NCBI GenBank assembly: GCA_028753945.1
Contig: JAPNXP010000002.1
Coordinates: 4,960,001-5,024,000, forward strand
Direction of reading: 5' to 3'
Length of the DNA stretch: 64,000 nt
Origin: Hexactinellida sp. DTS-2022
Taxonomy: Eukaryota; Porifera; Hexactinellida
Shown: positions 1-64,000 of the stretch, piece by piece
How the letters are laid out: each line of letters opens with the position of its first letter
Position numbering within the stretch: position 1 is the stretch's first letter
The notes under the pieces: model-generated
Databases searched by the model: none
The model's input: only the letters and a program-made list of their open reading frames with translations
Told to the model about the DNA's origin: nothing
Translations under genes and position numbers: made by a program

Positions 1-189
1 TAGAAAATTGTGATACAAAAAAAAGAAAAAAACTATTCGAATCGTAAATATTAGCAGCAAAAATGACAAGTAATAGAGCTGAACAAACCAAGAATATTAC
101 CATTCTAATTATGGGTATTAGTAGAAGTAATATTAATAATTTTCTTTTTAAAATTGCAACAACAAGCTACTACTAATGGCCAATAATGA

Positions 190-1000
190 TCTCAATATGA
201 TTCTTTATATACTGGTTCCAAACCTAGTAATATTATTCTGTTGATGCGATTAATAAACCAAATAATTTTATATAATATATGCGGTATGCAAACCTAATAA
301 TATTATTCTTTATTAATTGTTTGCAAACCTAATAATATTATTCTTCATATACGGGTGACAAACCTAATAATATTCTTCTGTTTGTTGCGATGTCTAAACA
401 AAATAATTTCATATTGCTTACAAGGGTTGCAAACTAAAATAATATTCTTTACATACTGGTGACAATCCTAAAAATATTATTCTGTTTGTGCGATTGCTAA
501 ACCCAATAATTTTATTTTGCTTACACGGGTTGCAAACTAAAATATTATTCTTTATATACTGGTTACAATCCTAAAAAATATTATTCTGATTATGCGAATG
601 CTAAACCAAATGATTTTATATTGTTTATGAGGTTTGAAAACCTAATATTATTATTCTGTAAATATTGGTGACAATTATGAACTATTATTCTGTTTGTTAC
701 GATTGCTAAACCCAAGAATTTCACATTGTTTTTGCGGTTTGCAAACCTAATGTAATTGTTCATTATATACTGGTTGCAAACAGAATAATATTATTCTGTT
801 TATGCGTTTGCTAAACCCCATAATATTACATTGTTTATTCGGTTAGCAAACCTAATCTTATCATTCGTTATTTACTACTGACAAACATGAAATGTTATTC
901 TCTTTTTTGCGATTGTAAACCATATATTGTTATATTGTTTATGCGGTTACAAACCTAATAATATTATTCTTTATACGGGTGACAAACCTAATGATATTCT
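190..1000 (+). repeat. AT-rich tandem array, ~105-bp unit
   Basis: About seven degenerate units alternate two half-motifs, GCAAACCTAATAATATTATT and a TGCGATTGCTAAACCCAATAA-like phrase. The second phrase recurs near 380, 484, 588, 690, 800 and 904, giving a spacing of 102-110 bp. No ORF of note crosses it. The same family lies in reverse orientation at 9633-10650. Confidence 0.75.
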
Positions 1001-3700
1001 TCTGTACGAGTCCTTTAGTCTCGGTCGCGTTGCGACAGATCGGTGCTACGCACCTCAAGTTAACGGCCGCTGTGCGCCTTACTCCTCACTAAACTTACTA
1101 AGTAATAATTATATATTTTATTGGTTTGGTCTTTTTTAAATGACACTATTCTGGCACCAATGATTAGTTACTTCAACTTAAGAAAGTGAAAAGTACAGTG
1201 AAAGTTGGGACAAATCTATTTATACCCCTAACCCCAAGTCATGTTGGAGTTTTACGTAATAAATTAATAATATAAATTTGTACAGTAACTTTAGTATTTA
1301 AATAGGGAATGTTCTAGAACTTTTATGGTACAGTAATTAGTTAGTAATTAATTCATTAACACTTTAGTCATTATTTTTTAATATTAATTAGTTCTCTTAA
1401 CATTGGTATGTTACGATTTTAGGATGGAGAATTTCTGGAATTAACCGTAGACTGCCGGTGTGATTTTCAGGAAAATAACTTAACCTGTAGTTCTTTGTAT
1501 ATAATATGTAGAACCCATAATTTTGAAATCCAACAAGAGCACAATAATATATTAATATTACTAAATTTTTGAAAAGATTTATTCGAGGATTTAGACAAAA
1601 AGTGATAACACATACTTTCTCTTTAAATCGATATAACGCCGTTAATATATAAGTAATCCTTTGTTTCTAAACAGGAACAAATACGACTATCTTATTAGTT
1701 ATCAGATTTCAAAATTTGAACAATTCTGCATCAGGAAACAAAAGTTACGTCTTTTCAAAAATTATAAATCTGTTTTTCATGACCATGGATTACGAAAATA
1801 TACATATATTTGAGTAATATCTGTCACAACTCTATATTAGTCCACCCAAATATCCTAAACAGATAAGATTATTCTAATATCTTCTTATGGGTATCCCCAC
1901 GGTGAGATTTTCACATTTCTTATCTACAAAAGTAAGAGGGTGGCAAGTGGAGCAGTTCACTTTTATGCTACGTCATCATAACAAATTCTGAAAATTTTGA
2001 TTTTTTGATTTAAATCGATTGAGAATACAAAACCGTGTCTAAATCCGAATTTTCTCGAAATTTGAATGATTAGATCGACATGTTTCCCTCCTGACACAAC
2101 GTGTATCAGTTAGGCAGTCTACAGTTAATAGTGAGTATTTATATAAATTTGACAATACGTATTTCTTAAGATTAATTTGCGGGGAACTTGGTATGTTACG
2201 ATTTTAGAATAGATAAATCTGGAACTAATGATCAGTTAATTAAGAAAAAATTTCTAAAGATAGATTTGATCTGTTAGCTTTGGAATTTAGAATCGAGACA
2301 GTCATGGTAGCTCTTTTTCTCAAATAGCAACTATAATATAAATTGACTCAACAATCTATGATAATTAGTTAGTAAATATATGGTTTTAATTCTACCTGTA
2401 TGACCTTCGGAAATTATTTAGTTTGCTCAACCAAAATGTTGCTTAGCTTACAACGATATTTATCCCGAGATTTATGGTTTGTAAGGCACTGGAGATTCAA
2501 TTGCTATTAATGGTATATGATATAATTTGAAACATTATATTTAGAACATGCATACCACTTGAATCAAAACTATAATTGTTTACACAATTGTACTTCCATT
2601 CCCCTGGAGGGTTTAAACAGCAAAACTACTAAGCGTCTACTGCGAGCCACTCGTGTTACCAGGCCCCTTCCCCCTTCGAGTGGCACCTATGGATATGGAA
2701 GTTGTTGCTTATTGTGTTTCTGTTAGTAGATTGGAACTCCTTAGAGAGTGCTGTTGATTCTGTATTCGCTGACTCGATACCCCGTAGATAGGACTATTCT
2801 GTTAGTTTAGTTGATTTAATGGTGAAATTACTAATCTACAACAACGTTTAAAATAGTGAAACTAAATATCTCTACATTCTCACCATTAATATGTCTTTAT
2901 ATCTATTCCAATGAGTAGCATCATGAATCATTGATCATGATTGGTCATCTCTTGATCCCAATTAATAGATGTCCAATTAAAGTATTGTTGATTGTCTTGG
3001 AAATTATAAGGAATTAATATCTGGAGTATTAATTAACAATACATATAAATAGTATACTCACCAAATAAAATTCCAAGAAACCTCCACTCATCGAGAAAAT
3101 AGTAGATGAAAGATATTATTCTTTATGATATATACATACGTACACATGTGTTTAGTATTCAATATGGTTAATTGCGTGTCAATTTAAGCTCGATAAATTG
3201 TCAATTTTAAACAAAGTAGCTTAAAATACATAAGGCGCCACAATCAACATGATAGTGTGTACTATCATTATGAAGGTGTCAGCACTGGGAGCCAGAAATA
3301 GGAAGTTATGTTAGCACTATTTGAGTAGTACGGTCAGTCATTCTTACCTAAAACGTCTCACCTGAGGCGCCACAATCAGGCAATATCTGAAAGCGTCGCA
3401 CAGCAAGATTCCTTAGAGCTACCTGTTGTAAAATGGATTGAATATAATGATGAGTATCAAAAGTTATTAAAAGTATTTTCATAGATTGAAAGAATTTTCT
3501 AAGTTATGAACTTATGAACTGATCCAGAAGGGCGCTAGTTCTGACCTTCGAGAGCCTGAACTGTAAGCAGCCGAGGTAATATTATATTCATCAATGCGAT
3601 GAAACATTACTAAGCAAAAAAGAAGGAATAAAAATGTTCATTTCCTTCTAGACGGCTACTAAGTCTATGATGTAAAATACAGACTTTCTGTGCATTAAAA
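1001..3700. other. no recognisable gene; old degenerate repeats
   Basis: AT-rich DNA without a convincing ORF. A phrase TTGGTATGTTACGATTTTAG is repeated near 1405 and 2188 with partly similar surroundings, so part of this stretch looks like an old duplicated repeat. A short GC-richer patch lies at 1010-1095. The phrase GGCGCCACAATCA occurs near 3234 and 3365. I cannot assign any of these. Confidence 0.4.
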
Positions 3701-3711
3701 ATCGGATCACA

Positions 3712-6098
3712 TTAAATAGGAGTGTCTAACTTATTGTGTAAATAGTTAGGGAGAATGTTCCAATTCATTGAGTTGACATGAGTACAGGCAACTGATAATA
3801 TGCCAATTCCAGCCAAGGCGGCAAACATATTAAGTTCAACATTTGTACCCCAAGCATTGGATGCAGAAATAGCGTTAATATGTTCATGCAATTCCTGCTC
3901 ACTGTGTATGCCAGATGTGCGCATAACATTGTAGTGATGCTGGGTACTGGTAATGAATGTATTGATCAGATTGTACTTTAATATTTCGAAAAAAATTTCA
4001 GTGCCAAATATTATATGAGATAGAGTACGGTACGGTACAAACAGTTACCATCTGGTTGAACATTATACACAGTAGCGGATTTACCATAGGGCTGCTCGGG
4101 CTAAAGCCCTAGGCCCACTTCATTCTTAGGCCCAGTTTAGGTCAACTTGACCTGGAAATGGGATTGATTTGGGAGTAGAAACTAGTTTCCGCCGAAAAAA
4201 CTTCAAAATATAATGAATAGTTTGCTTGAGCTAAACCCGAAGTTTCAATAAAAATTTAGCAACACCAGATACATAAGTACTACGTGACATTTTTCTCTAT
4301 AAAAGTTATCTATCCATATATTATAAGCATAATTGTTGTCTGCTTTAGTGCAATTGTGTGTGTCAGTCTTGAATTAATAGGGAAGACAATATGCTCTAGA
4401 AAAATACAAATTGGTATCCAGGGGTAATTTTAGACGTTCACAAAGATGAATTGGTCTTAACGTCTTCTAAACGAAATATCGGCATTCTGATGTCATAAAA
4501 GCGCACAACCTTCCAAACGGGCAACCTTATTGATGTATAGTCAAACTAAATATGTCTCATTTGCTAAAAATCACATTTAATGATAAAAATTTGGACAATA
4601 AACTTTCTGAGATGCGGGGAAATTCCCGTTACGGGCAACCTTCGTTAAGAGAGGCCGGATATGGGAGTTTTGAGTGTATTTGGGAATAACTCATTAATCT
4701 TTGTCTGAATCGACAACATTTTTAGATTACAAGGCCCCATAAAATGAAGCATACGTTACGATTTATGGGATTATAGCCTCACGTTCACGTAGGAACTAAT
4801 TTGGATTTTACTCCTACTATTTTGATTCAGTCGACACAAATTTGTCACATTATACTATATATTGTATTGTATTTCTCCTCAAAATTTAACAATTTTCAGT
4901 TTTAATCTGCGCCAGGAATTATCAAAAACGTACCTCAAACAGCTTCCTCATTGATCAAATTGTGTTTTGGAGATTTAATCTTCACCTACATTTTTCCGAG
5001 ATTGCTTACTTTGATTAATCCAATTTGGCAGTCTACTTATATTGGTGATTTATTCTTGCTTACGTCAATCACATAATAATGCATGAAATTACTATCAAAT
5101 ATTTCAACGATTTACCCGCCTATATCTTCTGCATTGTAATTTGTAATGACATATTGATCCAACAATTTATTATCAGGAGGGAAATCTTGGTATTAAATAG
5201 CATTTTAATTAAGAAGTTGAATTACATTGACTCCCAAATTGCGACAAACTAATCTGAATTAAATTAAGTACGTGTAATTTACAATTCACAGGCTTAACTT
5301 ATTTATTATGAGTGATCTTTTGAGGTTGGTAAGGTCGCGAAGCGTCCGTTAATTGTGTTTTGTAGTCTAACACGAACGAAAAAGGACACGATGCGACCTA
5401 GAGCGAAGAACTGGTTTATATTAATAGTAATTATGGAAGAAAAAGTGTTATTTCATTGTTTCTGCTTAAATATGTAAGTAGGGACTATTATTGGAAAAAT
5501 AAAGGATATAAAAATAGGCCCAAAAATAATAAAAGCCCTAGGCCCACAACACCCTAAATCCGGCACTGATTATACACTGAAACATTCTGACCAAAATATG
5601 TTGTCAGTTGTGCTTTAAGTGAGGTGTAATAATTGCTTACTGCACCTCGAGTCTCACGAATAGGTAAAATTAGTATCTCGTGTAATCCAATACAATGCGC
5701 AATCTTCTGCCGCATTGGGACAGTAAGATTATTCACCGTACCATTGAGAAAAGACTCTGACAAATCGAATGGATCTCGAATTATTGCATCAAATATACAT
5801 TCACGATCTGATAATGGTGATACAGTGTATTCAGCTATATCCATTTTGTCTATAACTTCCAATGGGCTAAAAGTACTGTCATTAAACTCAAAAGTTTCAT
5901 GATTTTTCCTTTGCCATCAGATATATTTAGGACAGACTCTCTCTTTGCAGGAGCAATAGCCTCAGGGAAAGGAGTCATTGTCAATTGTGAACTTGGGAAT
6001 GTTTCATTCAATAGAGAACATATTTCATCTATGTCTTCTATGGGCTCAATTTGAGAAGAGGATTTAAAAACTTCCCTAACTGAACCTGAGGATGACAA
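3712..6098 (-). pseudogene. OTU-type cysteine protease, split by a transposon
   Basis: Read on the minus strand from 6098, an acidic N-terminal part leads into an OTU domain. The catalytic block DGNCLYR lies just beyond the insertion (near 4045), followed by LSHIIFGTE and WGTNVELNMFAALAGI, which match the spacing of OTU deubiquitinase-like proteases. The ORF is broken in three ways. A one-base deficit sits in the T5 run at 5903-5907, a hAT-type element occupies 4070-5568, and a short duplication (ACCGTACCGT) follows the catalytic block. The C-terminal His region is missing or diverged after 3712. OTU domains are known in animal Helitron/Helentron proteins, and a Helitron helicase lies next door in the opposite orientation, so a Helitron origin is likely. 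A captured host gene cannot be excluded. Confidence 0.7.
4070..5568. mobile_element. hAT-type non-autonomous element, 8-bp TSD
   Basis: The ends are inverted: CAGTAGCGGATTTACCATAG on the left, and the reverse complement of the right end begins CAGTGCCGGATTTAGG. Both are followed inward by a GCCCTAGGCC-like block. The flanks are an exact 8-bp duplication, ATTATACA, at 4062-4069 and 5569-5576. CAG termini with an 8-bp duplication fit hAT. No transposase ORF is seen inside the 1499 bp. It interrupts the OTU gene. Confidence 0.8.
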
Positions 6099-6855
6099 TC
6101 AAATGATTCACATAGATAACAAATTTGTAGTACCAGGTGATTCCATTACAGACTTGGTTACTTCAGTCTATGGTGATATAAATGTAAATTATGCTGATCG
6201 TGATTATGTAAGTCAAAAAATTATTCTGTGTCCTAAAAATGATACAGCTAATTTAATAAACGATTAAGTAATTCATCAGCTTCCTGGTGATGGTATAACT
6301 CTGTTGAGCGCAGATTCTGTGGAAGGTACTGCTGCAGTAAATTTTCCAAATGAGTTTTTAAATTTCATCACTCCTAACGGTATGCCCCCTCATCGGCTAT
6401 TCTTGAAATTGTTTGCGAATGTAATTCTATTGCGTAACCTTGATCCCGATGAGGGTCTTTGTAATGGTACTCGGTTGATTATTAGAGCATTCTCAAACCG
6501 AGTAATTGACGCGGAGATCGCAACTGGTACAAACAAGCATAAGCGAGTGTTTATACCACGAATTATATTGACTTCTTCTGAGTCTGAACTTCCATTTATT
6601 CTCAGAAGGAGGCAGTTTCCAATCCGCCTAGCCTATTGTATCACAATTAACAAAGGGCAAGGTCAGAGTTTGGATACCGTTGGTCAATATCTGCCATCCC
6701 CTGAAGCCATTTTTAGCCATGGCAAACTCTATGTTGCATTGAGTAGAGTTAAAAATCCATTGGGACTAAAAATAATGGTATGTGGAGCTCACAAATCAAA
6801 ATCTGGGGAAGTTTGGATTAGAAATGTAGTCTATGGTAATACTACAATTAAATAG
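6055..6855 (+). pseudogene. Helitron helicase (Pif1-like), C-terminal part
   Basis: The frame encodes the C-terminal third of a Helitron Rep/helicase. It reads GDSITDLVTSVYGDIN, IILCPKND, LPGDGITLLSADS, then NGMPPHRLFLKL, RNLDPDEGLCNGTRL, RRRQFPIRLAY, TINKGQGQSL and GKLYVALSRV. These are the late helicase motifs of the Pif1/RecD-like family used to unwind DNA during rolling-circle transposition. One in-frame TAA at 6265-6267 breaks it after NLIND. The N-terminal Rep domain and Walker motifs are absent, because the sequence switches to the opposite-strand OTU gene at about 6055-6100. It is therefore a truncated, inactive fragment. The stop at 6853 runs directly into the element's 3' tail. Confidence 0.9.
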
Positions 6856-7345
6856 AAGCCAGCTGGAATTTATAAGTTAAATCAATATAATTATCGCAAG
6901 TTGAATCACTAGAGTAGGATTTAACAAGTTAAATCAATATTATTATAGCAAGTTGAATCACTAGAGTAGGATTTAAGAAGTTAATCAATATAATTATTAC
7001 AAGTTGAATCAATTGAATTAGATTTAATACTTTACTGAAATTGAAGTGTGAGTAAACAAAGAAATTTCAACCCCCATTAATGGCACAAGACTAGGCCAAA
7101 TTGATCATTTGCGATTTGCCAAAAGGTGTAGAATTTAATTCTCTTTCCAAATATGTAAATCTTATTAAGTTCACTAGTAATTATTTCATGTTATGAGCCA
7201 TAATCAGCTTAAATAGGTGTTAAAATTATTTGATCAAAAATCGTAACCCCAGGTGCAAATTAGACTGTCATTTCGCAACTACATGCCAAATTTCAGCCCT
7301 TAATATATACTAGTGTTGCCAGGGCACCTGCTACGGAGAAATAAT
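6856..7345 (+). mobile_element. Helentron-like 3' tail, copy 1
   Basis: This sequence directly follows the helicase stop. It holds three ~60-bp sub-repeats of the type AAGTTAAATCAATATAATTA with CAAGTTGAATCA. It continues through a conserved block containing AAAATCGTAACCCCAGGTGC and ends at GCACCTGCTACGGAGAAATA plus a TAA microsatellite. Two further copies (7725-8180, 9095-9560) share this order. Core, sub-repeats and a microsatellite-like end are typical of Helentron-derived interspersed elements. I infer this family from adjacency to the helicase. Confidence 0.65.
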
Positions 7346-7355
7346 AATAATAAAA

Positions 7356-7472
7356 ATCCAAAATTGCAGCCTGTGCCGACGCATGTTCCTTTGGTGGCAC
7401 TATATTTTGTTGGTGGTTTATTGATAGTGCCTCCAAAGGAACATGCTGTCGGCGCAGGCTTCAATTTTGGAT
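7356..7472. repeat. 49-bp-arm foldback hairpin, copy 1
   Basis: Arms 7356-7403 and 7424-7472 are near-perfect reverse complements around a 20-bp loop. The left arm contains GCAGCCTGTGCCGAC and the right arm contains GTCGGCGCAGGC. It lies just after the TAA microsatellite of the Helentron tail and is followed by a T run. A second copy lies at 8297-8413. Confidence 0.85.
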
Positions 7473-7724
7473 TTTTTTTTTCGCCAAGTCATGAACGCCC
7501 AAGGTGTGAAGAACAATTTGTTAATTGGTCCGAGTCACACGGAACGTTAGATAAATTTGAAGTTAGTTTCCATCATAAACCATCTTGAGTTTAATGCCAT
7601 TCATTCATTATGTATTGATAATTAATTATATTATTAGTTATTTATTTTAGCAATGTTATCCACGGTGAATGAGTAAAATCAACAAATCCATATTTTATTT
7701 TTATTTAATTTAATCCATTGTATA

Positions 7725-8180
7725 GTAATACTACAATTAAATAGAAGCCAGCTGGAATTTATAAGTTAAATCAATATATTTATCGCAAGTTGAAACAATA
7801 GAATATGATTTAACAAGTCAAATCAATATAATTATTACAAGTTGAAACAATAGAATTAGATTTAACACTTTCAATGGAACTGAAGTGTTAGTAAACAAAG
7901 GAAACTTGCAACTCTATTGTGGCACTAACGAAACCCAATTTAAAAATTCGTGCACTGTGAAAAGGTGTAGAATTTAATTCTCTATCCGTACATGTAAATT
8001 TTTTCAAGCTCAATATTAATTATTTAATGCAATGAACCATAATTAGGTGGAATAGGTGTTAAAATTACTTGATAAAAAATCGTAACCCCAGGTGCAAATT
8101 AGATGGTCACTTCGCAATTACATGCCAATTTCAGCCCATAATGTATACAGGTGTGGCCTGGGCACCTGCTACGGAGAAAT
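7725..8180 (+). mobile_element. Helentron-like 3' tail, copy 2
   Basis: This copy begins with AATACTACAATTAAATAG, the same bases that encode the last residues and stop of the helicase at 6838-6855. It then repeats the whole tail: sub-repeats, TAACCCCAGGTGCAAATTAG, GCACCTGCTACGGAGAAATA and a TAA/AATA microsatellite. The shared coding remnant shows that it derives from the end of a helicase-bearing element. Confidence 0.75.
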
Positions 8181-8218
8181 AAAATAATAATAATAATAAA
8201 AATAATAATAATAATAAA

Positions 8219-8268
8219 GGCAGTGATTCCAATACTGGGCCACTATACTATAGTATAGTCGGCACAGT
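8219..8268. repeat. short palindromic module, copy 1
   Basis: The core CACTATACTATAGTATAGTC is a near-perfect palindrome preceded by CCAATACTGGGC and followed by GGCACAG. An almost identical module lies at 9583-9630, and a related phrase (GTGCCACTAAGTATAGTCGG) at about 58178. The first two sit between AT-rich microsatellites. Confidence 0.6.
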
Positions 8269-8296
8269 AAAAAAAAATAATAATAATAATAATAAA

Positions 8297-8413
8297 ATCC
8301 AAAATTGCAGCCTGTGCCAACGCATGTTCCTTTGGTGGCACTATATTTTGGTGGTGGTTTATTGATAGTGCCTCCAAAGGAACATGCTGTCGGCACAGGC
8401 TGCAATTTTGGAT
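8297..8413. repeat. 49-bp-arm foldback hairpin, copy 2
   Basis: Same structure as 7356-7472, with arms 8297-8344 and 8365-8413 around a ~20-bp loop, again flanked by a TAA-type microsatellite and a T run. The arm phrase GCTGTCGGCACAGG also heads the 82-bp tandem repeats at 38576-38903. Confidence 0.85.
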
Positions 8414-9090
8414 TTTTTTTTCGCCATGTCATCATCACTGTGAAGGTGTTAAATTATTTCAAAAAGTTGTTTCAGAAGGCATCGACCCTTAGAGTGGTGG
8501 AAGTTTCCATTTAGCTCACTTCATTTTAGAGATATTCAAGGTTGAGTATATTATAATAGCTGATGACTCAGCATTTTTTTTGTGAGTGTTGGGTCATCAC
8601 CCAACATCAACTAACCCATTTTAAATATCGAATTAACAAAATTGTAAAAACACATTTTTTTAACGATGTCATCATCACCTCAAGGTGTCAAGACCCACTT
8701 GTATAGGTGGCACGTGCCATAAGGACTAATTGATAAATTGAGAGTTTGTTTCCATCTTATATCATTTCTGAGATTAATGAAATTTAGATAATTAGTATAA
8801 TATTTAATTAATCTATTAATAATTTAACACCAATATTATGGTCATCAAAATAAATTAAGTTCAATTATTTGTAGGTATTATTAATCTAAATTGAATTTCA
8901 CTATCATATTTGAATTCAGCGCACTCGATAATCCCAATAATCAATTTGGAAGTTGGAACAATCTCTATACATTAAACACTGAGCTAATTAATTAGAATTA
9001 AATATGTCATGTATCCATTGTGCAAGAAAATTCTAAGCAGAAGTAAATATAATACATAATCTGTCGTTGTTGTGGAATGTAAAATCTTAG
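8414..9090 (+). repeat. downstream modules of the Helentron-like repeats
   Basis: A module beginning CGCCATGTCATCATCAC, with AAGGTGT and a later GTTTCCAT, occurs at 8422 and again (AACGATGTCATCATCACC) at 8661. A diverged form lies at 7484 after the first hairpin. The remainder is AT-rich with no ORF. Confidence 0.5.
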
Positions 9091-9094
9091 TTTT

Positions 9095-9560
9095 CAAATA
9101 GAAAATAGAAGCCTACTCGATTTCACAAGTGGAATCAAAATAATTATCGCAAGTTTAAACAATAGTGTAAGATTTAACAAGTTTAATCAATAAAATTATT
9201 ACAAGTTGAAACAATGGAATTAGATTTAACAGTTTACTGAAATTGAAGTGTGAGTAAACAAATAAATTTCAACCCCCATTTATGGCAGAAATTAAACCCA
9301 TTACTAAAAATTTCTTCACCCATCAGACGCAGAATTTGAAGATGAATCCAAAGATGAAATAAAAATTGGGGGTTTAGTAAAACATTTCTTGAGTTATGGT
9401 CCAGACAAACTTTGAAAGGTGTTAAACATGTGTCCAAAATTTGTTAATCAAAAATCGTAACCCCAGGTCACATCTGTAACCCATGAGACACCCATCCTAA
9501 AAATTTGGGCTCTTAGTTGATAAAACTCTGTTCTGTGGAGTTGCTACGGATAAAAAATAA
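9095..9560 (+). mobile_element. Helentron-like 3' tail, copy 3
   Basis: Same order as copies 1 and 2: AATAGAAGCC, the AAGTTGAAACAAT sub-repeats, TTTCAACCCCCATT, AAAATCGTAACCCCAGGT and GTTGCTACGGATAAAAAATA. It is more diverged, and the segment between CCAGGT and the end differs. It is followed by the palindromic module at 9583. Confidence 0.65.
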
Positions 9561-9582
9561 AAATAATAATAACTAACCAAAG

Positions 9583-9630
9583 CACTAAGACCAATACTGG
9601 GCCACTATACTATAGTATAGTCGGCACAGT
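9583..9630. repeat. short palindromic module, copy 2
   Basis: ACCAATACTGGGCCACTATA runs into the palindrome TATACTATAGTATAG and then TCGGCACAG. It matches the module at 8219-8268 almost base for base and again abuts an ATA-rich microsatellite. Confidence 0.6.
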
Positions 9631-9632
9631 AA

Positions 9633-10650
9633 TAATATTAGTAGGTTTGCAAACCGCATAAATAATATAAAAACTTTTGGTTTACGATCGCAAAAAACAG
9701 AATAATATTTCATGTTTGTCACCAGTAAATAACGAACAATAACATTAGGTTTGCAAACGGAATAAACATTATACAATTACAGTAATACCTCGTTTTACGC
9801 GGTTTTTTTTACGCGTTTTAGTTTTACGCGGAACAATTTTTTATTACCAAAACTTTTTTACGCGATCCTCAACTCGTTTTACGGGGTTTATCTATGATTT
9901 TCATACAATTAATTCTCTTTTTTATGGAAATTTCGAAAAATTTTAAGATTTAGTGGTAACAAAGCGGTTCTACATTTCCAAAAGAACAAAAATGATGATG
10001 TAGAGATAGTAGATAGTTAGGGATATGTATTTGTCGTATAGTAAGTTCATCCAAATATATTATTGGTCAAATGAATACATATTTGCTTCACTATTCACTC
10101 TAGAGATACCCGGTTGTGGGAGGTACCCGAAGGTGTAGGGTTGCGGTGTGAAGGGAATTTTATTTCCCTTCACAACACAATTCCCTTTCTGCGGGAATTC
10201 CCAAGTATTCTCACAAGTTGGTTTCTATCAGGATTCCCATAGGTTAAAATAATTTCCATTCAAAACGATATTGGAAATCCTATGGAATTCCCATGGGATT
10301 AACATACACACGGAAACCTTGGCTATCTGAGAGGTCCGGATGTTGGATCTTTAGTGTTTAAACACTAGGTATTTAAAATTTTATTCGATGTTTATAATAT
10401 TTGGATACGCATCTATTGGTTTAATATGTGTTACTATGAGAATGAACCGTTTTTTTTACTCGATTTCGTTTTACGCGGGCTTTTCAAGGAACGCATCTAC
10501 CGCGTGAAAAGAGGGATACCTGTATTTGGGTTAGCAATACAGAATAATATTTTTTGGATTGTAACCAGTATATAAATAATAATATTTTAGGTTTGCAACG
10601 CGTGTAAGCAATATAAATTATTTGATTTAGACATTTGGTGTAGTAGACTA
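9633..10650 (-). repeat. ~105-bp array, reverse copy, interrupted
   Basis: The stretches 9633-9777 and 10525-10650 are reverse complements of the array at 190-1000 (AGGTTTGCAAACCGCATAAA, TTAGGTTTGCAAACG, TTTTAGGTTTGCAACGCG). A MITE at 9780-10522 splits them. Confidence 0.65.
9780..10522 (+). mobile_element. pogo/Tigger-type MITE, copy A
   Basis: Ends CAGTAATACCTCGTTTTACG and, reading inward from the right, CAGGTATCCCTCTTTTCACG, flanked by TA on both sides (9778-9779, 10523-10524). TA target choice and CAG-ACCTCGTTTT termini resemble Tigger/pogo elements. It is 743 bp with no transposase ORF and contains several short GAAGGGAATT palindromes near 10150. It is inserted in the ~105-bp array. Confidence 0.8.
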
Positions 10651-10651
10651 A

Positions 10652-10843
10652 ATTAGAATAATACGTGACCTACGTGGACTGCCAGTAGATCAAATCCTTA
10701 GAGTGGCGGACTGGTCGAATACACAGACCTTCGAAAAGTACTACTGGAGAGATACTGGAACGTCCGCCGCCGGCCGAATATCACGGCATAAGTTGGAGCC
10801 GATCAATGTGTCGCAAGCGGTTGTGACAAGTGTGTATTCCTAG
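10652..10843 (+). pseudogene. tyrosine recombinase C-terminal fragment
   Basis: A 63-codon open frame ends at TAG 10841-10843. It contains RDLRGLPVDQILRVADWSNT followed by QTFEKYYWRD. This pattern (G-x-P-x-x-x-I-L-x-x-A-x-W-S-x-x-x-T-F-x-x-x-Y) is the C-terminal catalytic-tyrosine region of phage-integrase-like recombinases found in DIRS and related elements. The upstream His/Arg box region is missing, as a TAA at 10649 precedes it. The call rests on this one block. Confidence 0.55.
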
Positions 10844-11044
10844 AAATATAATTACTATTTTCCTAGAAATTTCAAGAGGCTCGGAGGTTATTATTGAAGT
10901 CAAAAATGCAATCTAATCAAAATTGATTACAGTTGATATTATATCAAATTTCTAGAGTGTTCGATCGTACACTTCAACCTGAAGAGTTGTGACAAAAGAG
11001 TCAGTATTTTGAAATATAATTTGCATCTAAAAGCTTTTATTTTG

Positions 11045-11160
11045 CAAAATGCAGATCATCAAGTTTGATGGTTGGATCTAAATAAATTGCATCGCCACTA
11101 TACTCAATCTGATTACATTATCTCTACTAACAAATATTTGCTGTTTCGACCTTTCTAGGT
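11045..11160 (-). repeat. partial copy of the ribozyme-bearing repeat
   Basis: On the minus strand it reads CCTAGAAAGGTCGAAACAGC, then GCAAATATTTGTTAGTAGAG and GATAATGTAATCAGATTGAG. It matches 59325-59438 on the plus strand. It starts inside stem II of the hammerhead described there, so it lacks the CTGATGA core and the cleavage site. Confidence 0.7.
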
Positions 11161-11294
11161 ACATGTTGTCAAGCGCCTGAAGAGTCACTCTATTCCCCAC
11201 CTAAATATGAACTTAATTTAAGAAGTAAATGGTGCTCATATACTATATGGGTACACTTAATATCCCTTTTAATATTATTGTTATTAGTCCAGTG

Positions 11295-11451
11295 CAGTGG
11301 CGGCGCCAGCCAGCCGCCACTGGTGGGGCACAATTGCGTCACAGGTGGGGCACAGCTGTTAAACTGGGGCACACTCACATCAATGAGGTGTGGCACACTT
11401 AATTTAGTTGGTACACAGGCCCCATCTGGCCCCACCCTCGCGCCGCCTCTG
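11295..11451. mobile_element. hAT-type MITE, 157 bp
   Basis: Left end CAGTGGCGGCGCCAG and inverted right end CAGAGGCGGCGCGAG, flanked by the exact 8-bp duplication GTCCAGTG (11287-11294, 11452-11459). The interior is built from TGGGGCACA-type phrases. It has no coding capacity. Confidence 0.8.
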
Positions 11452-11876
11452 GTCCAGTGACACTTATATATACATAACTATATATCAGGGTTGTAAATCA
11501 AGCCAAATATTTCAAATATTTGATTTAATTTGAATTGATTCACGGGAATATTGAGTGGCAAATGATTTGATTTGAAATTATTTGAAATCTCAAATGATTT
11601 GATTTAAGAAAAGATAAATTATTTATTTACAGCCCTGCTATATGTTCATTGAGCATTTTTTTCTCACAAGGGATACAAGGCTTTGGAAATTCTCCGGCCA
11701 AAGATTTTCTGTAGTCCAGCCAAACTAGACCATCCTATAATATTACATAGTTACAGCAACTGAAAACTGGTCCGACCATAGCGGATCAGCAGAACAGCGT
11801 GTTATGCCTATGGCAAGGATATTTCTTGAAAAGGGCAATATAAATTTTCTAAGCAAGTCAAGGCGATACTTGAATT
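11452..11876. other. no gene seen
   Basis: AT-rich sequence with a TTTGATTTGAAATTATTTGA-like simple repeat at 11505-11610. No ORF or element ends are recognised. Confidence 0.4.
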
Positions 11877-11937
11877 TGATTCTATATGGATTTGAGCACC
11901 CCGGGTTCCCAGAGGTGCTCAAATCCGTATAGAATCA
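11877..11937. repeat. 24-bp-stem hairpin
   Basis: The arm 11877-11900 (TGATTCTATATGGATTTGAG then CACC) pairs with 11914-11937 with a single mismatch around a 13-base GC-rich loop. No target duplication is obvious. It could be a tiny foldback element or a structured RNA. Confidence 0.7.
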
Positions 11938-12946
11938 TATTGATTCGTGATTTCCACACTAAATTTGATTGAGCATTTTGTTTTTTAATATTAGATATGT
12001 CAAGGGAATCTCAAACTATTTCTCGTATCAATGTTTATCTTGAACAACGGGGGAGCGTAGCGAGCGTACGAAAGTTTTGGGGCGCTCGAACCATCTAGAA
12101 GTCCAGAATTTGTCTGGACAACACTGCAGATATGTCCTGGAAGCAGTGAATACCTGTTTAATATACGTACAAGTTCAACCTAGAAATCTGAAAATAAGTA
12201 CAAGTATAATTTAATACAATAAATTGAACAGGTTGAATTCCAAGAAATATTCCAAACTATTTTTTAGCCTGAAGCTCCATTCCCCACCTGAGGATCCTCA
12301 ATTCCCCACTAGCGGGTAATTCCCCACCGGTTAAGTACCACTGCACTAGAGGCTCATGAATGATGTTCTTCACAGTCGTTTAGAACCAAAGAATAAGAAA
12401 AAATAGAATTCGTATCTAAGCGATTCAATTGATTACTTATTGTTTGAATAAAGCTCATTTCAAATTTCTAAGCAATTGAGTGATAGAAGCAATACAATTG
12501 CACTCCAAATATGCATTATCATTTTAGCTGAAATTGTAGTTCTAGATAATTCTAAATTTAGCTTCACTTCAAATACAAGCGAGAACATTTTATAACTATC
12601 CATTACGACAAATTAAGTTTAGTTTATACATTTCAAGTATGCTGAAACCGAATAACCTGTTTTCATTAATCTATTTCAATATTTCGTTTGAGAAATCAAA
12701 TTCGATATCTGTTGTTACATTAGCATCAAATTTTAATTGATAAAAACTCAAAAGTGCCCGTGAAGTAAACTTCACAAAACTTCAATTAGATATTGATACA
12801 AGATATCCTTAACTATGTCTAAATTCATAGTTTAAACTGACAAGCCCCCAAACAGTGCGCAACTTTAAATATTTTAGCGAATTCCATTGTCACTTTGTGT
12901 TGCTATGAAAATGCTAAAACTAATTATACGCTACTATTCAGTAGTA
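11938..12946. other. no gene seen
   Basis: AT-rich DNA without a supported ORF. A short GGGGGAGCGTAGCGAGCG phrase lies near 12050. Confidence 0.4.
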
Positions 12947-13691
12947 CAGGTATCCCTCTTTTTACGCGGTAGATGCGCTCCTTGAAAAGCCCGCGTAAAA
13001 CGAAATCGCGTAAAAACACGGTTCATTCTCATAGTAACACATATTAAATCAATAGATGCGTTTCCAAATATTATAAACATCGAATAAAATTTTAAATACC
13101 TAGTGTTTAAACACTAAAAATCCAACATCCAGACCTCTCAGATAGCCAAGGTTTCCGTGTGTATGTTAATCCCATGGGAATTCCCATAGGATTTCCAATA
13201 TCGTTTTGAATGGAAATTATTTTAACCTATGGGAATCCTGATAGAAACCAACTTGTGAGAATACTTGTGAATTCCCACAGAAAGGGAATTGTGTTGTGAA
13301 GGGAATTAAAATTCCCTTCACACCGGAACCCTACACCTTCGGGTAACTCCCACAACCGGGTATCTTTAGTGTGAATAGTGAAGCAAATATGTATTCATTT
13401 GACCAATAATATATTTGGATGAACTTACTATACGACAAATACATATCCTTAACTATCTACTATCTCTAAATCATCATTTTTGTTTTTTTGGAAATGTAGA
13501 ACCGCTTTGTTAACACTAAATCTTAAAAATTATCGAAAATATCCATAAAAAAGAGAATTAATTGTATGAAAATCATAGATTAACCGCGTAAAACGAGTTG
13601 AGGATCGCGTAAAAAAAGTTTTGGTCATAAAAAATTGTTCCGCGTAAAACGAAAACGCTTAAAAAAAACCGCAAAAAACGAGGTATTACTG
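12947..13691 (-). mobile_element. pogo/Tigger-type MITE, copy B
   Basis: Inverted, full-length second copy of the element at 9780-10522. It runs from CAGGTATCCCTCTTTTTACG to AACGAGGTATTACTG with TA on both sides (12945-12946, 13692-13693). It is 745 bp with scattered substitutions and no ORF. Confidence 0.85.
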
Positions 13692-13699
13692 TATATCTT

Positions 13700-14044
13700 A
13701 TTTGGTTACCCAAATGTATGTAAATATTATATATTAAGAACAACTGAGCACTTAAGTACAATTTCATCAATGAGAGCAGCGAACTATGAACTCATATTGG
13801 GATTTTGATATTGAAGGAAGTTAGTTTTGCACAATTCGGAGGTCATTTAGTGTGATGCACAAGTGACAGCTATGCTAGAAAAAGTCATCTAGGGTTTATA
13901 TGAGTTCTAATACACATTATAACTACATTCAATAATCATCTACCCCCTTACATGAGAGTACAAATCCTTATATCCTTTGGGGGCCGGACTTTTACGAAAT
14001 ATTCCCCACGTTCAAGATATTTTAACAATAACTGTGGGTGAGTA
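13700..14044. other. no gene seen
   Basis: No ORF, repeat or element ends are recognised here. Confidence 0.3.
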
Positions 14045-14048
14045 TTAA

Positions 14049-15453
14049 GGTTAAATTACGGCAGATTCATGCAAAAAAACACATAGATTTCGTTTTGAAG
14101 TTAGGTGTTTGATTTTCACATATATGATAGAAGACACTATAGCTATATCGAAACAGAAAACGAAATCTGATTATCTTTTATAAATTAAATTTTGTGGGGC
14201 ATGCAGTTTTATTGTAATACAAAAGTCCCATAGGGGGATTTCTTCAGACTCAACCAGATAAGAGTGTGGTTTGCAAGATCATTATTATCTAAAGACATAT
14301 TTTGTGTGATCTAACAAAGAGATCATCGTTATGGGCGGTTGGTGGGCGGTTTAGAATTTTGATAAAATGTATATAAAAAATATTGCGACCTTTTGAAACC
14401 AAAAAATGGATAAAAAGGTCATCTTTTTATGAGAAATTTGAAAAAATGTTTGAAAAAGGAAATTCCATGTAATAATTCAAAAATGTAAACCGTCTACCAA
14501 CTCCGTACGCTTATAATCTTTAAATATTGATTCTGATAACAAACATTGATGTCAGCATTGCCAAATTACCGCATAATATCGACCAACACCTTTGGAAATC
14601 GCCCTATGGGAGATTTGTATTAGCCAAATTTTGAAACCGACAAAAAATAAAAAGTATAATAGATAGGGACATTTTCTTTTTGGTTTATTGCTTTGTATCG
14701 TATAGGTATCTATTTCTCTCAATTACAGATTAAGGTTAAATTACGGCAGATTCACCCAAAAAAACACATGAATTTAGTTTTGAAGTCGGGAGTTTGAATT
14801 TCACATATATGATGGAAGACATTATAGCTATATCGAAACTGAAAACGAAATCTAATTATCTTCTATAAATTCGAAATAATTGGGCTTGCAGTATTAAGCT
14901 AATACAAAAGTCCCATAGGGGGATTTTTTCAGATTCCACCTGATAAGTGTGTGGTTTGCAAGATCATTATTTGCTAAAGACCTGTACTGTGTGATCTATC
15001 AGATAGATCATCGTTATGGGCGGTTGGTGGGCGGTTTAGAATTTTGATAAGATCTAAATAAAAAATATTGCGACCTTTTGAAACCAAAAAATGAATAAAA
15101 AGGTCATCTTTTTATGCGAAATTTGATTAAACGCTTGATAAAAAATATTCCAAGTCATAATTCAAAAATGTAAACCGTCTACCAACTCCTTACGCTTATA
15201 ATCTTTAAATATTGATTCTGATAACAAACATTGATGGCCGCATTGCCAAATTACCGCATAATATCTACCACCACTTTTGGAAATCGCCCTATGGGAGATT
15301 TGTATTAGCCAAATTTTGAAACCGACAAAAAATATAAAGTATAATAGACAGGGACATTTTCTTTTTGGTTTATTGATTTGTATCGTATAGGTATATATTT
15401 CTCACAATTACAGATTAATACAAGAACTTTCATTCACGTGGGGTAATTTAACC
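14049..15453 (+). mobile_element. TTAA-flanked MITE, tandemly fused double copy
   Basis: The outer ends are GGTTAAATTACGGCAG and its inverted partner GGGGTAATTTAACC, flanked by TTAA at 14045-14048 and 15454-15457. Inside, the first ~690 bp are repeated. A new left end begins at 14730-14734 (TTAAGG), and the first unit lacks its own right end. Both units contain GTCCCATAGGGGGATTT and TCGTTATGGGCGGTTGGTGG. A TTAA target fits piggyBac or Kolobok. A reversed, 3'-truncated copy lies at 61141-61604. Confidence 0.7.
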
Positions 15454-15495
15454 TTAAAACACAAATAACATCCTAGTGTCTTTCTACCTCGCTTA

Positions 15496-15757
15496 TGTAG
15501 GGTTTCATTTGGGGGGGTCCCCCCAATTTAGGGAGGGACCCCCCCAAATCAGCTAATTTTCAAATATATTTGGGGGGGTCCCCCCAAATTTGGGGGGACC
15601 CCCCCAAATTAGCCAACTTTCGTTTCACTTGGGGGAATCCCCCCAAATTTGGGGGGGACCCCCCAAGTCTGCGAATTATCAAATTCATTTGGGGGGGACC
15701 CCCCCAAGTTTGGGGGTGACTTCCCCAAATCTATCAATTTTTCCAGTACTTTTGGGA
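15496..15757 (+). repeat. left TIR of G-hairpins
   Basis: Four palindromic blocks of the form TTTGGGGGGGTCCCCCCAA recur about every 65-70 bp. They are separated by non-palindromic spacers such as AGCTAATTTTCAAATATA and TAGCCAACTTTCGTTTCAC. It is nearly identical to the inverse of 22390-22653. Confidence 0.85.
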
Positions 15758-16125
15758 TGACTTCATGAAGCCTCAGCTACATTTGAGGGTGGTTCCCCTC
15801 CATTATACCCCAGCTTCGATAAATGAACTTGTACTTGTTGTTTTTTACATTTACTATATTTTGATTCAAATTTATGTTTATTTCTCTACAGAGAAGCCAA
15901 CTCTTACGGGTTAGCTGGTAGACTCATGGTTTTTCGAAAATCCAATCTCACGACATTTTACTACTCATCAGTACATTTTGATGCAGAAATTCCAAATCTC
16001 ACGCCTTTTAAGAAGAAATCTCACGGCTTAGTGAGACACCAGGTTGGCAACTATGACTTTAGTAAGCTCTCATAATAAGGGATGTTCTTGTTATATGCAA
16101 GTAAATTTTGTTTAAATGCCTAGAA

Positions 16126-16259
16126 CAGCGATTCCCAACCTTTTTCAACCGTGGACCCCCTATAGTATATATTAGACATTCTGTGGACCCCCTCCCATTG
16201 TCCGTAATACATCCTGTGGACCCCCAAGGGGTCCATGGATCCCAGGTTGGGAACCACTG
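16126..16259. mobile_element. hAT-type MITE, 134 bp
   Basis: Left CAGCGATTCCCAACCTTTTT and inverted right CAGTGGTTCCCAACCTGGGA, flanked by the exact 8-bp duplication GCCTAGAA (16118-16125, 16260-16267). The interior is GTGGACCCCC-rich. These termini are widespread among animal hAT elements. Confidence 0.85.
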
Positions 16260-16665
16260 GCCTAGAAGGTGGTAACAGATTTGTTGCCCTGTGTAAAATA
16301 AATATAGAACAATTAGAGAAAAATTACGACATCGTGCATTAACAACAAACTATTATATGATGGCTACAGAAGTACTTAAACTTTCTAAATTCCATAAATA
16401 TCTCTTTCTTGTTGCTTTTTAAGGGAAATTTATCCAAACAAAATCATGTCACCTTAAACTACAGAAAATTTTCTATTGATTATATAATCAGCAAAACTAG
16501 ATTCGAAAGATTTCATATACGTGTTAACTGTCACAATTTATATACGTGTTAACTGTTAAGATGCATTTTCACTTTGGTTATGGAATTTATAATAATTTAA
16601 TCTTTAATCAGGTTGTTTGCGTAACTAACATTTTCGTGATCTACAAATTCCATCTGGTCCTTTAC

Positions 16666-16860
16666 ATACTTGCCAACCTGACTGAAAAAAAAGCGGGACG
16701 ATTGAAGTTTAGCGGGACATAGGATAATTTCGCATGTGGCATATATGCACTAGTCTGACGTACAATATATCGGGACAAATCACGTTTTTGCCAAGTTTTG
16801 GCGGGGCATTGAACTTAACAGTTAACACACGTCCAAAAAATCGGGGCAGTTGGCAAGTAT
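16666..16860. mobile_element. MITE with ATACTTGCCAAC ends
   Basis: Left ATACTTGCCAACCTG and inverted right ATACTTGCCAACTGCCCC. The flanks TCCTTTAC and GTCTTTAC agree in six of eight positions, so an 8-bp duplication is likely but imperfect. It contains GCGGGACA-type phrases and no gene. Confidence 0.6.
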
Positions 16861-17010
16861 GTCTTTACTTACATAGCTCCAAAATTCATAAAGATGCTTT
16901 ATTTAAAAAGTGTATTGTCTGTCGATAATTCAGGCAAGTAATACTCAATTCAAGAATGGAAATTAGATATCTAATACTCTTGTCGTGTTGTTATAAATAT
17001 TAGATAACTA

Positions 17011-17195
17011 CTGTGGAGTTTCCAAATAACGGACACAATGTGGCATGGAATCTGTCTGTTATGGAGAGTTGTCGGCTTCTCGGACACTACTTAAGTATTA
17101 CATGTATATATGGCGACGCGATGTTATTCATTCCGTTCTAGGATGTTGTAGGGGTTGTCCGCTTCTCGGAGTGTCCGTTTTGGGAGACTCCAATG
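17011..17195. mobile_element. TA-flanked MITE, 185 bp
   Basis: Left CTGTGGAGTTTCC and inverted right CATTGGAGTCTCCC, flanked by TA (17009-17010, 17196-17197). Subterminal GGACAC blocks and GCTTCTCGGA are repeated inside. It fits the Tc1/mariner-pogo group by target site. Confidence 0.65.
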
Positions 17196-18019
17196 TATCA
17201 AATGATACTAATAATTATTTACTAATACAAATCTTTAGGAATACTACATACAATTCGTGACATGATTCCCCAGTCTACAAATTTCAAAATAGTCCCAGAA
17301 ACGTGGTTCCAACAGCTATATTGGGGTAATCGGGTACGCTGATTCCAAATATGATATTGTAGACAACATATTGTGAATTTTTGTTGTTGTTATTAATTAT
17401 TTATCTAACGCGAGCAAGCGAGCGGGTCGTTATACATTGTATTAACATGAGATTATGTAAGACTTCATATAATTTCGTCAATCTGACTTGCAACACTTCC
17501 AATTAATTGCTCAATGAATTATGACTCGAAGTAAATGACTAAAGTGAACAAGTAATTATCACACTACTAAATGGCTTTGTATATTTCGATATCATTTACG
17601 TATTGCGTGAATTAATTATATACGTATATTTCTATTAAAAAAAAAACATGATATTGCAGATTTACAGAAGATGTACCATTGAGTGAAGTGGATGATGATT
17701 TATTCTCAGCCATGCAAGGGCAAGACATAGACTACTATATAATACAGATGGGAAAGCAGCCGACCAACGAATAAAAAAGAGAGGCCAGTTTATGATTTTC
17801 ACTCTAATACAATCTATGCTTATAGAACTTGTGAATTTGACTTAATATAGGGTAATAGAGTATGGTAAATCCATTAGTAGTATTTATAAGATTCTCAGAA
17901 CTGCGGTTTAGGCGCCATTTAATGATGACGTCAGCGACAGCTAATACACATGTATACAGTATACACATAAAAGAATTCAATGGAGCATAATTTATTATAA
18001 TGATAATAAAGACAAACAA

Positions 18020-20367
18020 TCAGTCTGGTAGTCTACGTTTCTTGGCCTTAAATGAATCAACTTGAGACTTTCTAGCAGTTTCACTAACTTCATTGGAAAG
18101 TCCTTTAAGATAAAGATTAGTTACAATCGAATGAACTCTCTTACAACCATCAGTAGCATGTAGATCGCAAACAAAACCAGAATCCCATTCAACTGATACC
18201 TGTGCAAGTAGGTGGAGCATTACATGTTTAGTTGGAAGTTTAGTTGCCAATATCTTCGATTCAAACGATTCGAGTATACAAAATGCAGTTTCTACATACT
18301 GGTAAAGGATTACTGTTGGTAAGTGGAGCCCCCCTCTATTAAGAATCTCAATATAAGAATTATTCATCTGATCTTTCTGAAGTAGTTCAAAACAAACATC
18401 ACAGTTGGAACGTTGTATGAGCGAATGAGAGATGTACCCTGCTACATAAGCAACAATATGTTTAGAGTTATCTGATAAAGAAAGTAGGTCAATAGAATCA
18501 GTCGGTAATGTGATTAAAAAATCAGAAATTAGCTTATTTATTTCATCAGTTGAAGACACTATTAAGCCACTAAAGTCGATATCGCGTTTGAGAAGGTGCT
18601 GGTAAGTTATTATCTTTTCAGAACGCAGTATCTCAGTTAAACTCACTAGAAAACGACCGCCACTCATTTGTCTATATTGAGAAAATCTCCTTTCTAATGG
18701 ATCGGTCTGTAATCTTCCGGTTAATACGTAATGAAAGCCATCTGTGATTAAATCATATGATAGATCAGCAATAGCGGCATTTGTATTCATTAATGCTTCA
18801 AAGGTTTGTTTAGTGAGACCAAGTTTTTTCGAAAGTTTCCAAGTTGATAACCAATTGTTCATTTCCAGTAGAAAGGTACGTTTATCTTTAAGCGTATTTG
18901 GACTAATAGCATTTCCAAAGTGATGCGGATGAAAACGTTCTTTGGAATTAACAAGCAACCACCACATGTTTACCAGCTCTAAGAATGCTGGAGTTACTAT
19001 ATCTTCTTGAAGTTTTAATTGCAGCTGTGGAATTTGAAAGAACCGAGCACCAATAAGATTATTCCGAATGTTTTTGATTAGGTGAACTGTATCAAAAAGC
19101 AAGTAAACAATTAGAGAATTATTTGGATTGATCATACAGTATTTCTTTTCAGGAACTGGATAAGTATTCATCAAATAGTTGAACGAAGAAATATTGGTTC
19201 GGTGATTATCAGAAATAACAGCACGAGGATGAAACTTTTCATAGGTTAAATTTTCCAGACAATTAAGGATACCATTACTTACAATTTTGGACGATATAGT
19301 GAATAATGGAATAGCTTTAATGATAAAGGGGATAGTATTAGTGAGAGACATCGCCATAAAACAAAGTATGCTCTTGTACATTTGGAGATCTTCATTACAA
19401 CCAATAATAGTTTGTCCGTCAAATTGTACTTGTTGCTGTAGATGCATTTCATCAAGAAGAATTACGACATCATTTCCAAAAAACCATCTTCACGAAATTT
19501 AGATAAAGCTTTTATACTATCAATGGAGTCGGATTTTAAACAACGTAATAATCTCTGGCTAGGTAGCGGCATGTATTGACGTAATAGATTATAAGCTGCA
19601 TTTGAAGTATAGCGCAATTGAAGGGCAAATCGAAGAGTACTGGTAGAGTATTTACACTTTCCTTTAGGGCAATAGTATACGAGTCGCAACAGATCTTTAA
19701 GAGGTTCAATATCATAATTGTGAGTGATGTTTCGACAATAGATGGGTAAATTTGTTAACATATCCAAGTTACGAATTTTAGAACCTTTAGAATTCGATAT
19801 ATAATCTGGAAGAGGAATAGGGAATCCTTCAAAACTAAGCTTCACATGTAAATCAGAACTGATATTTATACACTCCATAACTGTAGCTACACCTGATTGT
19901 ATTTCAACCCGATAAATAGTAAGATCTGTTTCAGTAGAAGAATGAAAAAAGTCTCGATACTCGATCGCTGATTTTATGTGGCTTAAGATATCTTGTAAAC
20001 TTTCGCATTTTGATCGAGATTGAAAAATGGGTAATTCATCTTTCTGAAAAATCCGCACAATAGTTTTTTTTCGAATAGGTGGAGAGATAATAGCCTGCTG
20101 GCTTTTAGGGATAGAAGAAGGGTATATTGTTGGGATAGGGCTGAGTTTCAAATTTAGCCTCGTCTTTAATGGATGGGGAATTATATATTTTTCTTCAAAA
20201 TGTTGGATGCATATTCGTGAAGACTGAGTAATTGTGAAAGCTTCTCGATTCAAAAACTTCACCCATTTCTGTCGAAGCTCATCTTGCTTTGGAAAGGCAA
20301 ACATAACTTTACTAGGTCCATTGGAATATCCCGAATGACAATGTACGACAGAGCATTTGAATGGCAT
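18020..20367 (-). pseudogene. P-element transposase with THAP domain
   Basis: I chose the ATG at 20367 because it gives MPFKCSVVHC, the usual THAP start. The zinc-binding C5-x4-C10, C53-x2-H56, P26, W35 and F57 are present, with SPIPTIYP as the AVPTIF-type box. The RNase H-like core follows: VVILLDEMHL, ISDNHRTN, FDTVHLIKNIRNNL and TGRLQTDPLERRFSQYR. These match P-element/THAP9 transposases, which cut at the TIRs. The C-terminus is basic (KAKKRRLPD), a plausible nuclear signal. A single-base deficit in the A6 run at 19478-19483 separates an N-terminal 301-residue part from a 475-residue part just before the first catalytic Asp. Otherwise the ORF looks complete. Confidence 0.9.
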
Positions 20368-20466
20368 AAGATAATGAGATCTAAGGATTGATTTAGGAAA
20401 AGTTTTATACAGTAAGTCAGAAATACACATATTCCTATAGTACGGATATTATATACATGTATTTAA

Positions 20467-20529
20467 ACCGTCGAAATTGAGATTTCTTATATTCGAAATC
20501 TCAACTTCGTGATCCTCAATTTCGACGGT
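20467..20529. repeat. nested hairpin upstream of the P transposase
   Basis: The outer 15-bp stem ACCGTCGAAATTGAG (20467-20481) pairs exactly with 20515-20529. An inner 8-bp palindrome GAGATTTC/GAAATCTC (20479-20486, 20495-20502) competes with it. It lies about 100 bp upstream of the transposase start, inside the right TIR. Confidence 0.7.
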
Positions 20530-20886
20530 AACATATACGTATTAACAACCTATGGAAGATAAAGTAGTCGAGGTTTTGAACAAGGGGCGGAGTTTAAATA
20601 AAATAAGTGCACAATTAAACTTAATTAATATAAATGTTGACTAGTTTGTTCCTTGTATATTATATATTTTCTAAGCATATGGTCGTGTTAAAAATAATCT
20701 TATAGTTTTTCCGGTAGAAGCCAATTTGCTATTTTAATATCTTATATGACTATATATATATTATATTGCATATTATTTGTTGAACATTCATAAGTGCAAA
20801 ATAAATAAATAATACGATTGGTGTACAAGTACATTTTAATACATTTAGATACATACATGTCAATTTAATATAAAATTAGTTGTCGC

Positions 20887-20940
20887 TGACGTCATCATTA
20901 AATGGCGCCTAAACCGCAGTTCTGAGAATCTTATAAATAC
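20887..20940 (-). promoter_or_regulatory. CRE-like site and TATA-like box in the P-element TIR
   Basis: TGACGTCA at 20887-20894 is a perfect CRE/ATF palindrome, and TATTTATAA lies on the minus strand near 20932-20940. Both sit in the TIR upstream of the transposase ORF and are mirrored in the left TIR (TGACGTCA at 17926-17933). A promoter role is inferred from position only. Confidence 0.4.
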
Positions 20941-22051
20941 TACTAATGGATTTACCATACTCTATTACCCTATATTAAGTCAAATTCACAAGTTCTATAA
21001 GCATAGATTGTATTAGAGTGAAAATCATAAACTGGCCTGTTTTTTTTATTCGTTGGTCGGCTGCTTTCCCATCTGTATTATATAGTAGTCTATGGGCAAG
21101 AGTATCAATCTGACAATGGTCAATATTCTCTGGAAGACGATCGGCCGAAGTATGAAAATGAATCGTTGAAACCAACAGACATGTCACAAAAAATAAATAC
21201 CAAGAAATTGAAAACTGACTGTTATAACAGAATTACACAGAAGATTTGTTCAAGCCCATCACATTCAAGTGGCGACAGAGAATTAATCAAGACATATTAC
21301 TCCTGAAAACTAAATTGGAAGATCCACCAGAAATAGTTAAAACAGCATATATAAAGTTAAGAAATTGCTCTCCAAAAATGAAAGTTTCAATTATTCCGGA
21401 TGGAAATTGCCTCTACAGAGCCTTTAGTTGGTGGTTGACTGATACACAGGATTTTCATGGCTTAATTCGGACCAAACTTGTTCAATTTATGGAATCATCT
21501 CCCCAATGTAAAAAATATGTTGATAATAAGACGAATCAATCTATGGAAGAATATCTAACACAAAATAATACTATATTTTCAACCGTATGGGGGAGTGATG
21601 TTGAGATATTTTGTATGGCAAAATGGCTAAAAACAGATGTATTTGTGTACATAAATAATACATGGGACAAATTTTCTTTCAAAGGGTTTAACCCCAAAGT
21701 AGGAAGAAATAATCCAAGCGACCAAGCAATTTATCTTGGAAATGAGGCCTCACATTATGAACCCATAATATCAGTTGTGAGAAAAGAGATGTCAAAGTAG
21801 ATTCTATCATCATTTCATTTAGTTCTAGAGAGTAGAGACAAATCATTCATAATGAGAATCCTTTACAATAATAAATATTCATTCTATGTATGCATTCATT
21901 TCTTTAGCGGTACTGGGATTTATACACAATTTGCACAATTCGTTTGCTTCCACTATCTGGGTTGTTCACATAGAACTTTCAGCCTTTGAGTGGGATAAAT
22001 TTACCTATAATAATGTACATTGACTGATACCAAAGCTTTGATCCTTAGGTA

Positions 22052-22214
22052 CAGTCGATTCGGGTGTTTTTGCCTCCCCGGTCATTTGCCCCCTTGCACA
22101 TACTTGTTTATCCATAACACAATTCATATACGTACAGTTGAAATCGAATTGTTTTGCCTATCGGGGTTTTGCCTCTTTTCCCATGCACTTAGGGGGGGGG
22201 GACGATTTCGCCTG
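22052..22214. mobile_element. TA-flanked pogo-like MITE, 163 bp
   Basis: Left CAGTCGATTCGGGTG and inverted right CAGGCGAAATCGTCCCC, flanked by TA (22050-22051, 22215-22216). The inside repeats TTTTGCCTC phrases and has a run of nine G. No gene. Confidence 0.6.
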
Positions 22215-22389
22215 TACTCTCAATTTGAAAGAGAATGAACTTCCCTTGAGTTCCCCTTGATTCTGCCTTGTGAATCGAGTATACTGACTTAAAATAATAT
22301 CATCAACAATATTATCTACAGTCAACGCCCTGCGTACCAAGTCGGAAAGCTTGTAGGATCATAAATGCAATTTCGTCGGTTATACGAAG

Positions 22390-22653
22390 TCCCAAAAGTA
22401 CTGGAAAAATTGATAGATTTGGGGAAGTCACCCCCAAACTTGGGGGGGTCCCCCCCAAATGAATTTGATAATTCGCAGACTTGGGGGGTCCCCCCCAAAT
22501 TTGGGGGGATCCCCCCAAGTGAAACGAAAGTTGGCTAATTTGGGGGGGTCCCCCCAAATTTGGGGGAACCCCCTAAAAAATATATTTGAAAATTAGCTGA
22601 TTTGGGGGGGTCCCTCCCTAAATTGGGGGGATCCCCCCAAATGAAACCCTACA
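22390..22653 (-). repeat. right TIR of G-hairpins
   Basis: Inverse of 15496-15757 with the same four poly-G/poly-C palindromes. The main difference is one block that reads TTTTTTAGGGGGTTCCCCC on the inverse strand. It ends in ACCCTACA next to the GCTTA duplication. Confidence 0.85.
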
Positions 22654-23920
22654 GCTTACACCTCATCACGGGTGCGCAATGACAGTAGTCCGTACGTAGC
22701 ATAGCACTCGCTTCACTTGTTCCTTCGCATCACATAGCGGTTAGTTCATAACTAACATGCTCCTTTCCGTTGTCCCTCGATTACATCTCATCACGAGTGC
22801 AATGACAGTATTCCATCTGTAGACACTATTCTTCTTTTCAATTTAGCGTTTCATAGCGGTTAGATCATAACTAACATGCTCCTGTCAATTATCCCTCGCT
22901 TCCAGCTCAACAAGTGTGCGCAATGACATTATTCCATGCATATAACTCGACTCTATTATTTTTCTTGCCGTTAGCTAGCGGTTTGTAGTTATGAATGATG
23001 CTCATGTTCCTTCATTTCGCCTACAGATCATCACGTTTGCGTAATGACAGTATTCCATGCATAGTATTCGACTCCCTTGGTACTTTTAGCGTTTCTTGGC
23101 GGTTCAATTTCAATTTACATGCTCATGTTCCTTCTTCCTCGCTTAAAACTCATCACGGGAGCTCAATGACAGTATTCCATGAGTATAACTCGACTGTTGT
23201 GTTCTTCTTGGCGTTACCTAACGGTTAATTCTTTACTAACATTTTCTGTCCCTTCTCCCTCGCTTACACTTATTCACGGGTGCGCAATGACAGCATCCCA
23301 TGCGAAGAGCACGTCTCTCTTTATCTCTTTGGTCTCAACTGGCGATAAGTTCTCAACTAACATGCTTCTGTCCCTTCTCCCTAGCTTACACTTCATCACG
23401 GGTGCGCAATGACAGTATTCCATACGGATAATTCTACTCTCATGTTCTTCTCGCGTTATCTCGTGGTTAGTTCACAACTAGCATTCTCCTGTCCCTTCCC
23501 ATCTCGCTTACAGCTCATCGCGGGTGCTCAATGACAGTATTCCATGCGTATACTCGTCTCAATTGTTCTTCTTGGCGTTACCTAGACGTTAGTTCTCAAC
23601 TAATATGCTCCTGTCTCTTCTCACTCGCATATCCCTCATTACAAAAAGACAACGACAACATTTAATGCGTATAACTCGCTTCTCAAGTTCCTTAGCGTTA
23701 CCTCTCTGTTAGTTCTCAACTCACATGCTCCTGTCCCTTCTCCCTCACATAGACCTCGTCACGAATGCGCATTGATAGTATTACATGCGTATAACTCAAC
23801 TGTTTTGATCATCGTGGCGTTACCTGGAGGTTATTTCACAGCTAACATTCTCCTGTCACATCTCCACTCGCTTACACATCATCCCTGGTGCGCGCACCAA
23901 GAGTATTGCATTTGTATAAC
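22654..23920 (+). repeat. ~121-bp satellite array
   Basis: About 10-11 monomers, each with CTCGCTTACA, CTCATCACGGGTGCG, CAATGACAGTATTCC, TATAACTCGACT, GGCGTTACCTAGCGG and GTTAGTTCTCAACTAAC. CAATGACAG recurs near 22681, 22801, 22921, 23041, 23164, 23286, 23408 and 23529. One more partial monomer survives left of the big element at 15462-15495. A related inverted array is at 31030-31440. A hAT-like end (CAGTGGCGGTCCCAGGGG) starts at about 23921, but I cannot find its partner. Confidence 0.85.
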
Positions 23921-23979
23921 CAGTGGCGGTCCCAGGGGAGGAGCATCCGGGGCAAAAGCCCCAGTTTAAATCTTTGATA

Positions 23980-25735
23980 AAATTGGGTAGTTTTTGTACA
24001 ATCAAGAAGCTTACAAGTTTAATTTATTATAAATTAAAGATTTAGATTGATATAGTCAAAGATATGTGCCTCAATGTTCGCTTGGGTTCCATTAGAGGAG
24101 CTGAAATCGTTGTAATCGGGGGTATTAAATTCCAAATTATTTGGAATCTTGATATAATCTAGAGAATGTTTCAATGGTTAACGGAGTTATGGACAGCGGG
24201 CTTCCAGTGTGTTCGTGTAATCAGATACACTTGTGAGATTTACATTCACTCAATAAGCTAGTAAGAATCCGAGTCTCAAATATTCCACTTTAGGGACATA
24301 TATTCAGAAATTGTCTCATGTTCGATTTGGTTACATCAGGATACAGGTTACACCCACTAACAAGAGGAAAATGAATAATAAGTCATTGGAGAAGTCATGG
24401 TATTTTCCAAATGTTCCCATTGAAAACTGATCGATTCAGAGAGTCACCTTATTTCTTTGATTATTAGATACATTTGTAAATTGAATTCCAATCAAGATGC
24501 TCATAAGTTTCTGTTTGTCAAATAATCCAGTTTAGGGACTTATCGTCAAAGATATGTCCCTCATTGTTCGTTTGGTATCCAGTGGAATAGAACTTATATC
24601 GTTGTGTTCGGGGGTATAAAATTCGAAATTCTTCGCAATTTTGATGGAATCTTCGGAATGTTTCAATGGTACCGGTGTTATGTTTAAAGGGCCACCAGTG
24701 TGTTCCTGTATTTCAGATACAATTGTGCTATTTACATTCAATCAATGAGCTGATAGGAATCCGTGTCTAAAATATTCCTCTTTAGGGATGTCAAAATTTG
24801 TTTCTCAATTTTCGATTGGGATAAATTTCAGGATACAGGTTGCATACTAGTAATCGTGAAAATTATTAAGAAGTCATTGGAGAAGTCATGATTATTGGCA
24901 GATGTTTCCATTGAAACCAGATTTAATGGACCGAGAGTCACCTTTTTCTTCGATTGTTAGATACAATTGTGTCATTTTGAGAATCAAGAAGCTCACAATA
25001 TTCAGTTATCATATATTTTGGATTTAGGGACATATCGTCAAATATGTCCCTCAATGTTAATTTGGGTTCCATTAGAATAGAACTTAGATCGTTATATTTA
25101 GGGGTATTAAATTCAAAATTCTTTGGAATATTGATTTACACTAGCTAGTGTTTCAAAAGTAAACGGAGTTTATGGACAGAGGCGTTCCCTTGTATTTTTG
25201 AATAGCAGTTACAAATTTGAGATAACCATTCAATCAATAAGAATATAATTTCCGTTTCTCAAATAATCTATTTAGGGACTTATATTCAGAATTCATCCTC
25301 AATGTTCGATTGGGTTACATCAGTATACAGGTTACACCCACTATAACGAGGAAAATGAATGAGAAGTCATTGTAGAAGTCATGGTATTTGCCAGATGTTT
25401 CCATTGAAAACTGATTTTATACATAGTGTCACCTTATTTCTTTGATTATTAGATACATTTGTGCAATTGAATTCCAATCAAGAAGGTTATAAGTTTCCGC
25501 TAGTCAAATATTTCAGATTAGGGAGATATCATCATTGATATGTCCATCAATGTTCGTTTGGGTTCCATTAGAATTGAGCTTTGATCGTTGTAATCGTGGC
25601 TATCAAATTCGAAATTATTTGCAATTTTGATATAATCAATGGAATGTTTCAATGTTACTGGTGTTATGTGCAAAGGACTTCCAGTGTGTTCCTGAATATC
25701 AGATACAATTGTGATATTTACATTCAATCAATAAG
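23980..25735 (+). repeat. ~490-bp satellite, about 3.5 copies
   Basis: The phrase GGTTCCATTAGA...GATCGTT returns near 24087, 24572, 25064 and 25559 (485-495 bp). Each unit is itself a diverged dimer. An alternate half carries TCGATTGGGTTACATCAG and GATACAGGTTACACC, and both halves share AATATTCCA-TTTAGGGAC and CAATCAATAAG-type phrases. Confidence 0.8.
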
Positions 25736-25804
25736 CTTAAGAACCAAATACGCGTTCTATCTGATTCCGGCTTTTTATTTTAACAATAATTTTTATATAG
25801 CCTG

Positions 25805-25948
25805 CTCTAGTAGAATTCAGATTTTTTGTATGTGTATTCAGGCACTGAGAAAGGTCATTTTATACAGGGTTTGAAATTTACCTTCAGAAAGTTAGCCTGG
25901 GGGTTTTGTGTTGGAAAATCTGAAACTCTACTAAGAGCTCAGCTCTAT
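25805..25948 (-). mobile_element. small foldback MITE, copy 1
   Basis: Its inverted ends carry CAGATTTTTTG on one side and CAAAATCTGA-like bases on the other. The inside contains CACTGAGAAAGGTCATTTT and TACCTTCAGAAAGTTAGCC. It is the reverse of the element at 37029-37160, which carries GGCTTACTTTCTGAAGGTCA and AGAGCTCAG ends. Confidence 0.5.
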
Positions 25949-26429
25949 ATAAGACCAGTGTGAAAGACAATATTGTTTAAGCTCCAGAGGAAGTCTACCT
26001 GAGGATGCGGGTGGGCCGCATATCATTATCATATGTCATTATTTTATTACGTCAACATATTTTATATTATTATATCAATGGAGGAGCCACTTACGCAATA
26101 ATTATGTTTAGCCATACAAATATTATGATAGTTGACCCCACTTAACAGAACCACCTTGACCAGATTAAGCGGAAAATCAATTAACGGAAATATTTTTAGC
26201 CAAACTATCATTTCGTCCAATAAATCGTTTGAAATCTTGACCCCATTAAGGCTATTCAATATCAGCAAAAGATTATGGTCTCAGCTTATCCATTTTCTTA
26301 CTGTAGAACACTTATACATAGTATATAATCAATCAACGATTGAAATTTCCATTTAACTAATAGATTTTTTGATTTTTATTTTTTTCAAATTAGCTAATGT
26401 TAAATACCTATACCCTTTTAACCCAATCA

Positions 26430-26790
26430 TGGTTTGCGCCAACATTCGCGCAAAAGTATTTATACTAGATATCATGTTGAATGTTTTTCTATCGTATAGT
26501 TCATGAATAGATCTGTGATTTGTCGGATTGTATAAGCTCTATCTAATTTGGAAGATCATTATTTTGATGTTAAAAAGATTTCCGGAAAAAAACCCATTTT
26601 TCTTGGATTTTCATGGAATTTTGTGACAATTAGGTCATGAAATGTGATTAATGCTTCGAAAAGCTTATACAACACTAAAATCACAAATCTACTAATAACT
26701 TTATGAGAGAAAAGTATTTAACTTGATATCTAGTAAATATAATGCTGTGGGAATGTTGCCCAAACTCTCTTTGACCGTTTTATCGATTTT
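26430..26790. mobile_element. long-arm foldback MITE
   Basis: An imperfect inverted repeat with arms of roughly 100 bp. The left CCAACATTCGCG, ACTAGATATCATGTTGAA and GATTGTATAAGCTCT pair with the inverses of CAACACTAAAATCACAAATC, TTGATATCTAGTAAAT and GGGAATGTTGCCC. No ORF, and the target duplication is not resolved. Confidence 0.55.
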
Positions 26791-26869
26791 TTGAAAAATT
26801 TCGTCATAATAGGAGTTAATAGTATCAATGATACTTTTCTCTCAATCATTGTATTTTATTTAATTTACA

Positions 26870-27339
26870 GTCGACTCTGCTCAATTTAGCCACCGTTTAG
26901 TAGATTTCTCCGCTTGAAAAGAATTCATTCCTGCATTATTTTCTTCTTATCACGTGCTGCTTGTAACAACCTCTACACTATGGGTAATAATTCTGCCGCT
27001 CTTCCAAATATTCTTTGCCGCCACAATGAATACAGACAGCTTCATACTTCCTAACGGTATAGTACTACTTTTCCATTTGTTCGTTGCATCTGATCTGTCT
27101 GCAAAAACATCATCAAATTTCTTGTAAATGCCATGATCTACTAGATCTTCTTACTGCGCTCCACAAGTATATGTAACTTTATCAAGTGTATGTAAAGTTC
27201 ACATCTCTCAGATGTGGTAAGTTTACGTATGCAATAGAGAAGTCGTCACTTTTGGCATTCCTCATATTGTATAATTATGCTCACATTTTTAACATGCTGG
27301 ATGCTTGCCTAGAATGGGAGAGTTTTTGCCTTCTTCTTT
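26870..27339. other. no gene seen
   Basis: A TACAGTCGACTC phrase at 26867 resembles a pogo-type end, but no partner was found. The rest is unassigned. Confidence 0.3.
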
Positions 27340-27555
27340 TCACCTGCATACTTGGACAATGTTGTTCAGCTGTGAAACTGTGGAACTGAAAGGAGTATAA
27401 TCACCTTCTTCACTAGGTATTGGGTCAGGTAAATGGTGAATGTTATTAAATATATCCAGTGGCATGCGAACAGGTTTACATATTGTACAATCTGTTATAC
27501 CACACTTCTCAATGCTAAAAGAATAATGGCGATCAAATTTCAGAACCGACCACAT
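27340..27555 (-). pseudogene. fragment of an uncharacterised gene
   Basis: 71 codons read DRHYSFSIEKCGITDCTICK then PVRMPLDIFNNIHHLPDPIP and EEGDYTPFSS. The CG-x-x-x-CxxC pattern followed by P-x-R-x-P and HLPDP resembles, from memory, a family of unannotated invertebrate proteins of the same repetitive-gene type as the neighbour at 28385-29160. The flanks have no continuing frame, so this is a remnant. The function is not known. Confidence 0.4.
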
Positions 27556-28384
27556 CTAAATCATTTCCTCCTCTAATGCGGAAGGATGCATAAGCAATTT
27601 CCGGTCGTCTAACTCAAGGATTCGAAAAATATTGCTAAGTAGATCCTTAAATGTGCTACTTATGGGGTAATACTTTATAATACCGAGTCAAATACTGTAG
27701 TATAAACAAAATGTTTTATATATTATGTATTAAGTAGGAGGGGAGGTTAACCGGTTAAGGCAAGAAATAGGATAGTGAGCGTAGCCTCAGAACGGTAAAT
27801 AAACCCTCCCTTGTCTTCAGATACAATTAATGAAAATTAGTTTCAACTACTTACCTTTAGACTGTACAATAGGCTGATCCGAAAAACACTTTTCCCCCCA
27901 AATCCTTTCGTCTCACTTTCCAAAAGTTGCCTTTATATGTATAATTAATTGTGCAAGTGAAAAAACCTTAAAATTATTCTGCCTATAGGTCGAAAAATTT
28001 CCTCAAATGTATGTCTGTCCGATCCCTGAGGTGAAATATTTATTTAGCATCTAACTCTCTCAAATCAACTCAAATCCCTTCATAATAAATATATTCTTAA
28101 TCAGGATAGAATTTCCAGCAATTAGATATGTCACATGAATGAATTCGGTACAATTTTGAGAATGGAATGTAGTCACATTCCAAAGTTGCGATACCGTTAC
28201 TATGCAACAAAAGTCTTTTAGATTGGGTTAATTTGCAATTTCCGTCGTCCCACATAACAAAGTTAACTGTTAGTGCAATATTTATTGTTGATGACATGGT
28301 TTTTAGTTATATCTTGCCGTTTACATTGGATATAATTTGTTTGCTACTATTATCTATTTCCATACAACGGATCACTAACAGATA

Positions 28385-29160
28385 ATAAATTATATATAAC
28401 ATTCCTTGGAATTAAATGTGTGGAATTGTTCTCGGTTGGCGATGGTGTTAAGAATGAGTCCATGTCTTTCTTCATGGCCGTATTCTGTTGAGGATACTTT
28501 TGTTACCAATTGAATTAATCTTTTAACAGCTTGCGTGTGACAGGGATGCGCAAGAATAGGAATAGAGCAATCAATTACATTCACAATATCCTCGTCACTT
28601 AAATGTTGAAGAATCGGAGGAGGAGTTACCAAGTTATCGGCCCAGTCTATCATTGATAGATAGCAATCAGCAGTGAATTTGATCTTTGCTGGTTTAAATA
28701 CTCTTTTTTGGTTCTGTTCTATAGCTGCATTTATCGCTTCAATAATCTTTGTAGCACGAATTTATCTATTGCTACGATTCGTATCAAAAAGCGCAGCTAA
28801 CAATATGTTCTCTGAATGTACCCAGTAGGCGTTCTTTTTGGAGAACAGTATGAGCAATCTCTTTAAATTCATGAGGTAAAAGGTTTTTTGGCCCCATCAC
28901 TACAATCAGAATGTTGTTTGATATGAAACCAGCCTGGTATATAACAAGTTACCAGAAACGACACGATCTTTTCAAGATAAAGTAAAGGTTTAGACTTTGA
29001 GAAATACAAACGAAGGACTCTATTCGCTCTGGTAAGCCATCTAGCATGATGTATTTCACCGGGAGCTTTACTTGCGAAGCCACACTTATCTAAGTAAGAA
29101 ATCACTCTCTGGACCGCCGTGCCCATATGGTAGAGGTATAATTGATCGGTGCTTGTTGAT
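28385..29160 (-). pseudogene. decayed copy of an uncharacterised invertebrate gene family
   Basis: The frame segments read, in order, STDQLYLYHM, APGEIHHARWLTRANRVLRL, IPGWFHIK, LPHEFKEIAHTVL, AYWVHSENILLAALF, then SMIDWADN, PILAHPCHTQAVKRLIQLVT and EYGHEERHGLILNTI. I recall the HARWLT-x-ANR and PCHTQAVER-x-x-K-LVTE blocks from many unnamed cnidarian and arthropod proteins that are multi-copy and probably element-linked. The reaction is unknown. The frame is broken by one extra base in each of two A runs (T6 at 28884-28889 and T5 at 28835-28839 on the plus strand) and by one TAA after TNRSNR. The start lies beyond 29160 or is lost. Confidence 0.6.
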
Positions 29161-29195
29161 CTAGCACATCTGAGGGTATTTCAATTATGCAACCT

Positions 29196-29235
29196 TGCAA
29201 AATTGATTGTTTTTTATAAAACAATCAATTTTGCA
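29196..29235. repeat. perfect 18-bp hairpin
   Basis: TGCAAAATTGATTGTTTT pairs exactly with its inverse across a four-base TTAT loop. It lies just upstream of the decayed gene on its coding strand. Its role is unknown. Confidence 0.75.
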
Positions 29236-29810
29236 CATATTGATACGTTACGATTGAATTATCATTGTAGTATAGATTGAACTATGTACTATACAAGACC
29301 AAACATTTAGCATGACAGGAACATCATAATGTATAGTGCATTCACATTACATAAGAAACATCCTCACAATTTCAACAACAAACATAAATGTATTTCGGGA
29401 TACATACAATTCGTGACGTAGCAGATTTAATAATTAGCTAAAAAAGTTCTCGTAATTTACGGACATTTTTCTTGAGATTTCAAGGAATTTCATGACGAAT
29501 ATGCCATCAAATTAGTAAATGTATTGTAAACCTTGGTAGAATAGATCGACATACAAATTAAACGAGAAAAAATTCAGCATCATACATATCTGCCATTATC
29601 TGGTATAGCAAATTTCTGGAGGATGCAAGGCCACCCAAAATATTTTTAAGAATTTCTTCCAATTCAAATTCTAACATAATGATAGTGATCAAAACATTTC
29701 GAAGTTGTTTCTATTCCCCCATTACATTAATACAATACGGACAAACAAACAAATAAACAAACACACAACAATCGAGTTCTAATAATATCGATACAATACT
29801 TCTATGAGCT

Positions 29811-29923
29811 CTGTCGCAAAACATTCGGTCCGTGTTGTTTTTGGCCTTCCGGACGAATGTTTTGTGACAGTTCAACATGCAGGTGACGTGACAGGTCAAC
29901 AACGTCTTCCATGTTGACCTGTC
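29811..29923. repeat. two successive hairpins
   Basis: The first stem is 29811-29832 with 29850-29870 (CAAAACATTCG core, one mismatch and one bulge). The second is the perfect 12-bp stem GACAGGTCAACA/TGTTGACCTGTC at 29890-29901 and 29912-29923. The phrase AGTTCAACATG recurs on both sides (29869, 29942). It is probably a compact foldback element. Confidence 0.6.
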
Positions 29924-30082
29924 TTGTAAGTATATTATAGAGTTCAACATGTATATCAAATTTATTCTAAGGAGCTACAGCACAGCCTGCAGAGGAGGCT
30001 ATTTTCGATCGCTAATCCTCTTTAGCTATTCTAAAATATACGGTAAACCCACACTCATCCACGAATATTATTCTCAATTATT

Positions 30083-30274
30083 TCAAACGTTTATTCGAAT
30101 GTGCGGTATGATCGTTTCAGGCTTAAATTTTATAGAAAAAAGTGACAATACTCGTACACAATGCATATGATACACACCGACACCGGCACGGTTGATGGTG
30201 ACGGTGGTGACGGGTGCAGCAGTCAAGGGTGCAGGAGTCACGGGTTGGCTTCTTAGACAAACTAAGTTTCCCAT
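30083..30274 (-). CDS. candidate small exon, unrecognised
   Basis: 63 codons starting MGNLVCLRSQPVTPAPLTAA, then PVTTVTINRAGVGV. The MG start with Cys6 would suit N-myristoylation and palmitoylation. This local base composition (GC-rich, Pro/Thr/Val codons) stands out from the AT-rich surroundings, but a CACC/GGTG-type simple repeat could also explain it. A GGTGTGTAT donor-like site follows. No family is recognised. Confidence 0.25.
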   Translation of the reverse strand: MGNLVCLRSQPVTPAPLTAAPVTTVTINRAGVGVYHMHCVRVLSLFSIKFKPETIIPHIRINV

Positions 30275-30944
30275 TATTTACTCGAAGAATAGTAGTACGT
30301 ATTAATACAGTATAGTGTTAATACAGGTAATTATGTTTCGAAATGAAATACAATGGAAACTCCGATAAGGAGTGTAACTTCAGTAACGGGTCTCGCTTTT
30401 TCACTAAGGAACAATAAATATTAACATTGCACAAAGCCATCCTAAGTAAGCTCCCATCATTTTCTAACATGCCAAACAACTTAATTGGAACCCTCAAGGG
30501 AAAATATATTTGATCGAATTAGCGAAAACATTCCAATTAGAATACTGAAAGTGCATATTTGTGAGAACACACAGAGTGCAGAATTACATGACACAAAGAA
30601 GTCGTGTATACAGTTTTGGCATGTCATTATGAGGTAAATACTTGAAACAAAACTATCTAAAACATGAACACTAGTCTAACCTCGAATAATGACTCCAACC
30701 TAGATTACAGTGCAATGCATAAAACAACAAAAACTGTTGCCAAGCTAGATAATATTATAGCTCATGAAAAGCACATTAGACATAGCATAAATTGCTCAAA
30801 TAATTTAGTATAGCATGACGAGATAGCAATTTCAGAATTTATAATAATTAGTTTTGTAAATAAAATTGAACTAAGTATTCTTCAATTGAACTAACTAATG
30901 TTCATCTTTGATAAGGTCTCCCGTGATAAGGTGTAAGACAGGGA

Positions 30945-31440
30945 GATTCTATCTGTCCAGTATTGAATTTGTTTTTCCTTAGACCCGATTGTCTTATTCC
31001 CGTTCAGGTCCCAATATCTCGTCAGGTCCCAAAACAAGTTAGTTGAGAACTAACGGCTGGGTTACGGTGGAGAAGCAAGAGAGTCGAGTTATACACAGGA
31101 TATACTGCCATTGGGCTCCCGTAATAAGGTTCAGGAACAAGTTAGTTGAGAACTAACAGCTGGGTGATGGTACAGAAGCAAGAGAGTCGAGTTTAACGCA
31201 CGGAATACTGCCATTGGGCTCCCATAATCTGGGTCAGGAACAATTTAGTTGAGAACTAACAGCTGGGTGATGGTACAGAAGCAAGAGAGTCGAGTTATAC
31301 GCACTGAATGCTGCCATTGGTCTCCCGTAATAAGGGTCAGGAACAAGTTAGTTGAGAACTAACAGCTGGATGATGGTACAGAAGCAAGAGAGCCGAGTAA
31401 TACGCACGGAATACTGTCATTGGGCTCCTAATAACTTGGG
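30945..31440 (-). repeat. inverted satellite array, ~106-bp unit
   Basis: Four monomers carry GTTAGTTGAGAACTAAC, GGTACAGAAGCAAGAGAGTC, GAGTTATACGCACGGAATAC and TGCCATTGGGCTCCCGTAAT. They are the reverse complement of the 121-bp satellite at 22654-23920 with ~15 bp less per unit. The left edge (30945-31030) is homologous to the minisatellite at 54541-55084 (CTATCTGTCCAGTATTGA, TAGACCCGATTGTCTTAT). Confidence 0.75.
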
Positions 31441-31802
31441 GTGTAGTATTCGTTCGACGCAAGAACTTGTCACTTATTCTAAACTGAAGACTACAGATAG
31501 ATTTTCAAAATATACAATAGCAGAGACGGATAATATGTTATCTGTATATATATAATATAATAATCATCCGAAATTTTTTGGTATATACCCAAAGTAAATT
31601 GTTATTTAGGTCAATTGATACGTATTAGATATTATCATTGTTGGACTATGGATGAGAATGAAATAAAATATCCAAATAACTGCCCCAAAGATTCCGTATT
31701 CTACAAATTCTTTGTCCATTAGATTGACAATGAAATATTATGTATGTTGATTCCCTACCAACGTTTTGTACTGCATTCTTATAGTTATGAAAATTTCATA
31801 AA

Positions 31803-31844
31803 TTGGACCATGGATCAGAGTGAAGAAGCTCATCCACGGTCCAA
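31803..31844. repeat. TTGGACCATGG foldback, copy 1
   Basis: A 42-bp palindrome opens TTGGACCATGGAT and closes ATCCACGGTCCAA. A half-copy (TTGGACTATGGATGAG) lies at about 31643. It resembles the palindrome at 36246 and the ends of the MITE at 43281/50327. Confidence 0.5.
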
Positions 31845-32029
31845 AACAATTTCAAAAATCTTTCTCAGATATCCTAAGCACTACAAAAACACACAAAATG
31901 TTCAAAATTTTCGAAATACATCAATTTTATGCATTATTGACTATCTATTAATAGAAATTTACTATAAACAAAGTTACCTGGGAAATTTGGTTAGTTATCA
32001 ATGCGATGTTAATGCCTATATCGTTAGTA

Positions 32030-32224
32030 CTAACTAGTAGCACGGGGGCGACAGAGAGCTTTAACAGGTTCGATGCTGTCCAATACTGTTTGAACAATTT
32101 CATCTTTCTTCAATGATAGATTTCTCACCTGATAAATCAAACCAACACATTGGAGGCCAAGATTCAATATGGACATTACTCTTTTCGATGGGTTTTTCCA
32201 TGAATGATATGGAGCTTTCTGCAA
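32030..32224 (-). CDS. candidate exon, unrecognised
   Basis: 64 codons begin QKAPYHSWKNPSKRVMSILN and continue GLQCVGLIYQVRNLSLKKDE. Balanced amino-acid use and a good 3' splice site (GTGACTGTGCTTGCAG, minus strand) just before AAAGCTCC suggest a real exon. No neighbouring exon was found and no family is recognised. Confidence 0.3.
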   Translation of the reverse strand: MQKAPYHSWKNPSKRVMSILNLGLQCVGLIYQVRNLSLKKDEIVQTVLDSIEPVKALCRPRATS

Positions 32225-33373
32225 GCACAGTCACATTTAACATTAAATGAGATTTTACTATAAACAAAGATACTTGAGAAATTTGGGCAGTATCAATGCG
32301 ATGTTAAATGGATATTGACCTTCACTTCTAAATCATTATCTCCAATAAAGTTACAAATTCAATTCTATAGTATCTTTTCGGTCAAAAGAGAAGATAAGTA
32401 GTCGAAAAATAAGGAAACTAAATCCACAATCAACACCTGAAAGCGATATTTTGTCTGTGTAGAAACACAAAGTACTAATTATATCCCATTTCGCTATTAG
32501 TATTCTCTGTATTCACATTTGTTATTGATTCATTATGCTAATTCAGAGAATATAATGAAATGCATTATGCTTGTAGAATGATATTATGACTTCTAGCATA
32601 TCCATGGTTTTGTAGCTGTTATGCCATATATAGAGTAGGCTATGCATTAATATATAAATACGCGTATAGAAAGCAGAATAAACCAATAAAATCTGTTGGA
32701 ATGGCATTTCTTCGCTGCGTTGCTTGGTAACGTGTAATGGTTATAAGAATAGACTCAAAGAGTCCAAGTGTTCAACTCCGTCGATGGCAGCTCTCACCAT
32801 CCCTCCACCCTTATTCTGATCGCCAGCGTGCCACTCGCTGTCGCCCCGCCATCACTAAATTCCAAGGATCCTCTTTGCCTCTAAGGGACAACAGGGAACC
32901 TTTCGTGGTGCAGAATAGCCCGCCCATACTGCAAAGTTCCCTCCATACACAGGCTCGCTGGCCTTCAATGCGTGTATCCCTGTTCGCATCCTGATCATGA
33001 GGCAAGGAGGGGAGAAATTTTACCCTCGTAAAAAGAGAATACCCCCACCGATAGCGAAGCCCCCTCCCTTGTCGTCACCAATCCTCCAGGGACAGAGCTT
33101 TACATAGAGATATTCTATTTCTCCATGCTAACAGTAGGGATATATGTATTTAGGCATAGGTGCCGATGTTGGGGTCCTGGGGGGTCTGGACTCCCCCAGG
33201 TCGCAAGGCTGGGTGGGTCTGGGGGGGTTACACTTGGGGTACTGGGGGGTCCACAGGGGAAATATATAAACTAAATTTATTAAAATTGAAGACGCATGGT
33301 ATAAAATTGTGCAATTATATTAGTGCAAAAGTAAATATATTAACATAATCTGTAATTGTTATGGAATTTATAT
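32225..33373. other. no gene seen; short GC-rich patches
   Basis: 32740-33075 is GC-richer, with opposing ORFs under 90 codons that I cannot support. 33160-33255 is GGGGTCC/GGGGGG-rich and looks like an element end. The rest is AT-rich. Confidence 0.3.
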
Positions 33374-33416
33374 TAGAAGCTACTCGATCTCACAAAGTGA
33401 CATCGAATAGCTTCTA
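33374..33416. repeat. 20-bp hairpin made of Helentron-tail starts
   Basis: TAGAAGCTACTCGATCTCAC pairs with the inverse TAGAAGCTATTCGATGTCAC over three bases. AATAGAAGCCTACTCGATTT opens tail copy 3 near 9104, so this looks like two tail starts joined head to head. Flanking sequence at 33325-33370 also matches 9043-9090. Confidence 0.6.
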
Positions 33417-33479
33417 TTTTCAATTTGAAAACTAAGATTGCATACAAGATTCTATACACTACCATACGTGAAAATGTAC

Positions 33480-36245
33480 CTATCCTGGTGGGCTCTGGGA
33501 AGTTAGGATCTCCCATGTCGTTGATGTGCTAGCATGCTGTTTAGTGAAGGATTACCCATGCCATAACGTTGTAAATTTAATAATGTACTATATTTTTTTA
33601 AACCATTTGTAAGCATCATTATTGGCCTCCGAATGATCAAGTCGCTCGATCTTGGAACGAATAGACCTTTCTAATCAACCTTCGACCTTGGGCGTCCAAG
33701 GTCAAAGTCGAAAAAAATTGTTCCTAAAAGTTGTCCCCCCCAGGAAATATCTCACTCCTACAAAGATCGGCAGCTATGTATGTAGGTATGTAATGGAACT
33801 AAGGAATGAAAAAGCAGTAATTAGTTAAAAATATATATGAAAACAATGAGTCCTGTTTAATTAATTCGATATATTAGTATATAGCACATAGTACTAATCT
33901 GGACAAATTGCATGTGAGTCTCGTTAGTACGGGATGAACTCTTTCAATATAAGTTTCATTGCGTGCCCGTCAAACTCGTAGGTTGCAAATCGATCAGTGA
34001 GTGAAGGGAATTATGCTTTCCCTATGATTTCAACTATCGAGAAGCTTCACAGTAATGACTTATAATGAAACTATCAACAGAAAACAGTTGTAGGGACAAT
34101 ATATGTTTCATGAATTCATCTTTGGCAGAGCCAGCTTTTTGAATTAGGGGGGCAATGTAGTTTCAAATTCAACTGCAGTTAGTCGTCATTAGTCATCACT
34201 AAACTTAGGAACAATATAATTGTAAATCAATGACCTTTATTAATATCCAGGTCACCAGGTGGTATTAGACCGATAGACCATACCATACCTGTCAGCCGTA
34301 CAGGGATTCTCTGGACAGTCCAGAGATTTTCCCTTGTCCAGGCGTACAGGAATTTAATACATTTGTCCAGGGACTTTTATTTGGAGCAAACATATTTTGT
34401 TTCAACTACATGACATAATTTTATATCTTGGTTTGTGCAAATTAAATGTAATTATCCATTTGGCCAAGAATTCTCTGGACATTATGTAGATTTCGAAAGT
34501 TGTTACAGTGATTTGTCTGTCATAAGTTTTGTAGGTATTGAAAATGCAAATGTTGTTTTTTGTAATATTGTATACAGTATACTGAGCGAACGTGGCCAAC
34601 GAGTGAGGTTTTGTAGGGGTGTCCAGGGAAATTACCCTTTGTCCAGGGAATTCCCGATGTCAGTCCAGTGATTTGATGGTATATGCAAATCCCCAAGGTA
34701 TCCACCGATTGGGATAGATAGATATAATTGTAACCAATCATCAAAATATTTCGGGAGTGGGGGTCTTGCCCCCCCCCCCTGGCTACGCCACTCGTGTCCA
34801 TACTAATTAAATGAATAAAAATGTTATTCAATGCAACAAATTGTAAATGTTAAATCGGAGATTGAAACTTGCATTATCTCGAACTATATTATTTACAAAA
34901 TGAAGTTAAAATGTAATTGATAGCTCGTTTTGAATGACAGTCAATGTCCTCGTCTCCGAAGAGCGAAAAGTGTGTAGAAGATTTTGTGTTAGGTATAGCA
35001 TATAGTTGGTGATGAGCTGTTGGTACATGTAGTTCTGATGGTTCGAGTCTCTGTAGCAGTATCAGTTAGTTTGTAGAAGATCCCACAGCACGGCATGTCG
35101 GTTTCCTGCCATTCTCCAATATACAACTGGAGTCCGCACCCTGGTCTCTTCTCTTCCTAGACCCGCTGGGCATAGAAGTTTGGAGGCAGCTGAACAAGGA
35201 GGGGGGGCACCATCAAGATGAAGTTGCCTCCGTCAGGCCTCTATTCAGGAGGCAGCTAATGCAGGAATCAGCTGCTCCGCTGTTACACAAAATAAAATAT
35301 TCTTATTTCGTTATCTAACCGAACATCAGAACTCTGTATCTGATAGGGAAACTGTTCATAAATACTGATTTGAGCGGTTACAACGGCATTATGGATATGA
35401 ACATTTAAACAGCCCATAAGTGAAAGGGGATTTTGAAATATTTTGAGAACCATGCATTAATATGAAACTATAATAAGTTGAGCATACACTAAGATTAAAC
35501 TACCCACATAAACAAATTTATTGTATTAATCTGTAATGTGAGAAATAGTTGCCTATACGAAGCAAAACAATAAACAAAAAAGAAAACTTCCCTCTATTAT
35601 ACTTGTTATTTATTGTGGGTTTCAAAATTTGGGTGATAAAAAGGTTCCAAAGTGGTGGTTGTTCATATGCGAGATTTTGGCAATGTGACCATGTATGTTT
35701 GTTTTCAAAATCAATATTTTACCGTAGACTGCATAATCGCTACACAGTGTGGTAGTGCCAAAAGATGTAGTCAATATTCAACAAATTTCAAGATATTTGC
35801 GATTTATACATCTTTTTATATTCTCTATTGATTCCATTCAAAAGAAAGTTTTTTTGAAATTTCAAGATGATGACATAGCATAAAAGTGTCATCTGCCACT
35901 TGATTACCACCTCAATTCGACATATTAAAATTGAAACTTTGGCTGTTCAAAACATGTTAGCTATGGAATTCAATGTATAGTCCCCTTTTAGAATATTTTA
36001 CTCTTGTTTTTTACAGTTGTAGGACATAAATGGAATTTCTTACATTTTTTAGTCATCAATGGTTCCAAAAAACAAACTTTAGTTGTTTAACCGTACACGG
36101 CCCAGCTGTTACAACGTGTAACAACACAATTTTATTGTTTTTGGAGGGCAATATTGCCTAAATCGTTGGAATTTCAAAGATTTAGACATGGTTTTTCCTT
36201 CTTGTTCTTTTGGTCAACTTAAATTTTATTTTTCCAGTAACTGTT
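33480..36245. other. no gene seen; one possible repeat
   Basis: 34277-34686 contains several TGTCCAGGGA and CTCTGGACA phrases and begins and ends with ATACCAT in opposite senses, so it may be an old element. At about 34790, CTGGCTACGCCACTCG looks like a common animal element end. A GC-richer patch at 34975-35285 has no supported ORF. Confidence 0.3.
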
Positions 36246-36287
36246 TTGGACCATGGATGAGCTTCATCCATCTGATCCATGGTCCAA
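36246..36287. repeat. TTGGACCATGG foldback, copy 2
   Basis: A 42-bp palindrome from TTGGACCATGGATGAG to GATCCATGGTCCAA, related to 31803-31844. The right part of the region to 37029 (for example GCGAAGCGGTTGTTGGG at 36843) has no gene. Confidence 0.5.
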
Positions 36288-37028
36288 TAATATATATTTG
36301 CAAATACCTAGAATGGAGCACAAATCGTTCGAAAGAAATCAGAATGCATAATAGGCTATGGTGAATCGAATTGCACAAAGGAATTGCATTTTAAATGAAC
36401 TTTTGACGTGGTTATTTGGGTATTGATTTTGAGTGTAATCCATGGTGAAAAACACATATAAAAACATGTTTGTATTTACAGAGTTGATTGAAGAAACTAC
36501 AATACACACAGGGCTATTTTTTGGAATATATGTGTATTTTGGATCTGGCTCGGACCAATTCGAGTTATGAAAAAAAATCACACTTACCAAGGAATTTTGA
36601 CGTCATTGGCACATTTTTGAAAGTGTGAAAATCCACCTAATGTATCATAACTCGCACTCCATGAGAGATTGAAATGTGAAAATTTAATATAATGTGTATA
36701 CTAATGGTGCCTACCTATCCCCCAAATCACGAATTTGCTACTTATTTTCTAATTATTGCGTCATCATGTTGATACAAAAAACCCCAAAATGTTTTTCTCC
36801 TTCGCAATTCACGAAGTTTCGAGTACAAAACACAACAACCCGCGAAGCGGTTGTTGGGTAGATGCACACGTCGCAAAGCGACCAAGCAAGCGTAGCGTGT
36901 TAGTTTTATTTATTAAATAACATCTTTGTCTTCTTCATCATTCATTTTGAAAAATTTATTTTGTTGTTTTTCAGCATGTACATTATATATTTACAATATT
37001 TACAATTACTTTATGAGAATGTTTATCT

Positions 37029-37160
37029 AGAGCTCAGCTCTAATAAAGCTCAGATTTTTTCCCATACTAAAAGCCCAGGCTTACTTTCTGAAGGTCAATT
37101 TTGAAAACTTGGAAAAATTGACTTTTCTCAGTTCCTGAATTCACAAAAAATCTGAGCTCT
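37029..37160 (+). mobile_element. small foldback MITE, copy 2
   Basis: Starts GAGCTCAGCTC with CTCAGATTTTTTCCC and ends AAAAAATCTGAGCTCT. The inside has GGTCAATTTT...AAAATTGACT as an inner stem. Reverse partner of 25805-25948. Confidence 0.55.
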
Positions 37161-37284
37161 ATATAAATTATTTACTTTATTTACATTATATGTACTATTT
37201 ACAATTACTATATTTACATTATGTGCACTATTTACCTTTATATTTCATTTATTTCTTCACCATCAACAAGGACTCAACGATCAT

Positions 37285-37470
37285 TTGCCTCAAAAACATG
37301 CTCTACGAGCAAAATCTTATTACACAGGCCATGTAGAGGATGGTTGGCATACTAGAATCGTGGAAGGTGGAAAATGGAAGAGTTGGAGGGTTGGAGGGAT
37401 AAAACTTAAAAGAGTACCGAGGAGATGGAAGGGTGGAAGGAGGCGACGGACAAGAAAACAGAAGAAATGA
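37285..37470 (+). CDS. small basic ORF, unrecognised
   Basis: 61 codons. The first half reads KSYYTGHVEDGWHTRIVEGG, then a strongly basic C-terminus (RRWKGGRRRRTRKQKK) that would suit nucleic-acid binding. An opposing ORF at 37320-37628 (SYLQSAPPPLPSRQSN) ends in a donor-like GGTAATTATC, so either strand could be coding. No family recognised. Confidence 0.3.
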   Translation: MPQKHALRAKSYYTGHVEDGWHTRIVEGGKWKSWRVGGIKLKRVPRRWKGGRRRRTRKQKK

Positions 37471-37754
37471 TGAATCTGATAATTACCATGGGGAACCACA
37501 TATACTAGCTCTAAATCAAATTGAGGAGAAGTGACATTAGATTGGCGGCTTGGAAGAGGTGGAGGGGCACTTTGTAAATAGGATACATCTTTAGTAGTTC
37601 CTTTAGTAGTTCTTTTGGTATACATCATTCACTATTCGTGGATGAAATAAATTATAAACGGTAATACTCTGAATAAACGCCAGGTCAATAAAGATGGTCA
37701 ATGATCGGCATTGGACTCACGCCTGTTCATATTAACAACGCCTAATCAGGCCTA

Positions 37755-38000
37755 TTGATTGTGGCGGGGTCCATCGCCCGTGATTCAATGACACGAGCTG
37801 CAAATAATTTAGCTGTAAAATTTGGCAAATATGGATATGTTCTAATCCATGAAGTTGGTTCCTTCGAGGGCGCGTACCAGAAAGGATCTAACAGAGGGGC
37901 GGGCGGTCACTCTAGGTATGTTTTGGATTCTTGGAACTATAATTTGGATGTTCCATCCCATGATTGCTTTATCAAAGGTTTCCCATCATGTAATATCTAG
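37755..38000 (+). CDS. 81-codon ORF, unrecognised
   Basis: It reads MTRAANNLAVKFGKYGYVLI then HEVGSFEGAYQKGSNRGAGG. Mixed composition and a low AT bias favour real coding, but nothing is recognised. It lies between the basic ORF and the coiled-coil ORF on the same strand. Confidence 0.3.
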   Translation: MIVAGSIARDSMTRAANNLAVKFGKYGYVLIHEVGSFEGAYQKGSNRGAGGHSRYVLDSWNYNLDVPSHDCFIKGFPSCNI

Positions 38001-38203
38001 CACAACTAAGATTAATTGAATTTCTATATATCCTTTCAATATCAATATGCTATTATACATTTTCAACACTTTCAATTTACTATCCATTACTCATTTCAAT
38101 TTTCTGATTATCCATCACTCATTCAATTTATAATTATATTTTATTTCCTTTGATGCTACCTATTATAATGCAATTTCCATCCTCTACCTAAAATTAGAAC
38201 ACA

Positions 38204-38650
38204 ATGGATCTTGAAATGTTCAATGAGTTGGCGAACAAGGTTGAGATGCTGAAAGGGGAGATTGCTAGAGCGGCGGTAGAAAGGTTCACAATGCTGCATG
38301 ATGCTTCGCGTATGCGAGCAAAAATATTCTCTCTGGAGGAAGAAGTGCGTGGAGCACGAGAACGTAAAGAAGCAATTTTGGTGAGGCTTGACTCTTCTGA
38401 GAGAAGATTAGAAGAGGGGAGGCGTTGGGAACGGAGTTATCAGAGAAGAGAGGTGCAAGCGAAGGCAGCATCAAGAATTTGCGAGGAGAGGGTGATTGTT
38501 GCATTGCGGTGGGAAGCCGAAGCTCGCCGTAGAGCGGAGGAATGGAGAAAAGAAATTGAGAGGCGGGAGGCAAAGGAAATTGCTGTCGGCACAGGTGTAA
38601 TTTTAGATTTTTCAGTTCAATATTGGAATTTATATGGGAATAATTGCTAA
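38204..38650 (+). CDS. coiled-coil ORF, 148 codons, unrecognised
   Basis: A good ATG (ACACAATGGATC) opens a highly charged, helix-favouring protein. It reads MDLEMFNELANKVEMLKGEI, later EEEVRGARERKEAILVRLDS and RWEAEARRRAEEWRKEIERR. From about residue 10 to 125 it looks like one long coiled coil. The last ~25 codons run into the 82-bp tandem repeats, so the true C-terminus is probably lost. The next ORF with a membrane segment may be the displaced end. No family recognised. Confidence 0.5.
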   Translation: MDLEMFNELANKVEMLKGEIARAAVERFTMLHDASRMRAKIFSLEEEVRGARERKEAILVRLDSSERRLEEGRRWERSYQRREVQAKAASRICEERVIVALRWEAEARRRAEEWRKEIERREAKEIAVGTGVILDFSVQYWNLYGNNC

Positions 38651-38903
38651 TACAAAAGAAATTGCTGCCGGCACAGGTGTAATTTTATATTTGGTAGTTC
38701 AATATAGGTATTTATATAGAAATAATTGATAATACAAAGGAAATTGTTGTCGGCACAGGTGTAATTTTAGATTTGGTTGTTCAATATAGTGATTTATATA
38801 GGAATAATTGCTAATACAAAGGAAATTGCTGTCGGCAAGGTGTAATTTTAGATTTTTCAGTTCAATATTGGAATTTATATGGGGATAATTGCTAATCCAA
38901 AGG
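38576..38903 (+). repeat. 82-bp tandem repeat, four units
   Basis: Units start GAAATTGCTGTCGGCACAGG at 38576, 38658, 38740 and 38822, and a broken fifth starts at 38904, all exactly 82 bp apart. Since 82 is not a multiple of three, each unit shifts frame. The phrase GCTGTCGGCACAGG then AATTTTAGAT matches the right arm of the hairpins at 7356 and 8297. Confidence 0.85.
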
Positions 38904-38920
38904 GAAATGGTCACTATTTA

Positions 38921-39103
38921 ATGCGCTGGGCCGTGGTTATTGGGGTGGGGATTGGAATCCCAATATTGCTCCTGACAATCGTGTGGGTTAAGTCACTTTG
39001 GTGGTGGGTGAGCGGATATACCAAAGGGGGAGGGAGGACGGAAGTGGCGGTGGAGGTGGAAGTGGCGGTGGCTGTGGCTAATTCAGTGCAATACACAAAG
39101 TGA
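38921..39103 (+). CDS. single-pass membrane ORF, unrecognised
   Basis: Starts MRWAVVIGVGIGIPILLLTI followed by VWVKSLWWWVSGY, one convincing hydrophobic span of about 23 residues. A Gly/Glu/Val simple-repeat tail follows (EVAVEVEVAVAVA). It lies directly after the tandem repeats and the coiled-coil ORF. The GT/GG-rich tail may partly be microsatellite. Confidence 0.35.
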   Translation: MRWAVVIGVGIGIPILLLTIVWVKSLWWWVSGYTKGGGRTEVAVEVEVAVAVANSVQYTK

Positions 39104-40064
39104 GTTAGAATTTGATTGATCAATGGGATTATACTGGTTTACCTCCTTATACTTTTTCCTAAAAATCTATGTTCGTTTTTCAAAAGCCTATATCTCAAAA
39201 GTAAAATTTTCAAATTTTGGGGGGATGTCAGTTTGTCAATTTAGCACGTGGAATCAAAAACTCAACGGTTTCGGATTGATCTTGTGAAGATACATCTTAT
39301 GAGTGCCGCGATTTATTCTAAGATGATAGTTCTTCTGTTTTCAGGATTTTGGATCAGGAAATCTTCATTTGAAAGTCGACCTCACACAAAACTATTTGAA
39401 ATCCATAAAAATGTAGATATCCAGAATCCCTAAACTCATAATGTTTATTTCCCATACCCAAATAATACATTTCACACCTCTAAATGTTCAAAATCACTGA
39501 GTTCTATTTTTTATGACATCATAGAAATATAAGCTAACTTTGGTATCCTGTATCTCATAAATTAAAAGACCTAGAGGTTAGCTATAAACGGCTAAGTATT
39601 TGGTAACCAAGATTTCCCATAACCAAATATTACATTTGCTCCTTTATCCCATCAAATCACAGTTTCATTATTTACATGTGTCTATGCGCTATTTGAAATT
39701 TTTGAAACTCGACGTGCTAGATTTTAATTCGAAAATGCTAAATGTTGACTAACCCTATTTTCCATACCCACTTCTTCTCCTGCCACTCTTTTTGGCCCTG
39801 TCTATAAGGCCGCTACCAGTTCACAACTATTTATTTGTTGTAGCACACATTCCAATAAATGTACTAGTTTCTAGAATTTTTATTTAGTTATAGTTCTGAC
39901 ATCCAATTAGCTAGGGAAATACGTCATCTGTTTCATCCAATACATTATATATTGTTACTACATTGTCACATCACAACTCTGTAAATGCCACCTTGTCTAG
40001 TAGTAGTAATCAGAAGTTTATTTAGGTGCCAGCCAGGCAGGTATCGGTTGAGGTGAAAAAGTGC
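39104..40064. other. no gene seen
   Basis: AT-rich DNA. The phrase TATATCTCAAAAGTAAAATT near 39190 and a relative near 39547 hint at a diverged duplication. No ORF is supported. Confidence 0.3.
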
Positions 40065-40283
40065 CTAGCTGCACTTGATTTCGTGCCAGGTGTCTGTCCA
40101 GACATCGTGGATAAATCCCTGTTTGAGTTCCGTACAAATTTTAGATCCTCCATATAATGCCGCATCATTGAAATATACCGAATATGTATCATGGCTGATA
40201 ACTTTAGGGTGCCATAGAATTTTACCTTCCATGATAAAGTGCCGGCCATTAAAATGCTGGATAAACCTCTGGTTGGAACCCAC
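40065..40283 (-). CDS. unrecognised ORF at outer edge of left arm
   Basis: 72 codons read GSNQRFIQHFNGRHFIMEGK then ILWHPKVISHDTYSVYFNDA. The composition looks coding, but I know no family. It spans the outer end of the inverted repeat. Its mirror at 53745-53984 differs at four codons and then diverges, so at least one copy is truncated or chimeric. Confidence 0.35.
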   Translation of the reverse strand: MGSNQRFIQHFNGRHFIMEGKILWHPKVISHDTYSVYFNDAALYGGSKICTELKQGFIHDVWTDTWHEIKCS

Positions 40284-40980
40284 CGAACATCACATTTTCT
40301 CTTCATTTCTCTTTACATATATTATTTCAATTCGATTACACACAAATATACAATACAGCTCAATACTCTGAAGCTGTTTATCTGTCTGAATGCGTGTTAT
40401 TTTTGTTATTATACGCTATACATATTTATATTTGCTTTGACTCGACATGAAGCTTTACTATAGAATGTTGCTACGCATATTTCTTTGATTGGGACGCCAA
40501 GGGCTAACTGTAACGGGCAGTTGGTTATGTTGGGATACGCTAAGCTACTCGTCCTGAGTTCATCTGCAGCGAGAGTTAGAGTACACTAATTTCATAACCA
40601 CAGCCATGTTTCAGATGCTCAATTCAGTATTGGTCGATGACTAACGCTTTATATATTGTCAAATAAAAGTTTGACCTGTGTCTTGAGTTGTTACGACTGA
40701 TGTACTTCTGCTCATCCGAAGCTATCCAGAATGATTCTTGCAATGTACTGACTGCTCTTGAAAGTTGAAAAGGTTACTATTATCTTCGAATCGCATGTAA
40801 GTGTGTAAAAATATGTAATTAATTTCCATATACTTAGGATTGAAATCTATACGGCGTTACCATTTAGCACTTACAATAACATTATATAGAAATTATCCAA
40901 ATTCGTTTGGTTAGTAATCACTATCTTCCACTAATTGTGTTTGTTTTTCGTAAACGTAACACATTTTGAAGTTCCCTTCC

Positions 40981-41015
40981 TATCCTATCCTATCCTATCC
41001 TATCCTATCCTATCC
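40981..41015. repeat. (TATCC)7 microsatellite, mirrored at 53013-53047
   Basis: Seven perfect pentanucleotide units in the left arm, and seven in the right arm as GGATA. Equal copy number in a fast-mutating repeat points to a very young duplication, gene conversion, or assembly mirroring. Confidence 0.9.
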
Positions 41016-43152
41016 GACTCGTCCTGTTAGTGATAACTTATTAATTCACTTATCACCCTGCTATATGACTAATCTAGCTATTGAATACCGCGTCAATATA
41101 CTAGGAATTGTGTGTGAATAGCGTGGCAATTCCAATTAGGATCTACGTATCCAACCATGGTCTGTTTGATCAATTGATGAATCTCATAAGTTAGCAAAAT
41201 TGTTTTGGCATATTTCCTTGAGCTGATAATTCTTCGTAATAATTGCCTGTTACAAGCTATAATGTAACTCAACAGCTCTAATGGCCAGCAAACTCTCTTT
41301 GTGCCAAGCATAGTTTCGAAATTATCTAATTTCAACACATTGACAAATTAGTAATTCAATTGGTTTATCGTCTTCGTTTCACTTAGAAGTGTTTTTACTT
41401 GTTTTTGTATTTAGATAGACTGTTTAGGAGTTTTCATTGGGAGAGAGTCTCTACTTCATTGATCCTCTACCCACTACTGAGTACTCCTTCTCTTACTTTA
41501 CGTACCAGAATGACCAAGCTACCTAGCAACGGACAGTGTTTATACACATAATATATGTCATTGTTTTGTAAATATCTGCTGAATTATTCTATTATATCAA
41601 TTGCAATCAATTGTTATTTCGAACAATACAATATCCTATGTTGCTGGGAACCTAGATGCAAGCTGTGGTGTGCCTCTAAGCTTGTGTCGCGCGCTTCTAG
41701 ATAAACCATTGATCCCGTAATGGGGCCATTTATCTGTTGTAGACATTGCTTATATCAATCAAGAATTGGCAGACAATGAAATGAAGTCAGCCGGATACTT
41801 GTGTGAGAATCATGACACCATAGATCTAAGATTCACGCAGTGTCTCCACTGGATAAGGTTTCAGCCAACCATAGGCTGATGAAGTATATCATATATTAAT
41901 GAATGCTATAGACATCTTGTAGTACTTATTGCATTATTGGATTGGATTATTATCTTGTGATTTGTATTTCATTATTTTTGATTCATATTGAAAATACTCT
42001 TCATTAAAATACTTTCTGTGAAATACATTACAATTACAATAGTTACACATCTAGCCGGGTATTTCATGTTTGAACGTAACTGAGGCTAATATGTATGGAG
42101 AGCCTTTTATGGCCCGGATCAAGTGGCTTTTTGAAAGTTATGTTTGCTAATATATAAATGGAACGAATGCAGCATACATAAACTTTTGTGTGGTTGCGAA
42201 TGCTACCAAATGGCTATTATTATCCCAAATTATTTACTCTCTGTCTCCATTTCTAATCGATCTACTATATGTGTTTGGAATCAGCTACTGAGTGTAAAGC
42301 AGTCTCCCTATAATTTTCGGGGAGCTTACTTCCCAACTCGGACTCTACCTCATATTCTGGAAATGAACATTTCCAAACGCATTTACCCGGAAGTTTAGGT
42401 AAATGAGCATTTTCCGTGGACACCGCCGAAACCCTTATAGGAAATACTGTAAAACTGTTGCCAATAATCTGGCCATATTATATATTCATGTCATATGTAA
42501 TAATAGACAGCACAATGAATTGGTACATGTTACATTCCTCTATCGAAATACATTGTAATACTAATATTCAATAAGATTGATTGGCCTGTCTGCTGGTAAA
42601 TACACAGATATTTCGTGGGTGTTTCGTGCTCGAAGTTGGTCTCTCTCTTTAAAGGTGAGCTTCTTGTGGACCGATCGGAGATTCCTTCCGTATAGCTTCA
42701 CATAATGCTTGTAGGCCTTATATTCCTCCATGCCAAACTCCTCCACCAGGTCTTGGACTGTAGATTGGTGGAACAGCTCCAGATATACTTAATACTTCAC
42801 AGATGGTTGGATATTTCGCACAAGCCAAACCCGCAACCCAAACCAATCAACCCCTTTAGAAATACAATAATACTATCAAAATATAGTATACAGTTACCGT
42901 ATACATCATGTAATAATTTTGTACATTATTATCAAGTTATCATTCAATAATTTCATCCTGGCAAACATTGTAATTTTCATATCATATAATTCAATACAAC
43001 CTACAAGTGGTTTCACACGAGTCATGTATAATATACACAACGAGTACGTACAAGTGGAATCCACTCACAAGTATATATCAACACACGAGTACAAGTATAA
43101 TTAACACACACACATGTATATTTCATCTGGTCAGGTAGGGAGCCCTAAAATA

Positions 43153-45825
43153 CTAGTAGAAATCATAACTTGTTGGATCCGGTTCACTATCACTCTCTGA
43201 CACTATGTCTGGTGGGGAATTCGCCTCGGATTCAGGACAGATGAGTAGATTTTCTTCTCCTCCAGACGTCTTATCTGTGTCAGAGTGGACCATGGGTCGA
43301 TGGGTCATGGGTCATGGGTCAGATGGGTCACATAAATCGATGGGTCAGATGTGTCATGGGTCACGGCTCCGTGACCCATGACCCATGACCCATTTGGAAT
43401 TTCAATGTCATCTTCCTTAAAAATACGTTTCACTCATCATCATCATTATTATTATAACATTGATGTGCATTGATATACTAAACATATTCGACATTGCAAC
43501 AAGTAGGTTTGTTGAGGTATTTAAACCGTTATTCTCTTATTCTGTTATTGTTACATTATAGTATTTAGATATTTAAAATTGTTTGATGGGTCAATGGGTC
43601 ACTCGATGGGTCATGGGTCAATGGGTCAATGGGTCATGGGTCAGAAATGGGATGGGTCAGATGGGTCATGGGTCACCAATGTTGACCCATGGTCCACTCT
43701 GATCTGTGTTATGCAGCAGTAAGAGACGATGCAGGTGTTGTCTGCCGCACTCGTAGCAATATATTTGTTTGCATGCCATACAAGCAGTGCGTTGTGAAGT
43801 TTTACAAGTGCAACATCTTCCTTCATCGCAATTAAACCCTGGTTTCAGATTTTTAATTGGTTGTATTTGGTGCTGAGTGATCATTTCAAGAGACTACATC
43901 GGCAGTATCAGCTTGGCTCCTGGGACGGATGGTGTCTTTACTCGAGACGTATAACTGCCGCAAAGTGATAGAATGACAGATTCCTTGAACCAGGCGAGTG
44001 TATAGCGTTTCTTTTCTGCCTGGTTCCACTCACCCCTAGCATCGATGGCTGCTTTGAAGAGGATCCATGCATTTACAAGGGCAGAATCAAGCACATGAAA
44101 GAATACTTTGAGGTGGCCGCGTTTTGATGTTAGTGAAATGGCATGGTGGCCTACAAGGCGGTCGTGTTTGTCGACTCCTCCCATACGGTGGTTCTGCGCT
44201 TTGAGAATAGGCGGGCTGGCTATAAGTCTCCTGGTGTATTGCTTGTTAGCGTCTCGAATGTTCTTCATACGACATTGGTTGTGTGGTGAATTTGGGATAG
44301 CTGGTAGGTAGTTGGTAATGAAGACGACTTTTTTTATCTTCGGTTCGATACTTCTTATCCATCCAGATGAGTTGACATACAGGTTCTTCCGCATGCAGAT
44401 ATTCATCAGGGCCTTGTCCTTCTCTGGGATGGAAGGTAATGTTAGCCTTGCAGTTGAACCACTTATATGCCCATGTGAGTGGACGCATATTACTGACGAG
44501 ATAATCCAGATCATGGGGTAGTGTGGTGAGCGATGAGGTACCAACCATGCCAGTTTGTCGAGAGCTCAGATAGGCTGCTAAATCGAGGTGAGAGAAGAAT
44601 CTGTCACAATATACGACATGACCTTTATTGAGGTAAGGCTGTGTCAGCTGTAGCACAACATCCCGTCCCCCTACCGATTCAACTGTGCTGCCGAGGTATA
44701 TGTTCTGTGTGAGGGAGTATCCACAACAGGCGCAGCAGATGGCCCAGAGTTTGATGCCATACTTGTGTGGCTTAGCTTTAATGTACTGGCGAAGGACACT
44801 CCTACCATAAAACTTCACCATCATCTCGTCAATGGAGAGTGCTCTAGCCGGTATTAGTAGGGATGCTGAGGTTTTATTCACAGCTGTGAGTAGATTACCG
44901 AGTTTGGCCTCAAAGCGTTGTGCTGTTTTGAGTGTCTGTGGTATTTGATCGTTGTTGGCAAAGTGTAACATAGTAAAGAGCTCTTGGAAACGATCACGGG
45001 TAGTATGGGCTCTGAAATGTGGGAGGTAGAATATCTTCGAATCAGTGAAATAAGTTCGGCGATTTGGCATTTTCACTAGTGAAGTCCACATGAGGAGCCC
45101 GATAAAACAACGAATTTCTTGGTAGGTAGGTTTGTTCCAAGTCAGTTTCTTCAGTTGTTGCCTGCATACTAGCGTTTGTTGGAGAATGTTATTGAATACG
45201 TATGGACGGAATAGTGCATCAAAAAAGTCGATTGGTTCAAAACACTGGAGGAGATGACTAGCCTGTGGTGATAGTGAAGGCTGCTGCGGCGGTGGATTAG
45301 TGTGAAGTGGCTCGATTGGCTCTGGAATAGCCTGCGGCACTTTCTGGAACTTATCCACTGGAATCCTGTCGACACGTAATGCATTCTCATAGGGTTCCTT
45401 ATAGAAGGGCAATGATTCAAGTTGTTGTAGGGATTTTACAGGGTTGCCAGTGTGAAGAGCATGTTGCGAGTCCCATATTCGCGGGTAGAATCGTTCAATG
45501 GGTGTCTGGATCTTGTTCAGAGCTCTTCGATAACTAAGCTTTGCTTGTTGTGACTGTGTTTCACCATTCGCATCTATTGCATAGAAATAGAGATCGGTGC
45601 GTACCAGCCCAGATTGTGATGTATAGTTCAGATCGGGAGTAAAGATGTTCCGTTTCTCCCATTCTTTTGATGATGATTTATTTCCAAAGTAATTAGGAAG
45701 CTGTTCCCTTGGGTCCAGTTTAGGCCGGTAAAGGTCGGGTGGTGGTGTTGGTGGTAGGGTGGTAGGATCACTGTTTGCATCACCGATGTAAGTGATATAT
45801 GTAAAGGGTTTCGTTTGTTTGGAAA
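43153..45825 (-). pseudogene. piggyBac transposase, left-arm copy, N-terminus missing
   Basis: Mirror of the right-arm gene from residues FTYITYIGDAN onward. It contains ALSIDEMMVKFYGR and VVYCDRFFSHLDL (first two catalytic Asp) in one frame, then HRMGGVDKHDRLVG (third) in the next frame. It has the same A7-run frame break (44329-44335), the same TAG after GAKLILPM, and the same MITE in the Cys-rich tail. The inverted-repeat breakpoint removes the acidic N-terminal region. The ATG at 45835 (MTHIS) lies outside the repeat and is fortuitous. Confidence 0.9.
43281..43701 (-). mobile_element. hAT-type minisatellite MITE, left-arm copy
   Basis: Mirror of 50327-50747. Ends CAGAGTGGACCATGGGTC, flanked by the 8-bp duplication ATCTGTGT (43273-43280, 43702-43709). 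The interior is GGGTCAT minisatellite around an AT-rich centre. Confidence 0.85.
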
Positions 45826-47779
45826 TGTGCGTCATGGTTTCTGAGGCTCCCCTGTCCCCCCTTTCCCCCTATTATGGTTGTCTTTCAGATAGGCCCATAG
45901 TTTGTCCAGTAGTTTTGCGCTGTATTGCCCTCTTCTCATATGAACTGGCATTGAGAGACTCAGGCAGCAAAACCAAGTGTGGCTATGAATTACATTAGGC
46001 ACGGGGCTTTACTTAACCGACAATTGGTGACTATCCTTTTGTAGCTTGTCGTGGTTCATTTATCTGAATTAAACTTGTATATAAGTTCGGTTGAGATGGT
46101 CTTTTCTTTGTCTAATGTATCGACTTATTATATCCAGGCATCCTTTATGTATAAAGCATATAGCGGCAGATTGACTACAGCAGAAAAAGCTGATTTCTTC
46201 GATTGGTAGTTTCTCAATATAGGTGTGTATTTTTGGTTTGGTTGAGTTAGTGTCCTAATGGAATGTGTATCTCTAGAATTCGTGTCACTTGACGTCAACT
46301 TGGAAGATTCTTCCTCATCCTTCTAATTATAGAAGCAACTGTATAACTATGTATAGAGCTAATTAGTGTGTGTCTAAGTATAGACTTATCAGATGTTTTC
46401 CGGGTAACTTGAGCTAATTTGTGTCATATTAAAGGTCACACGTGTTTTAGTTCGAGGATTATGATATTTGCATTCCTTTAGTCTTGATTCGTTACTAACT
46501 TGCTACTGGTGGCCTCTTAGTTCCGCTTCCGTTGTTGTAAACGTGGTGTATAAGCAAACATTGTGGGCGTCTATCCTCAAATTATCGACGCTTGCGCGAG
46601 AATTTCTTCTGACGTTTACAATCAACTGTCACCCATTAGTACATTTTGAATTCATGTCTATTTATAAATCAACACATTCGATTTGTTCTGGAGTTAGCTT
46701 AATTTACGTTACAGCTGCATTATCCACAATTTCCGGCTAACTTAAATACATGCAAACTCTGCAAAGTGTTGCAATTTGTCTAAGAAAATTGCTTTAGCTA
46801 ATTATTTGACCTGTAGAACCCTCCTTTTCAACTTCGTCTAAATAAATTACTTAGATATATCATTTCCATTAGAAACGTGCTGGAGACTCCTGCACTCAAT
46901 TTACCCATGTACAATGTGTACCATGACAACTACATGAAGTCTCGAGATACGCTTGGCCATCACCTGTAGACTTGTAGCACCGCATCACTCAAAAACTTAT
47001 CTAATTACTATGTCCCACTATAATATTATTGTCCTAGAGTAATATCATTTTTAATTAGTAGTGTAATTAGATCACAGTCTGATTACGCTGATAACGTAAC
47101 ACCTATAGATGCAGTAGTATCCTATGTTATTTTTCTCATCGTCAGGTGTAGCTGGACTTAGAGCACAACGAACAACGAACGACAATGACGGCCATTGTTC
47201 AGATTAGAATGTTCCAGAATTCTTGTATTCCTGATTATGTTGCTGTTAGAGTTCTGTATGTGTTGTATTGGGGGAATTGGTCTAAATTTGCTGAGTTTCA
47301 CTATAATTATCGTTGTATTATATTATTTGTAATTCGTTTAACCTTTACCGCATCTAGTTGGAGTAAACTGTTATCAGGGTTATATTTATGAACACGCCAT
47401 ACGCATCGAGGCGTATATAACTGACTGTCGAGGGAAGATTATTAAGTGATAATTATGTAACTTACTCATACTTGAATACAATTTAATTCATCTTGCTCTG
47501 TAAAGTTTAAAGAATTCTCGAAAGGTTAATACAAATCTGTGCACAACAATTGAAAACGTCTTGTGAACTAATTTTAAGAAAAGGTCAAACCACTAGTGCA
47601 CAGTTTGTACTAATTTGAGCATAATGTGACATGTGACACCTTTTCTTTCAGTTAGTATATAATATAAGGGCACTGGTGAAGCAGCTCATATAACTATTCC
47701 AACGCCAACTCAAGCTAGATATTTACTTGGAAAGTTTATTCCCTCGCAAATTGAAGCAATTCATGGAAAATAGATCAGA
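45826..47779. other. spacer between inverted-repeat arms
   Basis: Unique sequence that does not fold on itself, AT-rich, without a supported gene. A pyrimidine-rich stretch with CTTTCAG lies near 45880. The last ~420 bp before the right arm hold the piggyBac N-terminal coding region. Confidence 0.6.
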
Positions 47780-50700
47780 ACAGCCAACACATTCAATTGG
47801 GAGCTGGAAGCTGAGGAAGCGATCAGGGATGATGTCCCACTTCTATCCATCTCTTACATACAAGATGTATACCAATCAAATGACGAATTCCTCTCTGAAG
47901 ATGAGGAAGATACTGATTTGTATGGCATTCTCACAACACCCCTCACGCCTAGCACACACGACATATCTACAACGGACATACCCCTTCCCAGTCTTGCGAC
48001 GCAATTAGCAGATGTCTTCCAGCCGGAATTGCAGATACAGTCTCCAGCAACACCATCTACAGAGCCAGATACAGGCAACTTTCCCCAAAAGTTTATCTTT
48101 CCTCCACCACTAGAGGTCTCTACCCAGCATGCTAAGGGAAAGCGATAATCTACTCCACCCACATTGAGAGAAGTAAAACGGGTTCCCGGAACTACAACCC
48201 ATTTTCCAAACAAACGCAACCCTTTACATATATCACTTACATCGGTGATGCAAACAGTGATCCTACCACCCTACCACCAACACCACCACCCGACCTTTAC
48301 CGGCCTAAACTGGACCCAAGGGAACAGCTTCCTAATTACTTTGGAAATAAATCATCATCAAAAGAATGGGAGAAACGGAACATCTTTACTCCCGATCTGA
48401 ACTATACATCACAATCTGGGCTGGTACGCACCGATCTCTATTTCTATGCAATAGATGCGAATGGTGAAACACAGTCACAACAAGCAAAGCTTAGTTATCG
48501 AAGAGCTCTGAACAAGATCCAGACACCCATTGAACGATTCTACCCGCGAATATGGGACTCGCAACATGCTCTTCACACTGGCAACCCTGTAAAATCCCTA
48601 CAACAACTTGAATCATTGCCCTTCTATAAGGAACCCTATGAGAATGCATTACGTGTCGACAGGATTCCAGTGGATAAGTTCCAGAAAGTGCCGCAGGCTA
48701 TTCCAGAGCCAATCGAGCCACTTCACACTAATCCACCGCCGCAGCAGCCTTCACTATCACCACAGGCTAGTCATCTCCTCCAGTGTTTTGAACCAATCGA
48801 CTTTTTTGATGCACTATTCCGTCCATACGTATTCAATAACATTCTCCAACAAACGCTAGTATGCAGGCAACAACTGAAGAAACTGACTTGGAACAAACCT
48901 ACCTACCAAGAAATTCGTTGTTTTATCGGGCTCCTCATGTGGACTTCACTAGTGAAAATGCCAAATCGCCGAACTTATTTCACTGATTCGAAGATATTCT
49001 ACCTCCCACATTTCAGAGCCCATACTACCCGTGATCGTTTCCAAGAGCTCTTTACTATGTTACACTTTGCCAACAACGATCAAATACCACAGACACTCAA
49101 AACAGCACAACGCTTTGAGGCCAAACTCGGTAATCTACTCACAGCTGTGAATAAAACCTCAGCATCCCTACTAATACCGGCTAGAGCACTCTCCATTGAC
49201 GAGATGATGGTGAAGTTTTATGGTAGGAGTGTCCTTCGCCAGTACATTAAAGCTAAGCCACACAAGTATGGCATCAAACTCTGGGCCATCTGCTGCGCCT
49301 GTTGTGGATACTCCCTCACACAGAACATATACCTCGGCAGCACAGTTGAATCGGTAGGGGGACGGGATGTTGTGCTACAGCTGACACAGCCTTACCTCAA
49401 TAAAGGTCATGTCGTATATTGTGACAGATTCTTCTCTCACCTCGATTTAGCAGCCTATCTGAGCTCTCGACAAACTGGCATGGTTGGTACCTCATCGCTC
49501 ACCACACTACCCCATGATCTGGATTATCTCGTCAGTAATATGCGTCCACTCACATGGGCATATAAGTGGTTCAACTGCAAGGCTAACATTACCTTCCATC
49601 CCAGAGAAGGACAAGGCCCTGATGAATATCTGCATGCGGAAGAACCTGTATGTCAACTCATCTGGATGGATAAGAAGTATCGAACCGAAGATAAAAAAAG
49701 TCGTCTTCATTACCAACTACCTACCAGCTATCCCAAATTCACCACACAACCAATGTCGTATGAAGAACATTCGAGACGCTAACAAGCAATACACCAGGAG
49801 ACTTATAGCCAGCCCGCCTATTCTCAAAGCGCAGAACCACCGTATGGGAGGAGTCGACAAACACGACCGCCTTGTAGGCCACCATGCCATTTCACTAACA
49901 TCAAAACGCGGCCACCTCAAAGTATTCTTTCATGTGCTTGATTCTGCCCTTGTAAATGCATGGATCCTCTTCAAAGCAGCCATCGATGCTAGGGGTGAGT
50001 GGAACCAGGCAGAAAAGAAACGCTATACACTCGCCTGGTTCAAGGAATCTGTCATTCTATCACTTTGCGGCAGTTATACGTCTCGAGTAAAGACACCATC
50101 CGTCCCAGGAGCCAAGCTGATACTGCCGATGTAGTCTCTTGAAATGATCACTCAGCACCAAATACAACCAATTAAAAATCTGAAACCAGGGTTTAATTGC
50201 GATGAAGGAAGATGTTGCACTTGTAAAACTTCACAACGCACTGCTTGTATGGCATGCAAACAAATATATTGCTACGAGTGCGGCAGACAACACCTGCATC
50301 GTCTCTTACTGCTGCATAACACAGATCAGAGTGGACCATGGGTCAACATTGGTGACCCATGACCCATCTGACCCATCCCATTTCTGACCCATGACCCATT
50401 GACCCATTGACCCATGACCCATCGAGTGACCCATTGACCCATCAAACAATTTTAAATATCTAAATACTATAATGTAACAATAACAGAATAAGAGAATAAC
50501 GGTTTAAATACCTCAACAAACCTACTTGTTGCAATGTCGAATATGTTTAGTATATCAATGCACATCAATGTTATAATAATAATGATGATGATGAGTGAAA
50601 CGTATTTTTAAGGAAGATGACATTGAAATTCCAAATGGGTCATGGGTCATGGGTCACGGAGCCGTGACCCATGACACATCTGACCCATCGATTTATGTGA

Positions 50701-50875
50701 CCCATCTGACCCATGACCCATGACCCATCGACCCATGGTCCACTCTGACACAGATAAGACGTCTGGAGGAGAAGAAAATCTACTCATCTGTCCTGAATCC
50801 GAGGCGAATTCCCCACCAGACATAGTGTCAGAGAGTGATAGTGAACCGGATCCAACAAGTTATGATTTCTACTAG
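47780..50875 (+). pseudogene. piggyBac transposase, right-arm (parental) copy
   Basis: An acidic N-terminal region at 47780-48148 (WELEAEEAIRDD, SNDEFLSEDEEDTDLYGIL) is followed by a frame change before 48203. The core at 48203-49692 includes ALSIDEMMVKFYGR and VVYCDRFFSHLDL. One extra base in the A7 run at 49693-49699 moves the frame to the C-terminal part with HRMGGVDKHDRLVG. Thus all three catalytic Asp of the DDD family are present. TAG at 50132-50134 interrupts PM-SLE. After it comes a Cys/His-rich domain (CCTCKTSQRTACMACKQIYC then YECGRQHLH), the terminal zinc finger of piggyBac proteins. A MITE of 421 bp plus an 8-bp duplication (429 bp, 143 codons) splits this tail. The reading then resumes in frame to an acidic end (SESDSEPDP) and TAG at 50873. 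Inactive as written. Confidence 0.9.
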
Positions 50876-53800
50876 TATTTTAGGGCTCCCTACCTGACCA
50901 GATGAAATATACATGTGTGTGTGTTAATTATACTTGTACTCGTGTGTTGATATATACTTGTGAGTGGATTCCACTTGTACGTACTCGTTGTGTATATTAT
51001 ACATGACTCGTGTGAAACCACTTGTAGGTTGTATTGAATTATATGATATGAAAATTACAATGTTTGCCAGGATGAAATTATTGAATGATAACTTGATAAT
51101 AATGTACAAAATTATTACATGATGTATACGGTAACTGTATACTATATTTTGATAGTATTATTGTATTTCTAAAGGGGTTGATTGGTTTGGGTTGCGGGTT
51201 TGGCTTGTGCGAAATATCCAACCATCTGTGAAGTATTAAGTATATCTGGAGCTGTTCCACCAATCTACAGTCCAAGACCTGGTGGAGGAGTTTGGCATGG
51301 AGGAATATAAGGCCTACAAGCATTATGTGAAGCTATACGGAAGGAATCTCCGATCGGTCCACAAGAAGCTCACCTTTAAAGAGAGAGACCAACTTCGAGC
51401 ACGAAACACCCACGAAATATCTGTGTATTTACCAGCAGACAGGCCAATCAATCTTATTGAATATTAGTATTACAATGTATTTCGATAGAGGAATGTAACA
51501 TGTACCAATTCATTGTGCTGTCTATTATTACATATGACATGAATATATAATATGGCCAGATTATTGGCAACAGTTTTACAGTATTTCCTATAAGGGTTTC
51601 GGCGGTGTCCACGGAAAATGCTCATTTACCTAAACTTCCGGGTAAATGCGTTTGGAAATGTTCATTTCCAGAATATGAGGTAGAGTCCGAGTTGGGAAGT
51701 AAGCTCCCCGAAAATTATAGGGAGACTGCTTTACACTCAGTAGCTGATTCCAAACACATATAGTAGATCGATTAGAAATGGAGACAGAGAGTAAATAATT
51801 TGGGATAATAATAGCCATTTGGTAGCATTCGCAACCACACAAAAGTTTATGTATGCTGCATTCGTTCCATTTATATATTAGCAAACATAACTTTCAAAAA
51901 GCCACTTGATCCGGGCCATAAAAGGCTCTCCATACATATTAGCCTCAGTTACGTTCAAACATGAAATACCCGGCTAGATGTGTAACTATTGTAATTGTAA
52001 TGTATTTCACAGAAAGTATTTTAATGAAGAGTATTTTCAATATGAATCAAAAATAATGAAATACAAATCACAAGATAATAATCCAATCCAATAATGCAAT
52101 AAGTACTACAAGATGTCTATAGCATTCATTAATATATGATATACTTCATCAGCCTATGGTTGGCTGAAACCTTATCCAGTGGAGACACTGCGTGAATCTT
52201 AGATCTATGGTGTCATGATTCTCACACAAGTATCCGGCTGACTTCATTTCATTGTCTGCCAATTCTTGATTGATATAAGCAATGTCTACAACAGATAAAT
52301 GGCCCCATTACGGGATCAATGGTTTATCTAGAAGCGCGCGACACAAGCTTAGAGGCACACCACAGCTTGCATCTAGGTTCCCAGCAACATAGGATATTGT
52401 ATTGTTCGAAATAACAATTGATTGCAATTGATATAATAGAATAATTCAGCAGATATTTACAAAACAATGACATATATTATGTGTATAAACACTGTCCGTT
52501 GCTAGGTAGCTTGGTCATTCTGGTACGTAAAGTAAGAGAAGGAGTACTCAGTAGTGGGTAGAGGATCAATGAAGTAGAGACTCTCTCCCAATGAAAACTC
52601 CTAAACAGTCTATCTAAATACAAAAACAAGTAAAAACACTTCTAAGTGAAACGAAGACGATAAACCAATTGAATTACTAATTTGTCAATGTGTTGAAATT
52701 AGATAATTTCGAAACTATGCTTGGCACAAAGAGAGTTTGCTGGCCATTAGAGCTGTTGAGTTACATTATAGCTTGTAACAGGCAATTATTACGAAGAATT
52801 ATCAGCTCAAGGAAATATGCCAAAACAATTTTGCTAACTTATGAGATTCATCAATTGATCAAACAGACCATGGTTGGATACGTAGATCCTAATTGGAATT
52901 GCCACGCTATTCACACACAATTCCTAGTATATTGACGCGGTATTCAATAGCTAGATTAGTCATATAGCAGGGTGATAAGTGAATTAATAAGTTATCACTA
53001 ACAGGACGAGTCGGATAGGATAGGATAGGATAGGATAGGATAGGATAGGAAGGGAACTTCAAAATGTGTTACGTTTACGAAAAACAAACACAATTAGTGG
53101 AAGATAGTGATTACTAACCAAACGAATTTGGATAATTTCTATATAATGTTATTGTAAGTGCTAAATGGTAACGCCGTATAGATTTCAATCCTAAGTATAT
53201 GGAAATTAATTACATATTTTTACACACTTACATGCGATTCGAAGATAATAGTAACCTTTTCAACTTTCAAGAGCAGTCAGTACATTGCAAGAATCATTCT
53301 GGATAGCTTCGGATGAGCAGAAGTACATCAGTCGTAACAACTCAAGACACAGGTCAAACTTTTATTTGACAATATATAAAGCGTTAGTCATCGACCAATA
53401 CTGAATTGAGCATCTGAAACATGGCTGTGGTTATGAAATTAGTGTACTCTAACTCTCGCTGCAGATGAACTCAGGACGAGTAGCTTAGCGTATCCCAACA
53501 TAACCAACTGCCCGTTACAGTTAGCCCTTGGCGTCCCAATCAAAGAAATATGCGTAGCAACATTCTATAGTAAAGCTTCATGTCGAGTCAAAGCAAATAT
53601 AAATATGTATAGCGTATAATAACAAAAATAACACGCATTCAGACAGATAAACAGCTTCAGAGTATTGAGCTGTATTGTATATTTGTGTGTAATCGAATTG
53701 AAATAATATATGTAAAGAGAAATGAAGAGAAAATGTGATGTTCGGTGGGTTCCAACCAGAGGTTTATCCAGCATTTTATTGGCCGGCACTTTATCATGGA

Positions 53801-53965
53801 AGGTAAAATTCTACGGCACCCTAAAGTTATCAGCCATGATACATATTCGGTATATTTCAATGATGCGGCATTATATGGAGGATCTAAAATTTGTACGGAA
53901 ATCAAACAGGGAATTATCCACGATGTCTGGGCCAGAAAATCTGGACAGACACCTGAAGCAACATT
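48203..53965 (+). repeat. right arm of 5.7-kb inverted repeat
   Basis: Mirror of 40087-45825. In the outer ~225 bp I find four substitutions (in codons of the ORF at 53745) and a 13-bp insertion/duplication GCCAGAAAATCTG at 53941-53953. All the ORF translations I compared farther in are identical. Beyond GACAGACACCTG at 53965 similarity stops. Confidence 0.9.
50327..50747 (+). mobile_element. hAT-type minisatellite MITE, right-arm copy
   Basis: Inverted ends CAGAGTGGACCATGGGTC and GACCCATGGTCCACTCTG, flanked by the exact 8-bp duplication ACACAGAT (50319-50326, 50748-50755). Both sub-terminal zones are TGACCCATGACCCAT minisatellite in opposite senses, so the element can fold along most of its length around an AT-rich centre with a TAA/ATGATG microsatellite. 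No ORF. CAG ends and 8-bp duplication fit hAT. Confidence 0.85.
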
Positions 53966-53984
53966 TGCTGTAGAGCACGATTAG
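53745..53984 (+). CDS. unrecognised ORF at outer edge of right arm
   Basis: 79 codons, the mirror of 40065-40283, reading GSNQRFIQHFIGRHFIMEGK. It differs from the left copy at four residues (N/I, W/R, L/I, F/I) and then shifts to a different tail after the 13-bp insertion. Probably a gene fragment; no family known. Confidence 0.3.
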   Translation: MGSNQRFIQHFIGRHFIMEGKILRHPKVISHDTYSVYFNDAALYGGSKICTEIKQGIIHDVWARKSGQTPEATFAVEHD

Positions 53985-54540
53985 CGGATGTTGCCTTGTG
54001 GCACCTCCTAACGGCAATTGCTAAGACAGAAATTCCTTTACCAAACAGCAAGCATTCATATATCACATGGAAAATAGTAGTTTGGGAATCGCACTGCATA
54101 GTATAATCGTGTTCGTTTATATTTTTGAAAACAACAAAATCTATTTGAAAATAATATGTGTTTCTCTTACAAAAACAAATACAATGAACTGGATAGAAAG
54201 CAATGATTGGATATTTCGTCTGTATTGAGACAGGAACTGATGTGGTGCATTGGGATTAGGGATCGACGGGAATCCCGGCCCCGCCCACGGTTCCGGCAAA
54301 AAGCTGCTACTTCTACTTCTACCCTGGCCCCGGCCAAAAGCACTTAAACTAGCCGGGGACTATTTGTGTCGAAAAACATATGCTAAAACTTGTTAACAAA
54401 GTAAACCACGACTAGACGGGATTTTTGTACTTGGTAGAAAAATGATATAAACAATTGAAAAAATAGGAGAGAAATTAAATGAATGAAAAAATGAATGAAG
54501 AAAATAATAAGAAATAGTAAGGAAAACCAGAAATAAGTAA
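53985..54540. other. no gene seen
   Basis: AT-rich, with a GC-rich island at 54245-54365 (GGGAATCCCGGCCCCGCCC, GGCCCCGGCC) that may be an element end. Confidence 0.3.
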
Positions 54541-55084
54541 AGAGACAGGATATACTAAGTTCAAACATCCAGCTCTGGTCCAAATATCCCGTTCTGGTCC
54601 AAATATCCCGTTCAGGTCCAAATATCCCGCTCAGGTCCAAATATCCCGTTCAGGTCCAAATATCCCGATTTGTTCTATCTGTCCAGTATTGATTATGTTA
54701 TTCTCTTAGACCTGATTGTCTTATACACCTTTCAGGTCCCAATATCCCGTCAGGTCCATATATCCCGGCCAGGTCCCAATATACCGTCAGGTCCAAATAT
54801 CCCGTCCAGGTCCAGATATCCCGTCCAGGTCCAAATATCCCGTTTTGTTCTATCTGTCCAGTATTGATTATGTTATTCTCTTAGACCCGATTGTCTTATA
54901 TTCCGTTCAGGTCCCAATATCCCGTCAGGTCCAAATATCCCGTTTTGTTCTATCTGTCCAGTATTGATTATGTTATTCTCTTAGACCCGATTGTCTTATA
55001 TTCCGTTCAGGTCCAGATATCCCGTCAGGTCCATATATCCCGACCAGGTCCATATATCCCGTTTTGTTCTATCTGTCCAGTATT
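54541..55084 (+). repeat. AGGTCCAAATATCCCGT minisatellite with higher-order unit
   Basis: About 18-20-bp repeats of AGGTCCAAATATCCCGTTC are interspersed with a longer block. That block contains TTGTTCTATCTGTCCAGTAT, TGATTATGTTATTCTCTTAG and ACCCGATTGTCTTATA, and it recurs three or four times. The same block occurs once at 30945-31030. It ends abruptly at the piggyBac fragment. Confidence 0.8.
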
Positions 55085-55743
55085 GTCAAATCATACAATT
55101 ATAGAATGGGAGGGGTCGACAGGCATGACAGACTCGTGGGACAACATGCAATTCCTCTCACATCCAAACGCGGATATATCAAGATATTCTTCCACATACT
55201 AGACTCAGCGATGGTCAACGCCTGGATCCTATTCAAAACAGCTAAGAAGGCACAAGGTATGTGGAATACAGCTGCAGAACGTAGACACACATTGGCATGG
55301 TTCAAAGAGTGTGTCATTCTATCTCTCTGTGGTAATTATACATCTCGGAAAGTGACATCAACCGTCCAGTTGTCAAAGCCACTCTTACCCATTGATTCGT
55401 TGGGCAACATAGTACAGCATCAGATACAACCGACCAAAAATATACCCGAGTTCGAAGACAAACAAGTCGGGAGGTGTCTCATTTGCAGAAAATTACAGCG
55501 TACAGCTTGCATCAAGTGTCAACAATTTACTGTTACGAATGCGGTAGACAGCATCTCGTGAAACTTTTAGAGCAGCACACAAAGGAGGCGACTGAAACCG
55601 GATCCCAGGAACAAGTCATAGTGCCGCCGTCAAACGAACCCTTCACTCAACCCGAGGGTCTGAGCTCCAGCGAAAATGATCCTGATTCACCCGAGGATGA
55701 CTTCGAATATATTAGCTGGTCACGCTCGCGAGAAGAACACTGA
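55085..55743 (+). pseudogene. second piggyBac transposase, C-terminal fragment
   Basis: It starts at YRMGGVDRHDRLVGQHAIPL (the third catalytic Asp region) and continues to the Cys-rich end (GRCLICRKLQRTACIKCQQ then IYCYECGRQHL). It closes with an acidic tail (SSENDPDSPEDDFEYIS). It is homologous to, but clearly diverged from, the inverted-repeat copies. At the position where those have TAG, this copy reads through (LLPIDSLGNIVQHQIQP). One base is missing in a T run at 55526-55528 inside the zinc finger. The N-terminal three quarters are absent, replaced by minisatellite. Confidence 0.9.
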
Positions 55744-56049
55744 ATTCACGCGGGAACCAATGGACGATCGCAAGCTGACCCATTTAGAGATTGGATTCAG
55801 TCGTATCATAAAGTATTACAGTAGTCTGTATAGTAGTAGGATTTATTACTACAGTATGCATTAACTCATTATACCTAAACGTACGTATATTGTAATTGTC
55901 TATCAGAATAATTTGAATAAATACACAAGCAAACTGTATCTTCACTAAATGTTACGATAGGGGATAGAGGTAACAGGTATACATATAGCGAGCTCAGTTT
56001 TTCGAAATTCCCCAAAGAGACGAACAAGCCTGCCAGAAGTCTATCATGA

Positions 56050-57053
56050 GATCATTATAAAAACTAACATATGCTCTAAGTGCCTCAATTTACACTCAGG
56101 ACAAGGCCAACATTCGGAGGAGTGTGGTTAACATACGAATCGTAACAATAATATATCATTAGCGAGAGCACAATCAAAATAATCATAACTCACCAACACA
56201 CGTGCCCAGTTGGATGATAAACTGTCAGAGGTGTCACCTGCCAAGATTGATTGCTGAGGTACATGCTCCCACACGGTTGAGAGACATGAATGAGACACAT
56301 TTGCAAACCACAGTCAATGTAATGACAGCAAATTAGACACAGCCAGGTTCTTTATCCCGTCAAGCGGCTACGCTTTGTCAAGCAGCTCTCGTCTACGGTG
56401 GCACACCCTCCGATCAGGACTGGATCCGTCACCCAACATTCATCGCATATCTAATTGGCACCCATATACTCGGGGGAAATAGACACACAAAGTTATATGC
56501 ATTCTAATATCAGACTGATACTGTTACCAAATGGTAACATTCCTAGGGAGGATGGTACCGGATGTGTGCCTCTGTATAGTAGGCTGATGCAATGTAGTGA
56601 CAGCAGAAATAGCATAAAGTGTGATACGAACCTAAACTTGTCAGGAATAGACTTACTCCCCAACTACTATAACCTGTTACGGCGCAAACAGGTCACCTGT
56701 GTCAATACTATAGGTGACAATCATAATTATTCGAATTGGGAGTACAATTACACCACAAAAGAGATACTATCTCACAAGGCTCACAAGGTGCTCTACAAAC
56801 AGAAATCTAACTCTCATATACACGGGCAAATACAAAATTTATACTCATTTCGCCATTTTGGGACCAAAAACGAACAAGAGTATTGATAACACGGTTGAGG
56901 CTTACCATATACAGATGTTCACATTAGCGCGTGCCAATAAACGTATTTTACGATCATCTATATGAATCTGAATTGTGAACGTGCAGAATTTTCGAACGAG
57001 CCATCTATAAGAGTGTTCCCAAGTGAAATGGATGACTTCGCTTTAGCAATATA
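56050..57053 (+). pseudogene. decayed unrecognised coding region
   Basis: Several coding-like frame segments lie head to tail. They are LSASIYTQDKANIRRSVVNI, WMINCQRCHLPRLIAEVHAP, ALVYGGTPSDQDWIRHPTFI, then a 143-codon ORF (RLILLPNGNIPREDGTGCVP), then DNTVEAYHIQMFTLARANKR. They are separated by two TAG codons and frame changes. Amino-acid composition is balanced despite the AT-rich setting. I do not recognise the family, and chance openness cannot be excluded for the outer pieces. Confidence 0.35.
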
Positions 57054-57763
57054 GCTGAAAAAAATGTATGTACATTGTCAATTGACTGGTTCGCTATATT
57101 TCCAAACCCCCAAAGCAAAATGAGTTGTCTAATACCAATCATTATATATGTACAAGTATAACATAGCAAGATTACCAGGATAAAAACTAAGGGCTAACAA
57201 TTGCACATTGCTAAAAGCACATAAAAGAGTATTATGAACAAATATGTAAACAGAGTAAATATTACATAATTGATAGTTTAGTTCCAGTCAGTTAGAAGAT
57301 CTTGCGTGGGGATTGAGATATCATATATACAAGTCCCGAATAAGGAGGACTAAAGTGGAATTTCACAATTACGAAATTGAGATGAATTGTATGACAAAAC
57401 GCTAGTAGAGATAATAGATTTGCTCATCAAAGCTCGTGGCGAGGGTATATAGTGGGCATAGAAGGCAGATGGATGGAGGGATGAGCGCCCTATTAGAGTT
57501 GCGAGAAATAAACTTGAGAGAGAAGGGTCTGGGTTGAGATTTATAAGCAGGGGGTAGAGCAAGACCAGGACTAATGTAGTGGCCCATCAGTTTACATAAT
57601 CAACAGTGGGAACACCCCGGTAGACAGGGCAATGTCCTCCACTCAAGGATGAGCAGATTTATAAATCAAATAGAGTCGGGAAGCGATACAAAAGATACAC
57701 ATTTCGCCAATAGGGGACAAAAACTATCTCTAGCTTTGAACGCTGAGTGAATGGTTCTAAGAG
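57054..57763. other. no gene seen
   Basis: Unassigned. Minus-strand ORFs at 57350-57590 overlap each other and show no recognisable motif. Confidence 0.3.
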
Positions 57764-58011
57764 GAGGTATAGTGTCAGTCAGGTTGGGTTATAAACTCTC
57801 GATATAGCTCTTGTGGTACAAGGACTTGGCCGGAAACCAGACAGGGTGAGGTACACGAGCATCTAACATGAGTAATCAGTGTTTATAGAGGTATACTGTC
57901 AGTCAGGTTGGGTTAGAAGCACGCGATAAAGTCCCTGTGCAATAGCACTTGGCCGCAAAGCGAGACAGGAGTGATACACCAGCACCTAAAATTAGCAATA
58001 AATGCAACGTA
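57764..58011 (+). repeat. 124-bp tandem duplication
   Basis: Two diverged units begin GAGGTATAGTGTCAGTCAGG and GAGGTATACTGTCAGTCAGG, 124 bp apart. Both carry CACTTGGCCG/GGACTTGGCCGG and CGAGACAGG-type phrases. Confidence 0.7.
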
Positions 58012-58149
58012 GAGGTAGAGAAACAAAATTTGAGATGAGTTAAAAATCTTGTAATACCAATGGCATTTCTACGTGAAATAAATTTTAACACCTGTGGCAC
58101 TTATAGTTTTAGCTGGAGAGCCGTCACGAAGAAAGAACAAATAAACAAT

Positions 58150-58440
58150 ATCTAACAAGGGCAGTGAGTTTAGAACTGTGCCACTAAGTATAGTCGGCCC
58201 CAGGGGTTGGATCTTGGGGGGGGGGGGGGGTGCGGGGGGGTGCAAACCCCCCCCCTAAATTTATACTATTCGAAAATTTCATTCTCTTTTTGTATTGTAG
58301 TCCTATTTTGTTGGCCGAGAATATTTAATGAAAAATCTCATCCAAAATTTGCACCCCCCCAAACTACACCCATCCAAAATTTGCACTCCCCCAAATTTTG
58401 TGGCTAGACCACCCCTGTTCGGCGCAGTGAAAACCCATTG
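58150..58440. other. G/C-tract repeat, probable element
   Basis: Long G and C runs (58218-58232 and 58248-58254) are followed by repeated CATCCAAAATTTGCAC and CCCCCAAA phrases. The left edge has GTGCCACTAAGTATAGTCGG, which recalls the palindromic modules at 8219 and 9583. The ends are not resolved. Confidence 0.4.
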
Positions 58441-58843
58441 TTACCAAGGAATGTTATCAGAACCTCAGAGGAAGGAGTAATTGTCAATAAGAGTCATAGG
58501 ATCAACAAATTTGAATTGAGAAATGTTTCTGAACAATGAGTTGAATAAGATAGCAATGCTTGACAGAGATAGAAGGAAGTAAAGTCCCAAACCAGATATA
58601 TAAAAACTAATTATGGCCTAGAATAGAAAATATGTAAGTAGTAACATAGATATAAAACATTCAGAAAAAGCGTTTATCGTGCTCAATGGAATATTATTAT
58701 GATAAAATAGAATGGTGATGGAATTTGAACTCCTTACTCGTTTATAATGATTATCAAATCACGTGTTATCACGTGTTGAGACTCACATTGACTAGTATTC
58801 GGCAATATATATAATCAAGCCGACTAGAAAATTCCTAAACACT

Positions 58844-59200
58844 ATGCAAGCGCATATAATTGATCTGCAGCGACTAGTCAGGCTGACTAATAATTCAGAC
58901 ACACTAAGGGTGCTCCATGATGCCATCACTGCGGCTAAAGCTCAGTCCCGCGTTGAGGCCCGACAGAGGAGAAGAGCCATCCGAGAACAGGCCCGTCAAA
59001 TACGGCGTCAGAATACTTCGCGGCTCCAGAATAAGCATAGTCGTGTGGTCTGGCGAAATATCAACGACATGCGGGTAGAATCCCAGACCTCCATCCATCT
59101 CTTGCCTGGAATCGGCACCCAGGACACCAGGGAAGGGTACCTGGACGCCCACTGGAAGGCGCAGCGCCAACATCCGGACGTGAGTTCAACTGTTGTCTAG
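58844..59200 (+). CDS. basic 118-codon ORF, unrecognised
   Basis: Starts MQAHIIDLQRLVRLTNNSDT, then a long Arg/Gln-rich helix (RQRRRAIREQARQIRRQN) and VVWRNINDMRVESQTSIHLL, YLDAHWKAQRQHP. The W-x-x-I-N-x-x-R and later D-x-x-W pattern faintly recalls the region before reverse transcriptase in retroelements, but I cannot confirm that. It ends ~90 bases upstream of a hammerhead motif on the same strand, so the two probably belong to one element. Confidence 0.45.
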   Translation: MQAHIIDLQRLVRLTNNSDTLRVLHDAITAAKAQSRVEARQRRRAIREQARQIRRQNTSRLQNKHSRVVWRNINDMRVESQTSIHLLPGIGTQDTREGYLDAHWKAQRQHPDVSSTVV

Positions 59201-59221
59201 TATATGTGTTAGTTACTTGTG

Positions 59222-59271
59222 GTGTAGTATTCACTATAACGGATTTCGATCTCGACCTCAGAATACTACAC
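59222..59271 (+). repeat. 11-bp hairpin upstream of the ribozyme
   Basis: GTGTAGTATTC pairs perfectly with GAATACTACAC across 28 bases, 19 bases before stem III of the hammerhead. Confidence 0.75.
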
Positions 59272-59289
59272 AATGTTTGTGTTGTAAAG

Positions 59290-59345
59290 TGCTGTCCGGT
59301 GTTGTTACTACACTGCTGATGAGACCTAGAAAGGTCGAAACAGCA
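59290..59345 (+). ncRNA. hammerhead ribozyme motif, stem III open
   Basis: All parts are present in order. Stem III 5' strand TGCTGT (59290-59295), then C17 at 59296, giving a GUC triplet. Stem I CGGTGT/ACACTG (59297-59302, 59310-59315) with a 7-base loop. Core CTGATGA (59316-59322). Stem II GACCT/AGGTC with loop AGAA (59323-59336). GAAA (59337-59340). Stem III 3' strand ACAGCA (59340-59345). Pairs 1.1-2.1, 10.1-11.1 and A15.1-U16.1 are correct. Self-cleavage would be expected after 59296. Such ribozymes occur in Penelope-like elements and retrozymes. The open-stem-III (type III) layout is more usual in plants than in animals. Another repeat copy (11045-11160) lacks the 5' half. Confidence 0.8.
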
Positions 59346-59534
59346 AATATTTGTTATTAGAGATAATGTAATCAGATTGAGTATAGCGTCCATGCAATTT
59401 ATTTAGGTGCAACCATCAAGCTTGATGATGTGCAAAGTCGCTATATAAATTTTTTAGTGTGTCCGGGATAACTTGTATCTGACCGAAAAATATAATCAAA
59501 ATTTTGAACGGCTAACTCAATAAATATTATGATT

Positions 59535-59830
59535 TACTGGGGGGGGGGGGGGCGTGGGGGTACCTGATCGAATAAACACAATACTATTCGAATAGGTACC
59601 CGTAGATAATGTATTGAGGGTTTTGCTGATCGTATAAATGTTATAATATTATTATTCCAGGTAACCGGTATACGTATGTGAATTATATATATATATATAT
59701 ATAGGGATTAGCTGATCGTGTAAATGTTATAATATTAATATTCTGCCAGGTTACCCGTAATTATATAGAGGGTTTGGCTGATCGCATAAATATTATAATA
59801 TTATTCGACCAGGTAACCGGTGAAATAGCA
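59535..59830 (+). repeat. poly-G run and ~95-bp degenerate tandem repeats
   Basis: A run of about 13 G at 59539-59552 precedes three or four units of GCTGATCGTATAAATGTTAT, AATATTATTATTCC, AGGTAACCGGT. An (AT)n tract lies near 59690. No ORF. Confidence 0.65.
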
Positions 59831-60121
59831 ATATATAACATTGTGTTAGCTAACCGTGAAATCATGGACAAAATACAAGTAGTTAACCAACAATGAATGT
59901 CGTCTCACAAGTTAGCTAAACGTGTATCGAGTGAAATACCTTAGTTACCATGAAAATTCGTCATCCAAAATAAGGAGAAATTCCTTGATTAGAAGCCAAA
60001 AATATCATCGCCAATTCAAACAAGAATAATCAGAATAAAAGTAGTTATAAATATCACAAAAATATTTTAGAAACCATTATCAGAATGAATGAAAGGATAT
60101 ATAGGAATATATAATCTAGAG

Positions 60122-60226
60122 CAATTTTTCTCAGCGTACCCCTGGCTATTTTTTAACATTACGCGTGCCCCCATGAGAAGCCTCGCGTACCCCTAGGGTA
60201 CGCGTACCCCAGTTTGAAGACCACTG
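60122..60226. mobile_element. hAT-type MITE, 105 bp
   Basis: Right end inverted reads CAGTGGTCTTCAAACTGGGG. The left end is a mutated match, CAATTTTTCTCAGCGTACCC. Flanked by the exact 8-bp duplication ATCTAGAG (60114-60121, 60227-60234). Internal GCGTACCCC phrases are repeated. Confidence 0.8.
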
Positions 60227-60234
60227 ATCTAGAG

Positions 60235-61140
60235 TAAATTATTCAGAATTATCATACTAAATCCAAATAAGGTGGACATGAAAGGCCTTAGAGCCAAGTG
60301 AATTTTATAGAAATAGAAACAAAAATTGTATTTTCTTACAGATCAGAACACGTACAATAAGAATGCAACTTATATAAAATTTTGTAACTAAATTTTTTCG
60401 AGGGCACAAGCGAAAATTTAAACCATGGATGATATAAAAGGGGGGTTATGAACCAAGGATCACAATGGAGAGATTCAAAAATCAAAATAATACGTTCAGA
60501 CTTTTCCTATTATTGGGAAATATATATATCTGAATTGCATGATATAATCACCAAACAAACATTGAGCGACGTTCTATATATTCATTCAAAAAAATATTAT
60601 AAAAGTGAATTATTCACTGAATTAAGGGGGTTTCCGTTTTCACAAGTTTTACCTTATAATTGGATTAGTTTGTTGATAAAAATATTCATACGGGTGAAAA
60701 TCCAAATAGAAGATATATATAAATATATGTGCCAATTAACTAAACCCAATTATTTATAACATAAAAGTTATAGCGAGTTTAATATTCCACATATTTCTCA
60801 AAAATATGGCGGGCCGTGTACGGTTAATATATTGCTGTAGCTTCAGTTGTATGCGTCAGAATTGTTTGAAATATGTTTTTCAAAAATGTAATATTATGGC
60901 TCAACATGATGTAGTTACAAAGTAAGACTAACTTCCTATATTCTTAGCATACTTCGTTTCAAAGAAAAATTGTTTGTCACCATTTTTAGACAAAATACTG
61001 AGCAAAATATTTTAAATCTTTTTTAATGTTGACAAAATATGACTGTATTGATGACTTTTGATTATAAAAGTTCATTCTTTTTATTCAAAAGAATTGTAGT
61101 TAATTAGAATTCATGAAAAAGCTTTCCGCAGTATTCAGTT
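60235..61140. other. no gene seen
   Basis: Very AT-rich. The 103-codon ORF at 60448-60759 consists mainly of Ile/Lys/Tyr codons and shows no motif, so I do not support it. Confidence 0.4.
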
Positions 61141-61604
61141 AAAGATTATAACCCGACGGAGTTGGTAGACGGTATACATTTTTGAATTATGACTCCAAAA
61201 TTTTCTTTTGCACATTTTATCAAATATCGCATGAAAGATGACCTTTTTATTAATTTTTTGAGTTCAAAAGGTCGCCATCTTTTTTATTTGGGTCAAATAA
61301 AAATTCTAAACCGGAACCAACCGCCCATAACGATAATCAATGTGATAAATCACAGATAACATGATTTTAGCATATAATAATCTTGAAACCCACAAACTAA
61401 TCAGGTTGTTTAGGAAGAATTCCCCCTATGTAACCTTTGTATTAGCGTAAGACAGCACGCCCCATAAATCGAGGTTATAGATGATAATTTGATTTCGTTT
61501 TCAGTTTGGATCTATCTATAATTGCTTCTATCATATTTATAAATGAAACAACTAAGTTGAAAACGAAATTTATGTGTTTTTGCCAGAAACTGCCGTATTT
61601 AATC
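61141..61604 (-). mobile_element. truncated reverse copy of the TTAA MITE
   Basis: On the minus strand it begins TTAAGATTAAATACGGCAG and carries the same internal order as 14049-15453 (GAAAACGAAATC, GTTATGGGCGGTTGGT, GGTAGACGG). TTAA is at 61605-61608. The opposite end is missing. Confidence 0.75.
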
Positions 61605-61881
61605 TTAAACTTTTTATACGAACAAAGTTAAACAAGCACTGCAAAGTGTAAAATTAGAAATTTAGGATTCGTAATGGGCGATCAGTTCAAAAACACTATA
61701 ACAATATGTTGCGAAAATTTTAAATACTCTTGAGTACTCTATTGTGGTCCCAGTGATGTCACCCGTCTACTTCACTATGTTCAACAATAATATTCTGAGA
61801 AAGAAGCTTGCAAAGTGAATTATTATTATTATTATTTCCGAAACTTGGGGATTTTATCCCCATAAGTTTTCGGGTATTGGT

Positions 61882-62124
61882 CAGGCCTTCACCTGGGTGC
61901 GCGGCGCGCACCCAGTCCCCAGGGCTGCGTGATTAAAAGGAAAATGCTGGAAGGGTGCGTGAAATAGGAATTAATTTGGGTGCGCAGCGCGCACCCAGAG
62001 TATTTATAATACTAGTTTTGGTATTCTTTTGGTAAATGCACTATTTTTGGCAAATTTGTAAACGCGATTGAAAATACAACTTAACCAAGGGTGCGCGGAT
62101 CTCTTCGGGCTCGCTGAAGGCCTG
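61882..62124. mobile_element. hAT-type MITE with GTGCGC palindromes
   Basis: Inverted ends CAGGCCTTCA and TGAAGGCCTG, flanked by the exact 8-bp duplication GTATTGGT (61874-61881, 62125-62132). Inside are two palindromes (CTGGGTGCGCGGCGCGCACC with CAG, and GGGTGCGCAGCGCGCACCC) plus a third GGGTGCGCGG half. An (ATT)n tract lies to the left. No gene. Confidence 0.85.
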
Positions 62125-62401
62125 GTATTGGTTGAAATGGATCATTGATATGACTGGAAAGATAGAGCTAAACTCTAGCTACTTTTTCAATTTTAATCTT
62201 GTGGTCACATCACTGAAATGACACCACCATATGTTGTTATTTCAATTGTAACCATTTGGATAATTGTCTCATTTGTTCTTCCGATGAGTTTGTAATGGGA
62301 TATTGATGTGATTAGATGGTTAGAGCTAAGCTCTATAGTCTATACTTTGGGAGCGAGGAAATTTGCTGGGTCATCAAAAATGGGCACATCACGTGCCCAT
62401 A

Positions 62402-62625
62402 TATGGATCATTTTGAAAACTTCGTGTTAGGGTCACGAAATGTGTTATTGACGGATGTGAATTCGGGTATTCCGATTATTTGAGTATTTGACAAGAAAAC
62501 ATACCCTCGATTGGATTAATTTTGAAAACTGAGTGTTAGCGTCACGAAATGTGCTATTGACGGATGTGAATTCGGGTATTCCGAGTATTTGAGTATTTGA
62601 CAAGAAAACATACCCTCGATTTGGA
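62402..62625 (+). repeat. 109-bp tandem duplication
   Basis: Two near-identical units carry TCACGAAATGTG, TATTGACGGATGTGAATTCG, GGTATTCCGA and ACAAGAAAACATACCCTCGA, 109 bp apart. A short palindrome GGGCACATCACGTGCCC lies immediately upstream at about 62383. Confidence 0.8.
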
Positions 62626-62639
62626 TTAAAGGCCCTAAG

Positions 62640-63029
62640 GTTTCAAATTTTCACCATTTAACTTTTTTTATTTGATCAATTGTTGATTATTTTTGTCAGA
62701 CAATATATGGAAATTGAAATGTTGACTCCAGTGTTTCGAATATGGAGAATAATCTACGGACAATCGATGGATACGGTGAAATCCAATCTACCACAAAACA
62801 AGTAGGTCATATCATTGAAAATAACTTTGGAAAAGAGTCAAAACTGTGTGCAAACAACTTATATTGTCCGTCTCTACTGTTAGCTTTAAGAAAAATATTT
62901 CAGATTTTTTTCTTACATAATCAACAAATTTTATTCCGGGGAATACCGTTAAGAGGGAAGTACATCTGTTATATTATTAGAATCCCGCTATATTCCTTCC
63001 CCCTACAATTAGCTGACACTTCGTAATCT
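62640..63029. other. no gene seen
   Basis: AT-rich. The 94-codon ORF at 62742-63026 has no recognisable motif, and its strand is opposite to the hAT gene that starts just beyond it. Confidence 0.3.
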
Positions 63030-64000
63030 TCAGAGTTGATAATCTTCTAGGCACTTTGGAATACGCCTTGTTATATGGGCCCGTGAACTAACACCTATAC
63101 TTTCTACTTTCAGCCCACGGTTTGTAGATTTTATTGGTGTTGCACTTGAAGTATTATAATTATGGTCTGACGGTGGTGACCATTGCACATCGCTTAAAGG
63201 TTTCTTAGGTGGCGGAGGTTCACAGCTATTAATTTCAGTTATCAAATTATCCCTTACATTTGTGGGCAAACTAACTTCAAGTTCTAGATCTTTCTCCATT
63301 CCGAAATAATGATATCCTTGATAGCATCCCAAGAGTATTTCTGTTGAATAGTAAAGAATGAAGTTTTGAACCTGGGATCAAGTATTGTTGCGATTAGGTG
63401 ATGTTTTTTGGTAAATATCTTTCCATCAATCACAAAACGTGTCTCAATGGATTTCCTTAATTCGTTCTTCATTGTTTGCACTCCTTCATAATTTTCTTTT
63501 TTCCAAAGGTATCGTAAAAGAATTTGTATTTCGACGATGACTTCAGAAATGGATATTGAATTGGAACTAAACCGTTTTATAACTTCCTCAATTGGTTGCA
63601 ATAATCTTAACATATTTTCAACTAAATGCCACTGGTATAAAGTGAGGTTTGTAATTCCAAAATCATTTGAATACATTCCAATTGCTCTTCTTTGCTCTAT
63701 CATACGTTCCAACATGTAAAACGTGCAATTCCATCGAGTTCTCACATCTTGGATTAGTTTGTGTTGTGGAATTCCAAGTTCATTTTGAATATCTTTGAGA
63801 CGATTTGTTGCTAAAGGTGAATGATGAAAGTGGCCAACAATGTTTCTGCTAACATGTATAATATCCTTAATACTTCTTTGTGAGAAAATACTATCGTTTA
63901 GGGCCAATTGGAGTGTGTGTATAAAACAACCATCACTATCTATATTGGACAATTCCGCACCTAGGCTCATGTTCGCGGCATATTCGCGAATGAGGAGATG
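63030..64000 (-). pseudogene. hAT transposase, internal/C-terminal part, runs off the window
   Basis: The frame is open to the right edge (REYAANMSLGAEL), so the N-terminus, including any BED finger, lies beyond 64000. Visible blocks are CFIHTLQLALND, IVGHFHHSPLATNRL, IQDVRTRWNCTFYMLERMIE, LLQPIEEVIKRFS and HHLIATILDPRFK, all typical of hAT (ZBED-like) transposases. One base is missing in the A run at 63291-63293. After it the frame continues as DLELEVSLPTNVRDNLITEI and a Pro-rich linker. The C-terminal dimerisation domain is not seen before 63030. MITEs with hAT ends at 11295, 16126, 43281/50327, 60122 and 61882 may be relatives of such elements. Confidence 0.85.

Follow-up and report, generated by a model that had tools for sequence, protein, structure and literature searches.

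A type III hammerhead ribozyme in a protein-coding repeat of a glass sponge genome, and LTR-bearing carriers of other type III hammerheads in the same genome

What is a hammerhead ribozyme with an open stem III doing beside a small basic open reading frame in the genome of a sponge? Metazoan retrozymes are described as carrying type I hammerheads and having no long terminal repeats (LTRs), primer sites or polypurine tracts. LTR retrozymes with type III ribozymes are placed in plants, and type III forms in general mostly in plants and subviral agents, so far as the excerpts of PMC7229834 and PMC7761336 go. The claim of the earlier note on this DNA, that a type III form is unusual for an animal, agrees with these descriptions. 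Type III hammerheads are nonetheless not unheard of in animals, since there is a hint of elements bearing them in bacteria or insects (PMC7761336, in part) and long-helix forms occur in dipterans and termites (PMC7936874, in part). The DNA considered here, called the window, is the whole stretch of 64,000 nucleotides at C11:4960001-5024000 of Hexactinellida sp. DTS-2022, and it was compared with the rest of the genome (112.4 Mb in 18 contigs). A homeodomain search of this genome gave 16 matches, the best of them Msx-like (PDB 1ig7, E 2e-24), which marks the host as an animal; a search for Wnt was empty here and in every control. For the glass sponge Oopsacas minuta, one Msx, 20 homeodomain proteins and no Wnt are reported, a set that the host resembles.

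The hammerhead of the window

Read letter by letter, positions 59290-59345 of the plus strand make up a complete type III hammerhead, with all invariant core bases, an NUH cleavage site and three stems. It is assigned to type III because stem III is the open one.

59290..59345, plus strand: type III hammerhead ribozyme, predicted to cleave after 59296 (C17); from sequence, Rfam, folding and copies
59290-59295 with 59340-59345, plus strand: stem III, TGCTGT/ACAGCA, 6 bp; from the letters
59296 (C17), plus strand: cleavage triplet GTC (GUC site); from the letters
59297..59315, plus strand: stem I, CGGTGT/ACACTG, 6 bp (59297-59302 with 59310-59315), and 7-nt loop I; from letters and folding
59316-59322, plus strand: core CTGATGA; from the letters
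59323..59336, plus strand: stem II, GACC(T)/(A)GGTC, 4-5 bp (59323-59327 with 59332-59336), and loop II; from letters and folding
59337-59340, plus strand: core GAAA; from the letters

Both the minimum free energy and the centroid folds recover the three stems (z -2.15, with 6 of 200 shuffles equally or more stable). The stability of the 281-nt stretch around the ribozyme does not clearly exceed that of shuffles (z -0.58, with 51 of 200 equally stable). The covariance-model search suggested by the earlier note gave a mixed return: the Rfam model Hammerhead_3 (RF00008) matches 59289-59346 at 44.2 bits (E 8.7e-8 in 2.5 kb, 2.2e-6 in 64 kb), below its gathering score of 48.5 bits. A scan of the window at curated thresholds therefore lists nothing, and one at weak thresholds is needed to see the match; every other locus of the same repeat that was scanned likewise misses the curated score. 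The remaining weak-threshold Rfam matches of the window lie in GC-palindromic repeats or simple sequence and were taken as chance.

A pattern made of the core and stem II finds 59290-59345 and nothing else on either strand of the window. With all three stems added to the core, no match occurred on the minus strand of the window or in any of 300 windows simulated by an order-1 Markov model (one strand each). A looser pattern of the core alone matched five times in the window, against 3.93 expected, which is not significant in 64 kb, and so it is the stems that matter. The claim of a complete type III hammerhead with open stem III is thus sustained by the letters, the folds, the Rfam score and the simulations, and, as far as sequence can tell, the hammerhead is genuine. 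It resembles the canonical type III form (RF00008) in core, topology and stem lengths, and differs in its score, its animal host and its place within a protein-coding repeat. Its 7-nt loop I and 4-nt loop II are those of most type III forms in the part of PMC7936874 available.

The repeat, its copies and its conservation

The ribozyme lies in a repeat, here called element A, whose parts in the window are as follows.

58051..59620, plus strand: element A, approximate extent common to separate loci (left limit about 58051 or 58180, right limit about 59450-59620); from comparison of copies
58199..58418, no strand assigned: stretch of about 220 bp that L041, L043 and L045 lack, interpreted as an insertion into the window copy; from comparison of copies
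58806..58814, plus strand: TATATATAA, TATA-box-like, of putative function, in all nine aligned copies; from letters and alignment
58844..59200, plus strand: ORF of 118 amino acids, basic, coding in the ancestor of the copies; from dS/dN
59180..59185, plus strand: GTGAGT, candidate splice donor that ends the conserved coding stretch and would make the ribozyme intronic; in 6 of 9 copies
59181..59460, plus strand: conserved non-coding stretch containing the ribozyme, each 40-nt bin sharing 27-40 positions with L042; from bin identity
59222..59271, plus strand: inverted repeat GTGTAGTATTC/GAATACTACAC immediately upstream of the ribozyme; from letters and alignment
59519..59524, plus strand: AATAAA, candidate polyadenylation signal of the window subfamily; from the letters
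10634..11160, minus strand: second copy of element A in the same window, 5'-truncated and of another subfamily, beginning inside ribozyme stem II

The 221 bases around the ribozyme have 11 matches in the genome, and a pattern joining the core to the 3' arm of stem III has eight, against none for the reversed pattern. Eight of the nine aligned copies of element A carry the ribozyme; L047 has unrelated sequence in its place. Five of the eight are identical over the ribozyme. In L039 a G.U pair of stem I has become A-U, the sole change of this kind among the aligned copies, while L041 has GUU instead of GUC and L045 has one pair of stem II broken by a U.U mismatch. The earlier note had held that homologous copies lacking compensatory changes would speak against the ribozyme; what the copies show is stems kept, with one such change and one broken pair. 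Each locus has a single ribozyme, whether the 64 kb of the window are considered or the up to 10 kb of the seven other ribozyme-bearing loci.

The nine copies are not independent insertions, because several share one larger repeat. Over kilobases the window, L039 and L040 match one another at about 97%, and they share with L043 and L045 this larger repeat, in which the 3' end of a DDE_Tnp_1_7 transposase (presumably of piggyBac type) is found. It is the element A unit, or parts of it, that is common to L041 (C6), L042, L044 (C1) and L047, L044 sharing also some sequence to the right. L042 and the copy at 10634-11160 represent a second subfamily, with more than 500 nt of further shared sequence beyond the ribozyme, and L047, its ribozyme lost, is another member of the L042 subfamily. 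The libraries searched gave no family match to element A. The suggestion of an undescribed element is helped by this lack of a known family; around the window copy neither an LTR nor a second ribozyme was found. Element A appears to be new, as a coding repeat that carries a type III hammerhead.

The window holds other mobile sequences. The stretch from 40978 to 53050 resembles a large palindrome, in which a DDE_Tnp_1_7 transposase ORF occurs in inverted copies (44246-45835, minus; 48616-49782, plus), and there are THAP and P-element-type transposase ORFs at 19462-20430 and 18020-19447 (minus). An OTU protease-like ORF occupies 21246-21800 and an ORF with a Pif1 2B domain 6304-6855 (both by Pfam). 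Tandem palindromic 59-bp repeats (TTTGGGGGG..CCCCCCAAA) at 15504-15731 and 22416-22645 give weak, sub-threshold Rfam matches to microRNAs.

The stop codon of the ORF precedes the ribozyme by about 90 nt. Comparison of the window ORF with L042 gives dS 1.16 and dN 0.34, and with L047 dS 1.11 and dN 0.31; the other two frames offer no such contrast. Since dS far exceeds dN in one frame only, the ORF was a gene in the common ancestor of the copies, and the claim that the ribozyme adjoins a small basic ORF therefore holds. Eleven protein matches to the ORF were found in the genome. Six reach the last residue, four of these with an internal stop, and the other five are open and partial, so the unit may be dying. 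The ORF has no Pfam family at E 0.001 (a sub-threshold PEHE match stands at E 0.04), no sequence match in the PDB at E 1 and no relative in the viral contigs searched. Penelope-like elements encode a reverse transcriptase with a GIY-YIG domain and bear minimal type I hammerheads, from which the type III ribozyme of element A differs; the Pfam scan covered 11 ORFs of the window. The viral contigs contain two hammerhead-like matches.

In bins of 40 nt the window matches L042 at 16-33 positions per bin along the ORF (58861-59180). The two bins of 59261-59340 have 39 and 40 identical positions (79 of 80 together), and by 59421-59460 the count is down to 27. In this comparison no part of element A is better conserved than the ribozyme, which is unchanged even though synonymous sites approach saturation. 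Selection on the ribozyme would be the simplest reading of its identity between the subfamilies, and recombination or gene conversion of a shared 3' part could also account for it. Identity falls smoothly on both sides of the ribozyme, a pattern compatible with either.

What the ribozyme may do for the repeat

I put at roughly 0.6 the probability that the type III hammerhead functions as a component of element A, the latter being a dispersed, multi-copy unit of a TATA-like box, a basic protein gene and a ribozyme. Its most likely action would be to cut the element's own transcript downstream of the ORF. Element A would be transcribed, the RNA would fold, and it would cleave itself after 59296, parting the ORF-bearing 5' RNA, with its 2',3'-cyclic phosphate end, from the part downstream. 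The cut would fall in the 3' untranslated region, or within an intron if the GTGAGT at 59180 is used. The cleavage, presumed here as is the transcription, would serve the element's own spread or expression.

If that donor is used regularly, the ORF would be the first exon of a multi-copy gene, and cleavage in the first intron would compete with splicing or tune it, as conserved intronic hammerheads of amniotes are reportedly proposed to do. Element A would resemble the latter in its putative intron placement and differs from them as a type III form; a role of amniote intronic hammerheads in mRNA biogenesis is mentioned in the part of PMC7229834 at hand. GTGAGT does stand at the end of the stretch under coding constraint and is kept in six of nine copies (L042 has GTGAAT, and the stretch is deleted in L043 and L045). 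Candidate acceptors exist too: past the ribozyme, L042 and the copy at 10634-11160 have ctcttcag, a pyrimidine-rich run, and the window has TTTTTTAG at 59450-59457. They differ between the two subfamilies, however, the second exon is putative, and the ORF has an in-frame stop of its own at 59198-59200. I regard an intronic ribozyme as unlikely, though worth keeping in view. The ribozyme might also be a passenger, a fragment of a retrozyme captured long ago and conserved through gene conversion alone, its copies lying mostly on one contig. C11 does hold eight of the 12 ORF-region matches and five of the eight core matches, and the window, L039, L040, L043 and L045 sit in the one larger repeat with the transposase fragment. 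Against this, the sequence of the ribozyme is unlike those of the LTR families read, and the conserved stretch, at about 240 nt, is wider than a hammerhead, which leaves a passenger improbable.

Two further explanations would have element A pass through a circular RNA. As a relative of retrozymes it would give a multimeric RNA, and a unit cut out at two ribozymes would be closed into a circle and turned back into DNA. The same genome does contain LTR retrozymes of type III, and conservation peaks at the ribozyme, as noted; the kinship is nevertheless improbable to a still greater degree, for there is one ribozyme per locus in eight loci, none in L047, and no LTR, primer site, polypurine tract or direct repeat was seen around the ribozyme. 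In particular, window positions 56500-61500 contain no direct repeat pair enclosing it, and inspection by eye of the limits of the copies, which are approximate, gave no primer site, polypurine tract or 4-bp duplication. For want of the paired ribozymes, an LTR retrozyme was rejected as a description of element A. Element A, in which the search for an LTR, a second ribozyme and a known protein domain came back empty, is therefore not classed as a retrozyme, and without a second ribozyme or an LTR around the window copy there is no sign that it makes a circle itself. Of the tandem or LTR-like copies that the earlier note had thought worth seeking, none was seen at element A; LTR-like carriers of type III hammerheads belonging to other families turned up elsewhere in the genome.

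The order of a small basic ORF followed by a hammerhead on the same strand would also suit a genomic copy of a delta-like agent with circular RNA. In toads and termites such agents have type III hammerheads after the antigen gene, the same order of gene and ribozyme (PMC7936874, in part). According to the same portion of that paper such agents have the long form of hammerhead, whereas helices I and II of element A are of ordinary geometry, and element A lacks their second ribozyme, rod fold and antigen. No hammerhead was found on the opposite strand, and 891 nt do not fold into a rod (z -1.91, with 1 of 20 shuffles equally stable). Pfam includes a delta antigen family, and at E up to 10 the ORF returned only the weak PEHE match (filters drop most matches above E 0.1). 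The lack of a second ribozyme and of a rod fold already goes most of the way to refuting a delta-like origin, there is no antigen match besides, and the idea is hardly credible. Cleavage of its own message by element A remains the reading I prefer.

Comparison with metazoan non-LTR retrozymes leads to the same separation. These are likewise hammerhead-bearing repeats of animal genomes, in the available excerpt of PMC7229834, but their ribozymes are of type I and their units are tandem repeats of 150-450 bp, whereas element A has a single type III ribozyme.

Type III hammerheads and their LTR carriers elsewhere in the genome

A pattern of the type III core has 374 matches in the genome against none for the reversed pattern, a count that concerns the core only and of which the first places, those listed, are all on C1. 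The RF00008 profile search scored 68 of 12,319 candidates, 64 of them over the curated score, against none in 14 control genomes, which may not be animals; the count for this genome is a lower bound, because element A's own ribozyme is absent from the list. A search of the genome for type I hammerheads gave no match, and it was silent everywhere, controls included.

Loci fetched from these searches yielded 35 distinct hammerheads with all three stems and three without. Among the 35 the stems covary: on average 3.97 of 4 positions pair in stem II and 5.54 of 6 in stem III, while the best of 1000 shuffles of partners reached 3.69 and 4.89. The figure for stem II is the cleaner one, since the parser, which required a paired stem I, favoured pairing in stem III.

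The carriers were examined in 35 loci (the 30 best places of the RF00008 search and five from the pattern list), with 41 ribozyme units. A right end, TCATNNCA, is recognisable in 30 of the 41. Thirteen of those 30 also have, 231-328 bp to the left, a TGT start with the matching 4-bp duplication, and 17 have no such duplication; shifted controls gave a mean of 0.65 duplications and a maximum of 2 over 40 shifts. Chance may account for one or two of the 13. An LTR-like unit of 328 bp has 51 matches in the genome (40 of 391 candidates scored).

Two loci contain both LTRs. L071 (C15:3147950-3148880) has two of 330 bp, identical at 329 of 330 positions, with TG..CA ends, a non-coding interior of 174 bp that closes with a polypurine tract, and a TACT duplication. 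L070 (C1:7627650-7628600) has two of 325 bp, identical at 324 of 325, with TG..CA ends, a non-coding interior of 161 bp and a polypurine tract; it has no target duplication, and a third LTR, inverted, follows the second. The near identity of the LTRs in each suggests recent movement. Successive ribozymes lie about 486 nt apart in L070 and about 504 nt apart in L071. At the position of the primer site, L070 (398-447) and L071 (minus strand, after the first LTR) have a perfect 15-bp hairpin formed with the LTR end, the letters differing between the two. Such a hairpin could be self-priming, which would explain the inverted pairs of LTRs (3' end of L070; L026/L027). Other carriers have TGGTGCATTGGCCGGGAA, which I take to be the complement of the 3' end of tRNA-Gly. 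It has seven matches in the genome and none in the control, all of them, by eye, 1-2 nt after an LTR end ..ACA, and all in L075, L079, L082, L083 and L084. None of these five loci is a clean two-LTR element: in L079 the first LTR is truncated and the ribozyme incomplete, and in L075 and L084 pieces of a second LTR are inverted. Interiors of the LTR families measure 73 (L075), 111 (L079), 161 (L070) and 174 (L071).

By the arrangement of their parts, then, many of the type III hammerheads read (L009-L038, L070 and L071 being sampled) sit in what look like miniature LTR retrozymes of the plant style. According to the excerpts of PMC4918200 and PMC7761336, plant LTR retrozymes share a type III ribozyme with element A, L070 and L071, and share two LTRs, TG..CA ends, a polypurine tract and a non-coding interior with L070 and L071, and with L071 also a 4-bp duplication; these LTR hallmarks were not seen in element A. 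The LTR families here differ from those of plants in their animal host, their shorter interiors and their primer site, which in the plant elements is that of tRNA-Met and here is TGGTGCATTGGCCGGGAA or a hairpin (same excerpts). They differ as well from metazoan retrozymes, described in part of PMC7229834 as having no LTR, primer site or polypurine tract, since they have all three. LTR retrozymes in a sponge or any other animal were not found in the literature at the level of titles and abstracts, a scope that excludes subscription papers and preprints.

This population of LTR retrozymes is a larger surprise than element A itself. An animal with hundreds of type III cores, a sampled part of them in LTR elements, breaks the division between plants and animals drawn in the excerpts of PMC7229834 and PMC7761336, and a coding repeat that keeps a type III ribozyme against a synonymous divergence above 1 adds to the break. 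It can now be tested whether LTR retrozymes go back to early eukaryotes, had two origins or spread by horizontal transfer, and element A offers a natural example of a protein gene linked to a hammerhead. The two might even be connected, through a radiation of plant-style LTR retrozymes, primed by tRNA or by their own hairpin, of which element A would be an offshoot whose retrozyme-type ribozyme processes the message of a basic protein that aids its spread; I consider this combined history decidedly doubtful.

Two more type III hammerheads, at L074 and L078 and with no obvious LTR, lie in AT-rich sequence and have GUA cleavage sites.
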